Origin: Desulforamulus ferrireducens
GTDB lineage: Bacteria; Bacillota; Desulfotomaculia; Desulfotomaculales; Desulfotomaculaceae
Direction of reading: 5' to 3'
DNA length: 64,000 nucleotides
Assembly: GCF_002005145.1 (NCBI RefSeq)
Contig: NZ_CP019698.1
Location: 868,001 to 932,000 of the forward strand
A program made the translations under genes and the position numbers. The notes under the pieces were generated by a model. The model was not told the DNA's origin and ran no database searches. It was given only the letters and a program-made list of their open reading frames with translations. Positions 1 to 64,000 of this stretch are shown here, in pieces. The number at the start of each line of letters is the position of its first letter. Position 1 is the first letter of the stretch.

Positions 1-10
1 GCTAAGCAAT

Positions 11-42
11 AGAAAAAAGATAAAGACTGCCAGAGGCAGTCT
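11..42 (-). terminator. Rho-independent terminator of the ilvA-type operon
   Basis: An 8-bp perfect stem (AGACTGCC/GGCAGTCT, loop AGA, 24-42) is followed on the minus strand by a T-rich run (12-18). It touches the stop codon of the threonine dehydratase gene, so it should end that operon. Confidence 0.8.
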
Positions 43-1252
43 AAATGCGCTGAACGCAGTAACCTTTTTTAATTAGTTCATCAATGATGGTAGTTAGGTG
101 CTCGCTATCCTGAGTTTCCAAAACCAAATCTACCCGGGCAGAGCCAAGTTCTACCTCGGAACCAATGCGATTGTGATGTACCTCCACCACATTGGCTGAT
201 AAATCGGCAATGGTTTTTAACAAACCTTGCAACTGGCCTGGTTTATCAGGAATGATGGTGGTTAGCTCGGTTTTTCTACCGGCTTTGGCCAGGCCTTTAT
301 CCACAATGCGGGAAAGCATATTAACATCAATATTACCGCCACTGATCACCGCTGCTAACTTTTTACCTGGTAATTTGACCTTGCCGTTAAGCAGAGCAGC
401 CACAGGAGCTGCGCCGGCACCTTCGGCAATTAGTTTACATCTTTCCATCAATACCAAAATAGCATTGGCTAGTTCATCTTCTTCCACGGTAACAAATTCA
501 TCAACATATTCCCTAACGATATCGTAAGTAAGTTGGCCGGGTGTTTTTACGGCAATGCCATCGGCGATGGTGCTGGCGCTGGACAGAGTAATAATTTTGC
601 CTGCCTGGGAAGATTCCCGCATGGAAGCAGCATTGGCAGGCTCTACACCAATAATCTTTATACTTGGTTTAATGGCTTTGGCAGCAATGGCTATACCTGC
701 CACAATACCACCGCCACCAATGGGTACTAAGATAGCATCCACATTGGGTAAATCTTCTAATATCTCCAGGGCGATGGTTCCCTGTCCGGCTATGACATAG
801 GGATCATCAAAGGGATGAATAAAAGTTGCCCCTGTCTCCCTTTGTATTTCCATGGCCTTGGTGTAGGCATCGTCATACACGCTACCATGTAAAACTACCT
901 CTGCACCATAACTTTTGGTGGCAGTAATTTTAGCCAGGGGCGCGCAGGTGGGCATAACAATGGTAGAACGGATGCCATAGGTGGAGGCCGCCAGGGCAAC
1001 CCCCTGGGCGTGATTGCCTGCCGAAGAGGCAATCACGCCGGCTTGTTTTTCTTCACTGGAGAGGTTGCAGATTTTATTAAAAGCGCCGCGAATCTTAAAG
1101 GAACCTGTTTTTTGGAGATTTTCTAATTTTAAATAAACATCACTGCCGGATATTTCACTAAGGGTGGTATTGGGAATCAGATCAGTATGGTGAGTAACAC
1201 CCTTCAGACATTCCCTGGCAGCGTAGATGTCGGCCAGAGTAATTTTTTGCAC
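41..1252 (-). CDS. ilvA: Threonine ammonia-lyase (threonine dehydratase) with C-terminal ACT domain
   Basis: This cytoplasmic PLP enzyme deaminates L-threonine to 2-oxobutanoate. The fold-type II PLP domain fills roughly residues 1-320; the motif SFKIRGA holds the Schiff-base lysine (K53), and a glycine-rich phosphate loop IGGGG lies near 177. An ACT-like domain (about 330-403, starting near IIPDKPGQL) matches the one-ACT forms of about 400 aa. The start is GTG at 1252, overlapping the TAG stop of the upstream symporter gene by one base, so the two are translationally coupled. Pairing with an amino-acid/dicarboxylate symporter suggests a catabolic (TdcB-like) as much as an isoleucine-biosynthetic role. 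The family is certain; the biosynthetic versus catabolic assignment is not. Confidence 0.93.
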   Translation of the reverse strand: MQKITLADIYAARECLKGVTHHTDLIPNTTLSEISGSDVYLKLENLQKTGSFKIRGAFNKICNLSSEEKQAGVIASSAGNHAQGVALAASTYGIRSTIVMPTCAPLAKITATKSYGAEVVLHGSVYDDAYTKAMEIQRETGATFIHPFDDPYVIAGQGTIALEILEDLPNVDAILVPIGGGGIVAGIAIAAKAIKPSIKIIGVEPANAASMRESSQAGKIITLSSASTIADGIAVKTPGQLTYDIVREYVDEFVTVEEDELANAILVLMERCKLIAEGAGAAPVAALLNGKVKLPGKKLAAVISGGNIDVNMLSRIVDKGLAKAGRKTELTTIIPDKPGQLQGLLKTIADLSANVVEVHHNRIGSEVELGSARVDLVLETQDSEHLTTIIDELIKKGYCVQRI

Positions 1253-2466
1253 TATACCTCACCGCCTACGGTGCTGGTACCAGCTACAGGGGCGCTGCCT
1301 TTGGCGAATTTATCAGCCAGCAGGGCAATGGCACCGTCACCGGTTACGTTGCAGGCAGTACCAAAACTATCTTGGGTTAGGTAGAGGGCAATCATCAAGC
1401 CAAGTTGAGCTTCGGTAAAGCCCAGCATGGATTGCAGCAAACCTAAGGCTGCCATAACTGCACCACCGGGCACACCGGGAGCAGCTACCATGGTAACACC
1501 TAACATTAGAATGAAGGGGAACAATAGACCAAAGCTGGTGCTTGCTCCGGACATCATCATGACTGCCATGGCACACATGGTTAAAGTAATGGTGCTGCCG
1601 GACAGGTGAATGGTGGCACAAAGTGGTATGGCAAAGTCTGCTACGCCATCGGAAATACCGTTCTTTTTAGCGGAACGCAGGGTTACCGGGATGGTGGCTG
1701 CAGAAGACTGAGTACCGATGGCAGTAAGGTATGCAGGTATCATATTCTTCAATGCGGTAAAGGGGTTTCTGCCAGTGGCGGTACCTGCAATGGTGTATTG
1801 CAGAACAATAATAACTACGTGACAAAGGATAACAATGGCAAACACAGAACCGAAGATCTTCATTATTCTAGCTACTTCGCCAGCATAGGTCATGTTGGCA
1901 AAGATACCTGCAATGTGAATGGGTAGCAAAGGAATAATAACGTTTTGAATAACCTTTTCAATAATTTCCTGGAAGTCTTTGGTTACTTGGTATAAAGATT
2001 TGTTCTTAATAGCGGCCATACCCAGACCAAAGAGGAAGGCGGTAATTAGTGCTGTCATCACACCCATGATGGGAGGCATATCAACTTGGAAGAAACCTGC
2101 TACCAGAGCCTCTTCAGGGTTAGAAGCATGTCCACCTACAGCGCTGACAATCTTGGGCAATACACCAGTACCTACTAAGAATGCAAAGGTACCGGCGATA
2201 ATGGTAGAAACATACGCCAACAAAGTGGTGATACCCAACAAGCGTCCGGCACCTTTACCTAACTCGGCGATACCTGGGGCTACGAAACCAATGATGATAA
2301 GAGGAATGACATATCCTAAGAAGCCGCCAAAGATGCCGTTAAAGGTTGCCAGTAAACGAACAAAGAAATCAAATTGTAAAAATTCCTTAGAAATGTAACC
2401 TATAATGATACCTAAAGCTAGACCAATGATTAGTCTGGTTAGTAGTCCGACTTTCTTCATTAACAA
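1252..2466 (-). CDS. Sodium/dicarboxylate or amino-acid symporter, DAACS family
   Basis: This is an inner-membrane secondary transporter of about 404 aa, the usual DAACS length, and is strongly hydrophobic throughout. The N-terminus (LLTRLIIGLALGIIIGY) is the usual first helix. The serine-rich re-entrant segment GTQSSAATIPVT and the later TLTMCAMAVMM stretch correspond to the substrate and sodium binding core of GltP/SstT relatives. It is first in an operon with threonine dehydratase, which makes serine or threonine uptake (SstT-like) attractive, but the substrate cannot be read from sequence. An ATG start at 2466 is preceded by GAGAGAGGG on the minus strand. Confidence 0.88.
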   Translation of the reverse strand: MLMKKVGLLTRLIIGLALGIIIGYISKEFLQFDFFVRLLATFNGIFGGFLGYVIPLIIIGFVAPGIAELGKGAGRLLGITTLLAYVSTIIAGTFAFLVGTGVLPKIVSAVGGHASNPEEALVAGFFQVDMPPIMGVMTALITAFLFGLGMAAIKNKSLYQVTKDFQEIIEKVIQNVIIPLLPIHIAGIFANMTYAGEVARIMKIFGSVFAIVILCHVVIIVLQYTIAGTATGRNPFTALKNMIPAYLTAIGTQSSAATIPVTLRSAKKNGISDGVADFAIPLCATIHLSGSTITLTMCAMAVMMMSGASTSFGLLFPFILMLGVTMVAAPGVPGGAVMAALGLLQSMLGFTEAQLGLMIALYLTQDSFGTACNVTGDGAIALLADKFAKGSAPVAGTSTVGGEV

Positions 2467-2873
2467 ACCCTCTCTCTCAGTTAATTTTTTCTGTCATTGG
2501 GTGAACAACGGATTTTTGACAACACCCCTCCTTATCAAGTTGTTAGTCAGCTGCTAAGACAGGCCATATTTTTAGACCTAATGTACACCCTGGATGGACA
2601 TTTTGAGGGACTTATTTAGGGGATGGCCTTCTCAGCAAACATATATTACAATCAATTGCGCATATTTTCAATATTTTTAGCATTATTTTGTTCCAGTAAA
2701 TAATTTCCATTAAATACAAGTGTCCGTAATTGGAGGACACACGGCTTTGGTGTGTCAAGTTTTATCTTATAAAGGGAATCGCTACCTTTGAACACTCACA
2801 TTTGCCAGTGGTAAGTGAACTTTAAGTTTTGTATAATTAGCATGAAAGTAGCCAACCTTAGGAGGAGATAGAA
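2467..2873. other. Divergent intergenic region with a dyad and a -10-like box
   Basis: This 407-bp spacer separates the minus-strand symporter operon from the plus-strand LUD gene. It holds a 7-bp dyad GACACAC/GTGTGTC (2736-2756) followed by a short T-rich tract, and a TATAAT at 2832-2837 upstream of the LUD gene with no convincing -35. AGGAGGAGA at 2860-2868 is the ribosome site of the next gene. No ORF or T-box was recognised. Confidence 0.45.
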
Positions 2874-3515
2874 ATGAACATTCATCAATGGCATAAAGAC
2901 ACCATTGGCCAAAAGACGGTGGCAGCTTTAAAGAAAAATGAATTTGACGCCGTTTATTTTTCGACTAAAGAGGAAGCTGTAGAACATATTTTAAGCTACA
3001 TTAACAGCGGTGCGCAGGTGGGCTTTGGCGGTTCCATGACCATCAGTCAGGATTTAGCTCTGATAGAAAAGGTAAAGGACAAGGGGGCAGTCTTACTGGT
3101 CCATGGAGACCCGCAACTAACCTCTGCAGAAAGACTAGAAGTTATGCGCAAGCAACAGGTCTGTGACGTTTTTGTTACCAGTACCAACGCAGTAACCTTA
3201 GATGGTTGCCTGGTCAATATGGACGGGGTTGGTAACAGAGTTGCCGCTTTGACCTTTGGTCCCCGGAAGGTTATTGTGGTGGTGGGTACTAACAAGATCT
3301 GCCAAGATGTGGATGCTGCAGTGAAACGCCTGCAAACAGTTGCAGCACCGAAAAATAGCAAAAGACTTAATACCAATACCCCCTGTGCGGTAACGGGAAT
3401 CTGTGCAGATTGCCAAAGTTCCGGCAGGATCTGCAAGGTTCTTTCGGTAATGAAAAGAAAACCATCCTTAACGGACATTACTGTGGTAGTGGTCGGCGAG
3501 GATATGGGATACTAA
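2874..3515 (+). CDS. LUD-domain protein (LutC/YkgG-like)
   Basis: A 213-aa soluble protein of the lactate-utilisation (LUD, formerly DUF162) family. It has the typical N-terminus (HQWHKDTIGQKTVAALKKN), the GFGGSMT loop near residue 50, and the C-terminal TNTPCAVTGICADC segment with clustered cysteines seen in stand-alone clostridial LUD proteins. Those are usually annotated as hypothetical or lactate-utilisation proteins. No lutA or lutB neighbour is present, so a role in lactate oxidation is not supported by context. An ideal AGGAGGAGA site precedes the ATG. It is monocistronic and closed by the terminator at 3522. Confidence 0.85.
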   Translation: MNIHQWHKDTIGQKTVAALKKNEFDAVYFSTKEEAVEHILSYINSGAQVGFGGSMTISQDLALIEKVKDKGAVLLVHGDPQLTSAERLEVMRKQQVCDVFVTSTNAVTLDGCLVNMDGVGNRVAALTFGPRKVIVVVGTNKICQDVDAAVKRLQTVAAPKNSKRLNTNTPCAVTGICADCQSSGRICKVLSVMKRKPSLTDITVVVVGEDMGY

Positions 3516-3521
3516 AAGAAA

Positions 3522-3559
3522 AAGTCTGAAAGGCGGCCCTTTGGCCGCCTTTCAGACTT
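3522..3559. terminator. Bidirectional terminator
   Basis: A perfect 17-bp stem (AAGTCTGAAAGGCGGCC paired with its complement, loop CTTT) lies between converging genes. T-rich sequence follows the stem best on the minus strand, and a short TTTG follows on the plus strand, so it can serve both genes. Confidence 0.85.
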
Positions 3560-3563
3560 TGTA

Positions 3564-3959
3564 CTAACCTAAATCAAAGAAGGCATCTACATCAAATTTG
3601 ATGTTTTTATCCTGCGTTTCTGTTGCCAAGGGGGTTGCCAAAGGAGTGTGATTCTCGGGCAGAGCAGGCCTCTTTTGCGCTGCCACTGGCTGAGAGGTGG
3701 GCAGGGGAGCCTTATGCAAGGCAGCCTTAATCTCATTGACCGCTTGCAGCACATCTTCCAGCAGGTCAATTTTGCTGGACAAAATGGCCACCCGGGCATT
3801 TAACTCCGCCAAGTCAACTTCACTCTTTTGCTCGTTCTCAAAACAATGATCTAATATTTCCCGCACCCGCTGGGATCTACTTTTTTCATCAAGCTTAAAA
3901 ACCGGATGGTCTGCCGCCAGATTAATGACGAGCTGTTTGGTTTTGGCAATCTCTGTCAT
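3564..3959 (-). CDS. Small coiled-coil protein paired with the ParM-like gene
   Basis: A 131-aa protein with no recognised family. Residues about 1-40 are basic/amphipathic (SRSQRVREILDHCFE), residues about 45-85 are heptad-rich (AELNARVAILSSKIDLLEDVLQAVNEI) and likely coiled coil, and the rest is a Pro/Ala-rich linker ending in an acidic tail. It starts 15 bases after the actin-like gene, on the same strand and in the same operon. By analogy with actin-type partition systems (ParM with ParR/StbB), the small downstream gene would be the DNA-binding or adaptor partner. That role is inference from position and size only. Confidence 0.6.
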   Translation of the reverse strand: MTEIAKTKQLVINLAADHPVFKLDEKSRSQRVREILDHCFENEQKSEVDLAELNARVAILSSKIDLLEDVLQAVNEIKAALHKAPLPTSQPVAAQKRPALPENHTPLATPLATETQDKNIKFDVDAFFDLG

Positions 3960-3974
3960 TGCTATGCTCCCATT

Positions 3975-4937
3975 TTAAACAATGGATAAAAAGCCCTGGG
4001 CATTGGCCCACTGGGGCTCCGGGATATGAATAGCATTGGGGAAGAAGTCCGCCAGCATAGGTAAAGCCAGAGCGCCACCGCCAGCCAGGTAGATGCGGCT
4101 AAGGAAGCTAAATCTTTCTCCCAGGGCTGCCTGTACTTGATCAAAGATAGAACGGGAAACATTTTCTTTAATGGTTCGAATCAGTTGTCGGAAATCATAT
4201 TCTTTACCGTTAAAAGTTACCATACCGCTGCCACGGACAATTTCTATCACCCTGACCGGGGAAATGGGAGAACCAGTTAGGGCTTGGAACTCCACGGCAA
4301 AAGCATCATAAACAGTACTAACTGCTGTTTCTATGGAACCACAAAGACTGGCAATGGGACGAACCACATCATTAACAATTTCAGCTGTAACATAATCTGT
4401 GGTTTTCTGTCCAACATCTACCAAAAGCACAGTGCCGGAATTAGCTAACAAAGGGGCCTTTAAGAGTGCTCCCGCTCCCTGGGGGTAGATTACCACCCTT
4501 CCAAAACTGATTTGTTTGGGCTCCCCGTTACCGGTGGCTACCTCTGCTGTTAGTTGCTCCAGATGTTTCTGTAACTCTTCCTTCTGGGCTTTATAATAAG
4601 CTATGGGCAACCCGGCCACCAAAGTGGCTCCTGGCTCCGCCCCCAATAATTTAGACACAGTTAAGACTAAAATATCGTGGTTAGGGTGCCGGTGTTTTTC
4701 CCGATCAGTGGTAAAGGTGGCACCTTGTCCTTCTTTGATAGCCAGTTCCCCCACAAAATACTTCCTGGGTGGATTTTCCGATTGTTGAATGGTTACCAAA
4801 TAACCTGTTTTTTGGGCAAATTCGGAGAGAGATAATTCCCTGGCCGGTGCAACCACCGAGGGTAGGACAATCCGCCCATCCTTAGATACTGCTTTAACAT
4901 GGGAATACCCCACATCGATGGCAATCACATTACTCAA
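3975..4937 (-). CDS. ParM/StbA-like actin-family ATPase
   Basis: A 320-aa actin-fold ATPase. Visible landmarks are the phosphate-1 motif AIDVGYSHVKAV (about 5-16), phosphate-2 LLVDVGQKTTDYV (about 170-182) and the adenosine motif LAGGGALALPML (about 287-298). The length fits plasmid ParM/Alp-type proteins. These polymerise to segregate DNA; here the gene is beside chromosomal metabolic genes and the cas operon, so it may be a captured partition gene or a chromosomal cytoskeletal protein. It is first in a two-gene operon with the small coiled-coil protein. Confidence 0.8.
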   Translation of the reverse strand: MSNVIAIDVGYSHVKAVSKDGRIVLPSVVAPARELSLSEFAQKTGYLVTIQQSENPPRKYFVGELAIKEGQGATFTTDREKHRHPNHDILVLTVSKLLGAEPGATLVAGLPIAYYKAQKEELQKHLEQLTAEVATGNGEPKQISFGRVVIYPQGAGALLKAPLLANSGTVLLVDVGQKTTDYVTAEIVNDVVRPIASLCGSIETAVSTVYDAFAVEFQALTGSPISPVRVIEIVRGSGMVTFNGKEYDFRQLIRTIKENVSRSIFDQVQAALGERFSFLSRIYLAGGGALALPMLADFFPNAIHIPEPQWANAQGFLSIV

Positions 4938-5290
4938 AAGATAGCCCCCTTTACATATTTAAACAATTTAATGTAATTTACGTCAAAAAGTCCCTTGCTT
5001 TATTCTATAGTAATTCCAAGTTATCCTTTAAATTTACATAATTTTTTAATACCACTGAGTCCTATTATTTAGGAGAAACAATTATAGGGGATACCTTGAG
5101 TAAAGTCCACTTTCCTCGGGCATTCTTAGTATTTTACTTTCTAATGTATTTAACCTTTGCCTTGTTGACACTAACGACAATTTTCTCAATAATCTGCAAA
5201 TTCGACTTGTTATTGGTAAATTTATGTGATATACATTTAGTAATTTAAGATTTAAGTTCTATATAATCCTAAATCCAAGTTGGTGTTTAA
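4938..5290. promoter_or_regulatory. Spacer upstream of cas operon with possible promoter
   Basis: 353 AT-rich bases between divergent transcription units. A TATAAT at 5262-5267 lies 23 bases before the cas6 ATG; no good -35 is seen at 16-18 bases from it. No hairpin or repeat copy was noticed. cas6 lacks a strong Shine-Dalgarno sequence (only TTGGTG), unlike the rest of the operon. Confidence 0.4.
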
Positions 5291-6034
5291 ATGCATTTAT
5301 ATATTAAATTTACTTCCCAGGAAGACATAGAAGTACCGGTAAGATACAACCACCTGTTGCAAGCGGCACTTTATGAAACCATTGATCCACCTTTAGCAGC
5401 ATTTTTACACGACAAAGGTTATCAAAGCCATGGGCGTAGCTTTAAGTTGTTTACCTTTTCCAGGCTAAACGGTAAGTTTAAAATGATCAAAGAAAAAAAT
5501 ATGCTGAGATTTTGTGGTGACATCTGCTTGACCGTTACTTCTCCGGTGGCTGATTTTTGCCACTCTATTGCCAATAGACTTTTTAAACTGGGACAAATAC
5601 GACTTGGCAGGCAATCACTGGATGTAAAAGCCCTTACTACCAGACAATACACGGTGCAAAGTGAACGTGTTATCCTGAGAACCCTGTCACCGGTTGTAAC
5701 CTACAGCACCTTTTTACGTCCGGAAGGTCGCAAATATACCTGCTACTTTCAGCCAGGTGAACCGGATTATAACCAATTAATTGAAAATAATTTGCGTAAG
5801 AAATATCTGGCGTTTTATCAGGTGGAAGCTCCGCCCGGGGCGGTGACCGTAACAGCCCTAAGCCCTATGAAGCTGAATATTGTGAATTACAAAGACACCG
5901 TTATTAAAGGCTATTCTGGCAAATTAGCCATAACAGGACCCAACGAACTGCTGCAAATGGCAGTGGATGCAGGTATAGGAAGTAAGAACAGCCAGGGTTT
6001 TGGTTGTGTGGAGGTGGTAGAGAAACAGATTTAA
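5291..6034 (+). CDS. cas6: CRISPR pre-crRNA endoribonuclease Cas6
   Basis: A 247-aa RAMP protein that cuts pre-crRNA within each repeat and usually stays on the crRNA 3' handle. The C-terminal glycine-rich loop GIGSKNSQGFGCVEV (about 230-244) is the diagnostic Cas6 motif. The N-terminal ferredoxin-like half contains the LLQAALY helix and nearby histidines (for example AAFLHDKG) that could be catalytic. It is first in the cas operon, 37 bases before cas8b. The repeat it should process begins GTTACTAGAC and ends GGGATTGAAAC; both arrays in the window share it. Confidence 0.93.
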   Translation: MHLYIKFTSQEDIEVPVRYNHLLQAALYETIDPPLAAFLHDKGYQSHGRSFKLFTFSRLNGKFKMIKEKNMLRFCGDICLTVTSPVADFCHSIANRLFKLGQIRLGRQSLDVKALTTRQYTVQSERVILRTLSPVVTYSTFLRPEGRKYTCYFQPGEPDYNQLIENNLRKKYLAFYQVEAPPGAVTVTALSPMKLNIVNYKDTVIKGYSGKLAITGPNELLQMAVDAGIGSKNSQGFGCVEVVEKQI

Positions 6035-6071
6035 ATGTATAAAAATGGCATTGAGCGGGAGGTGATCAGAG

Positions 6072-7583
6072 ATGGGATATATCCAGGCGATTCGTGATCT
6101 GGGGAAAATATCTCGGAGGCAGGATGGAACTGAAAAAGACGGTATTGATAGCTTTTTACAACTGCCACTGCCTTTGGTAACCGATGCTGCTAAAAGCGGC
6201 CGTGAAATACGCATTTGGCTGGATGTAACGGACAAAGCCGCCACTGAATTAAACATTTTAGGTGTTTCCAGGGTTGACCTGGTGGAATTTCCCTTAGTGG
6301 ATAAAGAGAAGTACCTATACAGAGATCCAGTGGGTTCAAATACTACCTGGAAGTACTCACCAATCTATAAGCTAGGTAAAGGTGTAACTGACGGAAGCAA
6401 GGAACTGTTGGGCAAAGGCTGTGAAACAGAACGACAGGTATTGTTAAACTGGTTGAGGGGCGAGGTATCTAATTTACCCACTAAATTAAGTAAAGAAACC
6501 AAAGATAATCGTTACTTTAAATTAAGAAGCAGCCTTTTGGATGCCTTTGAGGAGGAAAAGACCTTTGGGCCGGGAGCGGTCAATATTATCATGCAGCATC
6601 TCATTGACAAGGTTGAGCAAATCAGCACCCTTTGGGCAGACAAAAAACGCTCCTATATATTAATATTTGGCATTAATGATGGGGGTCAATTCCTCTATCC
6701 TGGCGAAGTACCTGCTTTTCGTAATTATTTTGAGAAAAAATTGGCCCACCACCTAAAAGCAGGGTCAGGGGAGAAACAAAAGGGTTTCTGTGCCATCTGC
6801 GGTAACCAGGCCACAGATATGGTGACCATAGATAAGTTATTCACCTTTGCCACCTTTGATAAACCGGGGTTTCTTCCGGGAACCAGGGATAACAGAGGTG
6901 TTAAAGAGAAGGTGTACCCTGTGTGCCGGAATTGTTTCTCTCTAGTTTCTGATGGCAAAGAAAAAATAAATGAGAGTTTTCGTGACACCCAAACAGTGGC
7001 AGGCTTGTTCATTGATATTATTCCCGAGGTTATTTTTGATTTGGACAAGCTACCTAAAATTGCCAGCAAAGCGAAGGATTTTTTAAGCAAGGGCATTAAA
7101 ACAGAGGAAAAAATATATAACCGGCTGGCGGAACAGGGAGATGGATTGGTTTATCATTTCTTATTCTGGGAAAAAAATCAACGCCAAGAGAGGGTGCATT
7201 TGCTGGTTGAGGATGTGCCCCCCTCCCGATTAGGAAAACTTCTTCGTACATGGCAAGATGTTTCAAAAACTCACCTGACCAAAAAGGAGGATGAAAAAGA
7301 GACTACTTCCCTGGATGCACTATTAAAACTTTTGTATCGAACCTTGCTGCATCTGGCGGGAAAGAATGATGCTGATAAAAAGATTATGCGGGGGAAGTGG
7401 TTGCAAATCACAGGTGAGTTACTGGGGGGACAAAAGGTAGAGGCCTATTGGTTAAAAAGCTTAATGGTTTCACGCTTTCCTGGTTTGTTTGCGGATAAAG
7501 AATGGGTAGGAAAGTTTGCTCCCTCCGAGCTAAAAAATATGCTTGCCCTGATTGATTTTTTAACCATAGCCAATGAGAGGTGA
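6072..7583 (+). CDS. cas8b: Type I-B Cascade large subunit Cas8b (TM1802/Csh1-like)
   Basis: A 503-aa large subunit expected to recognise the PAM and anchor Cascade. The zinc-finger pair FCAICGN (about 238) and YPVCRNC (about 282) is the hallmark of TM1802/Csh1-type Cas8b. It is preceded by GGGAGGTGATCAG and ends with TGA at 7581-7583. It is short for the family, because the helical C-terminal part appears to be encoded separately by the next ORF. It sits between cas6 and cas7, as expected for I-B. Confidence 0.88.
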   Translation: MGYIQAIRDLGKISRRQDGTEKDGIDSFLQLPLPLVTDAAKSGREIRIWLDVTDKAATELNILGVSRVDLVEFPLVDKEKYLYRDPVGSNTTWKYSPIYKLGKGVTDGSKELLGKGCETERQVLLNWLRGEVSNLPTKLSKETKDNRYFKLRSSLLDAFEEEKTFGPGAVNIIMQHLIDKVEQISTLWADKKRSYILIFGINDGGQFLYPGEVPAFRNYFEKKLAHHLKAGSGEKQKGFCAICGNQATDMVTIDKLFTFATFDKPGFLPGTRDNRGVKEKVYPVCRNCFSLVSDGKEKINESFRDTQTVAGLFIDIIPEVIFDLDKLPKIASKAKDFLSKGIKTEEKIYNRLAEQGDGLVYHFLFWEKNQRQERVHLLVEDVPPSRLGKLLRTWQDVSKTHLTKKEDEKETTSLDALLKLLYRTLLHLAGKNDADKKIMRGKWLQITGELLGGQKVEAYWLKSLMVSRFPGLFADKEWVGKFAPSELKNMLALIDFLTIANER

Positions 7584-7587
7584 ACAT

Positions 7588-7995
7588 ATGAAACTGGAGT
7601 TTTTAAATAATTTTGCCGATCCCTATATGCAAACTGCCGCTGGGCGTGGGGTCTTCCTAGCCGGGGTAGTGTTGGGTATGGTGGCCCAGGGTCAGTCCAA
7701 AGACGGTAATTTAGAAGGTACACCACTTTTCAAACAAATGACCTTTGGCCGCATGAAGGGGCGGGACCTTAAGCGCCATCTGGCCAGAGTACCAGAATTG
7801 GTTAAAGCCTACGATATCAAGTATAAGGATATCATCAGAAAATTAGCCGCCTATGCGGGAGAGTTGATACTACAGGAAAAAAGCTTTGAACTGGGAGTAG
7901 ACGGTAATTTTGCCTTTGCTACGGGATTTATCAATGCAAGAGAATATTTTTGGGCCATTTTCAGTAAACAACAGACGGACCAAATTACTAACTGA
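7588..7995 (+). CDS. Separate small Cas8b C-terminal (Cas11-like) subunit
   Basis: A 135-aa, mostly helical, basic protein whose core (GRGVFLAGVVLGMVAQG, then FKQMTFGRMKGRDLKRHL) looks like the C-terminal small-subunit region of Csh1/TM1802-type Cas8b. ATG 7588 is chosen over the in-frame ATG at 7573 because GAGAGGTG lies at proper distance from it, leaving a 4-base gap after cas8b. In many type I-B systems the small subunit Cas11b is made by internal initiation inside cas8b; here it has its own ORF. The family link is from recognisable motifs, and the Cascade role is inferred. Confidence 0.7.
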   Translation: MKLEFLNNFADPYMQTAAGRGVFLAGVVLGMVAQGQSKDGNLEGTPLFKQMTFGRMKGRDLKRHLARVPELVKAYDIKYKDIIRKLAAYAGELILQEKSFELGVDGNFAFATGFINAREYFWAIFSKQQTDQITN

Positions 7996-8013
7996 TTAAA
8001 GGAGGAAAAGATA

Positions 8014-8916
8014 ATGACCTTCCAACAAAGGCGGGAATATCTGTTTATTTACAGTGTTAAGGATGCCAATCCCAACGGGGACCCTCTTAACGCAAATCAT
8101 CCCCGGTATGACGAGGAAACGGGACAAGTACTGGTATCCGATGTAAGAATTAAACGCACCGTGCGGGATCAGTGGGTTCGGGAAGGAAAAAATGTATTTG
8201 TAGATGGCGAAGCTAAAACTTCCACAAAGAGAATTGAAGAGCTTCAAAACATTTTGAAAGTAAAGGACGGCAAAGCAATCTGCGGCGGTTGTATTGATAC
8301 CAGATTATTTGGTGTTACTTATCCTGTGGATAAACAATCCTTTTCCTGGACTGGTCCTGTGCAGTTTAAATGGGGGCGCTCGTTGCACCGTGTCAAGCCG
8401 GAACTAATTCAGGGAACAGCGGCTTTTGCAACCAAAGAAGGAAGTGAGCAGCGTTCCTTCCGCAATGAATATCTGGTGCCCTTTGCACTTATCGCTGTTT
8501 ATGGCATTGCCAATCAGAATGCAGCCAGCATCACAGGAGCCACAGAATTGGACCTACAAGACTTAAAGTCCGCCCTTTGGGATGGCACCGTTAACCTGAT
8601 TACCCGTAGCAAAGTGGGCCATATGCCCTGCCTGCTGATAGAGATTGTATATCAAGCCGGTTTCCAGGGTGCCATTGGAGCCCTGGACGAAAAGATTCGC
8701 TTGGTGAAAGCCGGCAGCCAGGAAGACTTTAGCCGGGAAGAAGAATTCGCTATTCGCAGCCTTCGGGATTGCCTACTGGATGTATCTCCCTTGGCCAGAC
8801 GACTCCAAGCCCTGCAGGAACATATTGCCGTGGTCAATATCCGTAAGGATGCTGAGTTGTCTATCACCGGAGAATTACAGCAGGTACTGGGTGATAAAAT
8901 TAACATAGAGGGGTGA
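8014..8916 (+). CDS. cas7: Type I-B Cascade backbone subunit Cas7 (Csh2)
   Basis: A 300-aa RAMP that polymerises along the crRNA spacer. The N-terminus YLFIYSVKDANPNGDPLNANHP and the segment VSDVRIKRTVRDQW are classic Csh2/Cas7b signatures, and SFRNEYLVPFALIAVYG follows near 150. Length fits the family. A strong AAAGGAGG ribosome site lies 7-8 bases upstream, consistent with the high stoichiometry of this subunit. It is four bases from cas5. Confidence 0.94.
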   Translation: MTFQQRREYLFIYSVKDANPNGDPLNANHPRYDEETGQVLVSDVRIKRTVRDQWVREGKNVFVDGEAKTSTKRIEELQNILKVKDGKAICGGCIDTRLFGVTYPVDKQSFSWTGPVQFKWGRSLHRVKPELIQGTAAFATKEGSEQRSFRNEYLVPFALIAVYGIANQNAASITGATELDLQDLKSALWDGTVNLITRSKVGHMPCLLIEIVYQAGFQGAIGALDEKIRLVKAGSQEDFSREEEFAIRSLRDCLLDVSPLARRLQALQEHIAVVNIRKDAELSITGELQQVLGDKINIEG

Positions 8917-8920
8917 GTTT

Positions 8921-9631
8921 ATGGCGACAGTCTTTGAGGCCTCTGGGATCATTGCCATGTTTCGCCGGCCATATACCACCACCTCATCAGTTTCTTATCC
9001 CTTACCGACCCCGACAGCCGTGGCAGGTTTACTGGCGGCCATCATTGGATTGGATAACGGCAGTGGGGACCAGGGTTTTGCTGCCAATTATTGGCCTGCT
9101 CTCAAAGGTACTCGCATTGCCATCCAAATACTGGCTCCTTTAAAATGGCACTCTGCGACCTTAAACTTTTGGAACCTCAAGGAACCACAAAAAAACCCTC
9201 ATATCCAGGTAAAACACCAATTCATAAGCCGACCAAGGTATCGCTTTTATGTGCAGGGGGGAATTGAAGAGGCTTTAACCCAACATTTATCTAAGGGAAC
9301 CTTTGTGTATACCCCCTACCTGGGAGTTGCCTATGCCCTGGCAGATATCAAATACTGTGGCAATTATCCCTGGCAGCCACTAGAACCGCAGCAAGTTGAT
9401 GTAGTTACAGTTGTTCCTCATACACCAGGTCTGGAAATGGATATACTGGCCTCCGGTGGAGCCTTTCGCGAACGCATACCCTATCGCTTGGAGCAGGATC
9501 GATCTTTAGTAGAAACCTTACCTATCATTTATCAAACAGACCCCAGGAAAAAACTACGGCTGTTAAAGTGGGGTGAGCTGGATGTCACAAGATGTGGCGA
9601 AGATATTGTCACTTGGTTTCCTGCCTGGTGA
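8921..9631 (+). CDS. cas5: Type I-B Cascade subunit Cas5
   Basis: A 236-aa RAMP that caps the crRNA 5' handle. The N-terminal strand FEASGIIAMFRRPYTTTSSVSYPLPTPTAVAGLLAAI is typical of Cas5h, in particular the P-T-P-x-A-V-x-G-L-L core. GAGGGGTGAG precedes the ATG. Its last 50 bases overlap the start of cas3, indicating tight translational coupling. Confidence 0.92.
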   Translation: MATVFEASGIIAMFRRPYTTTSSVSYPLPTPTAVAGLLAAIIGLDNGSGDQGFAANYWPALKGTRIAIQILAPLKWHSATLNFWNLKEPQKNPHIQVKHQFISRPRYRFYVQGGIEEALTQHLSKGTFVYTPYLGVAYALADIKYCGNYPWQPLEPQQVDVVTVVPHTPGLEMDILASGGAFRERIPYRLEQDRSLVETLPIIYQTDPRKKLRLLKWGELDVTRCGEDIVTWFPAW

Positions 9632-11801
9632 TTTAAAGAGTCATCCTGAAAAAGAATTGGCTGTTCACTTACGGGGAGTGGCAGATATTAGTCAATTCCT
9701 GGCCCAGAGGTACAAGCTGCCAGTGGATGTATCTTTGCTAATACAAATTGCCCTGACCCATGATGTGGGAAAAGCTCATCCTGATTTTCAAGCCTATTTA
9801 GATAAAAGAGGCAGCGGAATAAATCATGCAGAACCATCGGCTTGGTTTACCTACCTGCTAACCGGTGACCTGTGGGCGGCAGAAGTGGTTCGTCGGCACC
9901 ATACCTCCTTACGTAATGTGGATCAACTGGAGGGGGAATGGCTACCGGACGGAGAAACGGTGGAAAAAATAAACAAACGATTAAGTCACTTTTTACCACT
10001 GTGGCCACTGCCTTTGACCCAAAGCACCTGGCAAAGGCTTGACGACCTGTTCTTTGATGGTCCCCCGGTAGACATCGAGGTCTGGCTTAAAGTACGGTTA
10101 CTTTATTCCGTATTGATCACCGCCGACAGAATGGATGCCTTAAATATTAAAGACTTCTTTAGTACAGACATGCCAAAGTTTATGGTACCACTCTTTAAGG
10201 AAAGCAGACTTAGCTTCTGGCGGGAACAAATTAGGCAAATGTGCCATGCGCAGGCAGCAAAAATAAACAAACCAGGGGTATATACCTTAACCCTACCCAC
10301 CGGAGCAGGTAAAACACTGTTGGGTTTGGAAATAGCCAGAACCTGGGCGGAGCGATTTCAATGTTCTTCAATTATTTATGCCCTACCTTTTATCAGCATT
10401 GTGGAACAAAATGCCGCTGTGGCCAAAGGTGTCTTTGGCCACAGCGTCCAGGAAGATCATAGTTTAGCCTATTCAGAGGGCAAAGATGTTCCAGAAGAAA
10501 AAGAAACTTCCTGGCAAAAAATGCTGGGCTTATTCCGTTACTGGCGGGAACCGGTGGTTGTGACAACCCTTGTGCAGTTATGGGAAGCGCTATTTAATAC
10601 CAAGGCGAATAAGACTATGAATTTTCACAAACTAAGTAAAGCCGTCATCATCCTGGATGAACCCCAGAGCATTTCTCCTCAATATTGGGCTGGTTTGTCG
10701 GATATATTTCAAGTTCTTAGTGAAAGGTTGGGTACAACCTTTTTACTAATGACTGCCACCCAACCTCACCTGAAGGCTTCTGCTGAATTGTCACCACAGA
10801 ACCTGACACAACCCTTTGAACGACACCGTTATTTGGTTAAGGGAGTCCAATATGATATTGATTCATTAGGTGAACTATTGCTAGAGCATTTACCCGTTCA
10901 ACAAGAAAATGGTCTGGTGGTGCTAAATACCAGGGCAACTGCTTTGAAGGGCTACCATATATTGAAGGAGTTAGTGGACGGTGCCCCAGTGTTGTTTCTC
11001 AGCAGTTGGCTGACACCCCGTCACCGCAAGGAAGTTTTGCAGAATTTGCGTCGTCTGGAGGAAGCAAAGGCAAGGAGGTATCTGGTTTCCACACAAGTGG
11101 TGGAAGCGGGGGTGGATCTCGACTTTGATTGGGTCTTCCGTGATCTGGGACCTCTAGATAGCATTGTACAGGTGGCAGGACGTTGCAATCGACACCTGAG
11201 AAGATCGCAACCCGGTAGAGTTTTGGTGGCGGAGCTAACAGAACAAGGCAGAGTTATCGCTTCCAGGGTCTATGATGATCTGTTGTTATTTGCGACCAGG
11301 GAAACACTACCTCGGGATGTTGAGTTTAGCGAAGACTCTGTGGCTGATCTTGTTGATACCTATTATGCAAAGGTACTTAGTGCTTTAAAATCAATTCCCA
11401 TCTATCAAAGACTGGCCCAGGGAAACTGGCAGGATATACCACACCTGATTGAAAAACAGAGGTATCGGGAAGTGGATATCATTATTGAACAGGATGAAAA
11501 GGTTAGAGAAATAATCAAACAACTGACTAATAAACAATGGACTTTAGAGGAACGCCATCTCCAAAAACAACTGTTTCAAGAGCTTCAACAATATATGATT
11601 AGTATTCCGGAAAAATATATTTCAGCCTGCAGGTCTGCAGTGGCAAATATCACCACCAAGGACCACCTGCCACCCTTTGGAGAGATCTTTGACGGACAGG
11701 CTTATTTTATGACCAGGGATGGTATAAAAGCCGGTTTATACCATGAAGTACTGGGCTTTATTCCCCCTGACGGTGATACCACAGCCTTCTTCTTTGACTA
11801 A
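9582..11801 (+). CDS. cas3: CRISPR nuclease-helicase Cas3 (HD + DEAD/H)
   Basis: A 739-aa effector that unwinds and degrades the target strand. The HD nuclease domain is N-terminal (THDVGK, H60-D61; further histidines in NHAEPSAW and RRHHTSL). The SF2 helicase follows: Walker A PTGAGKT near 243, a DExH-type box LDEPQ, motif III MTATQP, and motif VI QVAGRCNRHLR. ATG 9582 is preferred over GTG 9573 because GGGGTGA sits five bases upstream; it overlaps cas5 by 50 bases. All key motifs are intact. Confidence 0.94.
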   Translation: MSQDVAKILSLGFLPGDLKSHPEKELAVHLRGVADISQFLAQRYKLPVDVSLLIQIALTHDVGKAHPDFQAYLDKRGSGINHAEPSAWFTYLLTGDLWAAEVVRRHHTSLRNVDQLEGEWLPDGETVEKINKRLSHFLPLWPLPLTQSTWQRLDDLFFDGPPVDIEVWLKVRLLYSVLITADRMDALNIKDFFSTDMPKFMVPLFKESRLSFWREQIRQMCHAQAAKINKPGVYTLTLPTGAGKTLLGLEIARTWAERFQCSSIIYALPFISIVEQNAAVAKGVFGHSVQEDHSLAYSEGKDVPEEKETSWQKMLGLFRYWREPVVVTTLVQLWEALFNTKANKTMNFHKLSKAVIILDEPQSISPQYWAGLSDIFQVLSERLGTTFLLMTATQPHLKASAELSPQNLTQPFERHRYLVKGVQYDIDSLGELLLEHLPVQQENGLVVLNTRATALKGYHILKELVDGAPVLFLSSWLTPRHRKEVLQNLRRLEEAKARRYLVSTQVVEAGVDLDFDWVFRDLGPLDSIVQVAGRCNRHLRRSQPGRVLVAELTEQGRVIASRVYDDLLLFATRETLPRDVEFSEDSVADLVDTYYAKVLSALKSIPIYQRLAQGNWQDIPHLIEKQRYREVDIIIEQDEKVREIIKQLTNKQWTLEERHLQKQLFQELQQYMISIPEKYISACRSAVANITTKDHLPPFGEIFDGQAYFMTRDGIKAGLYHEVLGFIPPDGDTTAFFFD

Positions 11802-11837
11802 TGGTTTCCGTTGATCCTCTGGGAAGGAGAGATTTTC

Positions 11838-12344
11838 ATGCCGGAAAGGGAGATCAGTGTAAGTGGTACTCTGGTTTGGTATTACTACATCTGCCCTCGG
11901 GAGGTGTGGCTTATCAGCCACCAAATAAACCCCGATCAGGATCATGATAACCTGTCACTGGGACGATATATCGGTGAAAATACCTATGCGCGGGAAAAGA
12001 AGGAAATCATTGTAGGCAATAGTAAAATTGATGTTTTTCATACGGAAAACGGCAAGATGGTTATAGGTGAAGTAAAGAAAAGCTCCAAATATAAAGAAAG
12101 TGCCCGTATGCAGTTAGCCTTTTATTTAAAAGAACTAAAGGAAAGGGGTATCATTGCTCGGGGTGAGCTAAGATTTCCCAAGGAGAAAGCCAGAGAAGAA
12201 GTTATTTTAGATGATCGGACAGAACGGCAACTAGATCAAGTAAAACGAGAAATATTAAGGATCATTTATTTGGAAAAACCGCCACAACCCAAGAGAATAC
12301 AATTTTGTAAAAAATGTGCTTATAATGAATTCTGCTGGTCATAG
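11838..12344 (+). CDS. cas4: CRISPR adaptation exonuclease Cas4
   Basis: A 168-aa RecB-family nuclease that trims prespacers and checks PAMs. It has the four iron-sulfur cysteines: one in YYICPREVW near residue 20 and three in CKKCAYNEFC at the C-terminus. The nuclease core is GEVKKSS followed by MQLAFYL. ATG 11838 is chosen because AAGGAGA lies seven bases upstream; an in-frame TTG at 11811 adds an unlikely leader. It lies between cas3 and cas1, as is usual for I-B. Confidence 0.93.
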   Translation: MPEREISVSGTLVWYYYICPREVWLISHQINPDQDHDNLSLGRYIGENTYAREKKEIIVGNSKIDVFHTENGKMVIGEVKKSSKYKESARMQLAFYLKELKERGIIARGELRFPKEKAREEVILDDRTERQLDQVKREILRIIYLEKPPQPKRIQFCKKCAYNEFCWS

Positions 12345-12361
12345 GTAAAGGGAGGATTTGG

Positions 12362-13354
12362 GTGAAAAAGACCATCTATATATTTTCTGATGGTGAACTA
12401 CATCGCAAGGACAACACCCTCTTTTTTGAAACAGAAAGTGGACGTCGGTTTATACCCGTTGAAGATACCGGTGAAATTATGGTATTTGGAGAAGTACAAT
12501 TTAATAAAAAGTTCTTGGAATTCCTTTCTCAGAAAGAAATTATCCTGCACTACTTTAGTCACTACGGTTATTATATGGGCACCTTCTATCCCCGGGAACA
12601 TTTAAATTCAGGTTATATGATTTTGCGTCAGTGCGAGCATTACTTGGATGAGCTACGTCGTTTGACCATTGCCAGAGAATTTGTGCGGGGAGCCGGAAAA
12701 AATATTCGTCAAGTACTCAAATATTATCATAGTCGTGGCAAAGAGTTAGGACAACCACTGGAGACCGCGGAAAAGCTGATTGCCACCATAGATGACCATG
12801 ATAGTATAACTGCATTGATGGCTGTGGAGGGTAATATTCGAGATCATTATTATCATGCCTTTGATATCATCATAAATGATAAGGATTTTACCTTTCAAGA
12901 ACGATCACGACGCCCCCCAAAAAACTATCTAAATACATTAATTAGCTTTGGCAATTCCTTAATGTATTCAATATGTTTAAGTGAGATTTATAAAACACAT
13001 CTAGATCCCCGTATTGGATATCTGCATGCCACCAATTTCCGACGTTTTACTCTAAATCTTGATATCTCGGAGATTTTTAAACCCATCATAATTGACAGGC
13101 TTATATTTTCCCTGATAGGAAAAAAGATGATCACTAAAAATGATTTTGACCGTGACACTGAAGGAATTTCCCTTAAAGAAAAAGCAAAAAAGTGTTTTGT
13201 TGAGGAATTGGATAACAAACTAAAGACAACCATTAATCACAGAGAAATCGGTCGTTCTGTATCCTACAGGCGCCTAATCCGTTTGGAACTTTACAAATTG
13301 GAAAAACACTTGATGGGTGAAAAACCATATACACCCTTTATAGCCCGCTGGTAA
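12362..13354 (+). CDS. cas1: CRISPR integrase Cas1
   Basis: A 330-aa metal-dependent integrase. The conserved glutamate is in LMAVEGNIRDHYY (about 157), and the histidine/aspartate pair lies in YLHATNFRRFTLNLDISEIFKP (about 220-240). Start is GTG with GGAGG 7-8 bases upstream, 17 bases after cas4. It forms the adaptation complex with Cas2, and Cas4 contributes PAM selection. A 19-base stretch in its 3' part (13169-13187) recurs in a spacer of array 1 (see findings). Confidence 0.95.
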   Translation: MKKTIYIFSDGELHRKDNTLFFETESGRRFIPVEDTGEIMVFGEVQFNKKFLEFLSQKEIILHYFSHYGYYMGTFYPREHLNSGYMILRQCEHYLDELRRLTIAREFVRGAGKNIRQVLKYYHSRGKELGQPLETAEKLIATIDDHDSITALMAVEGNIRDHYYHAFDIIINDKDFTFQERSRRPPKNYLNTLISFGNSLMYSICLSEIYKTHLDPRIGYLHATNFRRFTLNLDISEIFKPIIIDRLIFSLIGKKMITKNDFDRDTEGISLKEKAKKCFVEELDNKLKTTINHREIGRSVSYRRLIRLELYKLEKHLMGEKPYTPFIARW

Positions 13355-13410
13355 TCACATTTGCGGACTAATCTCCGCTCTTACTTTTAGGTAAGGGGAG
13401 GTGAGATTAA

Positions 13411-13674
13411 CTGTTTGTAATTCTTGTTTATGACGTAAATCAAAAAAGGGTGGCAAAGGTTCTTAAAAAGTGCCGACAGTACCTTCATTGGGTACAAAAC
13501 TCAGTTCTTGAGGGTGAAATTTCAGAGGCCAACTATAAAAAACTGAAAATGGATATTGAAAAAATTATTCGGCAAGATGAAGACTCTGTAATCTTTTATA
13601 CCCTAAGAACAACCAAGTATTCATCCAGGGAAATAGTGGGATTGCAAAAAAGTAGCAATGAAAATATACTTTAA
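13411..13674 (+). CDS. cas2: CRISPR adaptation protein Cas2, apparent CTG start
   Basis: An 87-aa protein whose N-terminus FVILVYDVNQKRV is the Cas2 first strand with its conserved Asp, followed by LKKCRQYLHWVQNSVLEGE. The first ATG or GTG in frame (GTG 13450) would delete the essential first strand, and an in-frame TAA at 13408 blocks upstream extension. Only CTG 13411 fits, with GGGGAGGTGA eight bases upstream. It bridges the Cas1 dimers and is the last gene before the array. Confidence 0.88.
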   Translation: MFVILVYDVNQKRVAKVLKKCRQYLHWVQNSVLEGEISEANYKKLKMDIEKIIRQDEDSVIFYTLRTTKYSSREIVGLQKSSNENIL

Positions 13675-13683
13675 ACAGAAATC

Positions 13684-13729
13684 TGTCGTCGATCCCCGGT
13701 AAGGTAAAAACTGCCGGGGATCGACGACA
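13684..13729. promoter_or_regulatory. Perfect 16-bp hairpin in the CRISPR leader
   Basis: The arms TGTCGTCGATCCCCGG (13684-13699) and CCGGGGATCGACGACA (13714-13729) are fully complementary with a 14-base loop. The dyad lies 10 bases after cas2 and 107 bases before the first repeat. No U-tract follows, so it is not an ordinary terminator. It may separate cas2 from the leader or bind an integration or regulatory factor. Confidence 0.7.
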
Positions 13730-13836
13730 AAATACTAAGAGGAAATCCTTGTACTATAGCGGTTTATTGAGAGTTGGTCCCCGGAAATTGGGGGATATTC
13801 AAAAAGTAAACTCCCGTATTTAGGCCATTTTGACGG

Positions 13837-16800
13837 GTTACTAGACTACCTATGAGGGATTGAAACTGGGCGACAAGGATAAAGTGCTTGCGGAGGTCAA
13901 AGACGTTACTAGACTACCTATGAGGGATTGAAACCTGTATTCCAGGGCATCCTGTTCAGCCTTATCTTTATCAGTTACTAGACTACCTATGAGGGATTGA
14001 AACGCCAATCCGCGGCTGGCCTTTGGAGCACTATCACGTTACTAGACTACCTATGAGGGATTGAAACACGGTTTCCATCGTTACACAATTTTCAAAGACT
14101 ACCTGGAGTTACTAGACTACCTATGAGGGATTGAAACACTTTCTAAACCCTGAATAACAACAAAAGGAGAAGTGGGGTTACTAGACTACCTATGAGGGAT
14201 TGAAACCTAAGTAAACCAGTAACACCAGATAAATCAACAGAACGTTACTAGACTACCTATGAGGGATTGAAACCAAAATGCCTGCATCGCACAAAACCAC
14301 TTTAGGCAGTTACTAGACTACCTATGAGGGATTGAAACCGTGGTGGCTCAACCGCATCAGCAACATTTCTTCGTTACTAGACTACCTATGAGGGATTGAA
14401 ACATACTGATAACACCTGGATCAGTGCTTCCAGTTTCGTTACTAGACTACCTATGAGGGATTGAAACCAGGGAAAGGGTTGGTTTATCACAGGAGGAAGC
14501 CGCGTTACTAGACTACCTATGAGGGATTGAAACTTGACCGCATAGCCGCCAATGGCTGGCGGGTACCGTTACTAGACTACCTATGAGGGATTGAAACAGA
14601 ACACTCACTTCTGCTCTGGCTAGTGCTGTTTTGAGTTACTAGACTACCTATGAGGGATTGAAACATGAAGTTGCAAGGATGAACTGCATACTTTAATGAA
14701 CGTTACTAGACTACCTATGAGGGATTGAAACAGGAACGTGTAGTAGATCTGCCGGCCAAGCGAATCATGTTACTAGACTACCTATGAGGGATTGAAACCC
14801 GCAAAACCGTTGCCCCTCGCGCCCTCGTATTTGGCAGGTTACTAGACTACCTATGAGGGATTGAAACCCGGCTGAAAGCAACTGCATCCGCATTCTTTCT
14901 GCGTTACTAGACTACCTATGAGGGATTGAAACATGTCAGCGAAGTGCCAGAATTTGCCTTTGGTGTGCGTTACTAGACTACCTATGAGGGATTGAAACTC
15001 AATGCTTTCAACTTCATAGGTTCAAGATGTTCAAGGTTACTAGACTACCTATGAGGGATTGAAACGTATCTTACAAACGACGTTCACATTTATTAGAGCA
15101 AGTTACTAGACTACCTATGAGGGATTGAAACACAAACTGAACAAAAAGGCAGCTAAATTAAACTGCCAAGTTACTAGACTACCTATGAGGGATTGAAACC
15201 TTGAAAGCCTATCACGATGTGATGCTCCACGCCATGGTTACTAGACTACCTATGAGGGATTGAAACGCTACTGGGATAATGACCTAGAACGGGAACCAGT
15301 AATGTTACTAGACTACCTATGAGGGATTGAAACCTAAAATATCCTCCTGCTTTATCGCTTTGGATGTAGCCAGTTACTAGACTACCTATGAGGGATTGAA
15401 ACCCTTTTGCTAAAGTCAGTTTGCATTATGGCTGTGTGTTACTAGACTACCTATGAGGGATTGAAACACCCCTTATCCTTCGCACTTGGTCGTTAACCCA
15501 GTGTTACTAGACTACCTATGAGGGATTGAAACCACTCCAAAAAGTGTAGTCGTTGTGGGGAAATCAAAGTTACTAGACTACCTATGAGGGATTGAAACCT
15601 GAGGCTAGCTTTGAAAACTATAAGCCTATCAACCGTTACTAGACTACCTATGAGGGATTGAAACACTAAATCGCCCATAAGCTCTACCTGATGTACTCCG
15701 TTACTAGACTACCTATGAGGGATTGAAACCCAACGGGGGGATAACCGTTCAGCCATTAATTAAAAAAGTTACTAGACTACCTATGAGGGATTGAAACTTA
15801 CGCAGCTGGAAATAGCAAGATAAAAACTGTGGGTTACTAGACTACCTATGAGGGATTGAAACAAGAGTGCAATTAGCTTGTTAACTTCCTCTTTATCGTT
15901 ACTAGACTACCTATGAGGGATTGAAACGAGTTGTATCGGAACTGCGGCCCACTTGGGTGCTTGGGTTACTAGACTACCTATGAGGGATTGAAACTGTGTT
16001 TTCCAGTTAAGGAGTTAAGAGCTGCTATAGTTACTAGACTACCTATGAGGGATTGAAACCTTTTAACAGAGCCAAGGTTCCAACTTGGACTAATTCATGT
16101 TACTAGACTACCTATGAGGGATTGAAACATTCTTGCTGCCGTTGCCTTTAAAGATGACTATAGGTTACTAGACTACCTATGAGGGATTGAAACTTGCTGC
16201 ATTGCAATCATCGGTATACTGATAAGCTTGTTACTAGACTACCTATGAGGGATTGAAACTCTTAACAAAACGTCCCTTGAGAATGCACAAGTTTTGTTAC
16301 TAGACTACCTATGAGGGATTGAAACACACTGCTTTGATGGGCAATTTCATCAGTCTGGATGGTTACTAGACTACCTATGAGGGATTGAAACACGAACTTA
16401 GAAAACTTTCAGATGCGGAGATTATTTCGTTACTAGACTACCTATGAGGGATTGAAACAACCCTAGTGTTGATTTGGCATCTTTAAAGGCTGGCGATGGT
16501 TACTAGACTACCTATGAGGGATTGAAACCACCACATGCGATAGAGAGATTTAAGGAACGTGTAGCAGGTTACTAGACTACCTATGAGGGATTGAAACTTA
16601 AATGAACCACCAACTGGAGGCCACACAGAACGGTTACTAGACTACCTATGAGGGATTGAAACGCTGTTGAATGATGCCACTAATATTTTGTTCCTTTGTG
16701 TTACTAGACTACCTATGAGGGATTGAAACAAGAAAAGGCCGTTTATAGCGGTGAGAATAACGGCGGTTACTAGACTACCTATGAGGGATTGAAACTCATG

Positions 16801-18859
16801 AACATCCGCTGGGCATACTGGTAAAATATTAGTTACTAGACTACCTATGAGGGATTGAAACTTCTTTGCAGTTGCCTTTTTATAATCAATAATTAAATGG
16901 TTACTAGACTACCTATGAGGGATTGAAACATTGCTTCATCTGCTGTTGATACTGTATAGATTTCGGTTACTAGACTACCTATGAGGGATTGAAACATTGC
17001 TTCATCTGCTGTTGATACTGTATAGATTTCGGTTACTAGACTACCTATGAGGGATTGAAACCATATCGGAATCCATAACATGACCGGATTTGTCGAAGTT
17101 ACTAGACTACCTATGAGGGATTGAAACAAGGTTTCTGAGGCTCTCCTTTTAGTTTCTGAGGCGTTACTAGACTACCTATGAGGGATTGAAACGAAAAACA
17201 AGTTGTAATATTTACTTGCTACCAAGAAGGTTACTAGACTACCTATGAGGGATTGAAACCTCATATACACAACTATAATATATCAATACTATTTGTTACT
17301 AGACTACCTATGAGGGATTGAAACACCACAATGCCGTGGTCATGTAACCTCACCAGCTTTGTTACTAGACTACCTATGAGGGATTGAAACCCGTCAAGTT
17401 TATTGACGCCCGGGGAGTTCCACCGAGTTACTAGACTACCTATGAGGGATTGAAACCCGCCAACTAGGCGCATCCTCCTGTCTCAGGTGGCTAGTTACTA
17501 GACTACCTATGAGGGATTGAAACCCAATAGCGCAGCTTTGGGCGCGAAAGTGGAGCTAACGTTACTAGACTACCTATGAGGGATTGAAACCGCTCTCCGG
17601 AGTTTCAGAGCAAAGCGGCCCTGGCGTTACTAGACTACCTATGAGGGATTGAAACGACAATTTGTAACCACTTGTGACAGATGTGGCGCAGGGTTACTAG
17701 ACTACCTATGAGGGATTGAAACAATTAATCTGAAAATTGTCCTAACAAACTAACCTAAGTTACTAGACTACCTATGAGGGATTGAAACCAGGCTTATCCT
17801 CTCCACGCTCTGCGGCCTTCTCGGTTACTAGACTACCTATGAGGGATTGAAACAAGACTGGGTTTTTAGTCTTATTGTAGATTTGCACCCCGTTACTAGA
17901 CTACCTATGAGGGATTGAAACGAGGTATCCTGCAAAAATGAAACCGGTAATGTTTCCGTTACTAGACTACCTATGAGGGATTGAAACACCAGGATCTGGC
18001 CAAGCGGTGCCAAATTGCCAACGGTTACTAGACTACCTATGAGGGATTGAAACATGTCCGTTTGGAGTTATGGCCTTTTATGTGGCTGGGTTACTAGACT
18101 ACCTATGAGGGATTGAAACTTGTAAAAAGTTTTTTGTTGTGAGTCACAATAAACATGAGTTACTAGACTACCTATGAGGGATTGAAACATAGGTTCAATA
18201 TTTTTTATGATGAAGTTACCAACGTTACTAGACTACCTATGAGGGATTGAAACATAACAAGGCATGAAAATCCCTTAAAGAAAAAGCAATCGTTACTAGA
18301 CTACCTATGAGGGATTGAAACCGGTGAGCGGCAGCATCAATGCCGGAGATGATGTGAGTTACTAGACTACCTATGAGGGATTGAAACTTTGTTTAGGAAG
18401 TTTTATATGTCGCTCTGGTCTCGGTTACTAGACTACCTATGAGGGATTGAAACCTATCATTTCCTCTGCTTTCTTGTCTCCATGACGTTCAGTTACTAGA
18501 CTACCTATGAGGGATTGAAACCGGGATAAGCCCCGCTGGCCTCCGTGAGCACAACATAAGTTACTAGACTACCTATGAGGGATTGAAACGGGCAACCGGC
18601 AGGGTGATATCCTTTTCCCGGGTGCCCCCGTTACTAGACTACCTATGAGGGATTGAAACTTTTTCCTTCCCCCTCGTAATCCTTTGGAGTATGGGTTACT
18701 AGACTACCTATAAGGAATTGAAACGAAGATGCCACACTGGATATCAGGTGTCACGGTTTGACTCGTTACTAGACTACCTAGATTGAAACGAAAAAGCCGC
18801 TTAACTAATGCCTATATCAAATCAATAGCGTAATTAGCCTACCTATAGGGGTTTGAAAC
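13837..18859 (+). CRISPR. CRISPR array 1, about 76 repeats / 75 spacers, type I-B
   Basis: The 30-bp direct repeat begins GTTACTAGAC and ends GGGATTGAAAC; spacers are 34-40 nt. By manual count there are 73 intact repeats followed by three decayed ones at 18695-18724 (substitutions), 18765-18789 (5-bp loss) and 18830-18859 (many changes). The decayed end marks the trailer, and the AT-rich stretch after cas2 is the leader, so new spacers enter at the left. Spacers at 16930 and 16996 are identical. One spacer is shared in longer form with array 2. Confidence 0.98.
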
Positions 18860-19047
18860 CTAGTAAAGTGCAGTCCATATGTTCTAGTCATATTTAGCAG
18901 GGGGTTGGTACCTTGTTTTTGATTGGCATTACTGGTGTGTGCGTGTATTGAAAACCAGGATTGTCCACTTTCAATCCAACTTTAATCTATTTGAATCTAT
19001 TTGCCCCATTGCGGTGTATTAGTTAAGAAGCGGAATTTATTAAGTTT

Positions 19048-19089
19048 CTAAAAACAATATGGAAGGCCGCCTATTGGCAGCCTTCCATA
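19048..19089 (-). terminator. sigK terminator overlapping the 3' end of the gene
   Basis: The inverted repeat TATGGAAGG...CCTTCCATA (19058-19089), with inner GCC/GGC pairing, spans the sigK stop codon. On the minus strand it runs into TTGTTTTTAG. Confidence 0.75.
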
Positions 19090-19778
19090 CATAGCTCTTT
19101 AACTAATTTATTTAAAGCTCTTTTCTCAATGCGTGATACATAGGAACGGGAGATGCCTAGTGCGCGGGCAATTTCCCGCTGGGTCTTGCGACTGGAATTG
19201 CCCAGACCAAAACGCATTTCCAGCACTTTTTTTTCTCGGTTGCTTAATTTACGAACCTTTTCCAATAGACGATTCTTTTCAAAGGTAATTTCCACAGTAT
19301 CTGCTACTACCTCTGGGTCGGTACCCAGAATATCAATAAGACTTATTTCATTACCTTCTTTGTCAACTCCAATGGGATCATAAAGTGAAACCTCTGCCTT
19401 TACTTTTTTGATAAACCTTAAGTGCATCAGAATTTCATTTTCAATACAGCGAGCAGCATAGGTTGCCAGACGAGTACCCTTGTCTGGTTTAAAGGTGTTA
19501 ATTGCCTTAATTAGACCGATGGTTCCGATGGAAATTAAATCATCAACGTCCTCTCCTGTGGAGTCAAATTTCTTGACGATATGAGCCACTAACCGGAGGT
19601 TTCTTTCTGTAAGGACGTTGCGTGCGTCTTCATCCCCCTTCGCCAGCATGCCAAGATAATGGGACTCTTCCTTTTCATTTAGAGGTTGGGGAAAGGTGTT
19701 GTTGGCGATGTAGGAAACCAGTGCCATCACACCATGGACAACCGACAGAAAAGCAGCCGTGCACAGGCCGGAAAGCAT
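19071..19778 (-). CDS. sigK: Sporulation sigma factor pro-sigma-K
   Basis: A 235-aa sigma-70 family factor that drives late mother-cell gene expression during sporulation. The hydrophobic N-terminal pro-sequence (about residues 1-20), normally cleaved by SpoIVFB, is present before ALVSYIANN. Region 2 ([36 protein letters not shown]) and the region 4 helix-turn-helix ([24 protein letters not shown]) are complete. ATG 19778 is used; an in-frame TTG sits just upstream. Unlike Bacillus subtilis the gene is not split by a skin element. A 247-bp internal piece is duplicated at 46100. Confidence 0.95.
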
Positions 19779-19962
19779 CAAAGCAATCCCCCCTATTAAA
19801 TTCAGTCAACAATACATATTATGTAAAGAGGAAAAATGGGTGTCTGTCCGGCATGGGAAGATTATTGTCATCTGGTAGGTAGGATTAAAGTTGACGAAGG
19901 ATATCAGATATAAAGTACAAATAGGCATTGTGGCAGAAAGGGAGGGGCAAATGGGATAAAGC

Positions 19963-20415
19963 GTAAGCGACAAACCCGCCGTCACCTAGAATCACACATA
20001 CAAAACTGATACACTGGGCTATGAAAAACTTGAAAAACCACTAGTGGTAATTCAAGACGAACAGGAGTATCAGCAATATGAATACTAGAGAAATTGCTGC
20101 GGAATACCGCCTGGCACACTGGGCACAGATCGTGCGCAGAAAAAATGAAAGCGGCCTTAGTATTAAAGCCTTCTGTGCAAACGAGGGATTCCGTGAAAAC
20201 ACCTACTACTATTGGCAAAGGAAGCTGCGAGAAGCTGCCTGTGAACAACTAACAGAAATTCGAACTGAGCACGCAAAGCTGCCTTGCCTAGTCCCACCAG
20301 GATTTGCCGAATTGAAAATTACAGACGCACCTGAAAAGTTTCCTGTCCACAACGATGCCAAACAGAGTGAAATCCGCATTGAACTTGGAGGAATGCGGAT
20401 TGCTGCGGACAGCGC
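19963..20415 (+). mobile_element. IS66 left-end fragment, cut by IS21
   Basis: The first 453 bases of an IS66 element, starting at the terminal GTAAGCGACAAACCC and matching 23058-23510. The element stops exactly where IS21 begins (20416). The remainder is not on the other side of that IS21, so a rearrangement followed insertion. Confidence 0.88.
20078..20415 (+). pseudogene. IS66 TnpA (accessory protein) truncated by IS21
   Basis: The first 113 codons of the IS66 accessory protein, the same as the complete copy at 23173, containing the CANEGFRENTYYYWQRKL helix-turn-helix-like segment. Reading continues a few codons into IS21 and stops near 20449, giving a chimeric, non-functional end. Confidence 0.85.
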
Positions 20416-20523
20416 TGGTTTTGTCAACACAAAAGTTGACCACTTGTGATAAAGTAAAAGTTGACCGGCCCCGATATTAAATGGTAAAGTGACAGATAAT
20501 TCTGCCTACAATAGCACTTATCA

Positions 20524-21300
20524 TTATTCATTATTAAGTTGTTGAGATGTGTTTGCTATGGATCTTTGCTGCAGGGTTTCACGAAAACGATAGCTTTCGC
20601 CGTTCATTAGATGGATATCAGCCCTGTGGGTTAAACGATCAATCAAGGCCTCGGTCATGCGCACATCTCCAAAAACCTCGGGCCACTTTTCAAAGTCCAG
20701 GTTGGTTGTAACAATGATGCTGCCAAGCTCATGCCTGGTTGAGCAAAACTGAAATAATAGTTCAGCACCGGTTTTACTAAATGGAATATAGCCAAGTTCA
20801 TCCAATATTACCAGTTCGTCACGCATCCACTCCTTTTCCAGCTTTAGTAAACGGTGTTCTTCGCGGGCGGTTACTAACTCCTCCACCCAGCGGGCGGCTT
20901 GATAAAATCTTACCTTGCGGCCTTGCTGACAAGCAGCCAAGCCAAGGGCAGTGGCTAAATGAGTCTTTCCTGTTCCGGAATTACCCATGAAAATTATGTG
21001 ACGTTTTTCTTCTATGTATTGGCCCTGGGTTAAAGCCAATATACGGGTTTTGCTAACACTGGGTATCAGACTGAAGTCAAAGGTTTCCAGGTTTTTAACC
21101 TGTGGAAAACGTGCCTGCTTTATCCTGCGGGCTACGGTGTTTTCTTCTCGCTGGTCTAGTTCATATCGCAGTAAAACACTTAAAAATTCCAAGTGGTTAA
21201 AATCCCTGTCCTGTGTTTCCCGCAGCAGATCGGACAGTGCCTTGGCTGCTGCCGGCAGTCTTAACTCCTTTAGATAATGGGAAACCGTCATTATGTTCAT
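20524..21300 (-). CDS. istB: IS21 helper ATPase IstB
   Basis: A 258-aa AAA+ ATPase that assists IstA and controls target choice. Walker A is GNSGTGKTHLATA (about 105-117) and Walker B VILDELGYIPF. Its ATG overlaps the istA stop by four bases (ATGA), the standard IS21 arrangement. Confidence 0.95.
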   Translation of the reverse strand: MNIMTVSHYLKELRLPAAAKALSDLLRETQDRDFNHLEFLSVLLRYELDQREENTVARRIKQARFPQVKNLETFDFSLIPSVSKTRILALTQGQYIEEKRHIIFMGNSGTGKTHLATALGLAACQQGRKVRFYQAARWVEELVTAREEHRLLKLEKEWMRDELVILDELGYIPFSKTGAELLFQFCSTRHELGSIIVTTNLDFEKWPEVFGDVRMTEALIDRLTHRADIHLMNGESYRFRETLQQRSIANTSQQLNNE

Positions 21301-22823
21301 GCCCCAACACCACCTTTAAGCAAGCTGGCATAACGGTGCAGCTGGGTAGGGGCTATTTGACTTGGCGTTATGCTTACCGGTGTTCGGGCAATGCTTTCCG
21401 GTTTTGAAGGTGGCCTGTCGATAATATCCGCCAATTGTTCTACCTCTGCCGGCAACAGCCTGCTTTGTTCCAGTGCCAGAATTAAGGCGCTGCTTAATAT
21501 GTGGACAGGATAGCGGCGCAGCAGTAACAATACATTTACAAAACGCCGGTCGCCTTCTGCCGGGTCAATTCGCTGTACAGCCTGATGGTACTGGGCAAAG
21601 GGGGCGGGAAGATTAGCCTGCCGTACCGGTTTGGCTTGGCCAACAGAGCGAGGTTTTCTTTCTAGTAGTTTTAGGTAATGTTCCAGCCGGAACTTTTGTT
21701 TGCCTGCCTCGTAACATCGTTCATGGGTAGCCAGCTTGGTTTGTTGATAGTAGATTTCAATTTTATCTACATAGCCTTTGACGGTAACCATTTTACCTGT
21801 GTACTCAGTGGGCACAGAATACTGGTTTCGGTCAAACTGCACCAGGCTAAAGCGGTTTACTTTTGCCTCTTTTCTAGTGCAGCAGTCAAATGTATGAACA
21901 GAGAGGGGTAACAGCTTGTCCTGTTCAAGTGTAAAGGCTTCCCAGAAACTTTGCCGATTGCGGCCCCTTGGTTTTGTGTTAAGTTTCCGGCAGCGTCCCT
22001 CGATCCAGTTGTTAAGGGCATCTATCGTAGGAAATTCAGGTACCGGTGTAAAAATGTGCCACTTAACATAGCGAGCCAAGCTCTCAACGCCGCCTTTTTC
22101 ATTACCCTTGGCACGGTTACAAAAGTCACTGTCAAAACCATGATGGGCGCGAAACTTGATAAAAGCATCCTGTTCTTCCCGTTTACGACCTACCAGCATA
22201 CGTTTAACGGCAGTCTTTAGATTATCATAAAGAATGCTTTGCGGGACCCCATTGAAAAATGCAAACGCCTTTTCGTGAGCATCGAAAAATGCTTCTTGCC
22301 TCTGATGTGGATAAAATCTGACGTAGAAAGCTTTGCTGTTGCTGAAGCGTATTAGAAATACATCGCCGTTAATATCCCGGCCGTTGATTTTAACCGTGGC
22401 AGGAGTCCAATCACATTGGGCACGGCCAACCGGATCATGTTCCAGGGGAACATATGTTTCGGCACGTTCGATATTCAGTTGTTGCTTAATTTCCCTGACC
22501 CAGCCCCGGACGGTTGAATCACAGCCGGTAAAGCCTTTCTCTTCTTGAAGGCGTTCAAAGATACGGCTGGCGGTGTAACGTTGTTTGTGTGGAGCATTAA
22601 GGTTTTCAACTATCCATTCGCGGATAATTGGTAAAAACTGTTCCTTAAGCGGTGCGGGTGGGGAAACTTTTCGTTTGTAACGTGTGACCTCTTCCACAGA
22701 ACCATAAAGTATTTTGCGGATGGTCTGCCGGGCAAGACCAGTTTCTCTAGAAATTTGTCTTATTGATTTGCGTTCCTTGATGTGAAGATCTTTGATATAC
22801 TTATAAGTGTCCACCTTGATCAT
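21297..22823 (-). CDS. istA: IS21 transposase IstA
   Basis: A 508-aa DDE transposase. An N-terminal helix-turn-helix (ERKSIRQISRETGLARQTI, about 17-35) is followed by the integrase core beginning at QCDWTPATVKI and containing NLKTAVKRML, then a C-terminal beta domain. It differs from copy 2 at one noticed residue (H versus P in the segment NLNAPxKQ). Confidence 0.95.
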   Translation of the reverse strand: MIKVDTYKYIKDLHIKERKSIRQISRETGLARQTIRKILYGSVEEVTRYKRKVSPPAPLKEQFLPIIREWIVENLNAPHKQRYTASRIFERLQEEKGFTGCDSTVRGWVREIKQQLNIERAETYVPLEHDPVGRAQCDWTPATVKINGRDINGDVFLIRFSNSKAFYVRFYPHQRQEAFFDAHEKAFAFFNGVPQSILYDNLKTAVKRMLVGRKREEQDAFIKFRAHHGFDSDFCNRAKGNEKGGVESLARYVKWHIFTPVPEFPTIDALNNWIEGRCRKLNTKPRGRNRQSFWEAFTLEQDKLLPLSVHTFDCCTRKEAKVNRFSLVQFDRNQYSVPTEYTGKMVTVKGYVDKIEIYYQQTKLATHERCYEAGKQKFRLEHYLKLLERKPRSVGQAKPVRQANLPAPFAQYHQAVQRIDPAEGDRRFVNVLLLLRRYPVHILSSALILALEQSRLLPAEVEQLADIIDRPPSKPESIARTPVSITPSQIAPTQLHRYASLLKGGVGA

Positions 22824-23172
22824 CCTTTTCTACCTGCCTTTGCTGTTGTCTTGTCAACTCCAGCATAGCAGGTTTGATGGTCAGGGTGGTCAACTTTTTC
22901 TTTAGCATTTTCTTTTCTGGTGGTCAATTTTTATTCTAGCAAATACAACCGGAATGCCTTTTTTGATTTATCTAAAGATGTTGAGCTGCCCCCATGTTCA
23001 GTACCATAGGGAATGTTAGTCATGACACTTATACACAGACCTTTGCAGACAAATATGGTAAGCGACAAACCCGCCGTCACCTAGAATCACACATACAAAA
23101 CTGATACACTGGGCTATGAAAAACTTGAAAAACCACTAGTGGTAATTCAAGACGAACAGGAGTATCAGCAAT

Positions 23173-23565
23173 ATGAATACTAGAGAAATTGCTGCGGAAT
23201 ACCGCCTGGCACACTGGGCACAGATCGTGCGCAGAAAAAATGAAAGCGGCCTTAGTATTAAAGCCTTCTGTGCAAACGAGGGATTCCGTGAAAACACCTA
23301 CTACTATTGGCAAAGGAAGCTGCGAGAAGCTGCCTGTGAACAACTAACAGAAATTCGAACTGAGCACGCAAAGCTGCCTTGCCTAGTCCCACCAGGATTT
23401 GCCGAATTGAAAATTACAGACGCACCTGAAAAGTTTCCTGTCCACAACGATGCCAAACAGAGTGAAATCCGCATTGAACTTGGAGGAATGCGGATTGCTG
23501 CGGACAGCGCCTATCCGGTAGAAAAGATAGCCGCACTGCTTGGCCTGTTTAAACAGCTATGCTAA
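23173..23565 (+). CDS. tnpA: IS66 accessory protein TnpA
   Basis: A 130-aa helix-turn-helix accessory protein (QIVRRKNESGLSIKAFC, then NTYYYWQRKL) typical of IS66 orf1, needed for transposition though not the catalyst. Its end overlaps tnpB by seven bases. Confidence 0.9.
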   Translation: MNTREIAAEYRLAHWAQIVRRKNESGLSIKAFCANEGFRENTYYYWQRKLREAACEQLTEIRTEHAKLPCLVPPGFAELKITDAPEKFPVHNDAKQSEIRIELGGMRIAADSAYPVEKIAALLGLFKQLC

Positions 23566-23912
23566 GCCTGGCCGGAAAACGGGTATTTCTCGCCTGCGGT
23601 CACACAGATATGCGGAAAAGCATCAACGGGCTTGCGGCCATTGTGGAAGGGAGTTTCAAACTTGACCCATGTGACGGGGCACTGTTCGTATTCTGCAACA
23701 GAAGCCGCGACCGCATAAAAATATTGGAATGGGATGGCGACGGGTTCTGGCTTCACTTCAAACGTCTGGAAAAAGGACATTTTCGGTGGCCAACGTCCGG
23801 TGAAGAACAGACCCTTGTGCTAACAGGTGAGGAATTGTCAATCCTATTAGGTGGGACAAGGGTGGCATTAAAGCTAAGGCGAAAAGAATTGCTGGGAAAA
23901 CGAATTACATAA
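23559..23912 (+). CDS. tnpB: IS66 accessory protein TnpB
   Basis: A 117-aa IS66 Orf2 protein with the family signature ACGHTDMRKSINGLA and WDGDGFWLHFKRLEKG. It should not be confused with the IS605 TnpB nuclease. It is complete here, ending in KELLGKRIT; the copy C version has a replaced C-terminus. Confidence 0.93.
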   Translation: MLSLAGKRVFLACGHTDMRKSINGLAAIVEGSFKLDPCDGALFVFCNRSRDRIKILEWDGDGFWLHFKRLEKGHFRWPTSGEEQTLVLTGEELSILLGGTRVALKLRRKELLGKRIT

Positions 23913-23966
23913 AAAATATGCAAAAAATAACTTGCTTTTCAAAGTTTTCCATGAGAATATGGAGAT

Positions 23967-25514
23967 ATGGAAACTGCAAACAACTGGACCGAAATAATAG
24001 CTGAAAAGGATGCCCGTATAGCCGAACTGGAGATGCTCGTAAAGTTTTACGAGGAACAGTTTCGGCTTTCTAAACATCGCCAATTTGGGCCATCAAGCGA
24101 AAAGGGTACTTTGCCTGGTCAGCTTGGTCTGTTTGACGAGGTTGAAAAAGAAGCTGATTTACAAAAAAACGAGCCGGAGCTCGAAGAAATTACCTATGCC
24201 CGCCGCAAACGCATTGGCAAAAGAAAAGATGACCTGTCAGTATTGCCGGTGGAGACGGTGGAACATACACTTCCCGAAGAAGAACGAGTTTGTCCTGAAT
24301 GCGGTGGGATGCTGCATGAAATGGGACATGATACCCGGCGCGAGCTTGTAATTATTCCTCCTCAGGTCAAGGTTGTGGAGCATAGACGTGCCGTACTATC
24401 CTGCCGGAACTGCGAAAAAAATGGCGACCATGTGCCTATAGTAAAGGCGGAAATGCCCAAGCCGCTAATCAGCGGCAGCCTTGCTTCGCCATCTGCAGTG
24501 GCCCACATCATAACACAAAAATATGTTCAGCATATCCCACTGTACCGGCAAGAGCAAGACTGGAAAAGGCAGGGGGTGCGGCTTTCCCGCCAGACTATGG
24601 CCAACTGGGTCATCCGCTGCAGTGAGGATTGGCTGTTGCCCATTTATGAGCGAATGAAGGCCATATTGCTGACACAGGATGTGCTTCATGCTGATGAGAG
24701 TACAGTGCAGGTTTTACGGGAACCTGGGAAGACTGCCGTTTCAAACAGCTATATGTGGTTGTACAGGACAAGTGGGGATACAAAACGGCAGATTGTTCTC
24801 TTTGAGTATCAACCCAGCCGGTCAAGCACCCACCCGCGGCAGTTTTTAAAGGGTTTTAGGGGCTTTCTGCACACAGATGGCTATGCTGCCTATCACACAT
24901 TACCCGGGGTCACAGTTGTGGGATGTTGGGTTCATATGCGACGTAAATTTGAGGATGCCCTTAAGGCTATTCCAAATTGCGAAAGGGCTGTATCATCAGC
25001 AAACGATGCTGTTAGGCGCATTGGCTTACTTTTCCACCTGGAAGAACAGTGGGAAAGTTTAACCCCTGAAGAACGCTACAAACTGAGATTAGAGAAATCT
25101 AAGCCTCTGGCAGAGGCTTTTTTTGGCTGGCTGCAAACGTTGACCGTCCTTCCCAAAACCGCTATGGGAAAGGCGGTGCACTATGCATTGGAACAGCGCG
25201 AATGGCTAATGAATGTCTACCTTGACGGGCGTACTGAACTCTCGAACAACCGCGCGGAAAATGCCGTGCGTCCCTTTGCCTTGGGCCGCAAAAATTGGTT
25301 GTTCTGCAATGCTGTCAGAGGGGCTATATCGAGCTCAGTAGTTTATTCCATCATAGAAACCGCCAAAGCAAACGGGCTGCTGCCCTTTGAATATATGAAA
25401 TTCCTACTTGAAACTGTTCCATCTACATCAGTTGGGGAATTGGATGCCCTATTACCTTGGGGCGAAGCTATCCCCGAAAAATGCCGTATGCCATTTACAA
25501 AGGAGAATGCCTAA
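23967..25514 (+). CDS. tnpC: IS66 transposase TnpC
   Basis: A 515-aa DDE transposase. The N-terminal coiled coil and LSKHRQFGPSSEK motif lead to a CPECGG zinc-binding segment (about 110), then the catalytic core with LHADESTVQVL, HTDGYAAYH, CWVHMRRKFEDA and ELSNNRAENAVRPF. It is intact. Confidence 0.95.
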   Translation: METANNWTEIIAEKDARIAELEMLVKFYEEQFRLSKHRQFGPSSEKGTLPGQLGLFDEVEKEADLQKNEPELEEITYARRKRIGKRKDDLSVLPVETVEHTLPEEERVCPECGGMLHEMGHDTRRELVIIPPQVKVVEHRRAVLSCRNCEKNGDHVPIVKAEMPKPLISGSLASPSAVAHIITQKYVQHIPLYRQEQDWKRQGVRLSRQTMANWVIRCSEDWLLPIYERMKAILLTQDVLHADESTVQVLREPGKTAVSNSYMWLYRTSGDTKRQIVLFEYQPSRSSTHPRQFLKGFRGFLHTDGYAAYHTLPGVTVVGCWVHMRRKFEDALKAIPNCERAVSSANDAVRRIGLLFHLEEQWESLTPEERYKLRLEKSKPLAEAFFGWLQTLTVLPKTAMGKAVHYALEQREWLMNVYLDGRTELSNNRAENAVRPFALGRKNWLFCNAVRGAISSSVVYSIIETAKANGLLPFEYMKFLLETVPSTSVGELDALLPWGEAIPEKCRMPFTKENA

Positions 25515-25515
25515 G

Positions 25516-25797
25516 ATGTCCAGAGGCACCGCAACTAAATTTATGATGACTTTTGTCCAGGAATATCTGGACGGAAAGCGTAGTCGCTTAGACTTTGATT
25601 TAGATTTCAACCATTACCTGATAAAGCACTATGCAAAAATGGAACGAGAAAATCCGGATCTTGCGGAGTGCTTTAATTATTACCTGGCTGAGGAAGGATT
25701 TGACCAAGCAGTGGGCCTGTCGGACGACCGGCACAGAAGGTTAATTCAAAAACAATTTAACGAATTTAAAGCGGCCCTGCGTGATGGATTTTTTTAG
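25516..25797 (+). CDS. Small conserved protein carried by IS66
   Basis: A 93-aa protein rich in aromatic and acidic residues (LDFDLDFNHYLIKHYAKM). An identical copy sits at the same place in copy C, so it belongs to the element. ATG 25516 is taken because AAGGAG is about 10 bases upstream. No function is assigned. Confidence 0.75.
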   Translation: MSRGTATKFMMTFVQEYLDGKRSRLDFDLDFNHYLIKHYAKMERENPDLAECFNYYLAEEGFDQAVGLSDDRHRRLIQKQFNEFKAALRDGFF

Positions 25798-26053
25798 GGG
25801 GAACCAGTTATCCATATCCCCCTCATCCATTCCTGGGCGCTTTTTATATATGTTAGCATACCCGTAGTGCTGGCAACAGGTGACGTAGGATTTGACGCTT
25901 ACAAAGGTTTGGGGATTATCTAAAATCGCCGTCAACATGCAGCCATCCGGCAAAGAAGCATGGATGGTGTGTTCCACTGGATCCGGCAAGCAGCTTCTTG
26001 TCGATACCAGAAACATAATAACCAAGTCAATCAAAAAGTAACTGCTTTCTACC

Positions 26054-26109
26054 CTGTCATAAATTATATAAAATTTATTGTTTATTTTATGACAGAGAGG
26101 GCATATAAT
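26054..26109 (+). promoter_or_regulatory. Promoter with palindromic operator of the XRE operon
   Basis: A perfect 10-bp inverted repeat CTGTCATAAA (26054-26063) / TTTATGACAG (26086-26095) overlaps the promoter. TATAAT is at 26104-26109, with a weak TTTATT -35 at 26081-26086 (17-base spacer). The right arm lies between -35 and -10, as expected for autorepression by the XRE protein encoded just downstream. Confidence 0.65.
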
Positions 26110-26133
26110 ATACGTAGAAGGGAGTGAAAATAA

Positions 26134-26478
26134 ATGAAAGCTATAAATGACATAGGGAATAGAATAAAAAATTTGCGGGAAAGAAGCGGTTTAAATCAGG
26201 CGCAGTTAGCTGCTTTTTTAGATGTAGATCAAAGTTACATCTCCAAATGTGAAAAGGGGGAGAGGCAGCTAAGCGTTGACGCACTGGAGAAAACTTGCTG
26301 TTTGTTTGGCTGTACCCTCAGCGAACTATCAGACGGGTATGATGATATAAGTCATTTGCAGTTTGCTTTTAGGGCTGCATCAATCAGCAATGACGATCTA
26401 TCTGCCATTTCCGATATTAATAAAATCGCTTTAAACTTGAAGCAAATGAGGCAACTGTTAAGGGTGGCGCAGTCGTGA
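26134..26478 (+). CDS. XRE-family HTH regulator
   Basis: A 114-aa Cro/CI-type repressor. The helix-turn-helix spans about residues 9-62 (RIKNLRERSGLNQAQLAAFLDVDQSYISKCEKGER). The C-terminal half has no recognised domain. GAAGGGAGTG precedes the ATG. Its end overlaps the metallopeptidase gene by four bases, so the pair is coupled; such regulators are commonly cleaved by their ImmA/IrrE partner. Confidence 0.9.
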   Translation: MKAINDIGNRIKNLRERSGLNQAQLAAFLDVDQSYISKCEKGERQLSVDALEKTCCLFGCTLSELSDGYDDISHLQFAFRAASISNDDLSAISDINKIALNLKQMRQLLRVAQS

Positions 26479-27233
26479 AAGAAAAGATTGAATTAAATTC
26501 CGAAGCCGTAATGCTCAGAAAACGTCTAGGGGAGGATGCCATGTCTCCCCTTGATGTTTTTGCTATCCTGGGAAGATTGGACAATTTCACCTTGATATTT
26601 TATCCTTTTTCGGAGCGCATCAGCGGCATGTCTATAAAATTTGAAAATGATATGGTTATGGCCATTAATTCCAGTCTTTCTTATGGACGGCAGCGTTATT
26701 CAGCTGCACACGAACTTTACCATCTGTTTATTCAAAAAGAGTTTAAAAGTACTATCTGTGAACGGAATATTGAGTCTGAAAAACCAGAGCCGGAAAAGGA
26801 AGCAGACGCCTTTGCCTCATATTTCTTAGCCCCGTATGATGCCCTAAAAGCATTTGTTTCCGATGTATTAAAAAAGCGGCCTATGGATCTATCGGCGGAG
26901 GATGTCGTCAGAATCGAGCAGTATTTTCAAATGAGCAGGCAGGCTACGCTTTTTCGCCTGATTAACGATGGATATATCAGCAGGGAATTTGCCGAATCCA
27001 TGAAATCTAATGTAATTAAATCTGCCTTAAGGCTTGGATACGATGTCTCTCTTTATCTGCCTTTGCCTGAAAACAAGCAATATATGACAACCGGCAGCTA
27101 CATCAAGCTGGCAGAGGAACTTAGAGAGAAAGATATTATATCCGACGGCAAGTATGAAGAACTGCTGATGGATGCCTTTCGTCCGGATATCGTCTATGGT
27201 TTTGACGCAGCAGGGGTAGAAAGATATGACTGA
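26475..27233 (+). CDS. ImmA/IrrE-family metallopeptidase
   Basis: A 252-aa zinc peptidase with the HExxH motif AAHELYHLF (about residues 75-83) and downstream KEADAFASYFLAP, which supplies the third ligand helix (COG2856 family). Relatives cleave XRE repressors after stress. The GTG start overlaps the XRE stop, and the 3' end overlaps the PIN gene by eight bases: three genes, one transcript. Confidence 0.9.
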   Translation: MKEKIELNSEAVMLRKRLGEDAMSPLDVFAILGRLDNFTLIFYPFSERISGMSIKFENDMVMAINSSLSYGRQRYSAAHELYHLFIQKEFKSTICERNIESEKPEPEKEADAFASYFLAPYDALKAFVSDVLKKRPMDLSAEDVVRIEQYFQMSRQATLFRLINDGYISREFAESMKSNVIKSALRLGYDVSLYLPLPENKQYMTTGSYIKLAEELREKDIISDGKYEELLMDAFRPDIVYGFDAAGVERYD

Positions 27234-27768
27234 TAAGCTGTTTATTGATACTGATTGCCTTTCTGCGTTCTTATGGGTTGGTAATGAGAATATATTGGTC
27301 AAGCTCTACGGCGGCAAAATCATCGTTCCTAAGCAGGTTTATGATGAATTGTCAAAACCATTCGTTCCACATTTGAAACAAAAGACCGATATACTTATTG
27401 GTTCTGGATTTGTAAGCATAGGGCAAATAATGGCTGGAACTGAAGAGCACACGCTTTACATTACATTGACCTCAAATCCGGAGCGAGGATTTAGGGTGAT
27501 TGGCCGCGGGGAAGCTGCTGCGATCGTTTTAGCAAAGCAAAATAATGGTATACTGGCGAGCAATAATCTTCGTGACGTTGTTCCGTATGTCAAAAAGTAT
27601 GGACTGCAGCACATTACAACGGCGGATATTTTGGTCGAAGCCTTACATGGAGGCCTAATAACCGAAAATCAAGGGAATGTAATATGGGCAAATATGCTAC
27701 AAAAGCAGCGTAAACTGCCTGGAGCCTCGTTAACGGATTATATAAAAGGGATTAATGATATTACTTAG
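27226..27768 (+). CDS. PIN-like (DUF3368-type) putative ribonuclease
   Basis: A 180-aa protein with PIN-fold landmarks: FIDTDCLSAFL at the N-terminus, GRGEAAAIVLA near 100, and ILASNNLRDVVPY near 117 (acidic residues at PIN positions). It is overlapped by the metallopeptidase gene. PIN proteins are usually RNases and often toxins, so this could be the toxin of a three-gene stress or defence module. Activity is inferred. Confidence 0.7.
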   Translation: MTDKLFIDTDCLSAFLWVGNENILVKLYGGKIIVPKQVYDELSKPFVPHLKQKTDILIGSGFVSIGQIMAGTEEHTLYITLTSNPERGFRVIGRGEAAAIVLAKQNNGILASNNLRDVVPYVKKYGLQHITTADILVEALHGGLITENQGNVIWANMLQKQRKLPGASLTDYIKGINDIT

Positions 27769-27800
27769 TATGGCTGAGTGTTGTGCGCAAAAAACATGAA

Positions 27801-27840
27801 AATTGCCACCTTGCGGCTTTTGCAAAGTGGCATTTTGCTT
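27801..27840. terminator. Bidirectional terminator after the PIN gene
   Basis: Stem GCCAC/GTGGC (27805-27831) with inner TTGC/GCAA pairing, flanked by AAAAATT-like and ATTTTGC tracts, lies between converging genes. Confidence 0.6.
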
Positions 27841-28136
27841 TAGTGGATCTTACTGAACAGCTGGTCGATATAGTCAGAGTCTTCCATAAAGATAACATTG
27901 CGGGAATTCCAATCGGTTTTAGGGATATGTTTGTTAGCCATTTCCAGGTGCTTGGTGGGGATAAGGATGACGGAATATAAGACAACACCGTCATTTCCCA
28001 GCGAGCGTTCTATATCTTTAATCCTGGTGAAGAGTTTTACCTTTTCATCCTCGAAAGACATATCTCTAGTGCCATGTGGTTCAATAAACGTTATATACTG
28101 TTTGCCGGCTGTCACCAGCCACATGATAAAGTCGGG
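27840..28136 (-). pseudogene. C-terminal fragment of a type III restriction/DEAD-helicase-like subunit
   Basis: About 98 codons remain, reading TPDFIMWLVTAGKQYITFIEP and ending DYIDQLFSKIH. The PDF...(Y/F)ITFxEP pattern resembles the nuclease-domain tail of large Res-type subunits. The 5' part is removed exactly at the IS21 remnant (28137), so this is a dead fragment. Family assignment is moderate. Confidence 0.55.
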
Positions 28137-28252
28137 TGTATTTGCTAGAATAAAAATTGACCACCAGAAAGGAAAATGCTAAAGAAAAAGTTGACCACCC
28201 TGACCATCAAACCTGCTATGCTGGAGTTGACAAGACAACAGCAAAGGCAGGT
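28137..28252 (+). mobile_element. IS21 end remnant (116 bp)
   Basis: Matches the first 116 bases of IS21 copy 2 (46347 onward, TGTATTTGCTAG...), with one noticed substitution (GAAAGG for GAAAAG). It breaks off at AGGCAGGT just before where istA would start. Confidence 0.9.
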
Positions 28253-28275
28253 GGGAGTGTACAAAATTTTGTGTA

Positions 28276-28495
28276 GTGCGGCCGGGCAAGGTCGCTAATT
28301 CTAGTGGGTGTAAGCCCCACCAGGGTAATGCCTAACCAGCAGCCCTGTAGCTAGTTCTTGGACACGTTTAGGCAACTGAAAGTTTTAAGCGTAGATCGGC
28401 AAAATAGCGGGCCGAAAGCGAAAGCTGAAGTGATTGAGCATCGAAAACGCCTTGTAATAACTGCTTGGAGGCGGTGATACGTGGCTTGATTTTTG
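28276..28495 (+). mobile_element. Group II intron 5' end (domain I) remnant
   Basis: Starts with GTGCGGCCGGGCAAGG, the conserved GUGYG-type group II 5' end. Stem-rich domain I sequence follows (GTGGGTGTAAGCCCCAC, GTTTAGGCAACTGAAAG, CGGGCCGAAAGCGAAAG) and stops near 28495. No reverse transcriptase follows, so only the 5' end survives. Confidence 0.75.
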
Positions 28496-28519
28496 ATATT
28501 TGTAATCGTTTTGTAACTT

Positions 28520-28541
28520 GTGTGGTCTATAATAAAGCCAC
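28520..28541 (+). promoter_or_regulatory. -10 box inside a small dyad, upstream of the NrdD-tail gene
   Basis: TGTGG and CCACA flank TCTATAATAAAG, placing a TATAAT between inverted 5-bp arms. An operator overlapping the promoter is plausible; the -35 is weak. Confidence 0.4.
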
Positions 28542-28568
28542 AAATTCAGTCACAGGAGGGACCACGCA

Positions 28569-28847
28569 ATGAAAATCAACGTAATTGGCAATGTAAATAA
28601 GGAAGAAGTTGACTCTATAGTTAAGGAAGAAACCGAAAGGCTTGCAGCCAAAGGAAAAGAGGTTGCAACCATCGAAATAGCAGAAGTATCACCAGAGGAA
28701 CTGGGGGTAAAGATCACCGCTAAATCTAACATAAAAAGGGTGCGGCGTATTACTGGTTACTTAAGCACAATAGATAGATTCAATGATACGAAGCAAGATG
28801 AGTTGGAAGATCGTGTCGTTCACAATTTCCCTGGCTGCCGTTGCTAA
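28569..28847 (+). CDS. Small protein resembling the C-terminus of anaerobic ribonucleotide reductase NrdD
   Basis: A 92-aa protein. The C-terminal half RRITGYLSTIDRFNDTKQDELEDR and the terminal CRC resemble the glycyl-radical/zinc tail of NrdD. The N-terminal half (MKINVIGNVNKEEVDSI, ending EVSPEELGVKI) has no clear family. It has its own promoter region, AGGAGGGACC ribosome site and terminator, so it looks like a stand-alone gene. The function is not known to me. Confidence 0.6.
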   Translation: MKINVIGNVNKEEVDSIVKEETERLAAKGKEVATIEIAEVSPEELGVKITAKSNIKRVRRITGYLSTIDRFNDTKQDELEDRVVHNFPGCRC

Positions 28848-28874
28848 TACTTAATTCGCCGAATAACAGGGATA

Positions 28875-28912
28875 AGACTGTCGGACAAAGGTAGTTGTCG
28901 GCAGTCTTTTTA
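28875..28912 (+). terminator. Terminator, copy 1 of a duplicated sequence
   Basis: AGACTG...CAGTCT with inner TCGGACAA/TTGTCGG pairing, then TTTTTAT. A near-identical sequence recurs at 30968-31003, on the far side of the ABC module. Confidence 0.85.
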
Positions 28913-29056
28913 TACTTTAGCCGCCTTAAATTATGGACTTTTGTCCGGGGAGTCTTCGCACTTTATCAGCCCATAAAAAACTTGACTGCTATACAACCAT
29001 AGTGTACTATTTAACTATAACACCAATACATTAATACAGTATAAGGAGGAAAAAAA

Positions 29057-29854
29057 GTGAGAGGTTGGTTCATTTTATTGAAAAAAGAATACCGCATGGC
29101 CAGGACATCGGCCTTTGTCTTGCTAGCTATGCTTATTATTGCAGGGTTGTGGGTGCTGTACTTAAATCGGGGAAACATGGGAATTATTTTAGCGCCAGCA
29201 TCACTGCTGATTATATTTGGTTTGTTTTACCCGGCACTGTTTATGTTGAAAAGTGTTTATAGCGAGTTAAAGAATACACCCCACCTGTGGCTCCACTGCC
29301 CCCAACCGGCTTGGATGCTATTATCAGCTAAATTAGTAATGGCTGTAGGTGTTATGCTGGCTATTCTGGCAGTGGACGCTGTTTTTGTTTATACCATCAT
29401 ATTTAGCACTCCAGAAATCAACGCTATGGGAAAAACTGGTATATCCGCTGGCAATCTGGCTTTATTTGTGACAGAAGTCGGGGTTTATGTGACCATCGCC
29501 ATCATTGGGGTCAGCATCTACATGGCAGCTTGGAGTTCGCTCATGGCTGTGGCCACTGTTGGCAGCCGTCATGTGCTGGGCCGATTCAACTGGTTAGCAG
29601 GGCTTGGAGTCTTTTTAATTGCTACCTGGGGTATGGGTAAGCTGCACTCGTCATGGCTCTATAAAACATTAACCAAATGGGGTGGTTTTAAGATTAAGCT
29701 TTTATCCTTAAATAAAGTTCTGCCTGCGGCAGCAAATGATAACCCCTTTGGCGGTTTGGAGCTATATGCAGGCGAGATTTTTGCAATTCTCATAGCAACT
29801 GTCAGTATATTTGCCCTGTCATCCTGGCTGATTGACAATAAAGTTGAGGTGTAA
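29057..29854 (+). CDS. ABC-2-type membrane permease
   Basis: A 265-aa protein with about six hydrophobic segments (for example AFVLLAMLIIAGLWVL, APASLLIIFGLFYPAL, LFVTEVGVYVTIAIIGVSIY, and a final IFAILIATVSIFALSSWL). It fits the permease of a bacitracin/lantibiotic-type or unknown-substrate exporter (YtrC-like). GTG start with AAGGAGGAAA. It is followed two bases later by the GntR gene and then the ATPase. Confidence 0.8.
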   Translation: MRGWFILLKKEYRMARTSAFVLLAMLIIAGLWVLYLNRGNMGIILAPASLLIIFGLFYPALFMLKSVYSELKNTPHLWLHCPQPAWMLLSAKLVMAVGVMLAILAVDAVFVYTIIFSTPEINAMGKTGISAGNLALFVTEVGVYVTIAIIGVSIYMAAWSSLMAVATVGSRHVLGRFNWLAGLGVFLIATWGMGKLHSSWLYKTLTKWGGFKIKLLSLNKVLPAAANDNPFGGLELYAGEIFAILIATVSIFALSSWLIDNKVEV

Positions 29855-29856
29855 TT

Positions 29857-30222
29857 ATGGGGCACGATTTTCATACAAACCAACCTATCTATTTACAGAT
29901 TATCCAGCGCCTTTGTCGGCAAATCATCCGGGGAGAGTTAGGGGCAGGGGATAAGCTGCCGTCCGTGCGAGAATTGGCAGTACAAATGGGGGTTAATCCA
30001 AACACTGTACAAAGGGTTTATAGTGAAATGGAACGATTACAAGTTGCTGAAACAAAGCGAGGTTTGGGGACGTTTGTTACGGAAAAGGAAAGCCGGCTGA
30101 AGCAGCTAAGAGAAGAACTGATGACCGAACAAATCAGCAGCTTTATTAGTGACATGAAAGAGATGGGCTTTACAGCCTCTGAGATTGTAGAAGGGGTAAG
30201 AAAAACACTGGAACATGAATAG
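29857..30222 (+). CDS. GntR-family regulator, YtrA subfamily
   Basis: A 121-aa protein with an N-terminal winged helix (PIYLQIIQRLCRQIIRGEL, then LPSVRELAVQMGVNPNTVQRVYSEM) and only a short C-terminal helix, as in YtrA-type regulators that control their own ABC operon. It lies between the permease and ATPase genes, which supports that job. Confidence 0.9.
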   Translation: MGHDFHTNQPIYLQIIQRLCRQIIRGELGAGDKLPSVRELAVQMGVNPNTVQRVYSEMERLQVAETKRGLGTFVTEKESRLKQLREELMTEQISSFISDMKEMGFTASEIVEGVRKTLEHE

Positions 30223-30235
30223 GAGAGATGTCGTT

Positions 30236-30937
30236 ATGTCCGATTATATAGTGGAGTTTAATAATGTCACCAAGGAATATGTTAGACAGGTGGCTTTACA
30301 AAATATCAGTTTGAAACTGCCACGGGGCAAGTTAATTGGTTTGGTGGGACCTAACGGCAGCGGCAAATCTACCATCTTAAAACTAATCGCCGGGTTGGTT
30401 CGCCCCAGCAGAGGTTCCGTGAGGGTTAACGGACGGCAAGCTAACCGTATGCTTGCCTCTGAAATATCTTATCTTTCTGAATTAGATGTTCTTTACCCAT
30501 TTTATACCGTTGCCGAAACCATAGACTTTAATGCCGGGTTGTTTAGAAATTTTGATATGGCAAAGGCCCGGGAGATGATGAGCTTTATGCAGCTGGATCC
30601 TGGTAAAAAGGTAAAAGATTTATCTAAGGGTAATAGGGGGAGACTAAAAATTATTTTGTCCCTGGCCAGGCAAGTCCCTCTAATTTTAATGGATGAGCCC
30701 CTGTCCGGCTTGGATCCCCTGGTACGGGATTCTATTATTCAGTCCTTGATATCATACCTGGATTTAGAACAACAAACCGTCATTATGACGACCCACGAAG
30801 TAACGGAAGTGGAACCGATTCTGGATACAGTGGTGGCAATTCAGAATGGCCAGCTACGAGGTATGGCTGAAGTTGAGGAGATCCGGATGACACACGGCCA
30901 GAGCTTGGTGGAATGGATGAAACATAATTTAGCTTAA
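30236..30937 (+). CDS. ABC transporter ATP-binding protein
   Basis: A 233-aa ATPase: Walker A VGPNGSGKST (about 36-45), a degenerate signature LSKGNRGRLK in place of LSGGQ, Walker B LILMDEPLSGLDP, and H-loop MTTHE. ATG 30236 is chosen with AGGAGAG eight bases upstream; the in-frame ATG 30215 lies before the GntR stop. It powers the ABC-2 permease at 29057. Confidence 0.93.
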   Translation: MSDYIVEFNNVTKEYVRQVALQNISLKLPRGKLIGLVGPNGSGKSTILKLIAGLVRPSRGSVRVNGRQANRMLASEISYLSELDVLYPFYTVAETIDFNAGLFRNFDMAKAREMMSFMQLDPGKKVKDLSKGNRGRLKIILSLARQVPLILMDEPLSGLDPLVRDSIIQSLISYLDLEQQTVIMTTHEVTEVEPILDTVVAIQNGQLRGMAEVEEIRMTHGQSLVEWMKHNLA

Positions 30938-30967
30938 CCGAAGTTTATCCCTTTTTGTTCAATCCTC

Positions 30968-31003
30968 AGACTGTCGACAAAGGTAGTTGTCGGCAGTCTT
31001 TTT
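30968..31003 (+). terminator. Terminator, copy 2 of the duplicated sequence
   Basis: Same AGACTGTCG...CGGCAGTCT hairpin plus TTTTTAT as at 28875, and similar bases after it (CCGCC.TAAAT). It ends the ABC operon. From here to the IS1182 element no convincing gene is seen. Confidence 0.85.
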
Positions 31004-31254
31004 ATGTTCATCCGCCCTAAATCAACCATTTATAATAAAATATATGTAGAAATATGTAGAGGCGATGGACATGCTGTAGCTAATCACGACAACCAGCACT
31101 TACGTACATGTAGCCAATGGGGAAAATCCTATTCACAAAAGCCAACCACTGTTAATACTGTTGAAAATAGGGAAAACCCCCATGCCACATCTTCTTGTAG
31201 ACAATATGTGCTTAATTCATTAACCGAATGTACCGCGCTGGTGTTCTGCATCCG

Positions 31255-32874
31255 TTAGAATTCTAAGGTATACTCTCCTTTCTTGAATTTGCTTAGGTTT
31301 ACTTTGGTAAACTGGTATACTTTTAGTATACCACAGACTGAAGACAAACGCCACTTTAAGCCGAAAGACTTAAAGTGGCGTTTCCATTTAAATTGAAAAA
31401 TATTACTAATCGTAAAGAAAATAGAACGTGCCGGTGGCAACATTCCTAATCTTTTCTTCCACATCGCTATTTTCTTTAAATTCATGCATGCAAAAAGAAG
31501 CGTCAGGTAGTTTTGCACTTTCCTCAAGCCTCGGTAGTGAGTGTACCTCATGCCATGTTTCTCTTTGGCATCGGCAAATACTCGCTCTATGGTTTCACTC
31601 CGCTTTTTGTATAAGTCCTTTCCCTGCTTAGTATACCGTAGATGCTCGGCAATTTCTCGATATGGTTCCCAAATATGCCTGGTTACAACCTTTGTGTAAT
31701 TCTTGCTTTGGGTACATTCCATTCTCTTTGGGCAGTTAATGCATATTTTGGGATCACTTTTGTATTCCCGATATCCTTCTCGGTTAGTTGTACTATACTT
31801 TAAGATTTGATCCTGAGGGCAAATATAGCAATCGTAATATTCATCGTAAACATACTCAGATTTTTTAAAGTAGCCCTTTTTAGTCATGGGTCTCTTGTAG
31901 GGCATAATAGGAAGTTTTCCTGCTTTGATGATCTCTCTACAAACACCTGGGGTCTTGTAACCAGCATCAACCACAACTGCTTGGATTTCCGGAAATTGTT
32001 TGTTTACTTTTCCAAATATATCGGTGAATACTTGACTATCATGGATATTTCCAGGGGCAGTTTCTACTCCAAGAATAAAGTTGTTTTTATCACAGGCTAC
32101 TGAAGCCATATAGGCAAAACATCGCTCTTTTTCACCCTTGTGGAACATTCCACATTCAGGATCTGTTTTACTCACCGTAACTTCTCTGGTCTCAGTCGGG
32201 GTAGAAGACGCATTGCCGTCTCCTTTGTTATCGTCGTCATCATCATCTCTAAAGGGTTTCTTCCCGTGCTCTTCACGATCAGCATTTATCTCTACAAATA
32301 GATTACGTTTATATTTATGTACTCGGTGCTTAACCATTTTTTTAACGTGCTTATTCTTATTAGCACTGGCCTTTACGTGGGTTGCATCGATAAATACGGC
32401 ATCTGTTTTGACAAAACCACATTGAATAGCTTCCATCAGTACCTTTTCAAAGACTTTCTCAAACAAATCACTTTTCTTAAACCGTCTTTCATAGTTTTTT
32501 CCAAAGGTTGAAAAGTGGGGTATTTTTTCACCCAGACTATAGCCAAGAAACCAACGGTAGGCAATGTTGACTTCTACCTCTTGAATGGTTTGACGCATAG
32601 ACCTAATTCCATACAAAGCTTGTAACATGATCAATTTAATCAGTACTACTGGATCAATGCTAGGCCTTCCGGTATTGTCGCTGTATAATTCTTTGACTTC
32701 ATCATAAATAAAGTTAAAATCTATACTAGCTTCTACCGCACGAAGTAAGTGATTATCAGGAACCAATGTATCAATACTAACGAATTCAACCTGATTAATG
32801 ATAGTCCGGTCTTTTTTTCTCAGCACTTTATATCGCCCCCACAAACCAACAAACTGATATATATATTTTACCAT
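31255..32874 (-). CDS. IS1182-family transposase
   Basis: A 539-aa DDE transposase: N-terminal SIDTLVPDNHLLRAVE, catalytic-region VFIDATHVKASANK, VVVDAGYKTPGV, a CPQ...CINCPKRMEC zinc-binding cluster, and ERVFADAKEKHGMRYTHYRG. An acidic tract DDDDDDN lies near 222. The ORF does not stop inside the element: it passes the terminal repeat at 31331 and ends 76 bases into flanking DNA, so the last 25 or so residues depend on the insertion site. Confidence 0.93.
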   Translation of the reverse strand: MVKYIYQFVGLWGRYKVLRKKDRTIINQVEFVSIDTLVPDNHLLRAVEASIDFNFIYDEVKELYSDNTGRPSIDPVVLIKLIMLQALYGIRSMRQTIQEVEVNIAYRWFLGYSLGEKIPHFSTFGKNYERRFKKSDLFEKVFEKVLMEAIQCGFVKTDAVFIDATHVKASANKNKHVKKMVKHRVHKYKRNLFVEINADREEHGKKPFRDDDDDDNKGDGNASSTPTETREVTVSKTDPECGMFHKGEKERCFAYMASVACDKNNFILGVETAPGNIHDSQVFTDIFGKVNKQFPEIQAVVVDAGYKTPGVCREIIKAGKLPIMPYKRPMTKKGYFKKSEYVYDEYYDCYICPQDQILKYSTTNREGYREYKSDPKICINCPKRMECTQSKNYTKVVTRHIWEPYREIAEHLRYTKQGKDLYKKRSETIERVFADAKEKHGMRYTHYRGLRKVQNYLTLLFACMNLKKIAMWKKRLGMLPPARSIFFTISNIFQFKWKRHFKSFGLKWRLSSVCGILKVYQFTKVNLSKFKKGEYTLEF

Positions 32875-32943
32875 AAATGGTTATGTTTGGGGCATAGTGT
32901 AAATAAAAAGAGTATCGACACTGACTTTGTCGACACTCTGTGG
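31331..32943 (-). mobile_element. IS1182-family element with 15-bp palindromic target duplication
   Basis: 1613 bp between CCACAGACTGAAGACAAA and its imperfect inverted copy (CCACAGAGTGTCGACAAA). Both flanks carry TATACTTTTAGTATA (31316-31330 and 32944-32958) in direct orientation. Because this sequence is itself nearly palindromic, the target was a hairpin, GGTATAC...GTATACC. An internal dyad (AAACGCCACTTTAAG) lies near the left end. Confidence 0.88.
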
Positions 32944-32999
32944 TATACTTTTAGTATACCATATATATTGCAATGATTAAGGCGCTTTTGCAAGGTTTA

Positions 33000-33155
33000 C
33001 TAGTTTAGTTTTGGTATACCTTCATGCGCCCCGTGACCAAGACGAATTGCCCCATCGCCCCGGGCGATGACCGCCATTACCATACCGCCGACCCCGGTGG
33101 ATGTAGTTAAGCTGCCATTACCAGCCTCATGCCATTTCCCTGCTCCGGTTTACAG
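33000..33155 (-). pseudogene. C-terminal fragment of an unrecognised protein
   Basis: An open frame of about 50 codons, high in glycine (TSTGVGGMVMAVIARGDG, ending HEGIPKLN then TAG). It is GC-rich compared with its surroundings and has no start. It lies between IS1182 and a group II intron piece, so it is a remnant. The style suggests a structural or tail-type protein, but I do not recognise it. Confidence 0.35.
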
Positions 33156-33189
33156 TAAAATAAACATATAGAATAAGGAATAACCGAAA

Positions 33190-33540
33190 TCTTCCAATCT
33201 TGATTCTCATAGAAGAACTGCGAGCGAAACTGCGGGGTCATTTCGGATACTATGGTATAACCGACAATGGTGATATAATAAGTAAATTTTTCTACGATAC
33301 TATACGATTGTTATACAAGTGGTTGAACATGAGAAGTCAGCGAACCAGTTTTGATTGGGAGAAATTTAATCTTTTTCTGCAGCAATGTTCTCTGCCTAAA
33401 CCTAGAATTAGTGTAAATATCTACAACATAAGGCCCCACATTGGCTATATTCGTGAATGATGTTATGAGGAGCCGTATGCGTTAATAGCGCCAGTACGGT
33501 TCTGAGAGGGGTGTGTGACCAATTGGGCCATGGAGCAAAT
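33190..33540 (+). mobile_element. Group II intron 3' remnant
   Basis: Contains the last ~85 codons of a group II reverse transcriptase/maturase (33200-33460: LRGHFGYYGITDN, LYKWLNMRSQR, LPKPRISVNIYNI), then a domain V-type hairpin GAGCCGTATGCG...ACGGTTCTGAGAGGGG (about 33469-33512). The 5' part of the intron is missing. Confidence 0.8.
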
Positions 33541-33619
33541 ATTGTGACACTCCCAGAGGAAACGGGGAGAAACAGGGAACATAAAGCGTCTCCTAAAGCC
33601 TGAGAGGCGCACATCTACT

Positions 33620-33945
33620 CGACCGATCATCTTCCTGATCCCATAAGGATATTCAAAATAAGCCATTAGTTCCAGCCAGTTGTTTTCCCAAGACTTGATT
33701 ATGATAGGGGGTTTCTTGCCCCACTTCTCTTTAAATTCCTCAAAGACAAATTCAGCCTCTTCAGGGGTCAAAGCCTGGTAAACTTTCTTAAGGTCAGTCA
33801 TTACTGCCTTCTGCTCTTTGTAGGATACATATTTCATAGAGTTACGAATTTGGTGAATAACACATAATTGTATCCTTGTCCTGGGAAAAACATCGTTAAT
33901 GGCCTCGCTAAAGCTGGAAAGATCGTCTTTACAGGCTATTAATAT
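33620..33945 (-). pseudogene. IS256-family transposase fragment
   Basis: About 105 codons of the central IS256/mutator transposase: ACKDDLSSFSEAINDVFPRTRIQLCVIHQIRNS, read across about 33940-33840, then YVSYKEQKAVMTDLKKVYQA and YPYGIRKMI. Both ends are missing. Confidence 0.8.
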
Positions 33946-34101
33946 AAAAAAATGTTACTTTTAAAAGTAATTTGTCGAAACATTCTTACTAAAAAAATCA
34001 ATTTGTAAAAGGGTAATTGTAGTTTTTTGAAGAATTTAATCCATATTAATAAAGTTTCGTGACAGTACAATAGGGAGGTGGTCATCTTAGATTTGTTGTT
34101 C

Positions 34102-34472
34102 ATGGTTAAAAAACATGGACTTAATAATCAGGAACTATCAATGCTTGAACTTGAGATCGAGAAGAATAACAAAAAGAAATCAACTTCCTGGGTTTTATTT
34201 CTATTTTTAGGTGGATTTGGTGCACATAAGTTTTATCTTAACCAAAAGAAACTTGGTTTTATCTACATGGGAATCACATTTGGCTTTATTTTTTATCCAT
34301 GATTACTGAAGGCTACTCACATATATTTGATAATATATTAGGTGGATATTACGGACTGTGGATTATCGGTTATTTTATATACGATATTTTAACTTTAAAT
34401 AAACAAATTGAAAAAGTGAACGATGTCTTAGTAGAACAGGCATTACAAAGAATAATGAGTTTAAGTTCTTAG
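34102..34472 (+). pseudogene. TM2-domain protein split by a frameshift (or two coupled ORFs)
   Basis: The first frame encodes an N-terminal helix plus the start of a TM2 domain (FLGGFGAHKFYLNQKKLGFIY) and ends at TGA 34300-34302. The second frame begins at ATG 34299, overlapping as ATGA, and completes the domain (GGYYGLWIIGYFIYDILT) with a helical tail to 34472. A T6 run at 34289-34294 is where a one-base slip would restore one ORF. The gene resembles its downstream neighbour. Confidence 0.65.
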
Positions 34473-34489
34473 TCAAGGGAGGTATTAGA

Positions 34490-34834
34490 TTGAATACTTT
34501 ATTTGCAAAACAGGATTTAACAACCGAGGAATTAAATATTCTGAACATTGAGCTGGAAAAAAGAAAGAAAAGTGCAACCACTATGTACCTATTATGGTTC
34601 TTTACAGGGTGCATTGGTGGTCATAGATATTATTTAGGTGACATCGGTTATGCCATAGGAATGACATTAACATTAGGAGGTCTTGGATTTTGGGCATTAA
34701 TTGATGTTTTTTTAATTGGTAGCAGGTTAAGAAAAAAGACAGAAATGTTAGAAGCTGAAATTATTCAAAATCTAAAGGCTATGAAGCAGGCAAAAAAGAA
34801 CAGTGAGGCTGAGGCAGCGGCTGCACATGTGTAG
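34490..34834 (+). CDS. TM2-domain membrane protein
   Basis: A 114-aa protein: N-terminal acidic helix, TM2 domain with two membrane segments (YLLWFFTGCIGGHRYYLGD, then TLGGLGFWALIDVFLI), and a Lys/Ala-rich C-terminal helix. Start is TTG 34490 with GGGAGG eight bases upstream. It is a paralogue of the split gene just before it. The function of TM2 proteins in bacteria is largely unknown. Confidence 0.8.
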   Translation: MNTLFAKQDLTTEELNILNIELEKRKKSATTMYLLWFFTGCIGGHRYYLGDIGYAIGMTLTLGGLGFWALIDVFLIGSRLRKKTEMLEAEIIQNLKAMKQAKKNSEAEAAAAHV

Positions 34835-34858
34835 ATAACTTGGGGAACTATTTTGTTC

Positions 34859-34884
34859 GTAAGCGTCAAACCTTACCCACCTAG
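34859..34884 (+). repeat. Orphan IS66-like terminal repeat
   Basis: GTAAGCGTCAAACCTTACCCACCT closely resembles the IS66 right-end repeat found 154 bases away at 35013, in the same orientation. It is probably the surviving end of an older related element. Confidence 0.55.
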
Positions 34885-34907
34885 TTTTATGTTTTAGCAT
34901 GTAGGAT

Positions 34908-34944
34908 AATCTTCCTCAGAACACAAAGTGAGGAGGATTTTTTT
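34908..34944 (+). terminator. Terminator-like hairpin
   Basis: AATCTTCCTCA / TGAGGAGGATT stem with a 10-base loop followed by seven T residues. The right arm also contains a GAGGAGG that could serve the ATG at 34945, which begins a short ORF (MATKAERQKSLYHFRQG) that copy C of IS66 interrupts. Confidence 0.6.
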
Positions 34945-35117
34945 ATGGCGACGAAAGCGGAACGACAAAAAAGTCTATATCATTTTCGACAGGGTTTTCT
35001 TGAAGTTTTTTCGTAAGCGTCAAATCCTACGTCACCTGTTGCCAGCACTACGGGTATGCTAACATATATAAAAAGCACCCAGGAATGGATGAGGGGGATA
35101 TGGATAACTGGTTCCCC

Positions 35118-35399
35118 CTAAAAAAATCCATCACGCAGGGCCGCTTTAAATTCGTTAAATTGTTTTTGAATTAACCTTCTGTGCCGGTCGTCCGACAGGC
35201 CCACCGCTTGGTCAAATCCTTCCTCAGCCAGGTAATAATTAAAGCACTCCGCAAGATCCGGATTTTCTCGTTCCATTTTTGCATAGTGCTTTATCAGGTA
35301 ATGGTTGAAATCTAAATCAAAGTCTAAGCGACTACGCTTTCCGTCCAGATATTCCTGGACAAAAGTCATCATAAATTTAGTTGCGGTGCCTCTGGACAT
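35118..35399 (-). CDS. Small conserved protein carried by IS66 (copy C)
   Basis: The same 93-aa protein as at 25516, with identical sequence, directly after tnpC. The start is set by analogy with copy A. Function unknown. Confidence 0.72.
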   Translation of the reverse strand: MSRGTATKFMMTFVQEYLDGKRSRLDFDLDFNHYLIKHYAKMERENPDLAECFNYYLAEEGFDQAVGLSDDRHRRLIQKQFNEFKAALRDGFF

Positions 35400-35400
35400 C

Positions 35401-36948
35401 TTAGGCATTCTCCTTTGTAAATGGCATACGGCATTTTTCGGGGATAGCTTCGCCCCAAGGTAATAGGGCATCCAATTCCCCAACTGATGTAGATGGAACA
35501 GTTTCAAGTAGGAATTTCATATATTCAAAGGGCAGCAGCCCGTTTGCTTTGGCGGTTTCTATGATGGAATAAACTACTGAGCTCGATATAGCCCCTTTGA
35601 CAGCATTGCAGAACAACCAATTTTTGCGGCCCAAGGCAAAGGGACGCACGGCATTTTCCGCGCGGTTGTTCGAGAGTTCAGTACGCCCGTCAAGGTAGAC
35701 ATTCATTAGCCATTCGCGCTGTTCCAATGCATAGTGCACCGCCTTTCCCATAGCGGTTTTGGGAAGGACGGTCAACGTTTGCAGCCAGCCAAAAAAAGCC
35801 TCTGCCAGAGGCTTAGATTTCTCTAATCTCAGTTTGTAGCGTTCTTCAGGGGTTAAACTTTCCCACTGTTCTTCCAAGTGGAAAAGTAAGCCAATGCGCC
35901 TAACAGCATCGTTTGCTGATGATACAGCCCTTTCGCAATTTGGAATAGCCTTAAGGGCATCCTCAAATTTACGTCGCATATGAACCCAACATCCCACAAC
36001 TGTGACCCCGGGTAATGTGTGATAGGCAGCATAGCCATCTGTGTGCAGAAAGCCCCTAAAACCCTTTAAAAACTGCCGCGGGTGGGTGCTTGACCGGCTG
36101 GGTTGATACTCAAAGAGAACAATCTGCCGTTTTGTATCCCCACTTGTCCTGTACAACCACATATAGCTGTTTGAAACGGCAGTCTTCCCAGGTTCCCGTA
36201 AAACCTGCACTGTACTCTCATCAGCATGAAGCACATCCTGTGTCAGCAATATGGCCTTCATTCGCTCATAAATGGGCAACAGCCAATCCTCACTGCAGCG
36301 GATGACCCAGTTGGCCATAGTCTGACGGGAAAGCCGCACCCCCTGCCTTTTCCAGTCTTGCTCTTGCCGGTACAGTGGGATATGCTGAACATATTTTTGT
36401 GTTATGATGTGGGCCACTGCAGATGGCGAAGCAAGGCTGCCGCTGATTAGCGGCTTGGGCATTTCCGCCTTTACTATAGGCACATGGTCGCCATTTTTTT
36501 CGCAGTTCCGGCAGGATAGTACGGCACGTCTATGCTCCACAACCTTGACCTGAGGAGGAATAATTACAAGCTCGCGCCGGGTATCATGTCCCATTTCACG
36601 CAGCATCCCACCGCATTCAGGACAAACTCGTTCTTCTTCGGGAAGTGTATGTTCCACCGTCTCCACCGGCAATACTGACAGGTCATCTTTTCTTTTGCCA
36701 ATGCGTTTGCGGCGGGCATAGGTAATTTCTTCGAGCTCCGGCTCGTTTTTTTGTAAATCAGCTTCTTTTTCAACCTCGTCAAACAGACCAAGCTGACCAG
36801 GCAAAGTACCCTTTTCGCTTGATGGCCCAAATTGGCGATGTTTAGAAAGCCGAAACTGTTCCTCGTAAAACTTTACGAGCATCTCCAGTTCGGCTATACG
36901 GGCATCCTTTTCAGCTATTATTTCGGTCCAGCTGTTTGCAGTTTCCAT
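35401..36948 (-). CDS. tnpC: IS66 transposase TnpC (copy C)
   Basis: A 515-aa transposase with all the motifs of the copy at 23967. Few substitutions were seen (for example METANSW for METANNW, and MLREMG for MLHEMG). It is intact. Confidence 0.95.
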   Translation of the reverse strand: METANSWTEIIAEKDARIAELEMLVKFYEEQFRLSKHRQFGPSSEKGTLPGQLGLFDEVEKEADLQKNEPELEEITYARRKRIGKRKDDLSVLPVETVEHTLPEEERVCPECGGMLREMGHDTRRELVIIPPQVKVVEHRRAVLSCRNCEKNGDHVPIVKAEMPKPLISGSLASPSAVAHIITQKYVQHIPLYRQEQDWKRQGVRLSRQTMANWVIRCSEDWLLPIYERMKAILLTQDVLHADESTVQVLREPGKTAVSNSYMWLYRTSGDTKRQIVLFEYQPSRSSTHPRQFLKGFRGFLHTDGYAAYHTLPGVTVVGCWVHMRRKFEDALKAIPNCERAVSSANDAVRRIGLLFHLEEQWESLTPEERYKLRLEKSKPLAEAFFGWLQTLTVLPKTAMGKAVHYALEQREWLMNVYLDGRTELSNNRAENAVRPFALGRKNWLFCNAVKGAISSSVVYSIIETAKANGLLPFEYMKFLLETVPSTSVGELDALLPWGEAIPEKCRMPFTKENA

Positions 36949-37321
36949 ATCTCCATATTCTCATGGAAAACTTTGAAAAGCAAGTTATTTTTTTGCATAT
37001 TTTTAGCTTTAATGCCACCCTTGTCCCACCTAATAGGATTGACAATTCCTCACCTGTTAGCACAAGGGTCTGTTCTTCACCGGACGTTGGCCACCGAAAA
37101 TGTCCTTTTTCCAGACGTTTGAAGTGAAGCCAGAACCCGTCGCCATCCCATTCCAATATTTTTATGCGGTCGCGGCTTCTGTTGCAGAATACGAACAGTG
37201 CCCCGTCACATGGGTCAAGTTTGAAACTCCCTTCCACAATGGCCGCAAGCCCGTTGATGCTTTTCCGCATATCTGTGTGACCGCAGGCGAGAAATACCCG
37301 TTTTCCGGCCAGGCTTAGCAT
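36911..37321 (-). CDS. tnpB: IS66 TnpB with altered C-terminus (copy C)
   Basis: The first ~106 residues equal the copy A protein. A deletion of about 36 bases after ALKL removes the normal RRKELLGKRIT ending and stop. The frame then reads through what was spacer and into the start of tnpC, giving 136 aa. Whether the altered protein works is unknown. Confidence 0.85.
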   Translation of the reverse strand: MLSLAGKRVFLACGHTDMRKSINGLAAIVEGSFKLDPCDGALFVFCNRSRDRIKILEWDGDGFWLHFKRLEKGHFRWPTSGEEQTLVLTGEELSILLGGTRVALKLKICKKITCFSKFSMRIWRYGNCKQLDRNNS

Positions 37322-37707
37322 AGCTGTTTAAACAGGCCAAGCAGTGCGGCTATCTTTTCTACCGGATAGGCGCTGTCCGCAGCAATCCGCATTCCTCCAA
37401 GTTCAATGCGGATTTCACTCTGTTTGGCATCGTTGTGGACAGGAAACTTTTCAGGTGCGTCTGTAATTTTCAATTCGGCAAATCCTGGTGGGACTAGGCA
37501 AGGCAGCTTTGCGTGCTCAGTTCGAATTTCTGTTAGTTGTTCACAGGCAGCTTCTCGCAGCTTCCTTTGCCAATAGTAGTAGGTGTTTTCACGGAATCCC
37601 TCGTTTGCACAGAAGGCTTTAATACTAAGGCCGCTTTCATTTTTTCTGCGCACGATCTGTGCCCAGTGTGCCAGGCGGTATTCCGCAGCAATTTCTCTAG
37701 TATTCAT
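37315..37707 (-). CDS. tnpA: IS66 accessory protein TnpA (copy C)
   Basis: A 130-aa protein identical by eye to the one at 23173; it overlaps tnpB by seven bases. Its upstream region is interrupted by IS3 about 43 bases before the start, which may change its expression. Confidence 0.9.
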   Translation of the reverse strand: MNTREIAAEYRLAHWAQIVRRKNESGLSIKAFCANEGFRENTYYYWQRKLREAACEQLTEIRTEHAKLPCLVPPGFAELKITDAPEKFPVHNDAKQSEIRIELGGMRIAADSAYPVEKIAALLGLFKQLC

Positions 37708-37824
37708 ATTGCTGATACTCCTGTTCGTCTTGAATTACCACTAGTGGTTTCTATTTAGCCCCCTAACCAGATTTGAGTCCTCCACTCTTATTGAGGTAAA
37801 ATAATAAGTGCGGAGGAGATAATT

Positions 37825-38157
37825 ATGCAAAGAAAGAGATATCCTAAAGAATTGAAGGATCAGCTGGTTCGGGAAGTTAAAGAAGCAGGTAGCGTTGTAC
37901 AAGTTGCCAAGAGGCATGGTATTAATGATAGAACCCTGAGTCGATGGGTTCGAGAATCTAAATATTCTTCTTGGGAAAAAGCTCCTGATGAAGCAAAGAA
38001 GATGCAAGCCTATGTTCCTTCCCCCCAAGAATTTCGCGAAATGGAGAAAGAGAATAATCAATTAAAGCAACTTCTTGGGGAAAAGGACTTGAAGATTGCC
38101 ATTTTAACCGATTTGCTAAAAAAGTCCAACCCGGGCTTCAAGACAAACTTGAAATAG
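37825..38157 (+). CDS. IS3 OrfA (type a, copy 1)
   Basis: A 110-aa DNA-binding subunit: helix-turn-helix VVQVAKRHGINDRTLSRWV and a leucine-zipper helix (MEKENNQLKQLLGEKDLKIAILTDLL). A slippery A_AAA_AAG heptamer at 38118-38124 allows a -1 shift into orfB. Confidence 0.93.
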   Translation: MQRKRYPKELKDQLVREVKEAGSVVQVAKRHGINDRTLSRWVRESKYSSWEKAPDEAKKMQAYVPSPQEFREMEKENNQLKQLLGEKDLKIAILTDLLKKSNPGFKTNLK

Positions 38158-39083
38158 CCGACAATTGGATTGCCCGGGGATATGCAAAAGCCTTCGTACT
38201 GGATACTCTGGAGATCAGTGAGTCTACCTATTACCACAGAAAGAAAAAAGGTCAGGTTCCCCAAAATCCACGTACAAATCAAGGCGGTCGGCCAATTCCA
38301 GGATACTCCTGGACAAAAGACCAGCGCCGTGTCAGTGATCTAGAGATTAAAGAATGGCTGTTAGAATTAATATCTGGCGATGAAAGCGTTTATGGATACC
38401 GAAAGCTAACTACATGCTTAAGAAGAAAACATCAGCTAGCGATAAATAAAAAGAAAGTTTATCGTCTATGTAAGGAACTTGATATTCTTTCACCCCAACG
38501 TCGGGTTTCTATTAGTCATCCACGAAGGATTGCAATTAATCGCAAAGTATCTGCTCCTAACCAACTATGGGAAATAGATATTAAATACGGTTATATTCAA
38601 GGTGAAGATCGGTTCTTTTATTTCATGGGAATCTTAGATATATATGATCGCATACTAATTGACTACCATATTGGGTTATCCTGTGAAGGAAAACATGCAG
38701 CACAATTAATTCAAAGAGCATTGTGGAAAAGAAAGCTCTTAGATAAAGAACAACGCCCTGTAATTCGTACAGATAATGGGCCACAATTTATTAGCCATGT
38801 TTTTGAGGATGCTTGTGAAACCTATAAAATCGAACATGAACGAATTCCACCCAAAACACCCAATAAAAATGCTCATATTGAATCTTTCCACTCCATACTA
38901 GAACGTGAGTGCTTCAGCAGGCATGAATTTAGGAGCTATCAGGAAGCTTATAAAAAAGTTAGAGAATTCATGGAGTTTTACAATCAGAGCAGAATCCATG
39001 GCAGTCTCTATGACCTTTCTCCCTTTGAATTCAATCAGCAGATGACTGCAGGAGAGATTAAGCCATTTGTTGTAAAGGTATAA
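38121..39083 (+). CDS. IS3 OrfB transposase (type a, copy 1), expressed by -1 frameshift
   Basis: An rve-type DDE integrase read in the -1 frame from the slippery site (KVQPGLQDKLEIADNWIARG...). It contains YGYRKLTTCLRRK, the first catalytic Asp in LWEIDIKYGY, RTDNGPQFIS, and HIESFHSILERE. No good independent start codon precedes the core, so the OrfAB fusion is the likely active product. Confidence 0.9.
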   Translation, partial: KVQPGLQDKLEIADNWIARGYAKAFVLDTLEISESTYYHRKKKGQVPQNPRTNQGGRPIPGYSWTKDQRRVSDLEIKEWLLELISGDESVYGYRKLTTCLRRKHQLAINKKKVYRLCKELDILSPQRRVSISHPRRIAINRKVSAPNQLWEIDIKYGYIQGEDRFFYFMGILDIYDRILIDYHIGLSCEGKHAAQLIQRALWKRKLLDKEQRPVIRTDNGPQFISHVFEDACETYKIEHERIPPKTPNKNAHIESFHSILERECFSRHEFRSYQEAYKKVREFMEFYNQSRIHGSLYDLSPFEFNQQMTAGEIKPFVVKV

Positions 39084-39092
39084 TATTTTTCC

Positions 39093-39219
39093 CCATTACC
39101 GCCTAATTGCTACACCCTACACCGGGAAGGTGCCTGTCAAGGGGACGCGACAGCGGCGGCGAAGCCTTTACCCTTGATTGGCACCTTCCCGGTGTAGATA
39201 ATTTTAGGGGTGGTAATGG
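39093..39219. repeat. Long imperfect palindrome in IS3-a
   Basis: Nested arms CCATTACC/GGTAATGG and ACACCGGGAAGGTGCC/GGCACCTTCCCGGTGT enclose a GC-rich core running from GTCAAGGG to CCCTTGA. It is non-coding and lies between orfB and the IS end; present in both IS3-a copies. Confidence 0.85.
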
Positions 39220-39451
39220 TGGTGCCTCTGGCAGATAAAAAAATGTAAGTCTAAGGGAATCATTGAATAAGAGTGTGTGACTCTAAAATTAGGGGGTCAA
39301 CCCGGTTTTTCAAGTTTTTCATAGCCCAGTGTATCAGTTTTGTATGTGTGATTCTAGGTGACGGCGGGTTTGTCGCTTACGTTTTTTCCTTCATATGGTT
39401 CAATTTAAATTGTTGGATTGTTGTAAATTGACAAAAGGGAGATGTTTTTTG

Positions 39452-39619
39452 TTGAAACTCGGCAGAGTGATCCTGGAACTGGAGAAGACCAGGAGGGAAC
39501 TGCTGGCTGTTAACCCTGGCGATAAAGAAAAACTTTTGGAAGCCAGTCAGAAGGTGGATAAGTTAATTGTGGAGTATTATCGGGTGAAAACTGTTTTGGG
39601 ACTAAGGAGTGAGATGTAG
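39452..39619 (+). CDS. Spo0E-like small aspartyl-phosphate phosphatase
   Basis: A 55-aa protein with the Spo0E pattern: an N-terminal helix LGRVILELEKTRREL and the signature SQKVDKLIVEYYR. Such proteins dephosphorylate Spo0A-P and delay sporulation. TTG 39452 is chosen with AAAGGGAGATG upstream. It is followed by a one-base-overlapping GTG ORF. Confidence 0.75.
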   Translation: MKLGRVILELEKTRRELLAVNPGDKEKLLEASQKVDKLIVEYYRVKTVLGLRSEM

Positions 39620-39853
39620 TGCCAGTTCAGGTTGGTAAAGAGTGGAGCAGAATACAGACTACAATGACGGTGAGAAGGTACTGTTTCTCCTCCGTCATTG
39701 GCAATGAACTGGTTACCGTCAAACAGCGTGGTTCGCTACACTAGACTTATTAACAAAGTGTGCACTCACTGCTTGCTCTACGGTGCCCAGAACAATCATC
39801 GGATTATTGATGACCACATGGTTAAGAGAGTGATCCAGGGAGAATTGGCATGA
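39619..39853 (+). pseudogene. Small ORF broken by a frameshift, next to DUF5348
   Basis: GTG 39619 opens MPVQVGKEWSRIQTTMTVRRYCFSSV and runs to TAG near 39744. A one-base shift would join it to TRLINKVCTHCLLYGAQNNHRIIDDHMVKRVIQGELA, which ends at TGA 39851-39853. The tail has the cadence of an accessory-element protein but no family is recognised. It overlaps the next gene as ATGA. Confidence 0.45.
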
Positions 39854-40074
39854 TTGTTAATGGGGTAGAAATGAAATATGACCCTCAGCAGGACCGTTGG
39901 GTTGTTGTTATGGGACACCGTGAGTATGGCCTCCACTGCGGAGAATATTTTGAAATTTGGATTGGAAAAACGAGCATTGCCTGCCGATTAGAGTTGGGTA
40001 ATGACTGGTATATTATTATGCAAGGTGCCCGATTCAATTTGCGAACCCAGGATACATATAGGGTTAAGATTTAA
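39850..40074 (+). CDS. DUF5348-type protein
   Basis: A 74-aa protein whose pattern YDPQQDRWVVVMGHREYGLHCGE and CRLELGNDWYII matches small DUF5348 proteins of Firmicute integrative elements. Its function is unknown. It probably shares a transcript with the Spo0E-like gene upstream. Confidence 0.7.
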   Translation: MIVNGVEMKYDPQQDRWVVVMGHREYGLHCGEYFEIWIGKTSIACRLELGNDWYIIMQGARFNLRTQDTYRVKI

Positions 40075-40078
40075 AGTT

Positions 40079-40118
40079 AGAAGGGAGCATTGGTGATTAC
40101 GTACCAATACTCCCTTCT
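40079..40118 (+). terminator. Terminator-like hairpin after DUF5348
   Basis: AGAAGGGAG/CTCCCTTCT arms with inner ATTGGT/ACCAAT pairing form a strong stem-loop; no clear U-run follows. Confidence 0.6.
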
Positions 40119-40252
40119 GCGGACATTCTAACCGTCAACTTGAGGACATCATACAACATCAATTTCTGGACATTATGCAGCGTCAGCGGGCTAACCCCCT
40201 AATTTTGGACACATACTCCTGTTTGCTTACACAAGCTTAGAATTTTAATTTT

Positions 40253-40380
40253 CCATCTCACCCTTATGAGGATTTTAGCCAATTCGTCCGTTCCGTCAAG
40301 GGTAAAGGCTAACGCCCTCGCTAACGCTCGCCCTTGACTTCACTCCCGAATTTGGCTGTATTATTATTGGGGTGAGATGG
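40253..40380. repeat. Long imperfect palindrome in IS3-b
   Basis: Outer arms CCATCTCACCC/GGGTGAGATGG, middle AGCCAATTCG/CGAATTTGGCT, and a core from GTCAAGGG to CCCTTGAC. Same position and same core style as in IS3-a. Confidence 0.8.
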
Positions 40381-40391
40381 AAGGAGAATAG

Positions 40392-41348
40392 TTAGAGCTT
40401 TATTTCCTTAAGCGGAGTACATTCATGCCGCCGATTCTTTTCATAAAATTCTGTGGGTGTCATATACCGTACCCCTGAATGAATCCGCTTATTATTATAG
40501 TGGTACATGAATTCGCTCACAGCTCTGTAGGCTTCAGCATATGTCCGGAACTCATGATGTCCCAGGCATTCTTCTTCCAAAATGCTGTGGAATGCTTCAA
40601 TATGAGCATTTTTGTTAGGTGTACGACATGGGATTCTTTCATGCTCAATTTCAAGTTTTTTACATTCTTCCTGAAATGTATAGCATGTATATTGAGGTCC
40701 GTTATCTGTGCGAATTACTGGTTTATTAGCGTTGTTAAGTAATTTTCTCTTCCATAAAGCCTGCTGCAATGTCCTGGCGGCATCTTTACCTTCACAACGC
40801 AGACCTATGTGGTAACCTACGATTTCCCTATCATAAACATCAATATAGGATAATACGAAGAAAAAGCGCTGCTCACCGGCTATAAAACCATATTTCAAAT
40901 CTGTTTCCCATAACTGGTTTGAATTGGTAACAATGCGGTTCTTGGCTAATCTTTTGGGCACATTCACCTTCTTTTTTCTTTGTGGCCGGAGAATTTTCAG
41001 CTCCTTGCACAGTCGGTATACTTTTTTCTTATTAATAACCAAGCCATATGTTTTCCTTAATGCTACGGTCAGTTTAACATAACCATAGGCAAAGCCTTCG
41101 TTCTCAATAAATTGAAGCAACCATTTTTTAATTTGGTCATCACTGACTATGCTTTGTTGTTTTGTATAAGAGTACCCAGGAATTGGTCTGCCCCCACTTA
41201 CTTTTCTCTGGGTATTATGTTGGTTAACTCGATAATAATAGGTTGACCGAGGTACACCAACTATTCGGAGTACAACAGCTATGGGATAACCCCTAGAGAT
41301 CCACTTTTCTGCTACTTCAATTTTGTCAGTAAGTGAGGGTTTTTCTTT
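40392..41348 (-). CDS. IS3 OrfB transposase (type b), -1 frameshift product
   Basis: A DDE integrase continuing upstream in the -1 frame from the heptamer A_AAA_AAG (41345-41351 on the plus strand). It reads SGGRPIPGYSYTKQQ, YGYVKLTVALRK, LWETDLKYGF, RTDNGPQYT and HIEAFHSILEEE. The ATG at 41120 is internal and probably not a true start. Confidence 0.88.
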   Translation of the reverse strand, partial: KEKPSLTDKIEVAEKWISRGYPIAVVLRIVGVPRSTYYYRVNQHNTQRKVSGGRPIPGYSYTKQQSIVSDDQIKKWLLQFIENEGFAYGYVKLTVALRKTYGLVINKKKVYRLCKELKILRPQRKKKVNVPKRLAKNRIVTNSNQLWETDLKYGFIAGEQRFFFVLSYIDVYDREIVGYHIGLRCEGKDAARTLQQALWKRKLLNNANKPVIRTDNGPQYTCYTFQEECKKLEIEHERIPCRTPNKNAHIEAFHSILEEECLGHHEFRTYAEAYRAVSEFMYHYNNKRIHSGVRYMTPTEFYEKNRRHECTPLKEIKL

Positions 41349-41620
41349 TTTATCAAATCTTTCAGAATAGCTATCTCAAGGTCTTTTTCCCCGAGCAGCT
41401 TTTTGAGTTGTTCATTTTCCTTGGAAATCTGATTATAATCCTGAACCAATTCAGCATCGGATGTTTTGGTAAGTTTATCTTTTTTGTGTTCCCTAACCCA
41501 ACGACCAACCATATTGGGATTCAAATCATACCGCCTTGCTACTACTGCATTATTTCCTGTTTCTAGGGCTTCCTGAATAACTTGCTGTTTAAAATCAATA
41601 GTGTACTTTTTCCTGGTCAT
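41312..41620 (-). CDS. IS3 OrfA (type b)
   Basis: A 102-aa protein with helix-turn-helix NAVVARRYDLNPNMVGRWV and leucine zipper ENEQLKKLLGEKDLEIAIL. It ends shortly after the frameshift site. Confidence 0.92.
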   Translation of the reverse strand: MTRKKYTIDFKQQVIQEALETGNNAVVARRYDLNPNMVGRWVREHKKDKLTKTSDAELVQDYNQISKENEQLKKLLGEKDLEIAILKDLIKKKNPHLLTKLK

Positions 41621-41696
41621 TTATTCATCTCCCCCCGACACCATTATTTTAACTCTTAAGAGTCTTGGTGTCCAAGATTGTTAGGGGGCTAAGAAG

Positions 41697-42450
41697 ACCC
41701 CACTCCTCAAGGAACACCACAAGGCGGGGGTGCAAGTCCCCTGTTCAGCAACATCTATTTAAATCCGTTTGACCATGCAATGGAAAGAAAAGGATACCGC
41801 CTAACTCGTTTTGCAGATGATTGGATAGTGCTTTGCAAGACTCGAGTGGAAGCGGAGAGGGCTCTACGAGATGCGAAAATGATACTGGAATCGCTAGGCC
41901 TGATTCTCCACCCGGAAAAGACTCAAATCACTAAAATAGATTGGGGATTCGAGTTTTTAGGATACAAGGTCAAACGTGGAAAAGGACTTAAGCTCCCGGA
42001 AAACAAAGTCAAAAAAGGGCCTAACAAGCGAAACATTTACGCAATCCCCACTGAAAAGTCAGTTAAACGATTTATGGATACAATACGTGAACGTACCAAA
42101 AGGAGAATTCCATTGAATCTGCGAGACCTCATTGATAGGTTAAACCCTGTAATCAGGGGTTGGGGTAACTATTACCGAAAAGCCCATGTTCGTAAATTAT
42201 TCAACAGATTACAACGTTGGATTGTACGAAGAATCTGGAGTCACCGTTACAAACGGTGGCGGAACATAGGATGGAAAAATCACCCTGAATCAATGCTGTA
42301 CGAAACATTTAAACTGGTAAACCTTCTGTCACTCATACCGGACCTAAAACTTAAGACTGCATCTACAAGATGACATAAAGGAAAGCGGATTGCGGGAAAA
42401 CTGCACGATCCGTTTGAACGAGCGGACGGAGGAAGGCGCTGGCCGACCTC
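41697..42450 (+). mobile_element. Group II intron 3' remnant with partial reverse transcriptase
   Basis: Starts inside the reverse transcriptase at GTPQGGGASPLFSNIYLNPFD, continues through the catalytic-motif region RFADDWIVLC (with the second Asp pair intact), thumb and maturase parts (VIRGWGNYYRKAH), and ends at 42373. A domain V-like stem follows (GCGGATTGCGGG...ATCCGTTT, about 42385-42416). The first half is missing up to the IS3-b boundary. Confidence 0.75.
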
Positions 42451-42499
42451 CTTCGACTCTACGCTTGCAAGGAGACGTCCAAGCAGGGAAGGGCTGAAC

Positions 42500-42850
42500 A
42501 TGATTGTGAGGGAAGTTCATGGCAAGCTCGAGAGGAAAGCAAAGAGTGGCTGCGACGGCGACTACGAATGTGCTACCTTAAACAATGGAAGAAACCCAAG
42601 ACCAAGAAAAGAAAGCTAGTAGCACTAGGAATACCGCCGGAATGGGCATCGCTGATAAGTTGTTCAAGGAAAGGGTATTGGAGATTATCCAAAACTCCAC
42701 AATTAAACAAAGCCCTTGGCCTCGCCTTCTGGCAAGAACAAGGACTTAGAAGTTTAGTCGGATACAACGAACTTCGTTCCATAACATGAACCGCCGTATA
42801 CCGAACGGTACGTACGGTGGTGTGACAGAACCGGAACGTAGGTTATGGTT
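42500..42850 (+). mobile_element. Second group II intron 3' remnant
   Basis: A separate maturase C-terminus (to 42789: EWLRRRLRMCYLKQWKKP, SRKGYWRLSKTPQL, FWQEQGLRSLVGY) is followed by a domain V-like hairpin CCGCCGTATACCGAACGGTACGTACGGTGG, about 42792-42821. It lies directly behind the previous remnant, giving two tandem intron tails. Confidence 0.72.
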
Positions 42851-43136
42851 GATAATTAAGCAAGCCAGGCAAAAAAGAGGCTGGGTCAAAAAACGGAAAT
42901 GGCCCGGCTAGATTTCTTATTGTCTTTTTTCAATAATTACGTTGTACATTAAAAATTTTTAGGGACTTGCATTTTTTTCATAGGTGAGAGGACGAGGGTT
43001 AGTCGCCCCCCTCCTACTCTATTTAAGGATATCATTATTCTAAATATGATCCAGCGACATATATTTAGTAAAATTCGAAAATTATGTCAAATTTTATTGT
43101 TATTAGCAGGATTTTTTAGATGGAGGTGCAAATATA

Positions 43137-43865
43137 ATGAGTTATTCTAACACGGAAGAGGCGACTCGATTGTCAACTACTGTATTTTATAAGAAACTAA
43201 TTATAAAGAATAGTGGTTGGGATTATTTGCTAAAATTTTTTATCGAAAAACAATACTCAAGCGAAAGAAAATCTGGTTTCCTAACAATTTCCTCCGGCCA
43301 TGATTATTATGAATTTAATTATATATATAGACAGCCTGTTTATATATGGCAGTACAACTTTAAAACAGGAACAATTGATAAGGTTGAGTCATTCACTACT
43401 GAATTAGCTGAGGTTTATATAGACAAAAGATTAGGGCTACTAGAGGCAAGAGGGAAAAAGACGGTTGTCTCAAAGTTCATAAATGAATTACACTTATCTG
43501 GGAAAGATCTTGTAATTGATGATTTAGAAGTACACCCTAAAGTAATATTAAGGTATCTAGGACATAATGGGTTAGACTTTTCTATAACAAGGGTTCGAAT
43601 AAGAGATTTTCAGATCAACGAGAATATCAGCGGCAATTGTACATTGAGGGTTAAAGGATATAAGGAGTCACTTCAGATTATTGAAGACTATTACGAGCAA
43701 ATTGATTGTATAAATTTTGAACTTAATTATTTATCTAATAAGCCAGTAAATGTGACTATTTACAAAACGGGAAGAATGGTGATAGGAAAAGTTGAGGACT
43801 TGACAGATAAAGATATATTAGAAGAATTAAGAAAAATTGTTTCCGGAGTGATTAAAAATGTCTGA
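43137..43865 (+). CDS. Unknown protein, first gene of three-gene operon
   Basis: A 242-aa soluble protein with no family recognised. It is rich in aromatic and charged residues, with alternating beta-type stretches (GFLTISSGHDYYEFNYIY, YIWQYNFKTGTI) and a helical C-terminus (DKDILEELRKIVSGVI). GATGGAGGTG precedes the ATG by about eight bases. Its 3' end overlaps the next gene by eight bases. Composition is AT-rich compared with the flanking IS elements, suggesting a transferred unit. The partner-based guess is a specificity or sensor subunit, not supported by homology. Confidence 0.75.
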   Translation: MSYSNTEEATRLSTTVFYKKLIIKNSGWDYLLKFFIEKQYSSERKSGFLTISSGHDYYEFNYIYRQPVYIWQYNFKTGTIDKVESFTTELAEVYIDKRLGLLEARGKKTVVSKFINELHLSGKDLVIDDLEVHPKVILRYLGHNGLDFSITRVRIRDFQINENISGNCTLRVKGYKESLQIIEDYYEQIDCINFELNYLSNKPVNVTIYKTGRMVIGKVEDLTDKDILEELRKIVSGVIKNV

Positions 43866-44817
43866 AGAACAAGGGGTATCGGGTAACCATTGGACCAAGG
43901 GAGCAGTTGGTCTTTTAACTAAATTAGGTTGGGAACAAAAAGGGGCGTGTAATATTGATATTCCTTGTACCCAGCACGCGTCAAGGAAAAATCCCCATGG
44001 CATAGATATTTTTTTTCAATATTTTGAGCCATACGAGAATAAGGATTTAGGTATTATTGTTGAAACAAAGAGAAGGGTATGGAGTGGTGCTAGTAGTGCG
44101 TCAATTGAAGAGTTTTTAGAGCAAACAATTTCAACATTGGAATGTGCACCTTACCACCCAACTTTTTCAGAAAAATATGATTTTTATGGTCAAGTAGAAA
44201 CAGCTCTAATTCTAATCTGGTATCATTCCAAGGATAGTAAAAGAACACCAGAATATGACCATGATAAATACTTACAGTATATATCTAAAGTTAAAGCACC
44301 TAGGAAAAGGAAAGAAATGAATGTTTTTATTGCTTCTAATTATGACATTTTACGTTGGTGCTCAATAATTGATACTGTTGAAAAAATATGCTACGAAAAA
44401 AAGGCACACTTTGATTACTATTACCCATGTATAAACCACAATAATTCTTTGAGAAAACCATACTTAAGTTTAGTCCATTTGTTTTCTGCCTATATCTTTG
44501 GGAAATTTAGCTATATAGAAGATGATGGTGAACTGGGGCGAACTAGACATGTATCTGTAGTTTTCTCTAGTGATAGGCCTACGCTTACTAATTTAATGAT
44601 TCTATATTCCGCTGTAAAGAAGTACATGCTGGACGATGTTCACGAACTTTGGCTATATTTTTATGATGATCTTCTTGAATATAGATCTTATTGTGAGCAA
44701 TTTAAACGTTCAGTTAAAGAAGAGTTAAATAAACAACAAAAGAAACTAAAGATAGAAATCCTGGAATTGCCTAGATATATCGATCCTCCAGGGTGGCTTT
44801 GGAACGGAGCTGAATAG
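43858..44817 (+). CDS. Putative PD-(D/E)XK-type nuclease, second gene of operon
   Basis: A 319-aa protein. The N-terminus has a helix (HWTKGAVGLLTKLGWEQKG), then HGIDIFFQYF (D50) and LGIIVETKRR (E69-T-K71), the D...ExK arrangement of restriction-like nucleases. The rest is helical and basic, with a long Lys-rich helix near 280-300. It overlaps the first gene by eight bases and is one base from the third. DNA or RNA cleavage is inferred from the motif only. Confidence 0.75.
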   Translation: MSEEQGVSGNHWTKGAVGLLTKLGWEQKGACNIDIPCTQHASRKNPHGIDIFFQYFEPYENKDLGIIVETKRRVWSGASSASIEEFLEQTISTLECAPYHPTFSEKYDFYGQVETALILIWYHSKDSKRTPEYDHDKYLQYISKVKAPRKRKEMNVFIASNYDILRWCSIIDTVEKICYEKKAHFDYYYPCINHNNSLRKPYLSLVHLFSAYIFGKFSYIEDDGELGRTRHVSVVFSSDRPTLTNLMILYSAVKKYMLDDVHELWLYFYDDLLEYRSYCEQFKRSVKEELNKQQKKLKIEILELPRYIDPPGWLWNGAE

Positions 44818-44818
44818 T

Positions 44819-45904
44819 ATGTTAGAGTATCCTGATAAGCATTCTATTTTTCAAATTCTTAATTCAAACAATTTTATTCCTCAATCAAGTGCTAGAAAGT
44901 TATTGCAACAGAAGGGGATATTTATTCTGAACTCTAGCCGGGAATCATTATCTAGCTTGGGAAGTAAAATTTTTTGGGGTGCTGAAGATATATATACTAT
45001 AAAGCAAATGACTGACAAGGAGTCTAACCTAAAAAAGGTTTCAAGGCTATACTTAAAAAACAATGAACTGTCCCCAGATAATATTAAAGATATGGTACAA
45101 TCGGCCTCTTCATTACTTGCTCAGAAGGAAAGTATTATACTAAATAATCCAATTAAGCTTGAGGATGGTAGCTACAAAATAACTGGGAGCTATATTAAGG
45201 AAAATCCAGGCAAGGTTCAACTTCTGGATAAAGTTGAAAAAGATTTTTCAGTAAAATGCAGGCAACTGCCTAGTAAGCAAATCGTAATAGATTATAGTTT
45301 TTCTGACGAGACTGACCAACGCATAATCAAAAAGGTATTTGATATAGTTCAGAAAAGGGATCCTGAAAAACCAGCCTTTGAAATTGAAAGTATAAATATT
45401 GAGTTGTTAAGTATTGAAAAAAGAATACGTTTATTTGATAAATTTTTTGAATTTAGTTTTACTGAATGGGAGATCGTAAAAGTATCTCAACTAACCATAA
45501 AGAAAGATGAAAGCAAGGAACGATCTGAAGAAGAGCGAGATGTTACAACTGATGATCTTGAGGGAATTACCAAAGCAATACTTGATGGCTCGGGGCTGCG
45601 AAGAAATTCGTTTGTTCTCGATTGCATTAGCAAGGGATTTTATTTTATATCAGCTAAGATTAGGTTAGAACATAAAAAGGACCCCCTAGTTATTGAAATT
45701 GAGATATCTTTCAAACCTAAACTAGATGTAAAGATGGCAAGTATTAAGGAATTGCATGAGGATGGCCTTAAGAATTCTTTTATGAATCCTACTGAACAGG
45801 AAGAATTGCTAAATTATTTTCAAGATATCATATATGGGATTTATCAAAATTTATTAAACCAAAAAGTCCTTAATGTCGTAGATCATTATAATAAAGAAAT
45901 ATAA
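44819..45904 (+). CDS. Unknown protein, third gene of operon
   Basis: A 361-aa protein of no recognised family. The N-terminal ~60 residues (SIFQILNSNNFIPQSSARKLLQQKGIFIL) look like a small helical nucleic-acid-binding or SAP-like fold. A charged linker (KKDESKERSEEERD) near 230 separates it from a C-terminal alpha/beta part. ATG follows the previous stop by one base. A terminator closes the operon at 46014. It may be a DNA-binding or scaffold partner of the nuclease-like protein. Confidence 0.75.
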   Translation: MLEYPDKHSIFQILNSNNFIPQSSARKLLQQKGIFILNSSRESLSSLGSKIFWGAEDIYTIKQMTDKESNLKKVSRLYLKNNELSPDNIKDMVQSASSLLAQKESIILNNPIKLEDGSYKITGSYIKENPGKVQLLDKVEKDFSVKCRQLPSKQIVIDYSFSDETDQRIIKKVFDIVQKRDPEKPAFEIESINIELLSIEKRIRLFDKFFEFSFTEWEIVKVSQLTIKKDESKERSEEERDVTTDDLEGITKAILDGSGLRRNSFVLDCISKGFYFISAKIRLEHKKDPLVIEIEISFKPKLDVKMASIKELHEDGLKNSFMNPTEQEELLNYFQDIIYGIYQNLLNQKVLNVVDHYNKEI

Positions 45905-46013
45905 AAGGGGTAGTATTGACTGTGTATATATCGACATGCGGTCCGACTCCACCAGTTGTATACACAGAACCATTAAGATTAATTATGATATAGTCTGTTT
46001 TTTGAGCAATAGG

Positions 46014-46060
46014 AAAAAAGGGGCTGACCTAATTTGCTTTTAGGTTGGTCCCTTTTTAAT
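46014..46060 (+). terminator. Terminator of the three-gene operon
   Basis: AAAAAGGGGCTGACCTAA pairs with TTAGGTTGGTCCCTTTTT in a strong stem with a T-rich 3' side and A-rich 5' side, so it can act in both directions. Confidence 0.85.
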
Positions 46061-46099
46061 TAAGGTGACATCTATAAACAGATAAACAGTTAATGTTAA

Positions 46100-46346
46100 T
46101 TCATTACCTTCTTTGTCAACTCCAATGGGATCATAAAGTGAAACCTCTGCCTTTACTTTTTTGATAAACCTTAAGTGCATCAGAATTTCATTTTCAATAC
46201 AGCGAGCAGCATAGGTTGCCAGACGAGTACCCTTGTCTGGTTTAAAGGTGTTAATTGCCTTAATTAGACCGATGGTTCCGATGGAAATTAAATCATCAAC
46301 GTCCTCTCCTGTGGAGTCAAATTTCTTGACGATATGAGCCACTAAC
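46100..46346 (-). pseudogene. Duplicated internal fragment of sigK (247 bp)
   Basis: By direct comparison it is identical to 19347-19593 of intact sigK, covering part of region 2 (AHIVKKF to [11 protein letters not shown]). It ends exactly where IS21 copy 2 begins. It lacks the promoter, pro-sequence and region 4, so it cannot make a sigma factor. Confidence 0.97.
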
Positions 46347-46470
46347 TGTATTTGCTAGAATAAAAATTGACCACCAGAAAAGAAAATGCTAAAGAAAAAG
46401 TTGACCACCCTGACCATCAAACCTGCTATGCTGGAGTTGACAAGACAACAGCAAAGGCAGGTAGAAAAGG

Positions 46471-47997
46471 ATGATCAAGGTGGACACTTATAAGTATATC
46501 AAAGATCTTCACATCAAGGAACGCAAATCAATAAGACAAATTTCTAGAGAAACTGGTCTTGCCCGGCAGACCATCCGCAAAATACTTTATGGTTCTGTGG
46601 AAGAGGTCACACGTTACAAACGAAAAGTTTCCCCACCCGCACCGCTTAAGGAACAGTTTTTACCAATTATCCGCGAATGGATAGTTGAAAACCTTAATGC
46701 TCCACCCAAACAACGTTACACCGCCAGCCGTATCTTTGAACGCCTTCAAGAAGAGAAAGGCTTTACCGGCTGTGATTCAACCGTCCGGGGCTGGGTCAGG
46801 GAAATTAAGCAACAACTGAATATCGAACGTGCCGAAACATATGTTCCCCTGGAACATGATCCGGTTGGCCGTGCCCAATGTGATTGGACTCCTGCCACGG
46901 TTAAAATCAACGGCCGGGATATTAACGGCGATGTATTTCTAATACGCTTCAGCAACAGCAAAGCTTTCTACGTCAGATTTTATCCACATCAGAGGCAAGA
47001 AGCATTTTTCGATGCTCACGAAAAGGCGTTTGCATTTTTCAATGGGGTCCCGCAAAGCATTCTTTATGATAATCTAAAGACCGCCGTTAAACGTATGCTG
47101 GTAGGTCGTAAACGGGAAGAACAGGATGCTTTTATCAAGTTTCGCGCCCATCATGGTTTTGACAGTGACTTTTGTAACCGTGCCAAGGGTAATGAAAAAG
47201 GCGGCGTTGAGAGCTTGGCTCGCTATGTTAAGTGGCACATTTTTACACCGGTACCTGAATTTCCTACGATAGATGCCCTTAACAACTGGATCGAGGGACG
47301 CTGCCGGAAACTTAACACAAAACCAAGGGGCCGCAATCGGCAAAGTTTCTGGGAAGCCTTTACACTTGAACAGGACAAGCTGTTACCCCTCTCTGTTCAT
47401 ACATTTGACTGCTGCACTAGAAAAGAGGCAAAAGTAAACCGCTTTAGCCTGGTGCAGTTTGACCGAAACCAGTATTCTGTGCCCACTGAGTACACAGGTA
47501 AAATGGTTACCGTCAAAGGCTATGTAGATAAAATTGAAATCTACTATCAACAAACCAAGCTGGCTACCCATGAACGATGTTACGAGGCAGGCAAACAAAA
47601 GTTCCGGCTGGAACATTACCTAAAACTACTAGAAAGAAAACCTCGCTCTGTTGGCCAAGCCAAACCGGTACGGCAGGCTAATCTTCCCGCCCCCTTTGCC
47701 CAGTACCATCAGGCTGTACAGCGAATTGACCCGGCAGAAGGCGACCGGCGTTTTGTAAATGTATTGTTACTGCTGCGCCGCTATCCTGTCCACATATTAA
47801 GCAGCGCCTTAATTCTGGCACTGGAACAAAGCAGGCTGTTGCCGGCAGAGGTAGAACAATTGGCGGATATTATCGACAGGCCACCTTCAAAACCGGAAAG
47901 CATTGCCCGAACACCGGTAAGCATAACGCCAAGTCAAATAGCCCCTACCCAGCTGCACCGTTATGCCAGCTTGCTTAAAGGTGGTGTTGGGGCATGA
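46471..47997 (+). CDS. istA: IS21 transposase IstA (copy 2)
   Basis: A 508-aa DDE transposase almost identical to the copy at 21297 (one noticed difference, NLNAPPKQ). Helix-turn-helix and integrase core are intact. Confidence 0.95.
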   Translation: MIKVDTYKYIKDLHIKERKSIRQISRETGLARQTIRKILYGSVEEVTRYKRKVSPPAPLKEQFLPIIREWIVENLNAPPKQRYTASRIFERLQEEKGFTGCDSTVRGWVREIKQQLNIERAETYVPLEHDPVGRAQCDWTPATVKINGRDINGDVFLIRFSNSKAFYVRFYPHQRQEAFFDAHEKAFAFFNGVPQSILYDNLKTAVKRMLVGRKREEQDAFIKFRAHHGFDSDFCNRAKGNEKGGVESLARYVKWHIFTPVPEFPTIDALNNWIEGRCRKLNTKPRGRNRQSFWEAFTLEQDKLLPLSVHTFDCCTRKEAKVNRFSLVQFDRNQYSVPTEYTGKMVTVKGYVDKIEIYYQQTKLATHERCYEAGKQKFRLEHYLKLLERKPRSVGQAKPVRQANLPAPFAQYHQAVQRIDPAEGDRRFVNVLLLLRRYPVHILSSALILALEQSRLLPAEVEQLADIIDRPPSKPESIARTPVSITPSQIAPTQLHRYASLLKGGVGA

Positions 47998-48770
47998 ACA
48001 TAATGACGGTTTCCCATTATCTAAAGGAGTTAAGACTGCCGGCAGCAGCCAAGGCACTGTCCGATCTGCTGCGGGAAACACAGGACAGGGATTTTAACCA
48101 CTTGGAATTTTTAAGTGTTTTACTGCGATATGAACTAGACCAGCGAGAAGAAAACACCGTAGCCCGCAGGATAAAGCAGGCACGTTTTCCACAGGTTAAA
48201 AACCTGGAAACCTTTGACTTCAGTCTGATACCCAGTGTTAGCAAAACCCGTATATTGGCTTTAACCCAGGGCCAATACATAGAAGAAAAACGTCACATAA
48301 TTTTCATGGGTAATTCCGGAACAGGAAAGACTCATTTAGCCACTGCCCTTGGCTTGGCTGCTTGTCAGCAAGGCCGCAAGGTAAGATTTTATCAAGCCGC
48401 CCGCTGGGTGGAGGAGTTAGTAACCGCCCGCGAAGAACACCGTTTACTAAAGCTGGAAAAGGAGTGGATGCGTGACGAACTGGTAATATTGGATGAACTT
48501 GGCTATATTCCATTTAGTAAAACCGGTGCTGAACTATTATTTCAGTTTTGCTCAACCAGGCATGAGCTTGGCAGCATCATTGTTACAACCAACCTGGACT
48601 TTGAAAAGTGGCCCGAGGTTTTTGGAGATGTGCGCATGACCGAGGCCTTGATTGATCGTTTAACCCACAGGGCTGATATCCATCTAATGAACGGCGAAAG
48701 CTATCGTTTTCGTGAAACCCTGCAGCAAAGATCCATAGCAAACACATCTCAACAACTTAATAATGAATAA
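47994..48770 (+). CDS. istB: IS21 helper ATPase IstB (copy 2)
   Basis: A 258-aa AAA+ ATPase identical by eye to copy 1, with Walker A GNSGTGKTHLATA and a four-base overlap with istA. Confidence 0.95.
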   Translation: MNIMTVSHYLKELRLPAAAKALSDLLRETQDRDFNHLEFLSVLLRYELDQREENTVARRIKQARFPQVKNLETFDFSLIPSVSKTRILALTQGQYIEEKRHIIFMGNSGTGKTHLATALGLAACQQGRKVRFYQAARWVEELVTAREEHRLLKLEKEWMRDELVILDELGYIPFSKTGAELLFQFCSTRHELGSIIVTTNLDFEKWPEVFGDVRMTEALIDRLTHRADIHLMNGESYRFRETLQQRSIANTSQQLNNE

Positions 48771-48881
48771 TGATAAGTGCTATTGTAGGCAGAATTATCT
48801 GTCACTTTACCATTTAATATCGGGGCCGGTCAACTTTTACTTTATCACAAGTGGTCAACTTTTGTGTTGACAAAACCATAT

Positions 48882-51353
48882 GTTACTAGACTACCTATGA
48901 GGGATTGAAACTACCTATAACTACAGTGAGCATGAGCCCCCGGCAATCGTTACTAGACTACCTATGAGGGATTGAAACCAGCATTTCCTCTTCCGGAGGT
49001 GGAATAAATGGCGAGTTACTAGACTACCTATGAGGGATTGAAACATCCTCCACCACTAATGGCCGCATCCCTGGCAAAGCAGGTTACTAGACTACCTATG
49101 AGGGATTGAAACCTGTTTGGTATGGTCTTAGAATTGTCATGCGTTGGCTGGTTACTAGACTACCTATGAGGGATTGAAACCCACTCGTTTTCCATTTAGT
49201 TTGCCTTGGGATTTCCTTGTTACTAGACTACCTATGAGGGATTGAAACGCGTATTGCGAAGCTCCGTAAATGTCCGTGGACGTTGTTACTAGACTACCTA
49301 TGAGGGATTGAAACTAGGCAAATTCATGTTCAAGGGTCTTAACATCAGCTGTTACTAGACTACCTATGAGGGATTGAAACTTGATTGAATACCGCAGTAA
49401 TTGGAACCTGAAAATCAGTTACTAGACTACCTATGAGGGATTGAAACTCAGCTACCAGCCTGGCAGAAGCAAGCCTAAGAGTAGTTACTAGACTACCTAT
49501 GAGGGATTGAAACCCAAAGGACTAAGGAACAAATCAAAAAGTACCGCCTTGTTACTAGACTACCTATGAGGGATTGAAACCCACATATGCTGGCGGCGGT
49601 AATATTGGTAGCAAACGTTACTAGACTACCTATGAGGGATTGAAACTAACTTTCAGTCGCAAAGTCAGATGGGCGAAGTAAGTGTTACTAGACTACCTAT
49701 GAGGGATTGAAACTCTTATGGCCGACTGGGAGTTAAAAATCGAACTTCCGTTACTAGACTACCTATGAGGGATTGAAACACTTTGCCAACACCCTGGCTC
49801 TGCGGTTTTCAAGCGTTACTAGACTACCTATGAGGGATTGAAACGCCGTAGAAATCAATGGTGGCAACTTTCATACATCTCGTTACTAGACTACCTATGA
49901 GGGATTGAAACTTGGGGTCTCCGTGATTATGGAGTGCCCGGTCAGTTGGTTACTAGACTACCTATGAGGGATTGAAACACTCAATCCCCATATACTTCCG
50001 GAAATATCTCAGGGTTACTAGACTACCTATGAGGGATTGAAACATGATAATCACGCAATTCTGCCTCTATGTAGGCTCTGGTTACTAGACTACCTATGAG
50101 GGATTGAAACATGCTGGGCACTCAATCATGTGTGTGCTGGAAATGCACGTTACTAGACTACCTATGAGGGATTGAAACCAGACCTTGAAGTAAGGGAAAT
50201 TGAGGAAGCTGCACGTTACTAGACTACCTATGAGGGATTGAAACAATTGTATCTGCGCATTGGCACTAATAAGGCCTACGAAGTTACTAGACTACCTATG
50301 AGGGATTGAAACTTGCTGGACGTGTTAAGATACTGCCTCGTGCGTTTTGTTGTAGATTCTCAAATTAAAATGGCTGGAAATTTTCCAATTTAGCCAGATT
50401 AAATAATCTGAGAACAAGAAACTATTCTCAAATTAATTTGGAAAAGTAATGGGGTCGTTCATCGGAGCGAAGCGTAGATCCTTGACATGGAGAATGCCCG
50501 TGTTAGCCTCTATGGCAAGGGGCACCAGGCGTAGCAGGGTTGCCTCTTATGCCCCTTGAAACACGGGTGCGAGGCTCCATGTCAAGGACGACCTGATACC
50601 ACACCATCATAATTTGAGAATTTTAAGCATTATATGTGCCATCTCAGATTATTTAATCTGAAAATTTTTTCGTAATTAATTTGAGAATTGACATTTTGTT
50701 ACTAGACTACCTATGAGGGATTGAAACTTGGATGTAAGGCATGTGATATTCCTCCTTGGTTTGTTACTAGACTACCTATGAGGGATTGAAACATCATATC
50801 TCTTGAAACTGTTCGCCAATTTAGGGTGTTACTAGACTACCTATGAGGGATTGAAACATCATATCTCTTGAAACTGTTCGCCAATTTAGGGTGTTACTAG
50901 ACTACCTATGAGGGATTGAAACTTGGTGATGCCATTGAGCAATACAAAAAACTGGCCAAGTTACTAGACTACCTATGAGGGATTGAAACCCTCATCTGGG
51001 ATGAGTTGGACGCTAAGAACATCACCTGTTACTAGACTACCTATGAGGGATTGAAACCCGTCAAGTTTATTGACGCCCGGGGAGTTCCACCGAACGTTAC
51101 TAGACTACCTATGAGGGATTGAAACATGATACTGGGAACGGATACACAAGCAGAGGACAAGGGGTTACTAGACTACCTATGAGGGATTGAAACCTGGCGG
51201 TGCTTAAAGAAGCATATCCCAAAGCTAAGTTACTAGACTACCTATGAGGGATTGAAACAAGTTGAAGAACTTGGGGTACGACATGAAGGTCCGTGTTACT
51301 AGACTACCTATGAGGGATTGAAACTAAAATCAAATAACAGCATAACAGTATAA
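48882..51353 (+). CRISPR. CRISPR array 2, 32 repeats, leaderless remnant
   Basis: Same 30-bp repeat and orientation as array 1. By manual count there are 32 repeats, 31 full spacers and one truncated spacer (51325-51353). The left edge is IS21 and the right edge is the end of a DDE transposon, so neither leader nor trailer remains. A 343-bp MITE interrupts it at 50351. Two adjacent spacers (50793, 50858) are identical, and spacer 51058-51095 matches one in array 1. Confidence 0.97.
50351..50693. mobile_element. 343-bp MITE inside CRISPR array 2
   Basis: Terminal inverted repeats TGTAGATTCTCAAATTAA and TGTCAATTCTCAAATTAA (inward) and a 6-bp target duplication TTTTGT at 50345-50350 and 50694-50699. 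Further TTCTCAAATTAA-like sites and CAGATTATTTAATCTG dyads lie inside each end. The centre is a 108-bp palindrome (50480-50587). No ORF. Its ends match the transposon that starts at 51354. Confidence 0.92.
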
Positions 51354-51521
51354 TGTCAATTCTCAAATTAATTGGGTTGCCATTCTCACATAAAAGTAGA
51401 ACACTAATGGGCTGAAACTAGTATTTTTTTGCAAATTAAATTAAATTTCTTCAAATCTTTCTCACTTTAAATTAGTTAGTAATGTTAAAAATAACCGGGG
51501 CATTACACACCCCGGCATTTC

Positions 51522-52322
51522 TTAAATATTTAGCTCATTTTGTGCATGGTAAACAATTTCTTCATCAATTCTTCTTTGGTTCTGATTGCAGGCATAAATC
51601 AAAGAGTTGGTCATTAGACTGTTTACCAACCTGGGCATACCATTGGAATTAGCATAAATGGCTTCTAAAGCTGCATCAGTAATGATTTCTTCCACTAATC
51701 CTGCCATTTGAAGCCGGCTGTTGCAGTACCCTTTAATCTCTTCCTGTTTCAATCCTTGCATAATATGTTTTACCACCAGTCTTTGCCTGAGTGGTTTGTT
51801 GATATTCATACCTAATTTGTTACGTATGGTGGATTGACCAGCCAGGATAAGGATAAACGGGTTTTGTGAATCCATCTTAAAGTTAAAAATTAATCGTAGG
51901 TCCTCCAAGAGCTTGTTTGATGCCAGATGTATTTCATCTAAGATAATAACCGGAGTTATCCGATTATCAAAATACATAGAGCTGATGGCCTGTTGGATCT
52001 GGCGAAAAACGGCTACCTTTCTATGTACCGGTTGCTCACCTAATTCTAGGGCTAACCCTTGATAAAACTCTGATACTGTAACAGTAGCCAGAGAAAAGTA
52101 GCAATGCCTGTAAAGAGAGGGGTTTAACTCACTAACAAACTTACGTAGAGTGGTGGATTTACCTGCCCCGGGCTCCCCTGCCACAAGCCCTATGCCTCTG
52201 GTATTTTGCAGATATTTCAGCCGCTGCTCAAGCTCTTGTAAATCTTGGCTGATATATAGCTTGTCCGCAGCAACTTCCTTGGTAAAGGGATTAAATTTGA
52301 GGCCAAAGTACTGAAGAAACAT
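51522..52322 (-). CDS. ExeA/TniB-like AAA ATPase of the transposon
   Basis: A 266-aa ATPase: N-terminal FGLKFNPFTKEV, Walker A GEPGAGKSTTLRKF (about 46-59), Walker B VIILDEIHLAS, sensor ILAGQSTIRNKL. This is the helper-ATPase type that picks targets for TniA/Mu-like transposases. Its ATG overlaps the transposase stop by one base (TAATG). Confidence 0.9.
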   Translation of the reverse strand: MFLQYFGLKFNPFTKEVAADKLYISQDLQELEQRLKYLQNTRGIGLVAGEPGAGKSTTLRKFVSELNPSLYRHCYFSLATVTVSEFYQGLALELGEQPVHRKVAVFRQIQQAISSMYFDNRITPVIILDEIHLASNKLLEDLRLIFNFKMDSQNPFILILAGQSTIRNKLGMNINKPLRQRLVVKHIMQGLKQEEIKGYCNSRLQMAGLVEEIITDAALEAIYANSNGMPRLVNSLMTNSLIYACNQNQRRIDEEIVYHAQNELNI

Positions 52323-53701
52323 TAACTTTCACCAGCCTCCTTAGATTTTTTGGCAATTTCAGCAAAGGAAATACTGCTAGAGGGAACCTTATGTGATGGG
52401 ATATCTTTTGGGAGTTCCTCAAGCTTATCTTTCCTGCTTGAGCCAGTGGGTCGTCCACGCCGTTTAACTTTGGCGTTATCGTAAAAATTGACCCTTCTAG
52501 CCTCACCCACCAGTTTACCTTCCTGGTAAAGTGGTAGTGTTCTTTGGGGAATGGTTAGCCACTCCGGTTCGTAGCGTACCTCTACCCGCGAATTAGCTAA
52601 ACCCTGGTCTGTTTCATAAAGTATAGAATCCACAGATAAGGTAGCGTCATGGTTTACCTTGCGGTTAATCCGGAGCAAAAAATGTTCCTTCAATAACTCT
52701 GGATCAGAAAAAAGAGTAATCTGATGGGCTTGGGACATGAAAAAATCTAAGGGACTTACCCCTAAAGCACTGTGTGTTTTACGATGGTAATCCTCCTCCA
52801 ACCATCGCCAAAAGAGCAAGTTTAATTCATCAAAGCTTTTAATTTGAGTGGGATCGATGTTACATAAAAAGCGTTGACGGACCGTGAGGAAAAACCTTTC
52901 AATTTTTCCTTTTGATGTAGGTGTAAATGGGGCTGTATGAATCAATGAACATCCTAAACCAGCACAGAGCATGGCTAATTGTTCAGTTCGGTACACCTTA
53001 CCGTTATCAGTATAAATCATCTTAGGAATGCCGCGCTTTAACATAGCCTCACGCAAGGTTGCCCGCATAGCATTGTAGTTTTGGGTATCAAAGAACTGTG
53101 CGTGGGTAACAAGTCTGGAAGCATCATCCAGAAAAGCCAACAGATAAGCTTGTTTCTTGGACTTGCCAACTCTAATATATGGTCCATAGAGGATATCTGC
53201 TTGCCAAAGCTCATTAATCCACTGGTGGGAGAATCTTTTTAATTCACGTTCCTGTTCATCTGGATTCTTACCGGCAGCTAAATCCGGGTTGGCACTAACA
53301 AAACGATAAAAGGTGGCTAATGATAACTTGTCCGGGTTAATAACTCCTTCTTTAACTAACTCCTCATACAGTAGCACAGTAGTTAGCCTGGGTTTTTCGG
53401 CCCTTTTTTGCCAGATGGCATCTGCAATTTCTAAACTTACCTTGCGACTCTTACCCTTATCTGAACGATAACCAGGCTTCAATGCCTCAATACCACCGCG
53501 GCGATACTCAAAGAGCCAATTGGCTAAAGTCTTGGGGGAATAATTTTTTATCCCATAGTAGGGCATTTCAATGGGGTTACTGCACAGAGCTTCAAAATAT
53601 TCCTTATGGTTATTAACCTGGCCATTTAATATTGGACTAATTAACGAAAATCTTTTCAGAGCTATGTTTTCTCTGTCCGAAGAAGAAAGCACCACAAACA
53701 C
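52322..53701 (-). CDS. Mu/Tn-type DDE transposase
   Basis: A 459-aa rve-family integrase. A helix-turn-helix N-terminus (KNYSPKTLANWLFEYRRGG) leads to the DDE core: Asp in LWQADILYGPY, Asp in MIYTDNGKVYR, and Glu in TPTSKGKIERFF. The C-terminal beta-barrel and basic tail include KVKRRGRPTGSSRKDK. All three catalytic residues are present. It resembles transposases of three-gene elements in clostridia. Confidence 0.92.
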   Translation of the reverse strand: MFVVLSSSDRENIALKRFSLISPILNGQVNNHKEYFEALCSNPIEMPYYGIKNYSPKTLANWLFEYRRGGIEALKPGYRSDKGKSRKVSLEIADAIWQKRAEKPRLTTVLLYEELVKEGVINPDKLSLATFYRFVSANPDLAAGKNPDEQERELKRFSHQWINELWQADILYGPYIRVGKSKKQAYLLAFLDDASRLVTHAQFFDTQNYNAMRATLREAMLKRGIPKMIYTDNGKVYRTEQLAMLCAGLGCSLIHTAPFTPTSKGKIERFFLTVRQRFLCNIDPTQIKSFDELNLLFWRWLEEDYHRKTHSALGVSPLDFFMSQAHQITLFSDPELLKEHFLLRINRKVNHDATLSVDSILYETDQGLANSRVEVRYEPEWLTIPQRTLPLYQEGKLVGEARRVNFYDNAKVKRRGRPTGSSRKDKLEELPKDIPSHKVPSSSISFAEIAKKSKEAGES

Positions 53702-53848
53702 ACCTCCGGCAATCTATTAAATTGACGGGAGATGTTTAACCGGTCAAACTTTTCCCATAGATGGAAGGATACCACTAAGCCAGGCCTCTGACCACGCAAA
53801 AGTTATGTTTTTTGCCTTCTCCACCAAAATCTTGTTATGATAAGCTCC

Positions 53849-54445
53849 CTAAAGGGTTATACTATTCCCGCGAGAAGCCATAAAAGATTTGTTGGATTGT
53901 GCAAAAAACCTTGTGGAGAAGGTTTGGACTGTAGGAAAGTCGGTTGTCACAATACTCAACACTTTTTTGGCTTCTTTCCTTATGGCCATCTCCTCCGGCA
54001 ACTTAATTTCTGGCACTAACTGTCGTAGCACCAATTTGATAAAGACCAGGTTATTCTTAAACCTTTTCCGATAGAACTGTAAATGTTGCCTATGCCAGTT
54101 AACATAAGCTGCGAGAGCTTTAAGAAAAGGCAACAGGTTGAAGAATTGGCAAAGCAAATTAATCCAAATGAGAGCTAGTGAGTATTGATAGTATGGCAGA
54201 CAGAAGGATGGTAAGCAAGAAAAGGTGTGTCCACACCTGGGGCAATAATACCTGCGGATTAAGATCCTGCCGGTGAAGCCAAAAGAAATGATATTGCGGC
54301 TGTAATAACCGTAGGGTCTGGGTGGAATAGGCAATCGGCAGTCTGGGTGAAGACAACTATGGGGTTTGAGAAAAGGAAACCTTTTTCCTGCCCGGTAATA
54401 TTCCAAAGGCGTTGATTGAGTGTAAAAAATGAGTTGCAAGGTCAT
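53849..54445 (-). CDS. DUF6431-type zinc-ribbon protein of the transposon
   Basis: A protein of about 198 aa with two metal-binding pairs, CLHPDC and CPRCGHTF, separated by an aromatic/basic stretch (RPYGYYSRNI), then a helical C-terminus. Such proteins accompany the ATPase/transposase pair and may recognise DNA ends or targets (inference). The start is uncertain: ATG 54445, or TTG 54439 with GAGGTG six bases upstream. The gene lies 148 bases upstream of the transposase. Confidence 0.72.
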   Translation of the reverse strand: MTLQLIFYTQSTPLEYYRAGKRFPFLKPHSCLHPDCRLPIPPRPYGYYSRNIISFGFTGRILIRRYYCPRCGHTFSCLPSFCLPYYQYSLALIWINLLCQFFNLLPFLKALAAYVNWHRQHLQFYRKRFKNNLVFIKLVLRQLVPEIKLPEEMAIRKEAKKVLSIVTTDFPTVQTFSTRFFAQSNKSFMASRGNSITL

Positions 54446-55475
54446 CACCTCACAACTCAGTATTTCCTTAAGAAATACCAATTTATTTGAGAAATATTCT
54501 TGTTTTATTTTAGTGGTTATCTGGTTTGCAGATTATTTAATTAGTGAAATACTTGGTCATTCTGTTCAAGATAAAATGAGGATTTACACTTGGGTACAAT
54601 TTGAAGTTGTCAATAGGGAACACAGTTATCCGAAGTCAAATACAAATTGGGCAAATCACGCCGTGAGGACTGCGGACCCAAGAAAAACTTTACAGTTTCC
54701 CTCAAAGGACAATATTTTTTCAATGAATCATAAGGAATGGCAGGAGCTTAAATATGTGTTCGATATTGCACAAGGCATTATTACAAACGCAACAGTTCCA
54801 GTTCCTCTAAGGTTTAAATATCAGGACAAGGTGATGTCAATGCAACGAAAGGTAGCATCGACCGTTGCTCGTAGAACAGACACAGTCCTGATTCACGCCA
54901 GCGATCCAGCATGTATAAAAGATGTTAAAACACAAGCCAATATTCTATTACACAAAGACAACAGTACTTGTATGGCATGGCGTATGGATATGGCGAAACT
55001 GTTTGAACGATATGTTCAGCATATAGTATCGAAAAGCATAAATGAGCTATCTGGCACAGTTATCAATAATGGGAAAATTACCGGTAAAGGAAATATTCCT
55101 CACTGGGGTTTAAAATATCTTGAGCCGGATATTATGATCAAATTTAGCAATAGTATTTACATGGGTGATGCTAAGTATAAAGCGCATTTCTATGCCCGTG
55201 GAACAAAATCTGAAGCATTGAATGAGACGCATAGGTCAGACCTTCATCAGTTATTGGCTTACTGTTCATTTGAGCCTCAATTACACAAGACTGGTATATT
55301 GTTTTATCCAGCAAAAACGTTAAGCTTTCAAAAAATACATTATTCAGACAGGAACGGCGGCATCTGTAATAAAGTTATTCTTTTTGGGCTTCCATTTGGA
55401 GTGGCTGAGATGAAAGATGCGACAGTTAAGATTAAAGAACTTTTCCAAAACGATATGCTTAAAATTATTAACTAA
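54429..55475 (+). pseudogene. McrC-like restriction subunit, N-terminally truncated
   Basis: The open frame is 348 codons, but the first ~40 are read from transposon end DNA. The homologous part begins near KMRIYTW and contains the McrC/LlaJI-type core: ELKYVFDIAQGII, AWRMDMAKLFERYVQHI, and the nuclease-like LEPDIMIKF...MGDAKYK (D...D-x-K). No McrB GTPase is adjacent. The gene has probably lost its N-terminus and partner, so it is likely inactive. Confidence 0.65.
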
Positions 55476-55519
55476 TGACTATACAACTTCGCTATGTGCT
55501 TAATCTCCAGGTGCATGGT

Positions 55520-55544
55520 AGGCACAGGGACGGTTCTCGTGCCT
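55520..55544. repeat. REP-like hairpin
   Basis: AGGCAC...GTGCCT arms enclose AGGGACGGTTCTC, a motif common in Firmicute REP/Y1-transposase repeats. A degenerate relative (GGGGACAGTTTTCTCGT) lies at about 56140-56157. Confidence 0.5.
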
Positions 55545-55631
55545 TGAAGAATATAGCTTGTATTAGCTAATTATGAATTAATATTAATAGTAGAATAAAG
55601 CTTTTTTATAAAATATGAATGGAGGGGACGT

Positions 55632-56126
55632 ATGGTAAATAAAGCAGATGCCGTTGAGATAATTTCATATGCAGAAGATAACGGGATTGACATTTGGTTA
55701 GATGGTGGTTGGGGAGTTGATGCGCTATTAGAAATGGAAACAAGGGCGCACAACGATATAGATATATTCGTGGAAAAAATCAATAGTAAAAAATTTATAG
55801 ATATAATAAAAGAAAAGGGCTTTGCCGAAATTAAAGAAGCGTATACAACTGCATCTCACACGGTTTGGAAAGACGCTAAAGATAGGATAATTGATCTTCA
55901 TATATTTGAATTTACCGAACAAGGATACCTTATTTTTGAGGGAGAAACATATCCCTCAAGCGTATTCAGTGGTATTGGGAAAATAGGCGATAAAGTGGTA
56001 AAGTGTATTGATGCGGAAAATCAAGTTTTATTTCATTTAGGGTATGAGCATGATGAAAATGATGTACATGATGTAAGACTACTGTGCGAGAGATTCAATA
56101 TTCCGGTTCCGAATGAATATAAGTAA
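55632..56126 (+). CDS. Lnu-type nucleotidyltransferase (lincosamide/aminoglycoside)
   Basis: A 164-aa nucleotidyltransferase with the signature WLDGGWGVDALL (about 22-33) and HNDIDIFVEK (metal Asp pair), and the length of LnuA/LnuC enzymes. Those adenylylate lincosamides; some relatives act on aminoglycosides or have unknown substrates, so the drug cannot be fixed from sequence. GGAGGGGACGT precedes the ATG. Confidence 0.8.
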   Translation: MVNKADAVEIISYAEDNGIDIWLDGGWGVDALLEMETRAHNDIDIFVEKINSKKFIDIIKEKGFAEIKEAYTTASHTVWKDAKDRIIDLHIFEFTEQGYLIFEGETYPSSVFSGIGKIGDKVVKCIDAENQVLFHLGYEHDENDVHDVRLLCERFNIPVPNEYK

Positions 56127-56166
56127 CTTAAAGTAGACAAGGGGACAGTTTTCTCGTCTTAATTTA

Positions 56167-56355
56167 GATGGGCTATGGATAAAACAATGACTCGTCAGTT
56201 AGTATTGGATGCCCTTTACTAAGCAGTAATGAGATAACGCCCCGCAGCAGGTCTAATACATCATTCGGATCTACGCCAGTTATAAGTATCAACAAACATT
56301 AAGGGGTTATGGGATAATTACCAGCATGAACCGTAAAGGCAATGGACAGGATTGA
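56167..56355 (+). pseudogene. Degenerate IS3-family OrfB remnant
   Basis: Recognisable as MTRQLVLDALY, then RPAAGLIHHSD and finally the MSRKGN-like region, interrupted by several stop codons and shifts. It is an old transposase scar unrelated to the two intact IS3 types. Confidence 0.65.
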
Positions 56356-56408
56356 TGACACAAAATTGAACCCCTAGAATAACGATAGGGTGTGCAAAGA
56401 GCACGCAG

Positions 56409-56438
56409 CGGCAGGATGAAAAATCCTGTCGTTTTTTG
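56409..56438 (+). terminator. Terminator
   Basis: CGGCAGGAT / ATCCTGTCG stem with loop GAAAA (56409-56431) and a run of six T residues. Confidence 0.88.
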
Positions 56439-56550
56439 TTAGATAAAAAACAGAACATTAAAAAAGATTAAATCGAAAAGAATAATTGATGCAACTGAAA
56501 TAAAAAACCGTAAATTCTGACGAGGCTGTGAAAATTCTACTGATTCAGGA

Positions 56551-56745
56551 TTGAAGCTACCGCCTGATCCCAAGGGAAAACATATCTGGTGTACGGTTAC
56601 CATCAACGACAGGTGACAGATTGTTATCCCGAAAGAAGTACGTGATACCTTTGATTTGAAAAGCGGCGACAGGCTTGTGGTGATGGGAGCGGATGGTGAA
56701 AGTATTGTACTGCAGAAGTTTTTGAAGAAATGCCTCGCAGGATAA
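56551..56745 (+). pseudogene. AbrB/SpoVT-type regulator with in-frame stop
   Basis: Reads GKHIWCTVTINDR, then TGA (56614-56616), then QIVIPKEVRDTFDLKSGDRLVVMG, the classic AbrB-family swapped-hairpin motif with its Gly codon replaced by a stop. In relatives this regulator often precedes a transporter or glycosyltransferase gene, as here. Confidence 0.75.
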
Positions 56746-56775
56746 TGAGTGCTGCTGGAAAGGTTGGTGAGTAAG

Positions 56776-57963
56776 ATGAAGATTGCATGGTTTTGTATTC
56801 CTGCCCACGGTCATATCAATCCTACTCTAGGACTTGTGAAAGAGATGATTGATGCAGGACATGAGGTGACTTATTTTTCTTTTGAGAAATTCAGGAAAAA
56901 GATTGAGGGTACGGGAGCGACATTTGTTTCCTGCGATGCATATGATCTGGATATCGACGCAAAGGACGGCGGCAACAGAGTAGGCAAGGATCTTGCTTTC
57001 TCCATCGAGTTGATTGTTGAATCCACTCTGGCAATGGATGGTCTGATAAGTCGGGTAATACCGGACATGAAGCCAGACCTGATTGTTGCGGATTCCATGG
57101 CTTACAGTGGTAAATTGGCGGCAATGAAGTTTGGAATTCCTTATGTTTGTTCTACTACCACGTTTGTATTTAACCGATACTCTGCGAAATACATGGATCA
57201 AGGCATGGGAGGTTTGTTCAGCACACTTCTTGCTCTGCAAAAAATCAAAAGACAGTTGAAAAGGCTTCAGGTGATGGGATATCCGGTAAAAAGCTTTTTA
57301 GAACTGATTACAAATGACAATGAGACCTATACGATTGTATATACGTCGAAGGAGTTTCAGCCCTATGCCGAGACTTTTTCTGATAAATACTGCTTCATCG
57401 GTCCATCCATTCGTCCAGTGACGAATCCTATGGAAAAGACTGCAGAGAAGACGGTGTATATCTCCATGGGCACGGTTGTAAGCAACAGGGAGATGTATGA
57501 GAACTGCGTGGAAGCGCTTCGGGGAACGGACTATCAAGTGATTGTATCCATGGGTGAGACGACTAATGAATTCTCGAATCTTCCTGAGAATATACAGGTG
57601 TATGATTCTGTGGATCAGATGGCGGTATTGAATATTGCGGATGCATTTGTCACACACTGCGGTATGAATTCTGCATCAGAAGGACTGTATTTCGAGGTTC
57701 CGCTGGTTCTGGCACCACAGACACCGGAGCAGTGGGCTGTGGCAAAACGCACGGAAGAACTGGGGGCAGGTGTGATGCTGCCAGCTTCCGGAAGGTCAGT
57801 GGAGGAGATTAAGAATGCCATCGAGAAGGTGCTGAATGATGGTGCTTATAAAGCAGCGGCAACCGAAATCTCGAAAGGGTTCAAAAGATGCGGTGGAGTA
57901 AAAGAAGCCAGAGCATTTCTGGAGAAAATCGTGAAACAGAGTCAAATTTCAGTTTGTCGATAA
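56776..57963 (+). CDS. Macrolide-type glycosyltransferase (GT1 family)
   Basis: A 395-aa GT-B enzyme: N-terminal acceptor domain starting MKIAWFCIPAHGHINPTLGL, and C-terminal nucleotide-sugar domain with VYISMGTVVSN and FVTHCGMNSASEGLYFEVP (about 295-315). Close to MGT enzymes that inactivate macrolides by glycosylation, though natural-product substrates are also possible. ATG 56776 follows GGTGAG and begins the conserved domain directly. Confidence 0.85.
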   Translation: MKIAWFCIPAHGHINPTLGLVKEMIDAGHEVTYFSFEKFRKKIEGTGATFVSCDAYDLDIDAKDGGNRVGKDLAFSIELIVESTLAMDGLISRVIPDMKPDLIVADSMAYSGKLAAMKFGIPYVCSTTTFVFNRYSAKYMDQGMGGLFSTLLALQKIKRQLKRLQVMGYPVKSFLELITNDNETYTIVYTSKEFQPYAETFSDKYCFIGPSIRPVTNPMEKTAEKTVYISMGTVVSNREMYENCVEALRGTDYQVIVSMGETTNEFSNLPENIQVYDSVDQMAVLNIADAFVTHCGMNSASEGLYFEVPLVLAPQTPEQWAVAKRTEELGAGVMLPASGRSVEEIKNAIEKVLNDGAYKAAATEISKGFKRCGGVKEARAFLEKIVKQSQISVCR

Positions 57964-57967
57964 ACCC

Positions 57968-57995
57968 TTTAACGATAGTAGTTATCGTTAAAAAG
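57968..57995 (+). terminator. Terminator
   Basis: TTTAACGATA / TATCGTTAAA inverted repeat with a 5-base loop just after the glycosyltransferase stop; an A/T tract follows. Confidence 0.65.
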
Positions 57996-58085
57996 TGCAG
58001 TGGATATGTTTCCACGAACGTGTATGGTGATATGACATATGGTTTGCTGAGTATAAACAATTAATTAATTTGGAGGTAAAATTAA

Positions 58086-58829
58086 ATGATATTTGATCCC
58101 AATAACCCTATTATTAAACTCTGCATGAGTGGGATGGGATTGGAGGACAGCGGAAACAGTGAGGATGCAATCACGATGTTTCAAAAAGCATGGGACGAAG
58201 CAACAGATTACTATGAAAGATTTATCGCATCTTATCATTTAGCTCGTTTACAAAAGAGTATTACAGAAAAATTAAAATGGATGAAGACATCTCTACAGTG
58301 TGCCCTAAAGATAAATGATGATAATGTTAAGAGTGCATACCCAACGTTATATTTAAACATTGCCAAATGTTATGAGGAGTTGGGTGATTCTGAGAATGCA
58401 AAAAGAAATTATGAATTGTCAAATTCAGCTAAGGGCAAACCTTCTGATAAAGGGCCATTTTACCATGGGACAAAGGCAGATTTGAAAGTTGGTGATTTAC
58501 TTACAGCGGGTGGAATTTCAAATTACAAACCCGAACTTAAAATGGACCACATTTATTTCACTGCTAATGTCAATGTTGCAGGACTTGCAGCAACATTAGC
58601 AAAAGGAGAAGGAAGGGAACGCATTTATATAGTAGAACCAACAGGTGAATTTGAAAACGACCCAAATGTTACTGACAAAAAATTCCCTGGTAACTTAACA
58701 CGTTCTTATCGATCGAAAGATCCTCTAAGAATTATTGGTGAAGTAACGGAGTGGGCAAAACTGACACATAAGGAGCGACGTGAATGGCGTGAAGAGATAG
58801 ACAAAAATAAAGGCGAAATTATTAACTAA
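58086..58829 (+). CDS. arr: TPR-fused rifamycin ADP-ribosyltransferase (Arr)
   Basis: A 247-aa protein. Residues about 120-235 are an Arr domain: FYHGTKADLKVGDLL, HIYFTA, RIYIVEPTGEFENDPNVTDKKFPGN, and RSYRSKDPLRIIGEV. Arr transfers ADP-ribose from NAD to rifamycins. Residues about 1-115 are TPR-like helices (GNSEDAITMFQKAWDEA, NIAKCYEELGDSENAKRNYEL), not present in the classic ~140-aa Arr enzymes. ATTTGGAGG precedes the ATG. Confidence 0.88.
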   Translation: MIFDPNNPIIKLCMSGMGLEDSGNSEDAITMFQKAWDEATDYYERFIASYHLARLQKSITEKLKWMKTSLQCALKINDDNVKSAYPTLYLNIAKCYEELGDSENAKRNYELSNSAKGKPSDKGPFYHGTKADLKVGDLLTAGGISNYKPELKMDHIYFTANVNVAGLAATLAKGEGRERIYIVEPTGEFENDPNVTDKKFPGNLTRSYRSKDPLRIIGEVTEWAKLTHKERREWREEIDKNKGEIIN

Positions 58830-59013
58830 ATGTATTATGGTGTGGTAAAATGACGATCATTGTGCTAGTGTCTAAATTAATGAACAAAAATACGGTGAAT
58901 AAAATTGAGAAGTATCCTGGCAGTTGATGCTGGTGGAGGGAGGGTAGGAAGTTCACAACCGATAGAATAACGTGTGTTTAGAAGTTAGTCTTTTCAATCA
59001 TTATCAATGGGTT

Positions 59014-59056
59014 AAAGCCTTTGAGTGGATAGATTATCTCTCAAGGGCTTTTGTTG
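59014..59056 (+). terminator. Terminator/attenuator-like hairpin
   Basis: AAAGCCTTTGAG pairs with CTCTCAAGGGCTTT around an AT-rich loop, with a T-rich tail, just upstream of the GNAT promoter. Confidence 0.55.
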
Positions 59057-59061
59057 TTTCC

Positions 59062-59090
59062 TTACAAATAATTAATTTTATTGCTATAAT
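59062..59090 (+). promoter_or_regulatory. Sigma-A-type promoter of the GNAT gene
   Basis: TTACAA (59062-59067), 17-base spacer, TGCTATAAT extended -10 (TATAAT 59085-59090), about 50 bases before the GTG start. Confidence 0.65.
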
Positions 59091-59139
59091 TTACCTACAG
59101 TATGTAAGGGATTTGTTAGAGATGTGGGAGGAGGAAAGG

Positions 59140-59670
59140 GTGAATCAAAAAATCACTGAAAACTTTCAAGCTTCTGACATTACCGAAATTCGACCGTTGA
59201 CTGTCGAACATTTACCCGCCTACGCAGATGTTATTAGCAAGAGCTTTGCAACTGTGGCGCGTGATTTCGGGCTGACAAAAGAAAACTGTCCTGGTCACAA
59301 AAGTTTTATCACAAACGATCGCCTCAAGTCAAAATTTAAAGACGGTTATTACCCTTTTGGGCTTTGTATCGGTGACAAAATTATCGGATTTGCGTCGCTC
59401 ACTGCTCTGAATAATGGGACTTATGAAATGAATGATGTTTCTGTTTTGCCGGAATACCGTCGCTATGGATATGGAAAAATGATACTTGACTTCTGTAAGG
59501 CAAAGGTCAAGAGCTTTGGCGGAAGTAAAATCATTATTGGGATAATGGAGGAGAGCACAGTCCTTAAAGACTGGTATACTGCAAATGGGTTTGTCCACAC
59601 GGAAACAAAGAAGTTTGAACATTTACCGTTTACGGTGGGATATATGGAATGGAAGGCGAAAACAGAATGA
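59140..59670 (+). CDS. GNAT-family N-acetyltransferase
   Basis: A 176-aa acetyl-CoA-dependent acetyltransferase. Motif A is VLPEYRRYGYGKMILD (Q/RxxGxG/A type) and motif B covers WYTANGFVHTETKKF. GTG 59140 with GGGAGGAGG is chosen; the longer in-frame extension overlaps the promoter. Its stop overlaps a short downstream ORF (ATGA). Substrate unknown; its position suggests a resistance or detoxification role. Confidence 0.82.
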   Translation: MNQKITENFQASDITEIRPLTVEHLPAYADVISKSFATVARDFGLTKENCPGHKSFITNDRLKSKFKDGYYPFGLCIGDKIIGFASLTALNNGTYEMNDVSVLPEYRRYGYGKMILDFCKAKVKSFGGSKIIIGIMEESTVLKDWYTANGFVHTETKKFEHLPFTVGYMEWKAKTE

Positions 59671-59774
59671 GCAATATTATTGCAATATTACGGGATAAGG
59701 ATGATAAAAAGGCTTATGCTCTTGCAAAGGAAATCGTTGCAAGGTCAACAGTATCAGATGAGTATTATGCCTAA
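59667..59774 (+). pseudogene. N-terminal fragment of a small unknown protein
   Basis: 35 codons (MSNIIAILRDKDDKKAYALAK, then TVSDEYYA) overlap the GNAT stop as ATGA. The start resembles HEAT-like small proteins, but the rest is missing. Another fragment reading ECYNLLEAKGKCPMQSL follows at about 59775-59899. Confidence 0.4.
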
Positions 59775-59951
59775 ACCGCCGAGAGCTTGCGGACAAAGGC
59801 GAAGGAATGCTACAATTTATTGGAAGCTAAAGGGAAGTGTCCCATGCAAAGCTTAGTGCAGGTTTGCCGGACAGGCAGCGGATTTAAGTATCTGTAAGAT
59901 AATGTAAAAATTTTTTATTAATTAATTAGAATTAATTAGGAGGAAAAGAAG

Positions 59952-60068
59952 ATGCAAGAAGTTTATGAGTTTTTAAAGAAATGTGGTACCTATTATTTAG
60001 CTACAGTGGAAGGAGACCAGCCTAGAGTTAGGCCATTTGGTACAGTGGAAATTTTTGAAGGTAAGCTC
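59952..60068 (+). pseudogene. Pyridoxamine-5'-phosphate-oxidase-like flavoprotein, truncated by IS3
   Basis: The first 39 codons (MQEVYEFLKKCGTYYLATVEG, then RVRPFGTVEIFEG) match small FMN-binding split-barrel proteins. The reading frame is cut at 60069 by IS3-a copy 2, and the rest is not on the other side. It has a strong TAGGAGG ribosome site. Confidence 0.75.
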
Positions 60069-60288
60069 GGGTTGACCCCCTAATTTTAGAGTCACACACT
60101 CTTATTCAATGATTCCCTTAGACTTACATTTTTTTATCTGCCAGAGGCACCACCATTACCACCCCTAAAATTATCTACACCGGGAAGGTGCCAATCAAGG
60201 GTAAAGGCTTCGCCGCCGCTGTCGCGTCCCCTTGACAGGCACCTTCCCGGTGTAGGGTGTAGCAATTAGGCGGTAATGGGGAAAAATA

Positions 60289-61251
60289 TTATACCTTTAC
60301 AACAAATGGCTTAATCTCTCCTGCAGTCATCTGCTGATTGAATTCAAAGGGAGAAAGGTCATAGAGACTGCCATGGATTCTGCTCTGATTGTAAAACTCC
60401 ATGAATTCTCTAACTTTTTTATAAGCTTCCTGATAGCTCCTAAATTCATGCCTGCTGAAGCACTCACGTTCTAGTATGGAGTGGAAAGATTCAATATGAG
60501 CATTTTTATTGGGTGTTTTGGGTGGAATTCGTTCATGTTCGATTTTATAGGTTTCACAAGCATCCTCAAAAACATGGCTAATAAATTGTGGCCCATTATC
60601 TGTACGAATTACAGGGCGTTGTTCTTTATCTAAGAGCTTTCTTTTCCACAATGCTCTTTGAATTAATTGTGCTGCATGTTTTCCTTCACAGGATAACCCA
60701 ATATGGTAGTCAATTAGTATGCGATCATATATATCTAAGATTCCCATGAAATAAAAGAACCGATCTTCACCTTGAATATAACCGTATTTAATATCTATTT
60801 CCCATAGTTGGTTAGGAGCAGATACTTTGCGATTAATTGCAATCCTTCGTGGATGACTAATAGAAACCCGACGTTGGGGTGAAAGAATATCAAGTTCCTT
60901 ACATAGACGATAAACTTTCTTTTTATTTATCGCTAGCTGATGTTTTCTTCTTAAGCATGTAGTTAGCTTTCGGTATCCATAAACGCTTTCATCGCCAGAT
61001 ATTAATTCTAACAGCCATTCTTTAATCTCTAGATCACTGACACGGCGCTGGTCTTTTGTCCAGGAGTATCCTGGAATTGGCCGACCGCCTTGATTTGTAC
61101 GTGGATTTTGGGGAACCTGACCTTTTTTCTTTCTGTGGTAATAGGTAGACTCACTGATCTCCAGAGTATCCAGTACGAAGGCTTTTGCATATCCCCGGGC
61201 AATCCAATTGTCGGCTATTTCAAGTTTGTCTTGAAGCCCGGGTTGGACTTT
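60289..61251 (-). CDS. IS3 OrfB transposase (type a, copy 2), -1 frameshift product
   Basis: The same DDE integrase as at 38121, read by -1 slippage at A_AAA_AAG (61248-61254). Catalytic motifs RTDNGPQFIS and HIESFHSILERE are intact. Confidence 0.9.
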   Translation of the reverse strand, partial: KVQPGLQDKLEIADNWIARGYAKAFVLDTLEISESTYYHRKKKGQVPQNPRTNQGGRPIPGYSWTKDQRRVSDLEIKEWLLELISGDESVYGYRKLTTCLRRKHQLAINKKKVYRLCKELDILSPQRRVSISHPRRIAINRKVSAPNQLWEIDIKYGYIQGEDRFFYFMGILDIYDRILIDYHIGLSCEGKHAAQLIQRALWKRKLLDKEQRPVIRTDNGPQFISHVFEDACETYKIEHERIPPKTPNKNAHIESFHSILERECFSRHEFRSYQEAYKKVREFMEFYNQSRIHGSLYDLSPFEFNQQMTAGEIKPFVVKV

Positions 61252-61547
61252 TTTAGCAAATCGGTTAAAATGGCAATCTTCAAGTCCTTTTCCCCAAGAA
61301 GTTGCTTTAATTGATTATTCTCTTTCTCCATTTCGCGAAATTCTTGGGGGGAAGGAACATAGGCTTGCATCTTCTTTGCTTCATCAGGAGCTTTTTCCCA
61401 AGAAGAATATTTAGATTCTCGAACCCATCGACTCAGGGTTCTATCATTAATACCATGCCTCTTGGCAACTTGTACAACGCTACCTGCTTCTTTAACTTCC
61501 CGAACCAGCTGATCCTTCAATTCTTTAGGATATCTCTTTCTTTGCAT
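61215..61547 (-). CDS. IS3 OrfA (type a, copy 2)
   Basis: A 110-aa helix-turn-helix/leucine-zipper protein, identical by eye to the one at 37825. Confidence 0.93.
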   Translation of the reverse strand: MQRKRYPKELKDQLVREVKEAGSVVQVAKRHGINDRTLSRWVRESKYSSWEKAPDEAKKMQAYVPSPQEFREMEKENNQLKQLLGEKDLKIAILTDLLKKSNPGFKTNLK

Positions 61548-61621
61548 AATTATCTCCTCCGCACTTATTATTTTACCTCAATAAGAGTGGAGGACTCAAA
61601 TCTGGTTAGGGGGCTAAATAG

Positions 61622-62831
61622 GTTGACACTTGCAAAAGGTGTATTTCTCCAAGAGGGAACGCATGCTGTCAGCATAAGCGGTGGTGTGCCGGGAGTCCAG
61701 TTTTACGGTTTTAGGGTTTGCAGTGGATTTTCGGAGTATCCCTTTGCCGGTGAAGCCAGCTTTATGCTCTCTCCTCGTCGGTTCAAGGATGTAAATGGTG
61801 TGATGGTTGAGCCGGATCGAGGTTTTAAACTGACCTTTGAAATGTTGCGAAGAAAACCCGACTCGGCGCTTATTTGGTATGAGGATTTTCGGGACAGGAA
61901 CATCCTGCCTGAAAACTATTGGACTGTGCTGGATGGCGAATGGGATGTTTGGCAGGACCCAGACAGCACAGAAAGCCGTCCATACTCCCAGCTTGAGGGA
62001 TATGGTAAACTTGCATGGAAATACGACGGGTTTTCCGATATTCATATCCGGGCAAGGCTGGCTTTCCCTCAAAATAGCAGTGGACGGGCTGGGGTGTTCC
62101 TTGGGGATATTTTTTGCTGCTTAAATTATGACACGCAAAGAGTCGAACTTTATCAAGGTACTTCCTTGCTTGGCAGCTACTCCGCCAGTTTCTCAAAAAC
62201 TGCAGATGCCGATCTTCGTGCTAATCCGAATATGTATACTATAGAGATGCGAAAACGCGGCAATAAGGTAAGAGTATATTCCGGTGCAGCTTCAACCCTG
62301 CGTTTCACAGTGAATGTAACCGGTGGTAGTGGTTATGCAGGGTACTGCTCGGACAACCGGACGGTATGCGAGCTGCTACGGCTGGGCGATGCGTGGGTAT
62401 ATGAACCATACGAGCGTTTTGATGTGGAGCTTCCGGATGGAACTATAACCAGCTTTGGCAGACTTGCTCGCACTGGTGTCACGTGGGATGATGAATTTCA
62501 GGTGTTTTCAGTAAATAGCGATGTGGAGGAATCGGTAACTCGCAGTGAGGACATTTCAATGGACTATGATTTTTTCCACTCGCAGCTTTTAGCGCTTTCC
62601 TGCGGTAATGACTATAAAGTAAAGATTAAACCGAAAGACATCAATATCTGGATATCTCGTCTCTTCCTCGGAGATGCAGATGGTTTTTCTATTCTGTATT
62701 ATCAGGATGTGGACAGCCTTGTTTACTGGGCAAACGAAGCGGCTTATCGGTGGAAACTGCGAGGTATAGCCATCTGGTCTCTTGGGCAGGAGGATATGCG
62801 ACTGTGGGAGGCGCTTCCGAAGCAAATATAG
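61622..62831 (+). pseudogene. Phage tail/receptor-binding protein, C-terminal part
   Basis: About 400 codons, open from the IS3 edge: a jelly-roll/laminin-G-like part (LAWKYDGFSDIHIRARLAF, GRAGVFLGDIFCCLNYD), then a GH18-like ending (GIAIWSLGQEDMRLWEAL) as in tail-associated hydrolases. The N-terminus is lost at the IS3. It is followed by holin and endolysin genes, which supports a prophage tail origin. Confidence 0.7.
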
Positions 62832-62851
62832 ATTAGAAGTTTTATTTATTC

Positions 62852-62885
62852 AGCGCTTTGCTTTATAAGGCAGGGCGCTTTTTTA
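62852..62885 (+). terminator. Terminator between tail and holin genes
   Basis: AGCGC...GCGCT arms with inner CTTTGC/GCAGGG pairing, then six T residues. Confidence 0.8.
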
Positions 62886-62920
62886 TATGCAAAACTCAAG
62901 TTGAACGGAGGGTTAAGACA

Positions 62921-63340
62921 ATGAAAACAGTATGGAACTGGGTGCAGGCGGTTTTTACTGCTATTGGCGGATTTCTTGGCTGGTTTCTTGGAGGGCTGGA
63001 TGGATTTTTATATGCGCTCATCGCTTTTGTGGCCATTGACTATGTGACCGGCGTGATGTGTGCCATTGTAGACAAAAAGCTTTCGAGTGAAGTTGGAGCC
63101 AAGGGCATCTTTAAGAAGGTACTTATTTTTGTACTTGTGGGTGTGGGACACATAATCGACAGCCAGGTGCTCGGCAACGGCGGGGCAATCCGAACAGCGG
63201 TGATTTTCTTTTACCTGAGTAACGAGGGAATTTCAATTCTTGAGAATGCAGCACATATAGGACTGCCCATTCCTGAAAAGCTGAAGAACGCATTGGAACA
63301 ACTGCATGGCCACTCAAATGAGGAGGATGAAAAGAAATGA
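62921..63340 (+). CDS. Phage holin (toxin-secretion/phage-lysis type)
   Basis: A 139-aa membrane protein with three hydrophobic segments (AVFTAIGGFLGWFLGG, FLYALIAFVAIDYVTGVM, VLIFVLVGVGHII) and the family motif YLSNEGISILENAAHIGLPIP. It forms the lysis pore that lets the endolysin reach peptidoglycan. ATG 62921 with GGAGGG; the stop overlaps the amidase start (ATGA). Confidence 0.93.
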   Translation: MKTVWNWVQAVFTAIGGFLGWFLGGLDGFLYALIAFVAIDYVTGVMCAIVDKKLSSEVGAKGIFKKVLIFVLVGVGHIIDSQVLGNGGAIRTAVIFFYLSNEGISILENAAHIGLPIPEKLKNALEQLHGHSNEEDEKK

Positions 63341-64000
63341 AGCTGTACACGAAGTACATGACGCGAAACGATTGCTATACAGCTGGACGAAAAATCACGC
63401 CTAAAGGAATCATGGTACATTCGACAGCTGTGCCGGGTGTAATGGCGGCTGAGTGGTTTTCCCGTTGGAACAAATCTTACAAAGCCGGTGAAATAAACAG
63501 GCAGGTATGTGTACATGCTTTTGTAGACGATAAAGAGGTTTGGCAATACCTGCCTTGGGATCATCGCGGTTGGCATGCAGGAGGATCCGCCAACAATACC
63601 CATATTGGCTTTGAAATCTGTGAACCCGCCGGGTTTTCGTATAAATCCGGGTCGGTAATGGTGGGTTATGATCCAGCAAAGCAGGAAGATTATTTCCGTA
63701 AAGCATGGCAGAACGCGGTTGAACTCTGCGTTATGCTCTGCAAGAAGTACAGCCTTAATGAAAATGACATCATCTGCCACTCCGAAGGGTATAAGCTCGG
63801 TATTGCCAGCAACCATGCTGATGTGATGCACTGGTTTCCCAAGCATGGGGAGAATATGGACACTTTCCGTAAAGCAGTAAAAAAAGCGCTGGAGAACAGT
63901 ACAGATATCAATACTGATATTGGAATTGGAGATATGGTGGAGTTTAAGGTCAGTGTAAAGAATTATTACCCCGGCAGTGTGGAAGTTCCAACGTGGGTCA
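63337..64000 (+). CDS. N-acetylmuramoyl-L-alanine amidase (prophage endolysin), partial
   Basis: 221 codons are visible and the gene runs off the window. An Amidase_2/PGRP fold is shown by GIMVHSTAVPG (first Zn His), WHAGGSANNTHIGFEICE, and ICHSEGY (second Zn His). After ~185 residues a linker begins and a cell-wall-binding part (MVEFKVSVKNYYPGS) starts. AGGAGGATG precedes the ATG; it is coupled to the holin gene. Confidence 0.93.
   Translation, partial: MKLYTKYMTRNDCYTAGRKITPKGIMVHSTAVPGVMAAEWFSRWNKSYKAGEINRQVCVHAFVDDKEVWQYLPWDHRGWHAGGSANNTHIGFEICEPAGFSYKSGSVMVGYDPAKQEDYFRKAWQNAVELCVMLCKKYSLNENDIICHSEGYKLGIASNHADVMHWFPKHGENMDTFRKAVKKALENSTDINTDIGIGDMVEFKVSVKNYYPGSVEVPTWV

What the first reader, a model, noticed from the sequence alone, without database searches (positions are those of the whole stretch)
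43137..45904. Unrecognised three-gene operon with a PD-(D/E)XK-like protein: candidate defence system
Seen: three genes overlapping by 8 bases and spaced by 1 base, sharing one terminator, AT-rich, bounded on the left by group II intron tails and on the right by IS21 and a CRISPR array. The middle protein has D50...E69-x-K71 after an N-terminal helix, the layout of restriction-type nucleases. The other two match no family I can name. Known: defence systems cluster with CRISPR loci and mobile elements as compact co-transcribed genes. Inference: this is a multi-subunit anti-phage or anti-plasmid module.
Basis: partly seen in the sequence, partly recalled or inferred. Interest (0 to 1): 0.78.

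Follow-up and report, generated by a model that had tools for sequence, protein, structure and literature searches.

The report
Diverged 3HP-type phage-defence nuclease operon
A three-gene operon in a repeat- and transposon-rich chromosome region is a distant, gene-order-shuffled relative of a little-understood bacterial anti-phage system called 3HP, and it suggests that such systems pair a restriction-type DNA-cutting enzyme with a protein shaped like DNA-gripping clamp proteins.

Summary
In detail: three intact, overlapping, AT-rich genes A (43137-43865), B (43858-44817), C (44819-45904), with a strong stem-loop terminator. All three are homologues of the three components of Rst_3HP, a prophage system reported to protect E. 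coli against phage P1: profile-profile probability A~Hp3 99.1%, B~Hp1 99.7%, C~Hp2 99.5%, all six cross-comparisons below 1%. B also hits GapS4a. The window operon belongs to a separate clade (11 loci: Bacillota, haloarchaea, prophages) with gene order A-B-C instead of 3HP's B-C-A; the two orders split the B tree at 100/100. B has a PD-(D/E)XK nuclease core; D50, E/D69 and K71 are conserved in 25/25 sequences, E in all A-B-C and D in all 3HP members. The C model matches CHL4/CENP-N/IML3 and phage RdgC, known to share one DNA-binding fold with the phage-exclusion protein RexA (PMC11077077). Most likely it is a mobile anti-phage/anti-plasmid module: a C(+A) DNA-binding clamp that recruits or licenses nuclease B. 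New variant of a known kind. The mechanism is inferred; no activity was shown.

The parts
43118..43136 (+). Leader with ribosome-binding site (ATGGAGGTGCAAATATA) before gene A
   Evidence: Read directly from the sequence
43137..43865 (+). Gene A (242 aa), homologue of 3HP Hp3; function unknown, proposed partner of C
   Evidence: Profile-profile 99.1% to Hp3; window A alone against the Hp3 profile 36 bits, E 2e-13 for a one-sequence search; no Pfam, PADLOC or NCBIfam hit
43858..44817 (+). Gene B (319 aa), PD-(D/E)XK nuclease-like, homologue of 3HP Hp1 and GapS4a; H47-G-x-D50 ... E69-x-K71
   Evidence: NCBIfam GapS4a E 1.3e-10, PADLOC Hp1 E 1.9e-4, phrog_7059 E 7.6e-11, profile-profile 99.7% to Hp1, AF2 model pLDDT 84.6, catalytic residues in 25/25 homologues
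44819..45904 (+). Gene C (361 aa), homologue of 3HP Hp2; helical N-terminal domain then two beta-sheet/helix domains with an acidic disordered linker; RdgC/RexA/CHL4-like fold predicted
   Evidence: phrog_6531 E 2.1e-11, the same family as Hp2; profile-profile 99.5% to Hp2; AF2 pLDDT 75.3; Foldseek CHL4/CENP-N/IML3 and phage RdgC
46015..46057 (+). Intrinsic terminator (18-bp stem, 7-nt loop, U tract)
   Evidence: Folding -24.9 kcal/mol, z -4.15

Best explanation
The operon is a horizontally acquired three-subunit defence module of the 3HP/GAPS4-like superfamily. Shown here: A, B and C are homologues of Hp3, Hp1 and Hp2; they travel together; B keeps a complete PD-(D/E)XK catalytic site in a predicted nuclease-core fold. 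Predicted: C, perhaps with A, is a two-domain RdgC/RexA/IML3-CHL4-type DNA-binding clamp or horseshoe with an N-terminal helical docking domain. Inferred: the C(+A) clamp loads onto incoming phage or plasmid DNA (free ends, replication or recombination intermediates, or unusual DNA) and positions or activates nuclease B, which cuts that DNA and stops the infection. No ATPase, helicase or methyltransferase is encoded in the operon, so recognition would have to come from DNA structure or from a phage-made trigger rather than from modification status.
For: One-to-one homology of all three subunits to Rst_3HP with negative off-diagonals; same PHROG families for B and C as for the 3HP proteins. 3HP was reported as three genes with no clear domain that protect against P1 (PMC9122126), and the E. 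coli locus L017 matches the PADLOC 3HP models at full length. Conserved A-B-C synteny in 11 loci of Bacillota, haloarchaea and prophages or phage-like contigs. Distance matrices of A, B and C correlate (rho 0.66-0.84, 0/1000 shuffles), as for a co-inherited complex. D50, [E/D]69 and K71 in 25/25 in a confident alpha-beta-beta-alpha-beta model; HamA and BamHI are among the fold matches. C matches CHL4, CENP-N and IML3 and phage RdgC, and PMC11077077 states that RexA, RdgC, IML3 and CHL4 share one DNA-binding fold. Sporadic distribution (1 of 113 genomes of the class, none of the other genus members) and residence on mobile elements.
Against: No activity was tested in any A-B-C member. PADLOC recognises only B, weakly. 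Foldseek TM-scores are low for both models, and for B the top matches are spurious (rmsd 15-20 A). The C model is of medium confidence (pLDDT 75), sequence profiles of A and C against RdgC are not significant, and A was not modelled. Most of the proteins are acidic overall, not what a simple DNA clamp would suggest. In RexA, DNA binding was not strictly required for exclusion (PMC11077077).
Confidence: 0.72

Rival explanations
1. Abortive-infection toxin: A and C restrain nuclease B, and a phage product releases it to cut host DNA or RNA and kill or arrest the cell, rather than B cutting phage DNA selectively.
For: Other phage-borne systems such as PARIS work this way (PMC9122126); the genes are tightly coupled; nothing found here shows self/non-self discrimination.
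Against: All three genes persist together and C has a DNA-binding type of fold, which fits targeting better than mere inhibition; no antitoxin-like protein was recognised.
Confidence: 0.25
2. A recombination or repair accessory operon of mobile elements (RdgC-like DNA-binding protein plus nuclease), helping the element rather than fighting others.
For: C resembles RdgC, a recombination-associated protein; homologues sit in prophages and plasmids.
Against: The homologous 3HP system protected E. coli against P1 when cloned (PMC9122126); the cassette is an accessory insertion with no fixed place in the element.
Confidence: 0.1
3. A decaying remnant in an IS-rich region, no longer functional.
For: Surroundings are full of IS copies, an intron tail and a cut sigma gene; gene A of one relative (L013) is broken into fragments.
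Against: All three window genes are full length with the catalytic site, ribosome-binding site and terminator intact.
Confidence: 0.07

Closest known systems
Rst_3HP (Hp1-Hp2-Hp3; Rousset et al. 2022, PMC9122126)
   Same: All three subunits homologous one to one; compact operon; resident on prophages, plasmids and other mobile elements; PD-(D/E)XK-type site in Hp1/B
   Different: Gene order Hp3-Hp1-Hp2 (A-B-C) instead of Hp1-Hp2-Hp3; catalytic acid E (GxD...ExK) instead of D (PxD...DxK); 13-18% mean identity between the clades; A and C below PADLOC detection; hosts Bacillota and haloarchaea rather than Proteobacteria
GAPS4 (GapS4a, NCBIfam NF047933; Gamma-Mobile-Trio anti-phage systems)
   Same: B is homologous to GapS4a over residues 1-197 (E 1.3e-10)
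   Different: 41 bits against a cut-off of 270; the partner gene of GapS4a could not be examined here
RdgC / lambda RexA / IML3-CHL4 (CENP-L/CENP-N) fold
   Same: Best fold matches of C; CHL4-like layout of an N-terminal helical domain followed by two sheet domains
   Different: No significant sequence similarity; medium-confidence model; here coupled to a nuclease in an operon
Hachiman HamA and BamHI (PD-(D/E)XK nucleases)
   Same: PD-(D/E)XK core among B's fold matches (E 6e-3)
   Different: Low TM-scores; no helicase partner here, unlike Hachiman

Membership tests
Rst_3HP | Homologues of Hp1, Hp2 and Hp3 adjacent in one operon | tested here: met
   hhalign 99.7, 99.5 and 99.1% on the diagonal, under 1% off it; window sequences alone hit the matching profiles
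Rst_3HP | Each protein recognised by its PADLOC model | tested here: not met
   Only B: Hp1 E 1.9e-4; A and C no hit
Rst_3HP | Gene order Hp1-Hp2-Hp3, as in every 3HP locus examined | tested here: not met
   Order is Hp3-Hp1-Hp2 in the window and its clade; the orders separate at 100/100 in the B tree
Rst_3HP | Anti-phage activity | not testable with these tools
   Reported for 3HP against P1 (PMC9122126); not tested for this branch
GAPS4 | GapS4a above the curated cut-off | tested here: not met
   41.1 of 270 bits
GAPS4 | GapS4b partner | not tested
   No GapS4b model or sequence was found in the libraries; the paper is not held
PD-(D/E)XK nuclease | Catalytic D ... [D/E]-x-K invariant | tested here: met
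   25/25 sequences
PD-(D/E)XK nuclease | Alpha-beta-beta-beta-alpha-beta core with the motif on two adjacent strands | tested here: met
   AF2 pLDDT 84.6; H3-22, E47-57 (D50), E62-74 (E69, K71), H80-99, E115-123; Foldseek support weak
PD-(D/E)XK nuclease | DNA cleavage | not testable with these tools
   Needs a biochemical assay
RdgC/RexA/IML3-CHL4 fold (protein C) | Fold match to members | tested here: inconclusive
   CHL4 E 1.3e-4, CENP-N E 5e-4, IML3 E 9e-3, phage RdgC E about 1e-4; TM-scores 0.2-0.4
RdgC/RexA/IML3-CHL4 fold (protein C) | Sequence profile similarity to RdgC | tested here: not met
   Best 25.9 bits, probability 3%

The most novel reading that the evidence does not exclude
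A and C form an IML3-CHL4-like heterodimeric DNA clamp that delivers captured foreign DNA to nuclease B: a distinct, ATP-independent class of defence complex shared by bacteria and haloarchaea, whose clamp subunits are prokaryotic relatives of the kinetochore proteins CENP-L/CENP-N and of RexA/RdgC.
Probability: 0.28. Interest if true: 0.75.

Novelty: new variant of a known kind. Interest (0 to 1): 0.52.

Why it matters
3HP was described as three genes with no clear predicted domain, and no mechanism was found for it in the library searched. Joining it to this diverged branch gives enough sequence diversity to see an invariant nuclease site in Hp1/B and a RdgC/RexA/CHL4-like fold in Hp2/C, so the mechanism becomes directly testable. 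It also widens the family from Proteobacteria to Bacillota and haloarchaea and shows that current defence-finding models miss the branch, two of whose three proteins are invisible to them.

Tried and rejected
Pfam, PADLOC and NCBIfam on single window proteins gave nothing for A and only chance-level hits for C. A scan of genome contigs with B alone failed; a family alignment worked. Viral scans with single A-B-C-clade proteins and with the C alignment found nothing. PDB sequence-profile searches gave no relative. Top Foldseek hits of B to acetyl-CoA carboxylase and Argonaute were rejected (rmsd 15-20 A, TM about 0.2). HAD and TssA hits in NCBIfam were rejected as chance (below cut-off). Sequence tests of A, B and C against an RdgC profile with a column-shuffled control were inconclusive. 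A propensity-based secondary-structure guess for A was too poor to use (53% agreement on C). A weak Pfam TBP hit in one A homologue (E 0.0043, below cut-off) is kept only as a lead. GAPS4 papers were searched for and are not in the library.

Full report
Observation. The three genes exist as described. A 43137-43865 (242 aa), B 43858-44817 (319 aa) and C 44819-45904 (361 aa) lie head to tail with an 8-nt overlap and a 1-nt gap, at 31-35% GC inside a 41-46% GC region, and end in a strong hairpin terminator. The left flank is the tail of a group II intron reverse transcriptase/maturase. The right flank is a fragment of a SigK-like sigma gene, then an IS21 element, then a CRISPR array.

What the proteins are. 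On their own A and C match nothing convincing in Pfam, PADLOC or NCBIfam, but B matches NCBIfam GapS4a (E 1.3e-10, well below its cut-off) and PADLOC Hp1, the first protein of Rst_3HP (E 1.9e-4). PHROG searches put B and C in the same families as the 3HP proteins of a Pseudomonas plasmid (phrog_7059 and phrog_6531).

Relatives of the same kind. In Exiguobacterium gene A appears broken into fragments. True 3HP loci from Vibrio, Aliarcobacter, E. coli, Pseudomonas, Azospirillum, Enterobacter and several phages all have the order B-C-A; the E. coli one matches the PADLOC 3HP models at full length, and one Vibrio phage record is annotated as Rst_3HP Hp1-Hp2-Hp3 in that order.

Are they homologous one to one? 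Profile-profile comparison of the A-B-C set against the B-C-A set gave A~Hp3 99.1%, B~Hp1 99.7% and C~Hp2 99.5%, and less than 1% for every wrong pairing. Each window protein alone also hits only its matching 3HP profile. In the tree of B, the 11 A-B-C loci and 14 B-C-A loci fall on opposite sides of a branch with 100/100 support. Distances of A, B and C are correlated within and between clades, as expected for subunits that travel together.

The nuclease. D50, [E/D]69 and K71 are present in all 25 B sequences. Every A-B-C member has GxD...ExK and every 3HP member has PxD...DxK, a clean marker of the two branches. An AlphaFold2 model of B (pLDDT 84.6) has the nuclease-core order: helix 3-22, strands 47-57 and 62-74 carrying the motif, helix 80-99, strand 115-123. 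HamA of Hachiman and BamHI are among its structure matches, but at E about 6e-3 and low TM, below spurious large-protein hits.

Protein C. The model (pLDDT 75.3) has an N-terminal helical domain and two sheet-plus-helix domains, the second with an acidic disordered stretch. Its best solved matches are CHL4 and CENP-N, with IML3 at rank 9; among viral proteins three of the six best are annotated RdgC, recombination-associated protein or exonuclease. These two result sets agree with each other: Adams et al. 2024 (PMC11077077) report that lambda RexA, RdgC, IML3 and CHL4 share one DNA-binding fold and that IML3 and CHL4 form a heterodimer. That A is the IML3-like partner is only a guess from its size and co-inheritance. 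A profile test against RdgC gave no significant sequence similarity, so the fold claim rests on structure prediction alone.

How it may work. Rousset et al. (PMC9122126) describe, among P2-hotspot systems, three genes with no clear predicted domain that protect against P1; matching this to Rst_3HP rests on the system's name and gene count. By homology the window operon is most likely an anti-phage or anti-plasmid module in which a C(+A) clamp engages foreign DNA and nuclease B cuts it. Shown: homology, synteny, intact catalytic site. Predicted: folds. Inferred: DNA engagement, order of events, target. An abortive-infection version in which B attacks the host is the main rival.

Distribution and mobility. 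In the class of the window organism 1 of 113 genomes carries it, and none of the other genus members; in a phylum sample 2 of 398. The relatives sit in prophages (in L009, and by eye L012, just after lysis genes), beside site-specific recombinases (L010, L015, L016), next to tmRNA (L013) or on plasmids. This is the pattern of a mobile accessory defence cassette. The CRISPR array next door is not needed for the argument.

Verdict. Confirmed observation, supported interpretation, new variant of a known kind. The main value is that the new branch exposes the catalytic core and a likely DNA-binding fold in a system that had neither described.

Noticed in passing
46043-46346 (-) and 19343-19593: Fragment of a SigK-like sporulation sigma gene, 99.6% identical to an intact 244-aa gene in the window; it is cut exactly where the IS21 copy begins (46347). 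A second intact copy with the same match score lies outside the window at G000:C1:951761, so the gene seems to be present in two full copies and one fragment.
   Followed up: partly
20416-22947 and 46347-48878: Two IS21 copies 99.9% identical in opposite orientation; other inverted near-identical IS copies at 23912-25905/35009-37004 and 37751-39304/60068-61621 suggest recent transposition and scope for inversions.
   Followed up: partly
13837-18724 and 48882-51324: Two large CRISPR arrays with the same 30-nt repeat (CRISPR-DR2) about 30 kb apart; the second has an exactly duplicated spacer (50762-50891).
   Followed up: no
54429-55475: McrC-like protein (McrBC restriction component, Pfam E 6.7e-10) without a recognised McrB beside it: a further defence-type gene near the operon.
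   Followed up: no
55632-58829: Row of genes resembling antibiotic-modifying enzymes: aminoglycoside nucleotidyltransferase-like, a glycosyltransferase (by eye), and a rifampin ADP-ribosyltransferase (Arr) with a TPR-like N-terminus.
   Followed up: no
L012 and L009: In two prophage-like loci the A-B-C cassette sits directly after the holin/endolysin genes (by eye), a typical spot for cargo genes.
   Followed up: partly
phage P1 record MH445380.1, 30821-31711: P1, the phage reported to be blocked by 3HP, encodes its own RdgC, the family that Hp2/C resembles in fold; possible trigger or coincidence.
   Followed up: no
L004, L005, L014 gene C: Haloarchaeal C proteins carry a C-terminal extension of about 70 residues, with a helix-hairpin-helix DNA-binding domain recognised in L004, absent from the bacterial ones.
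   Followed up: no
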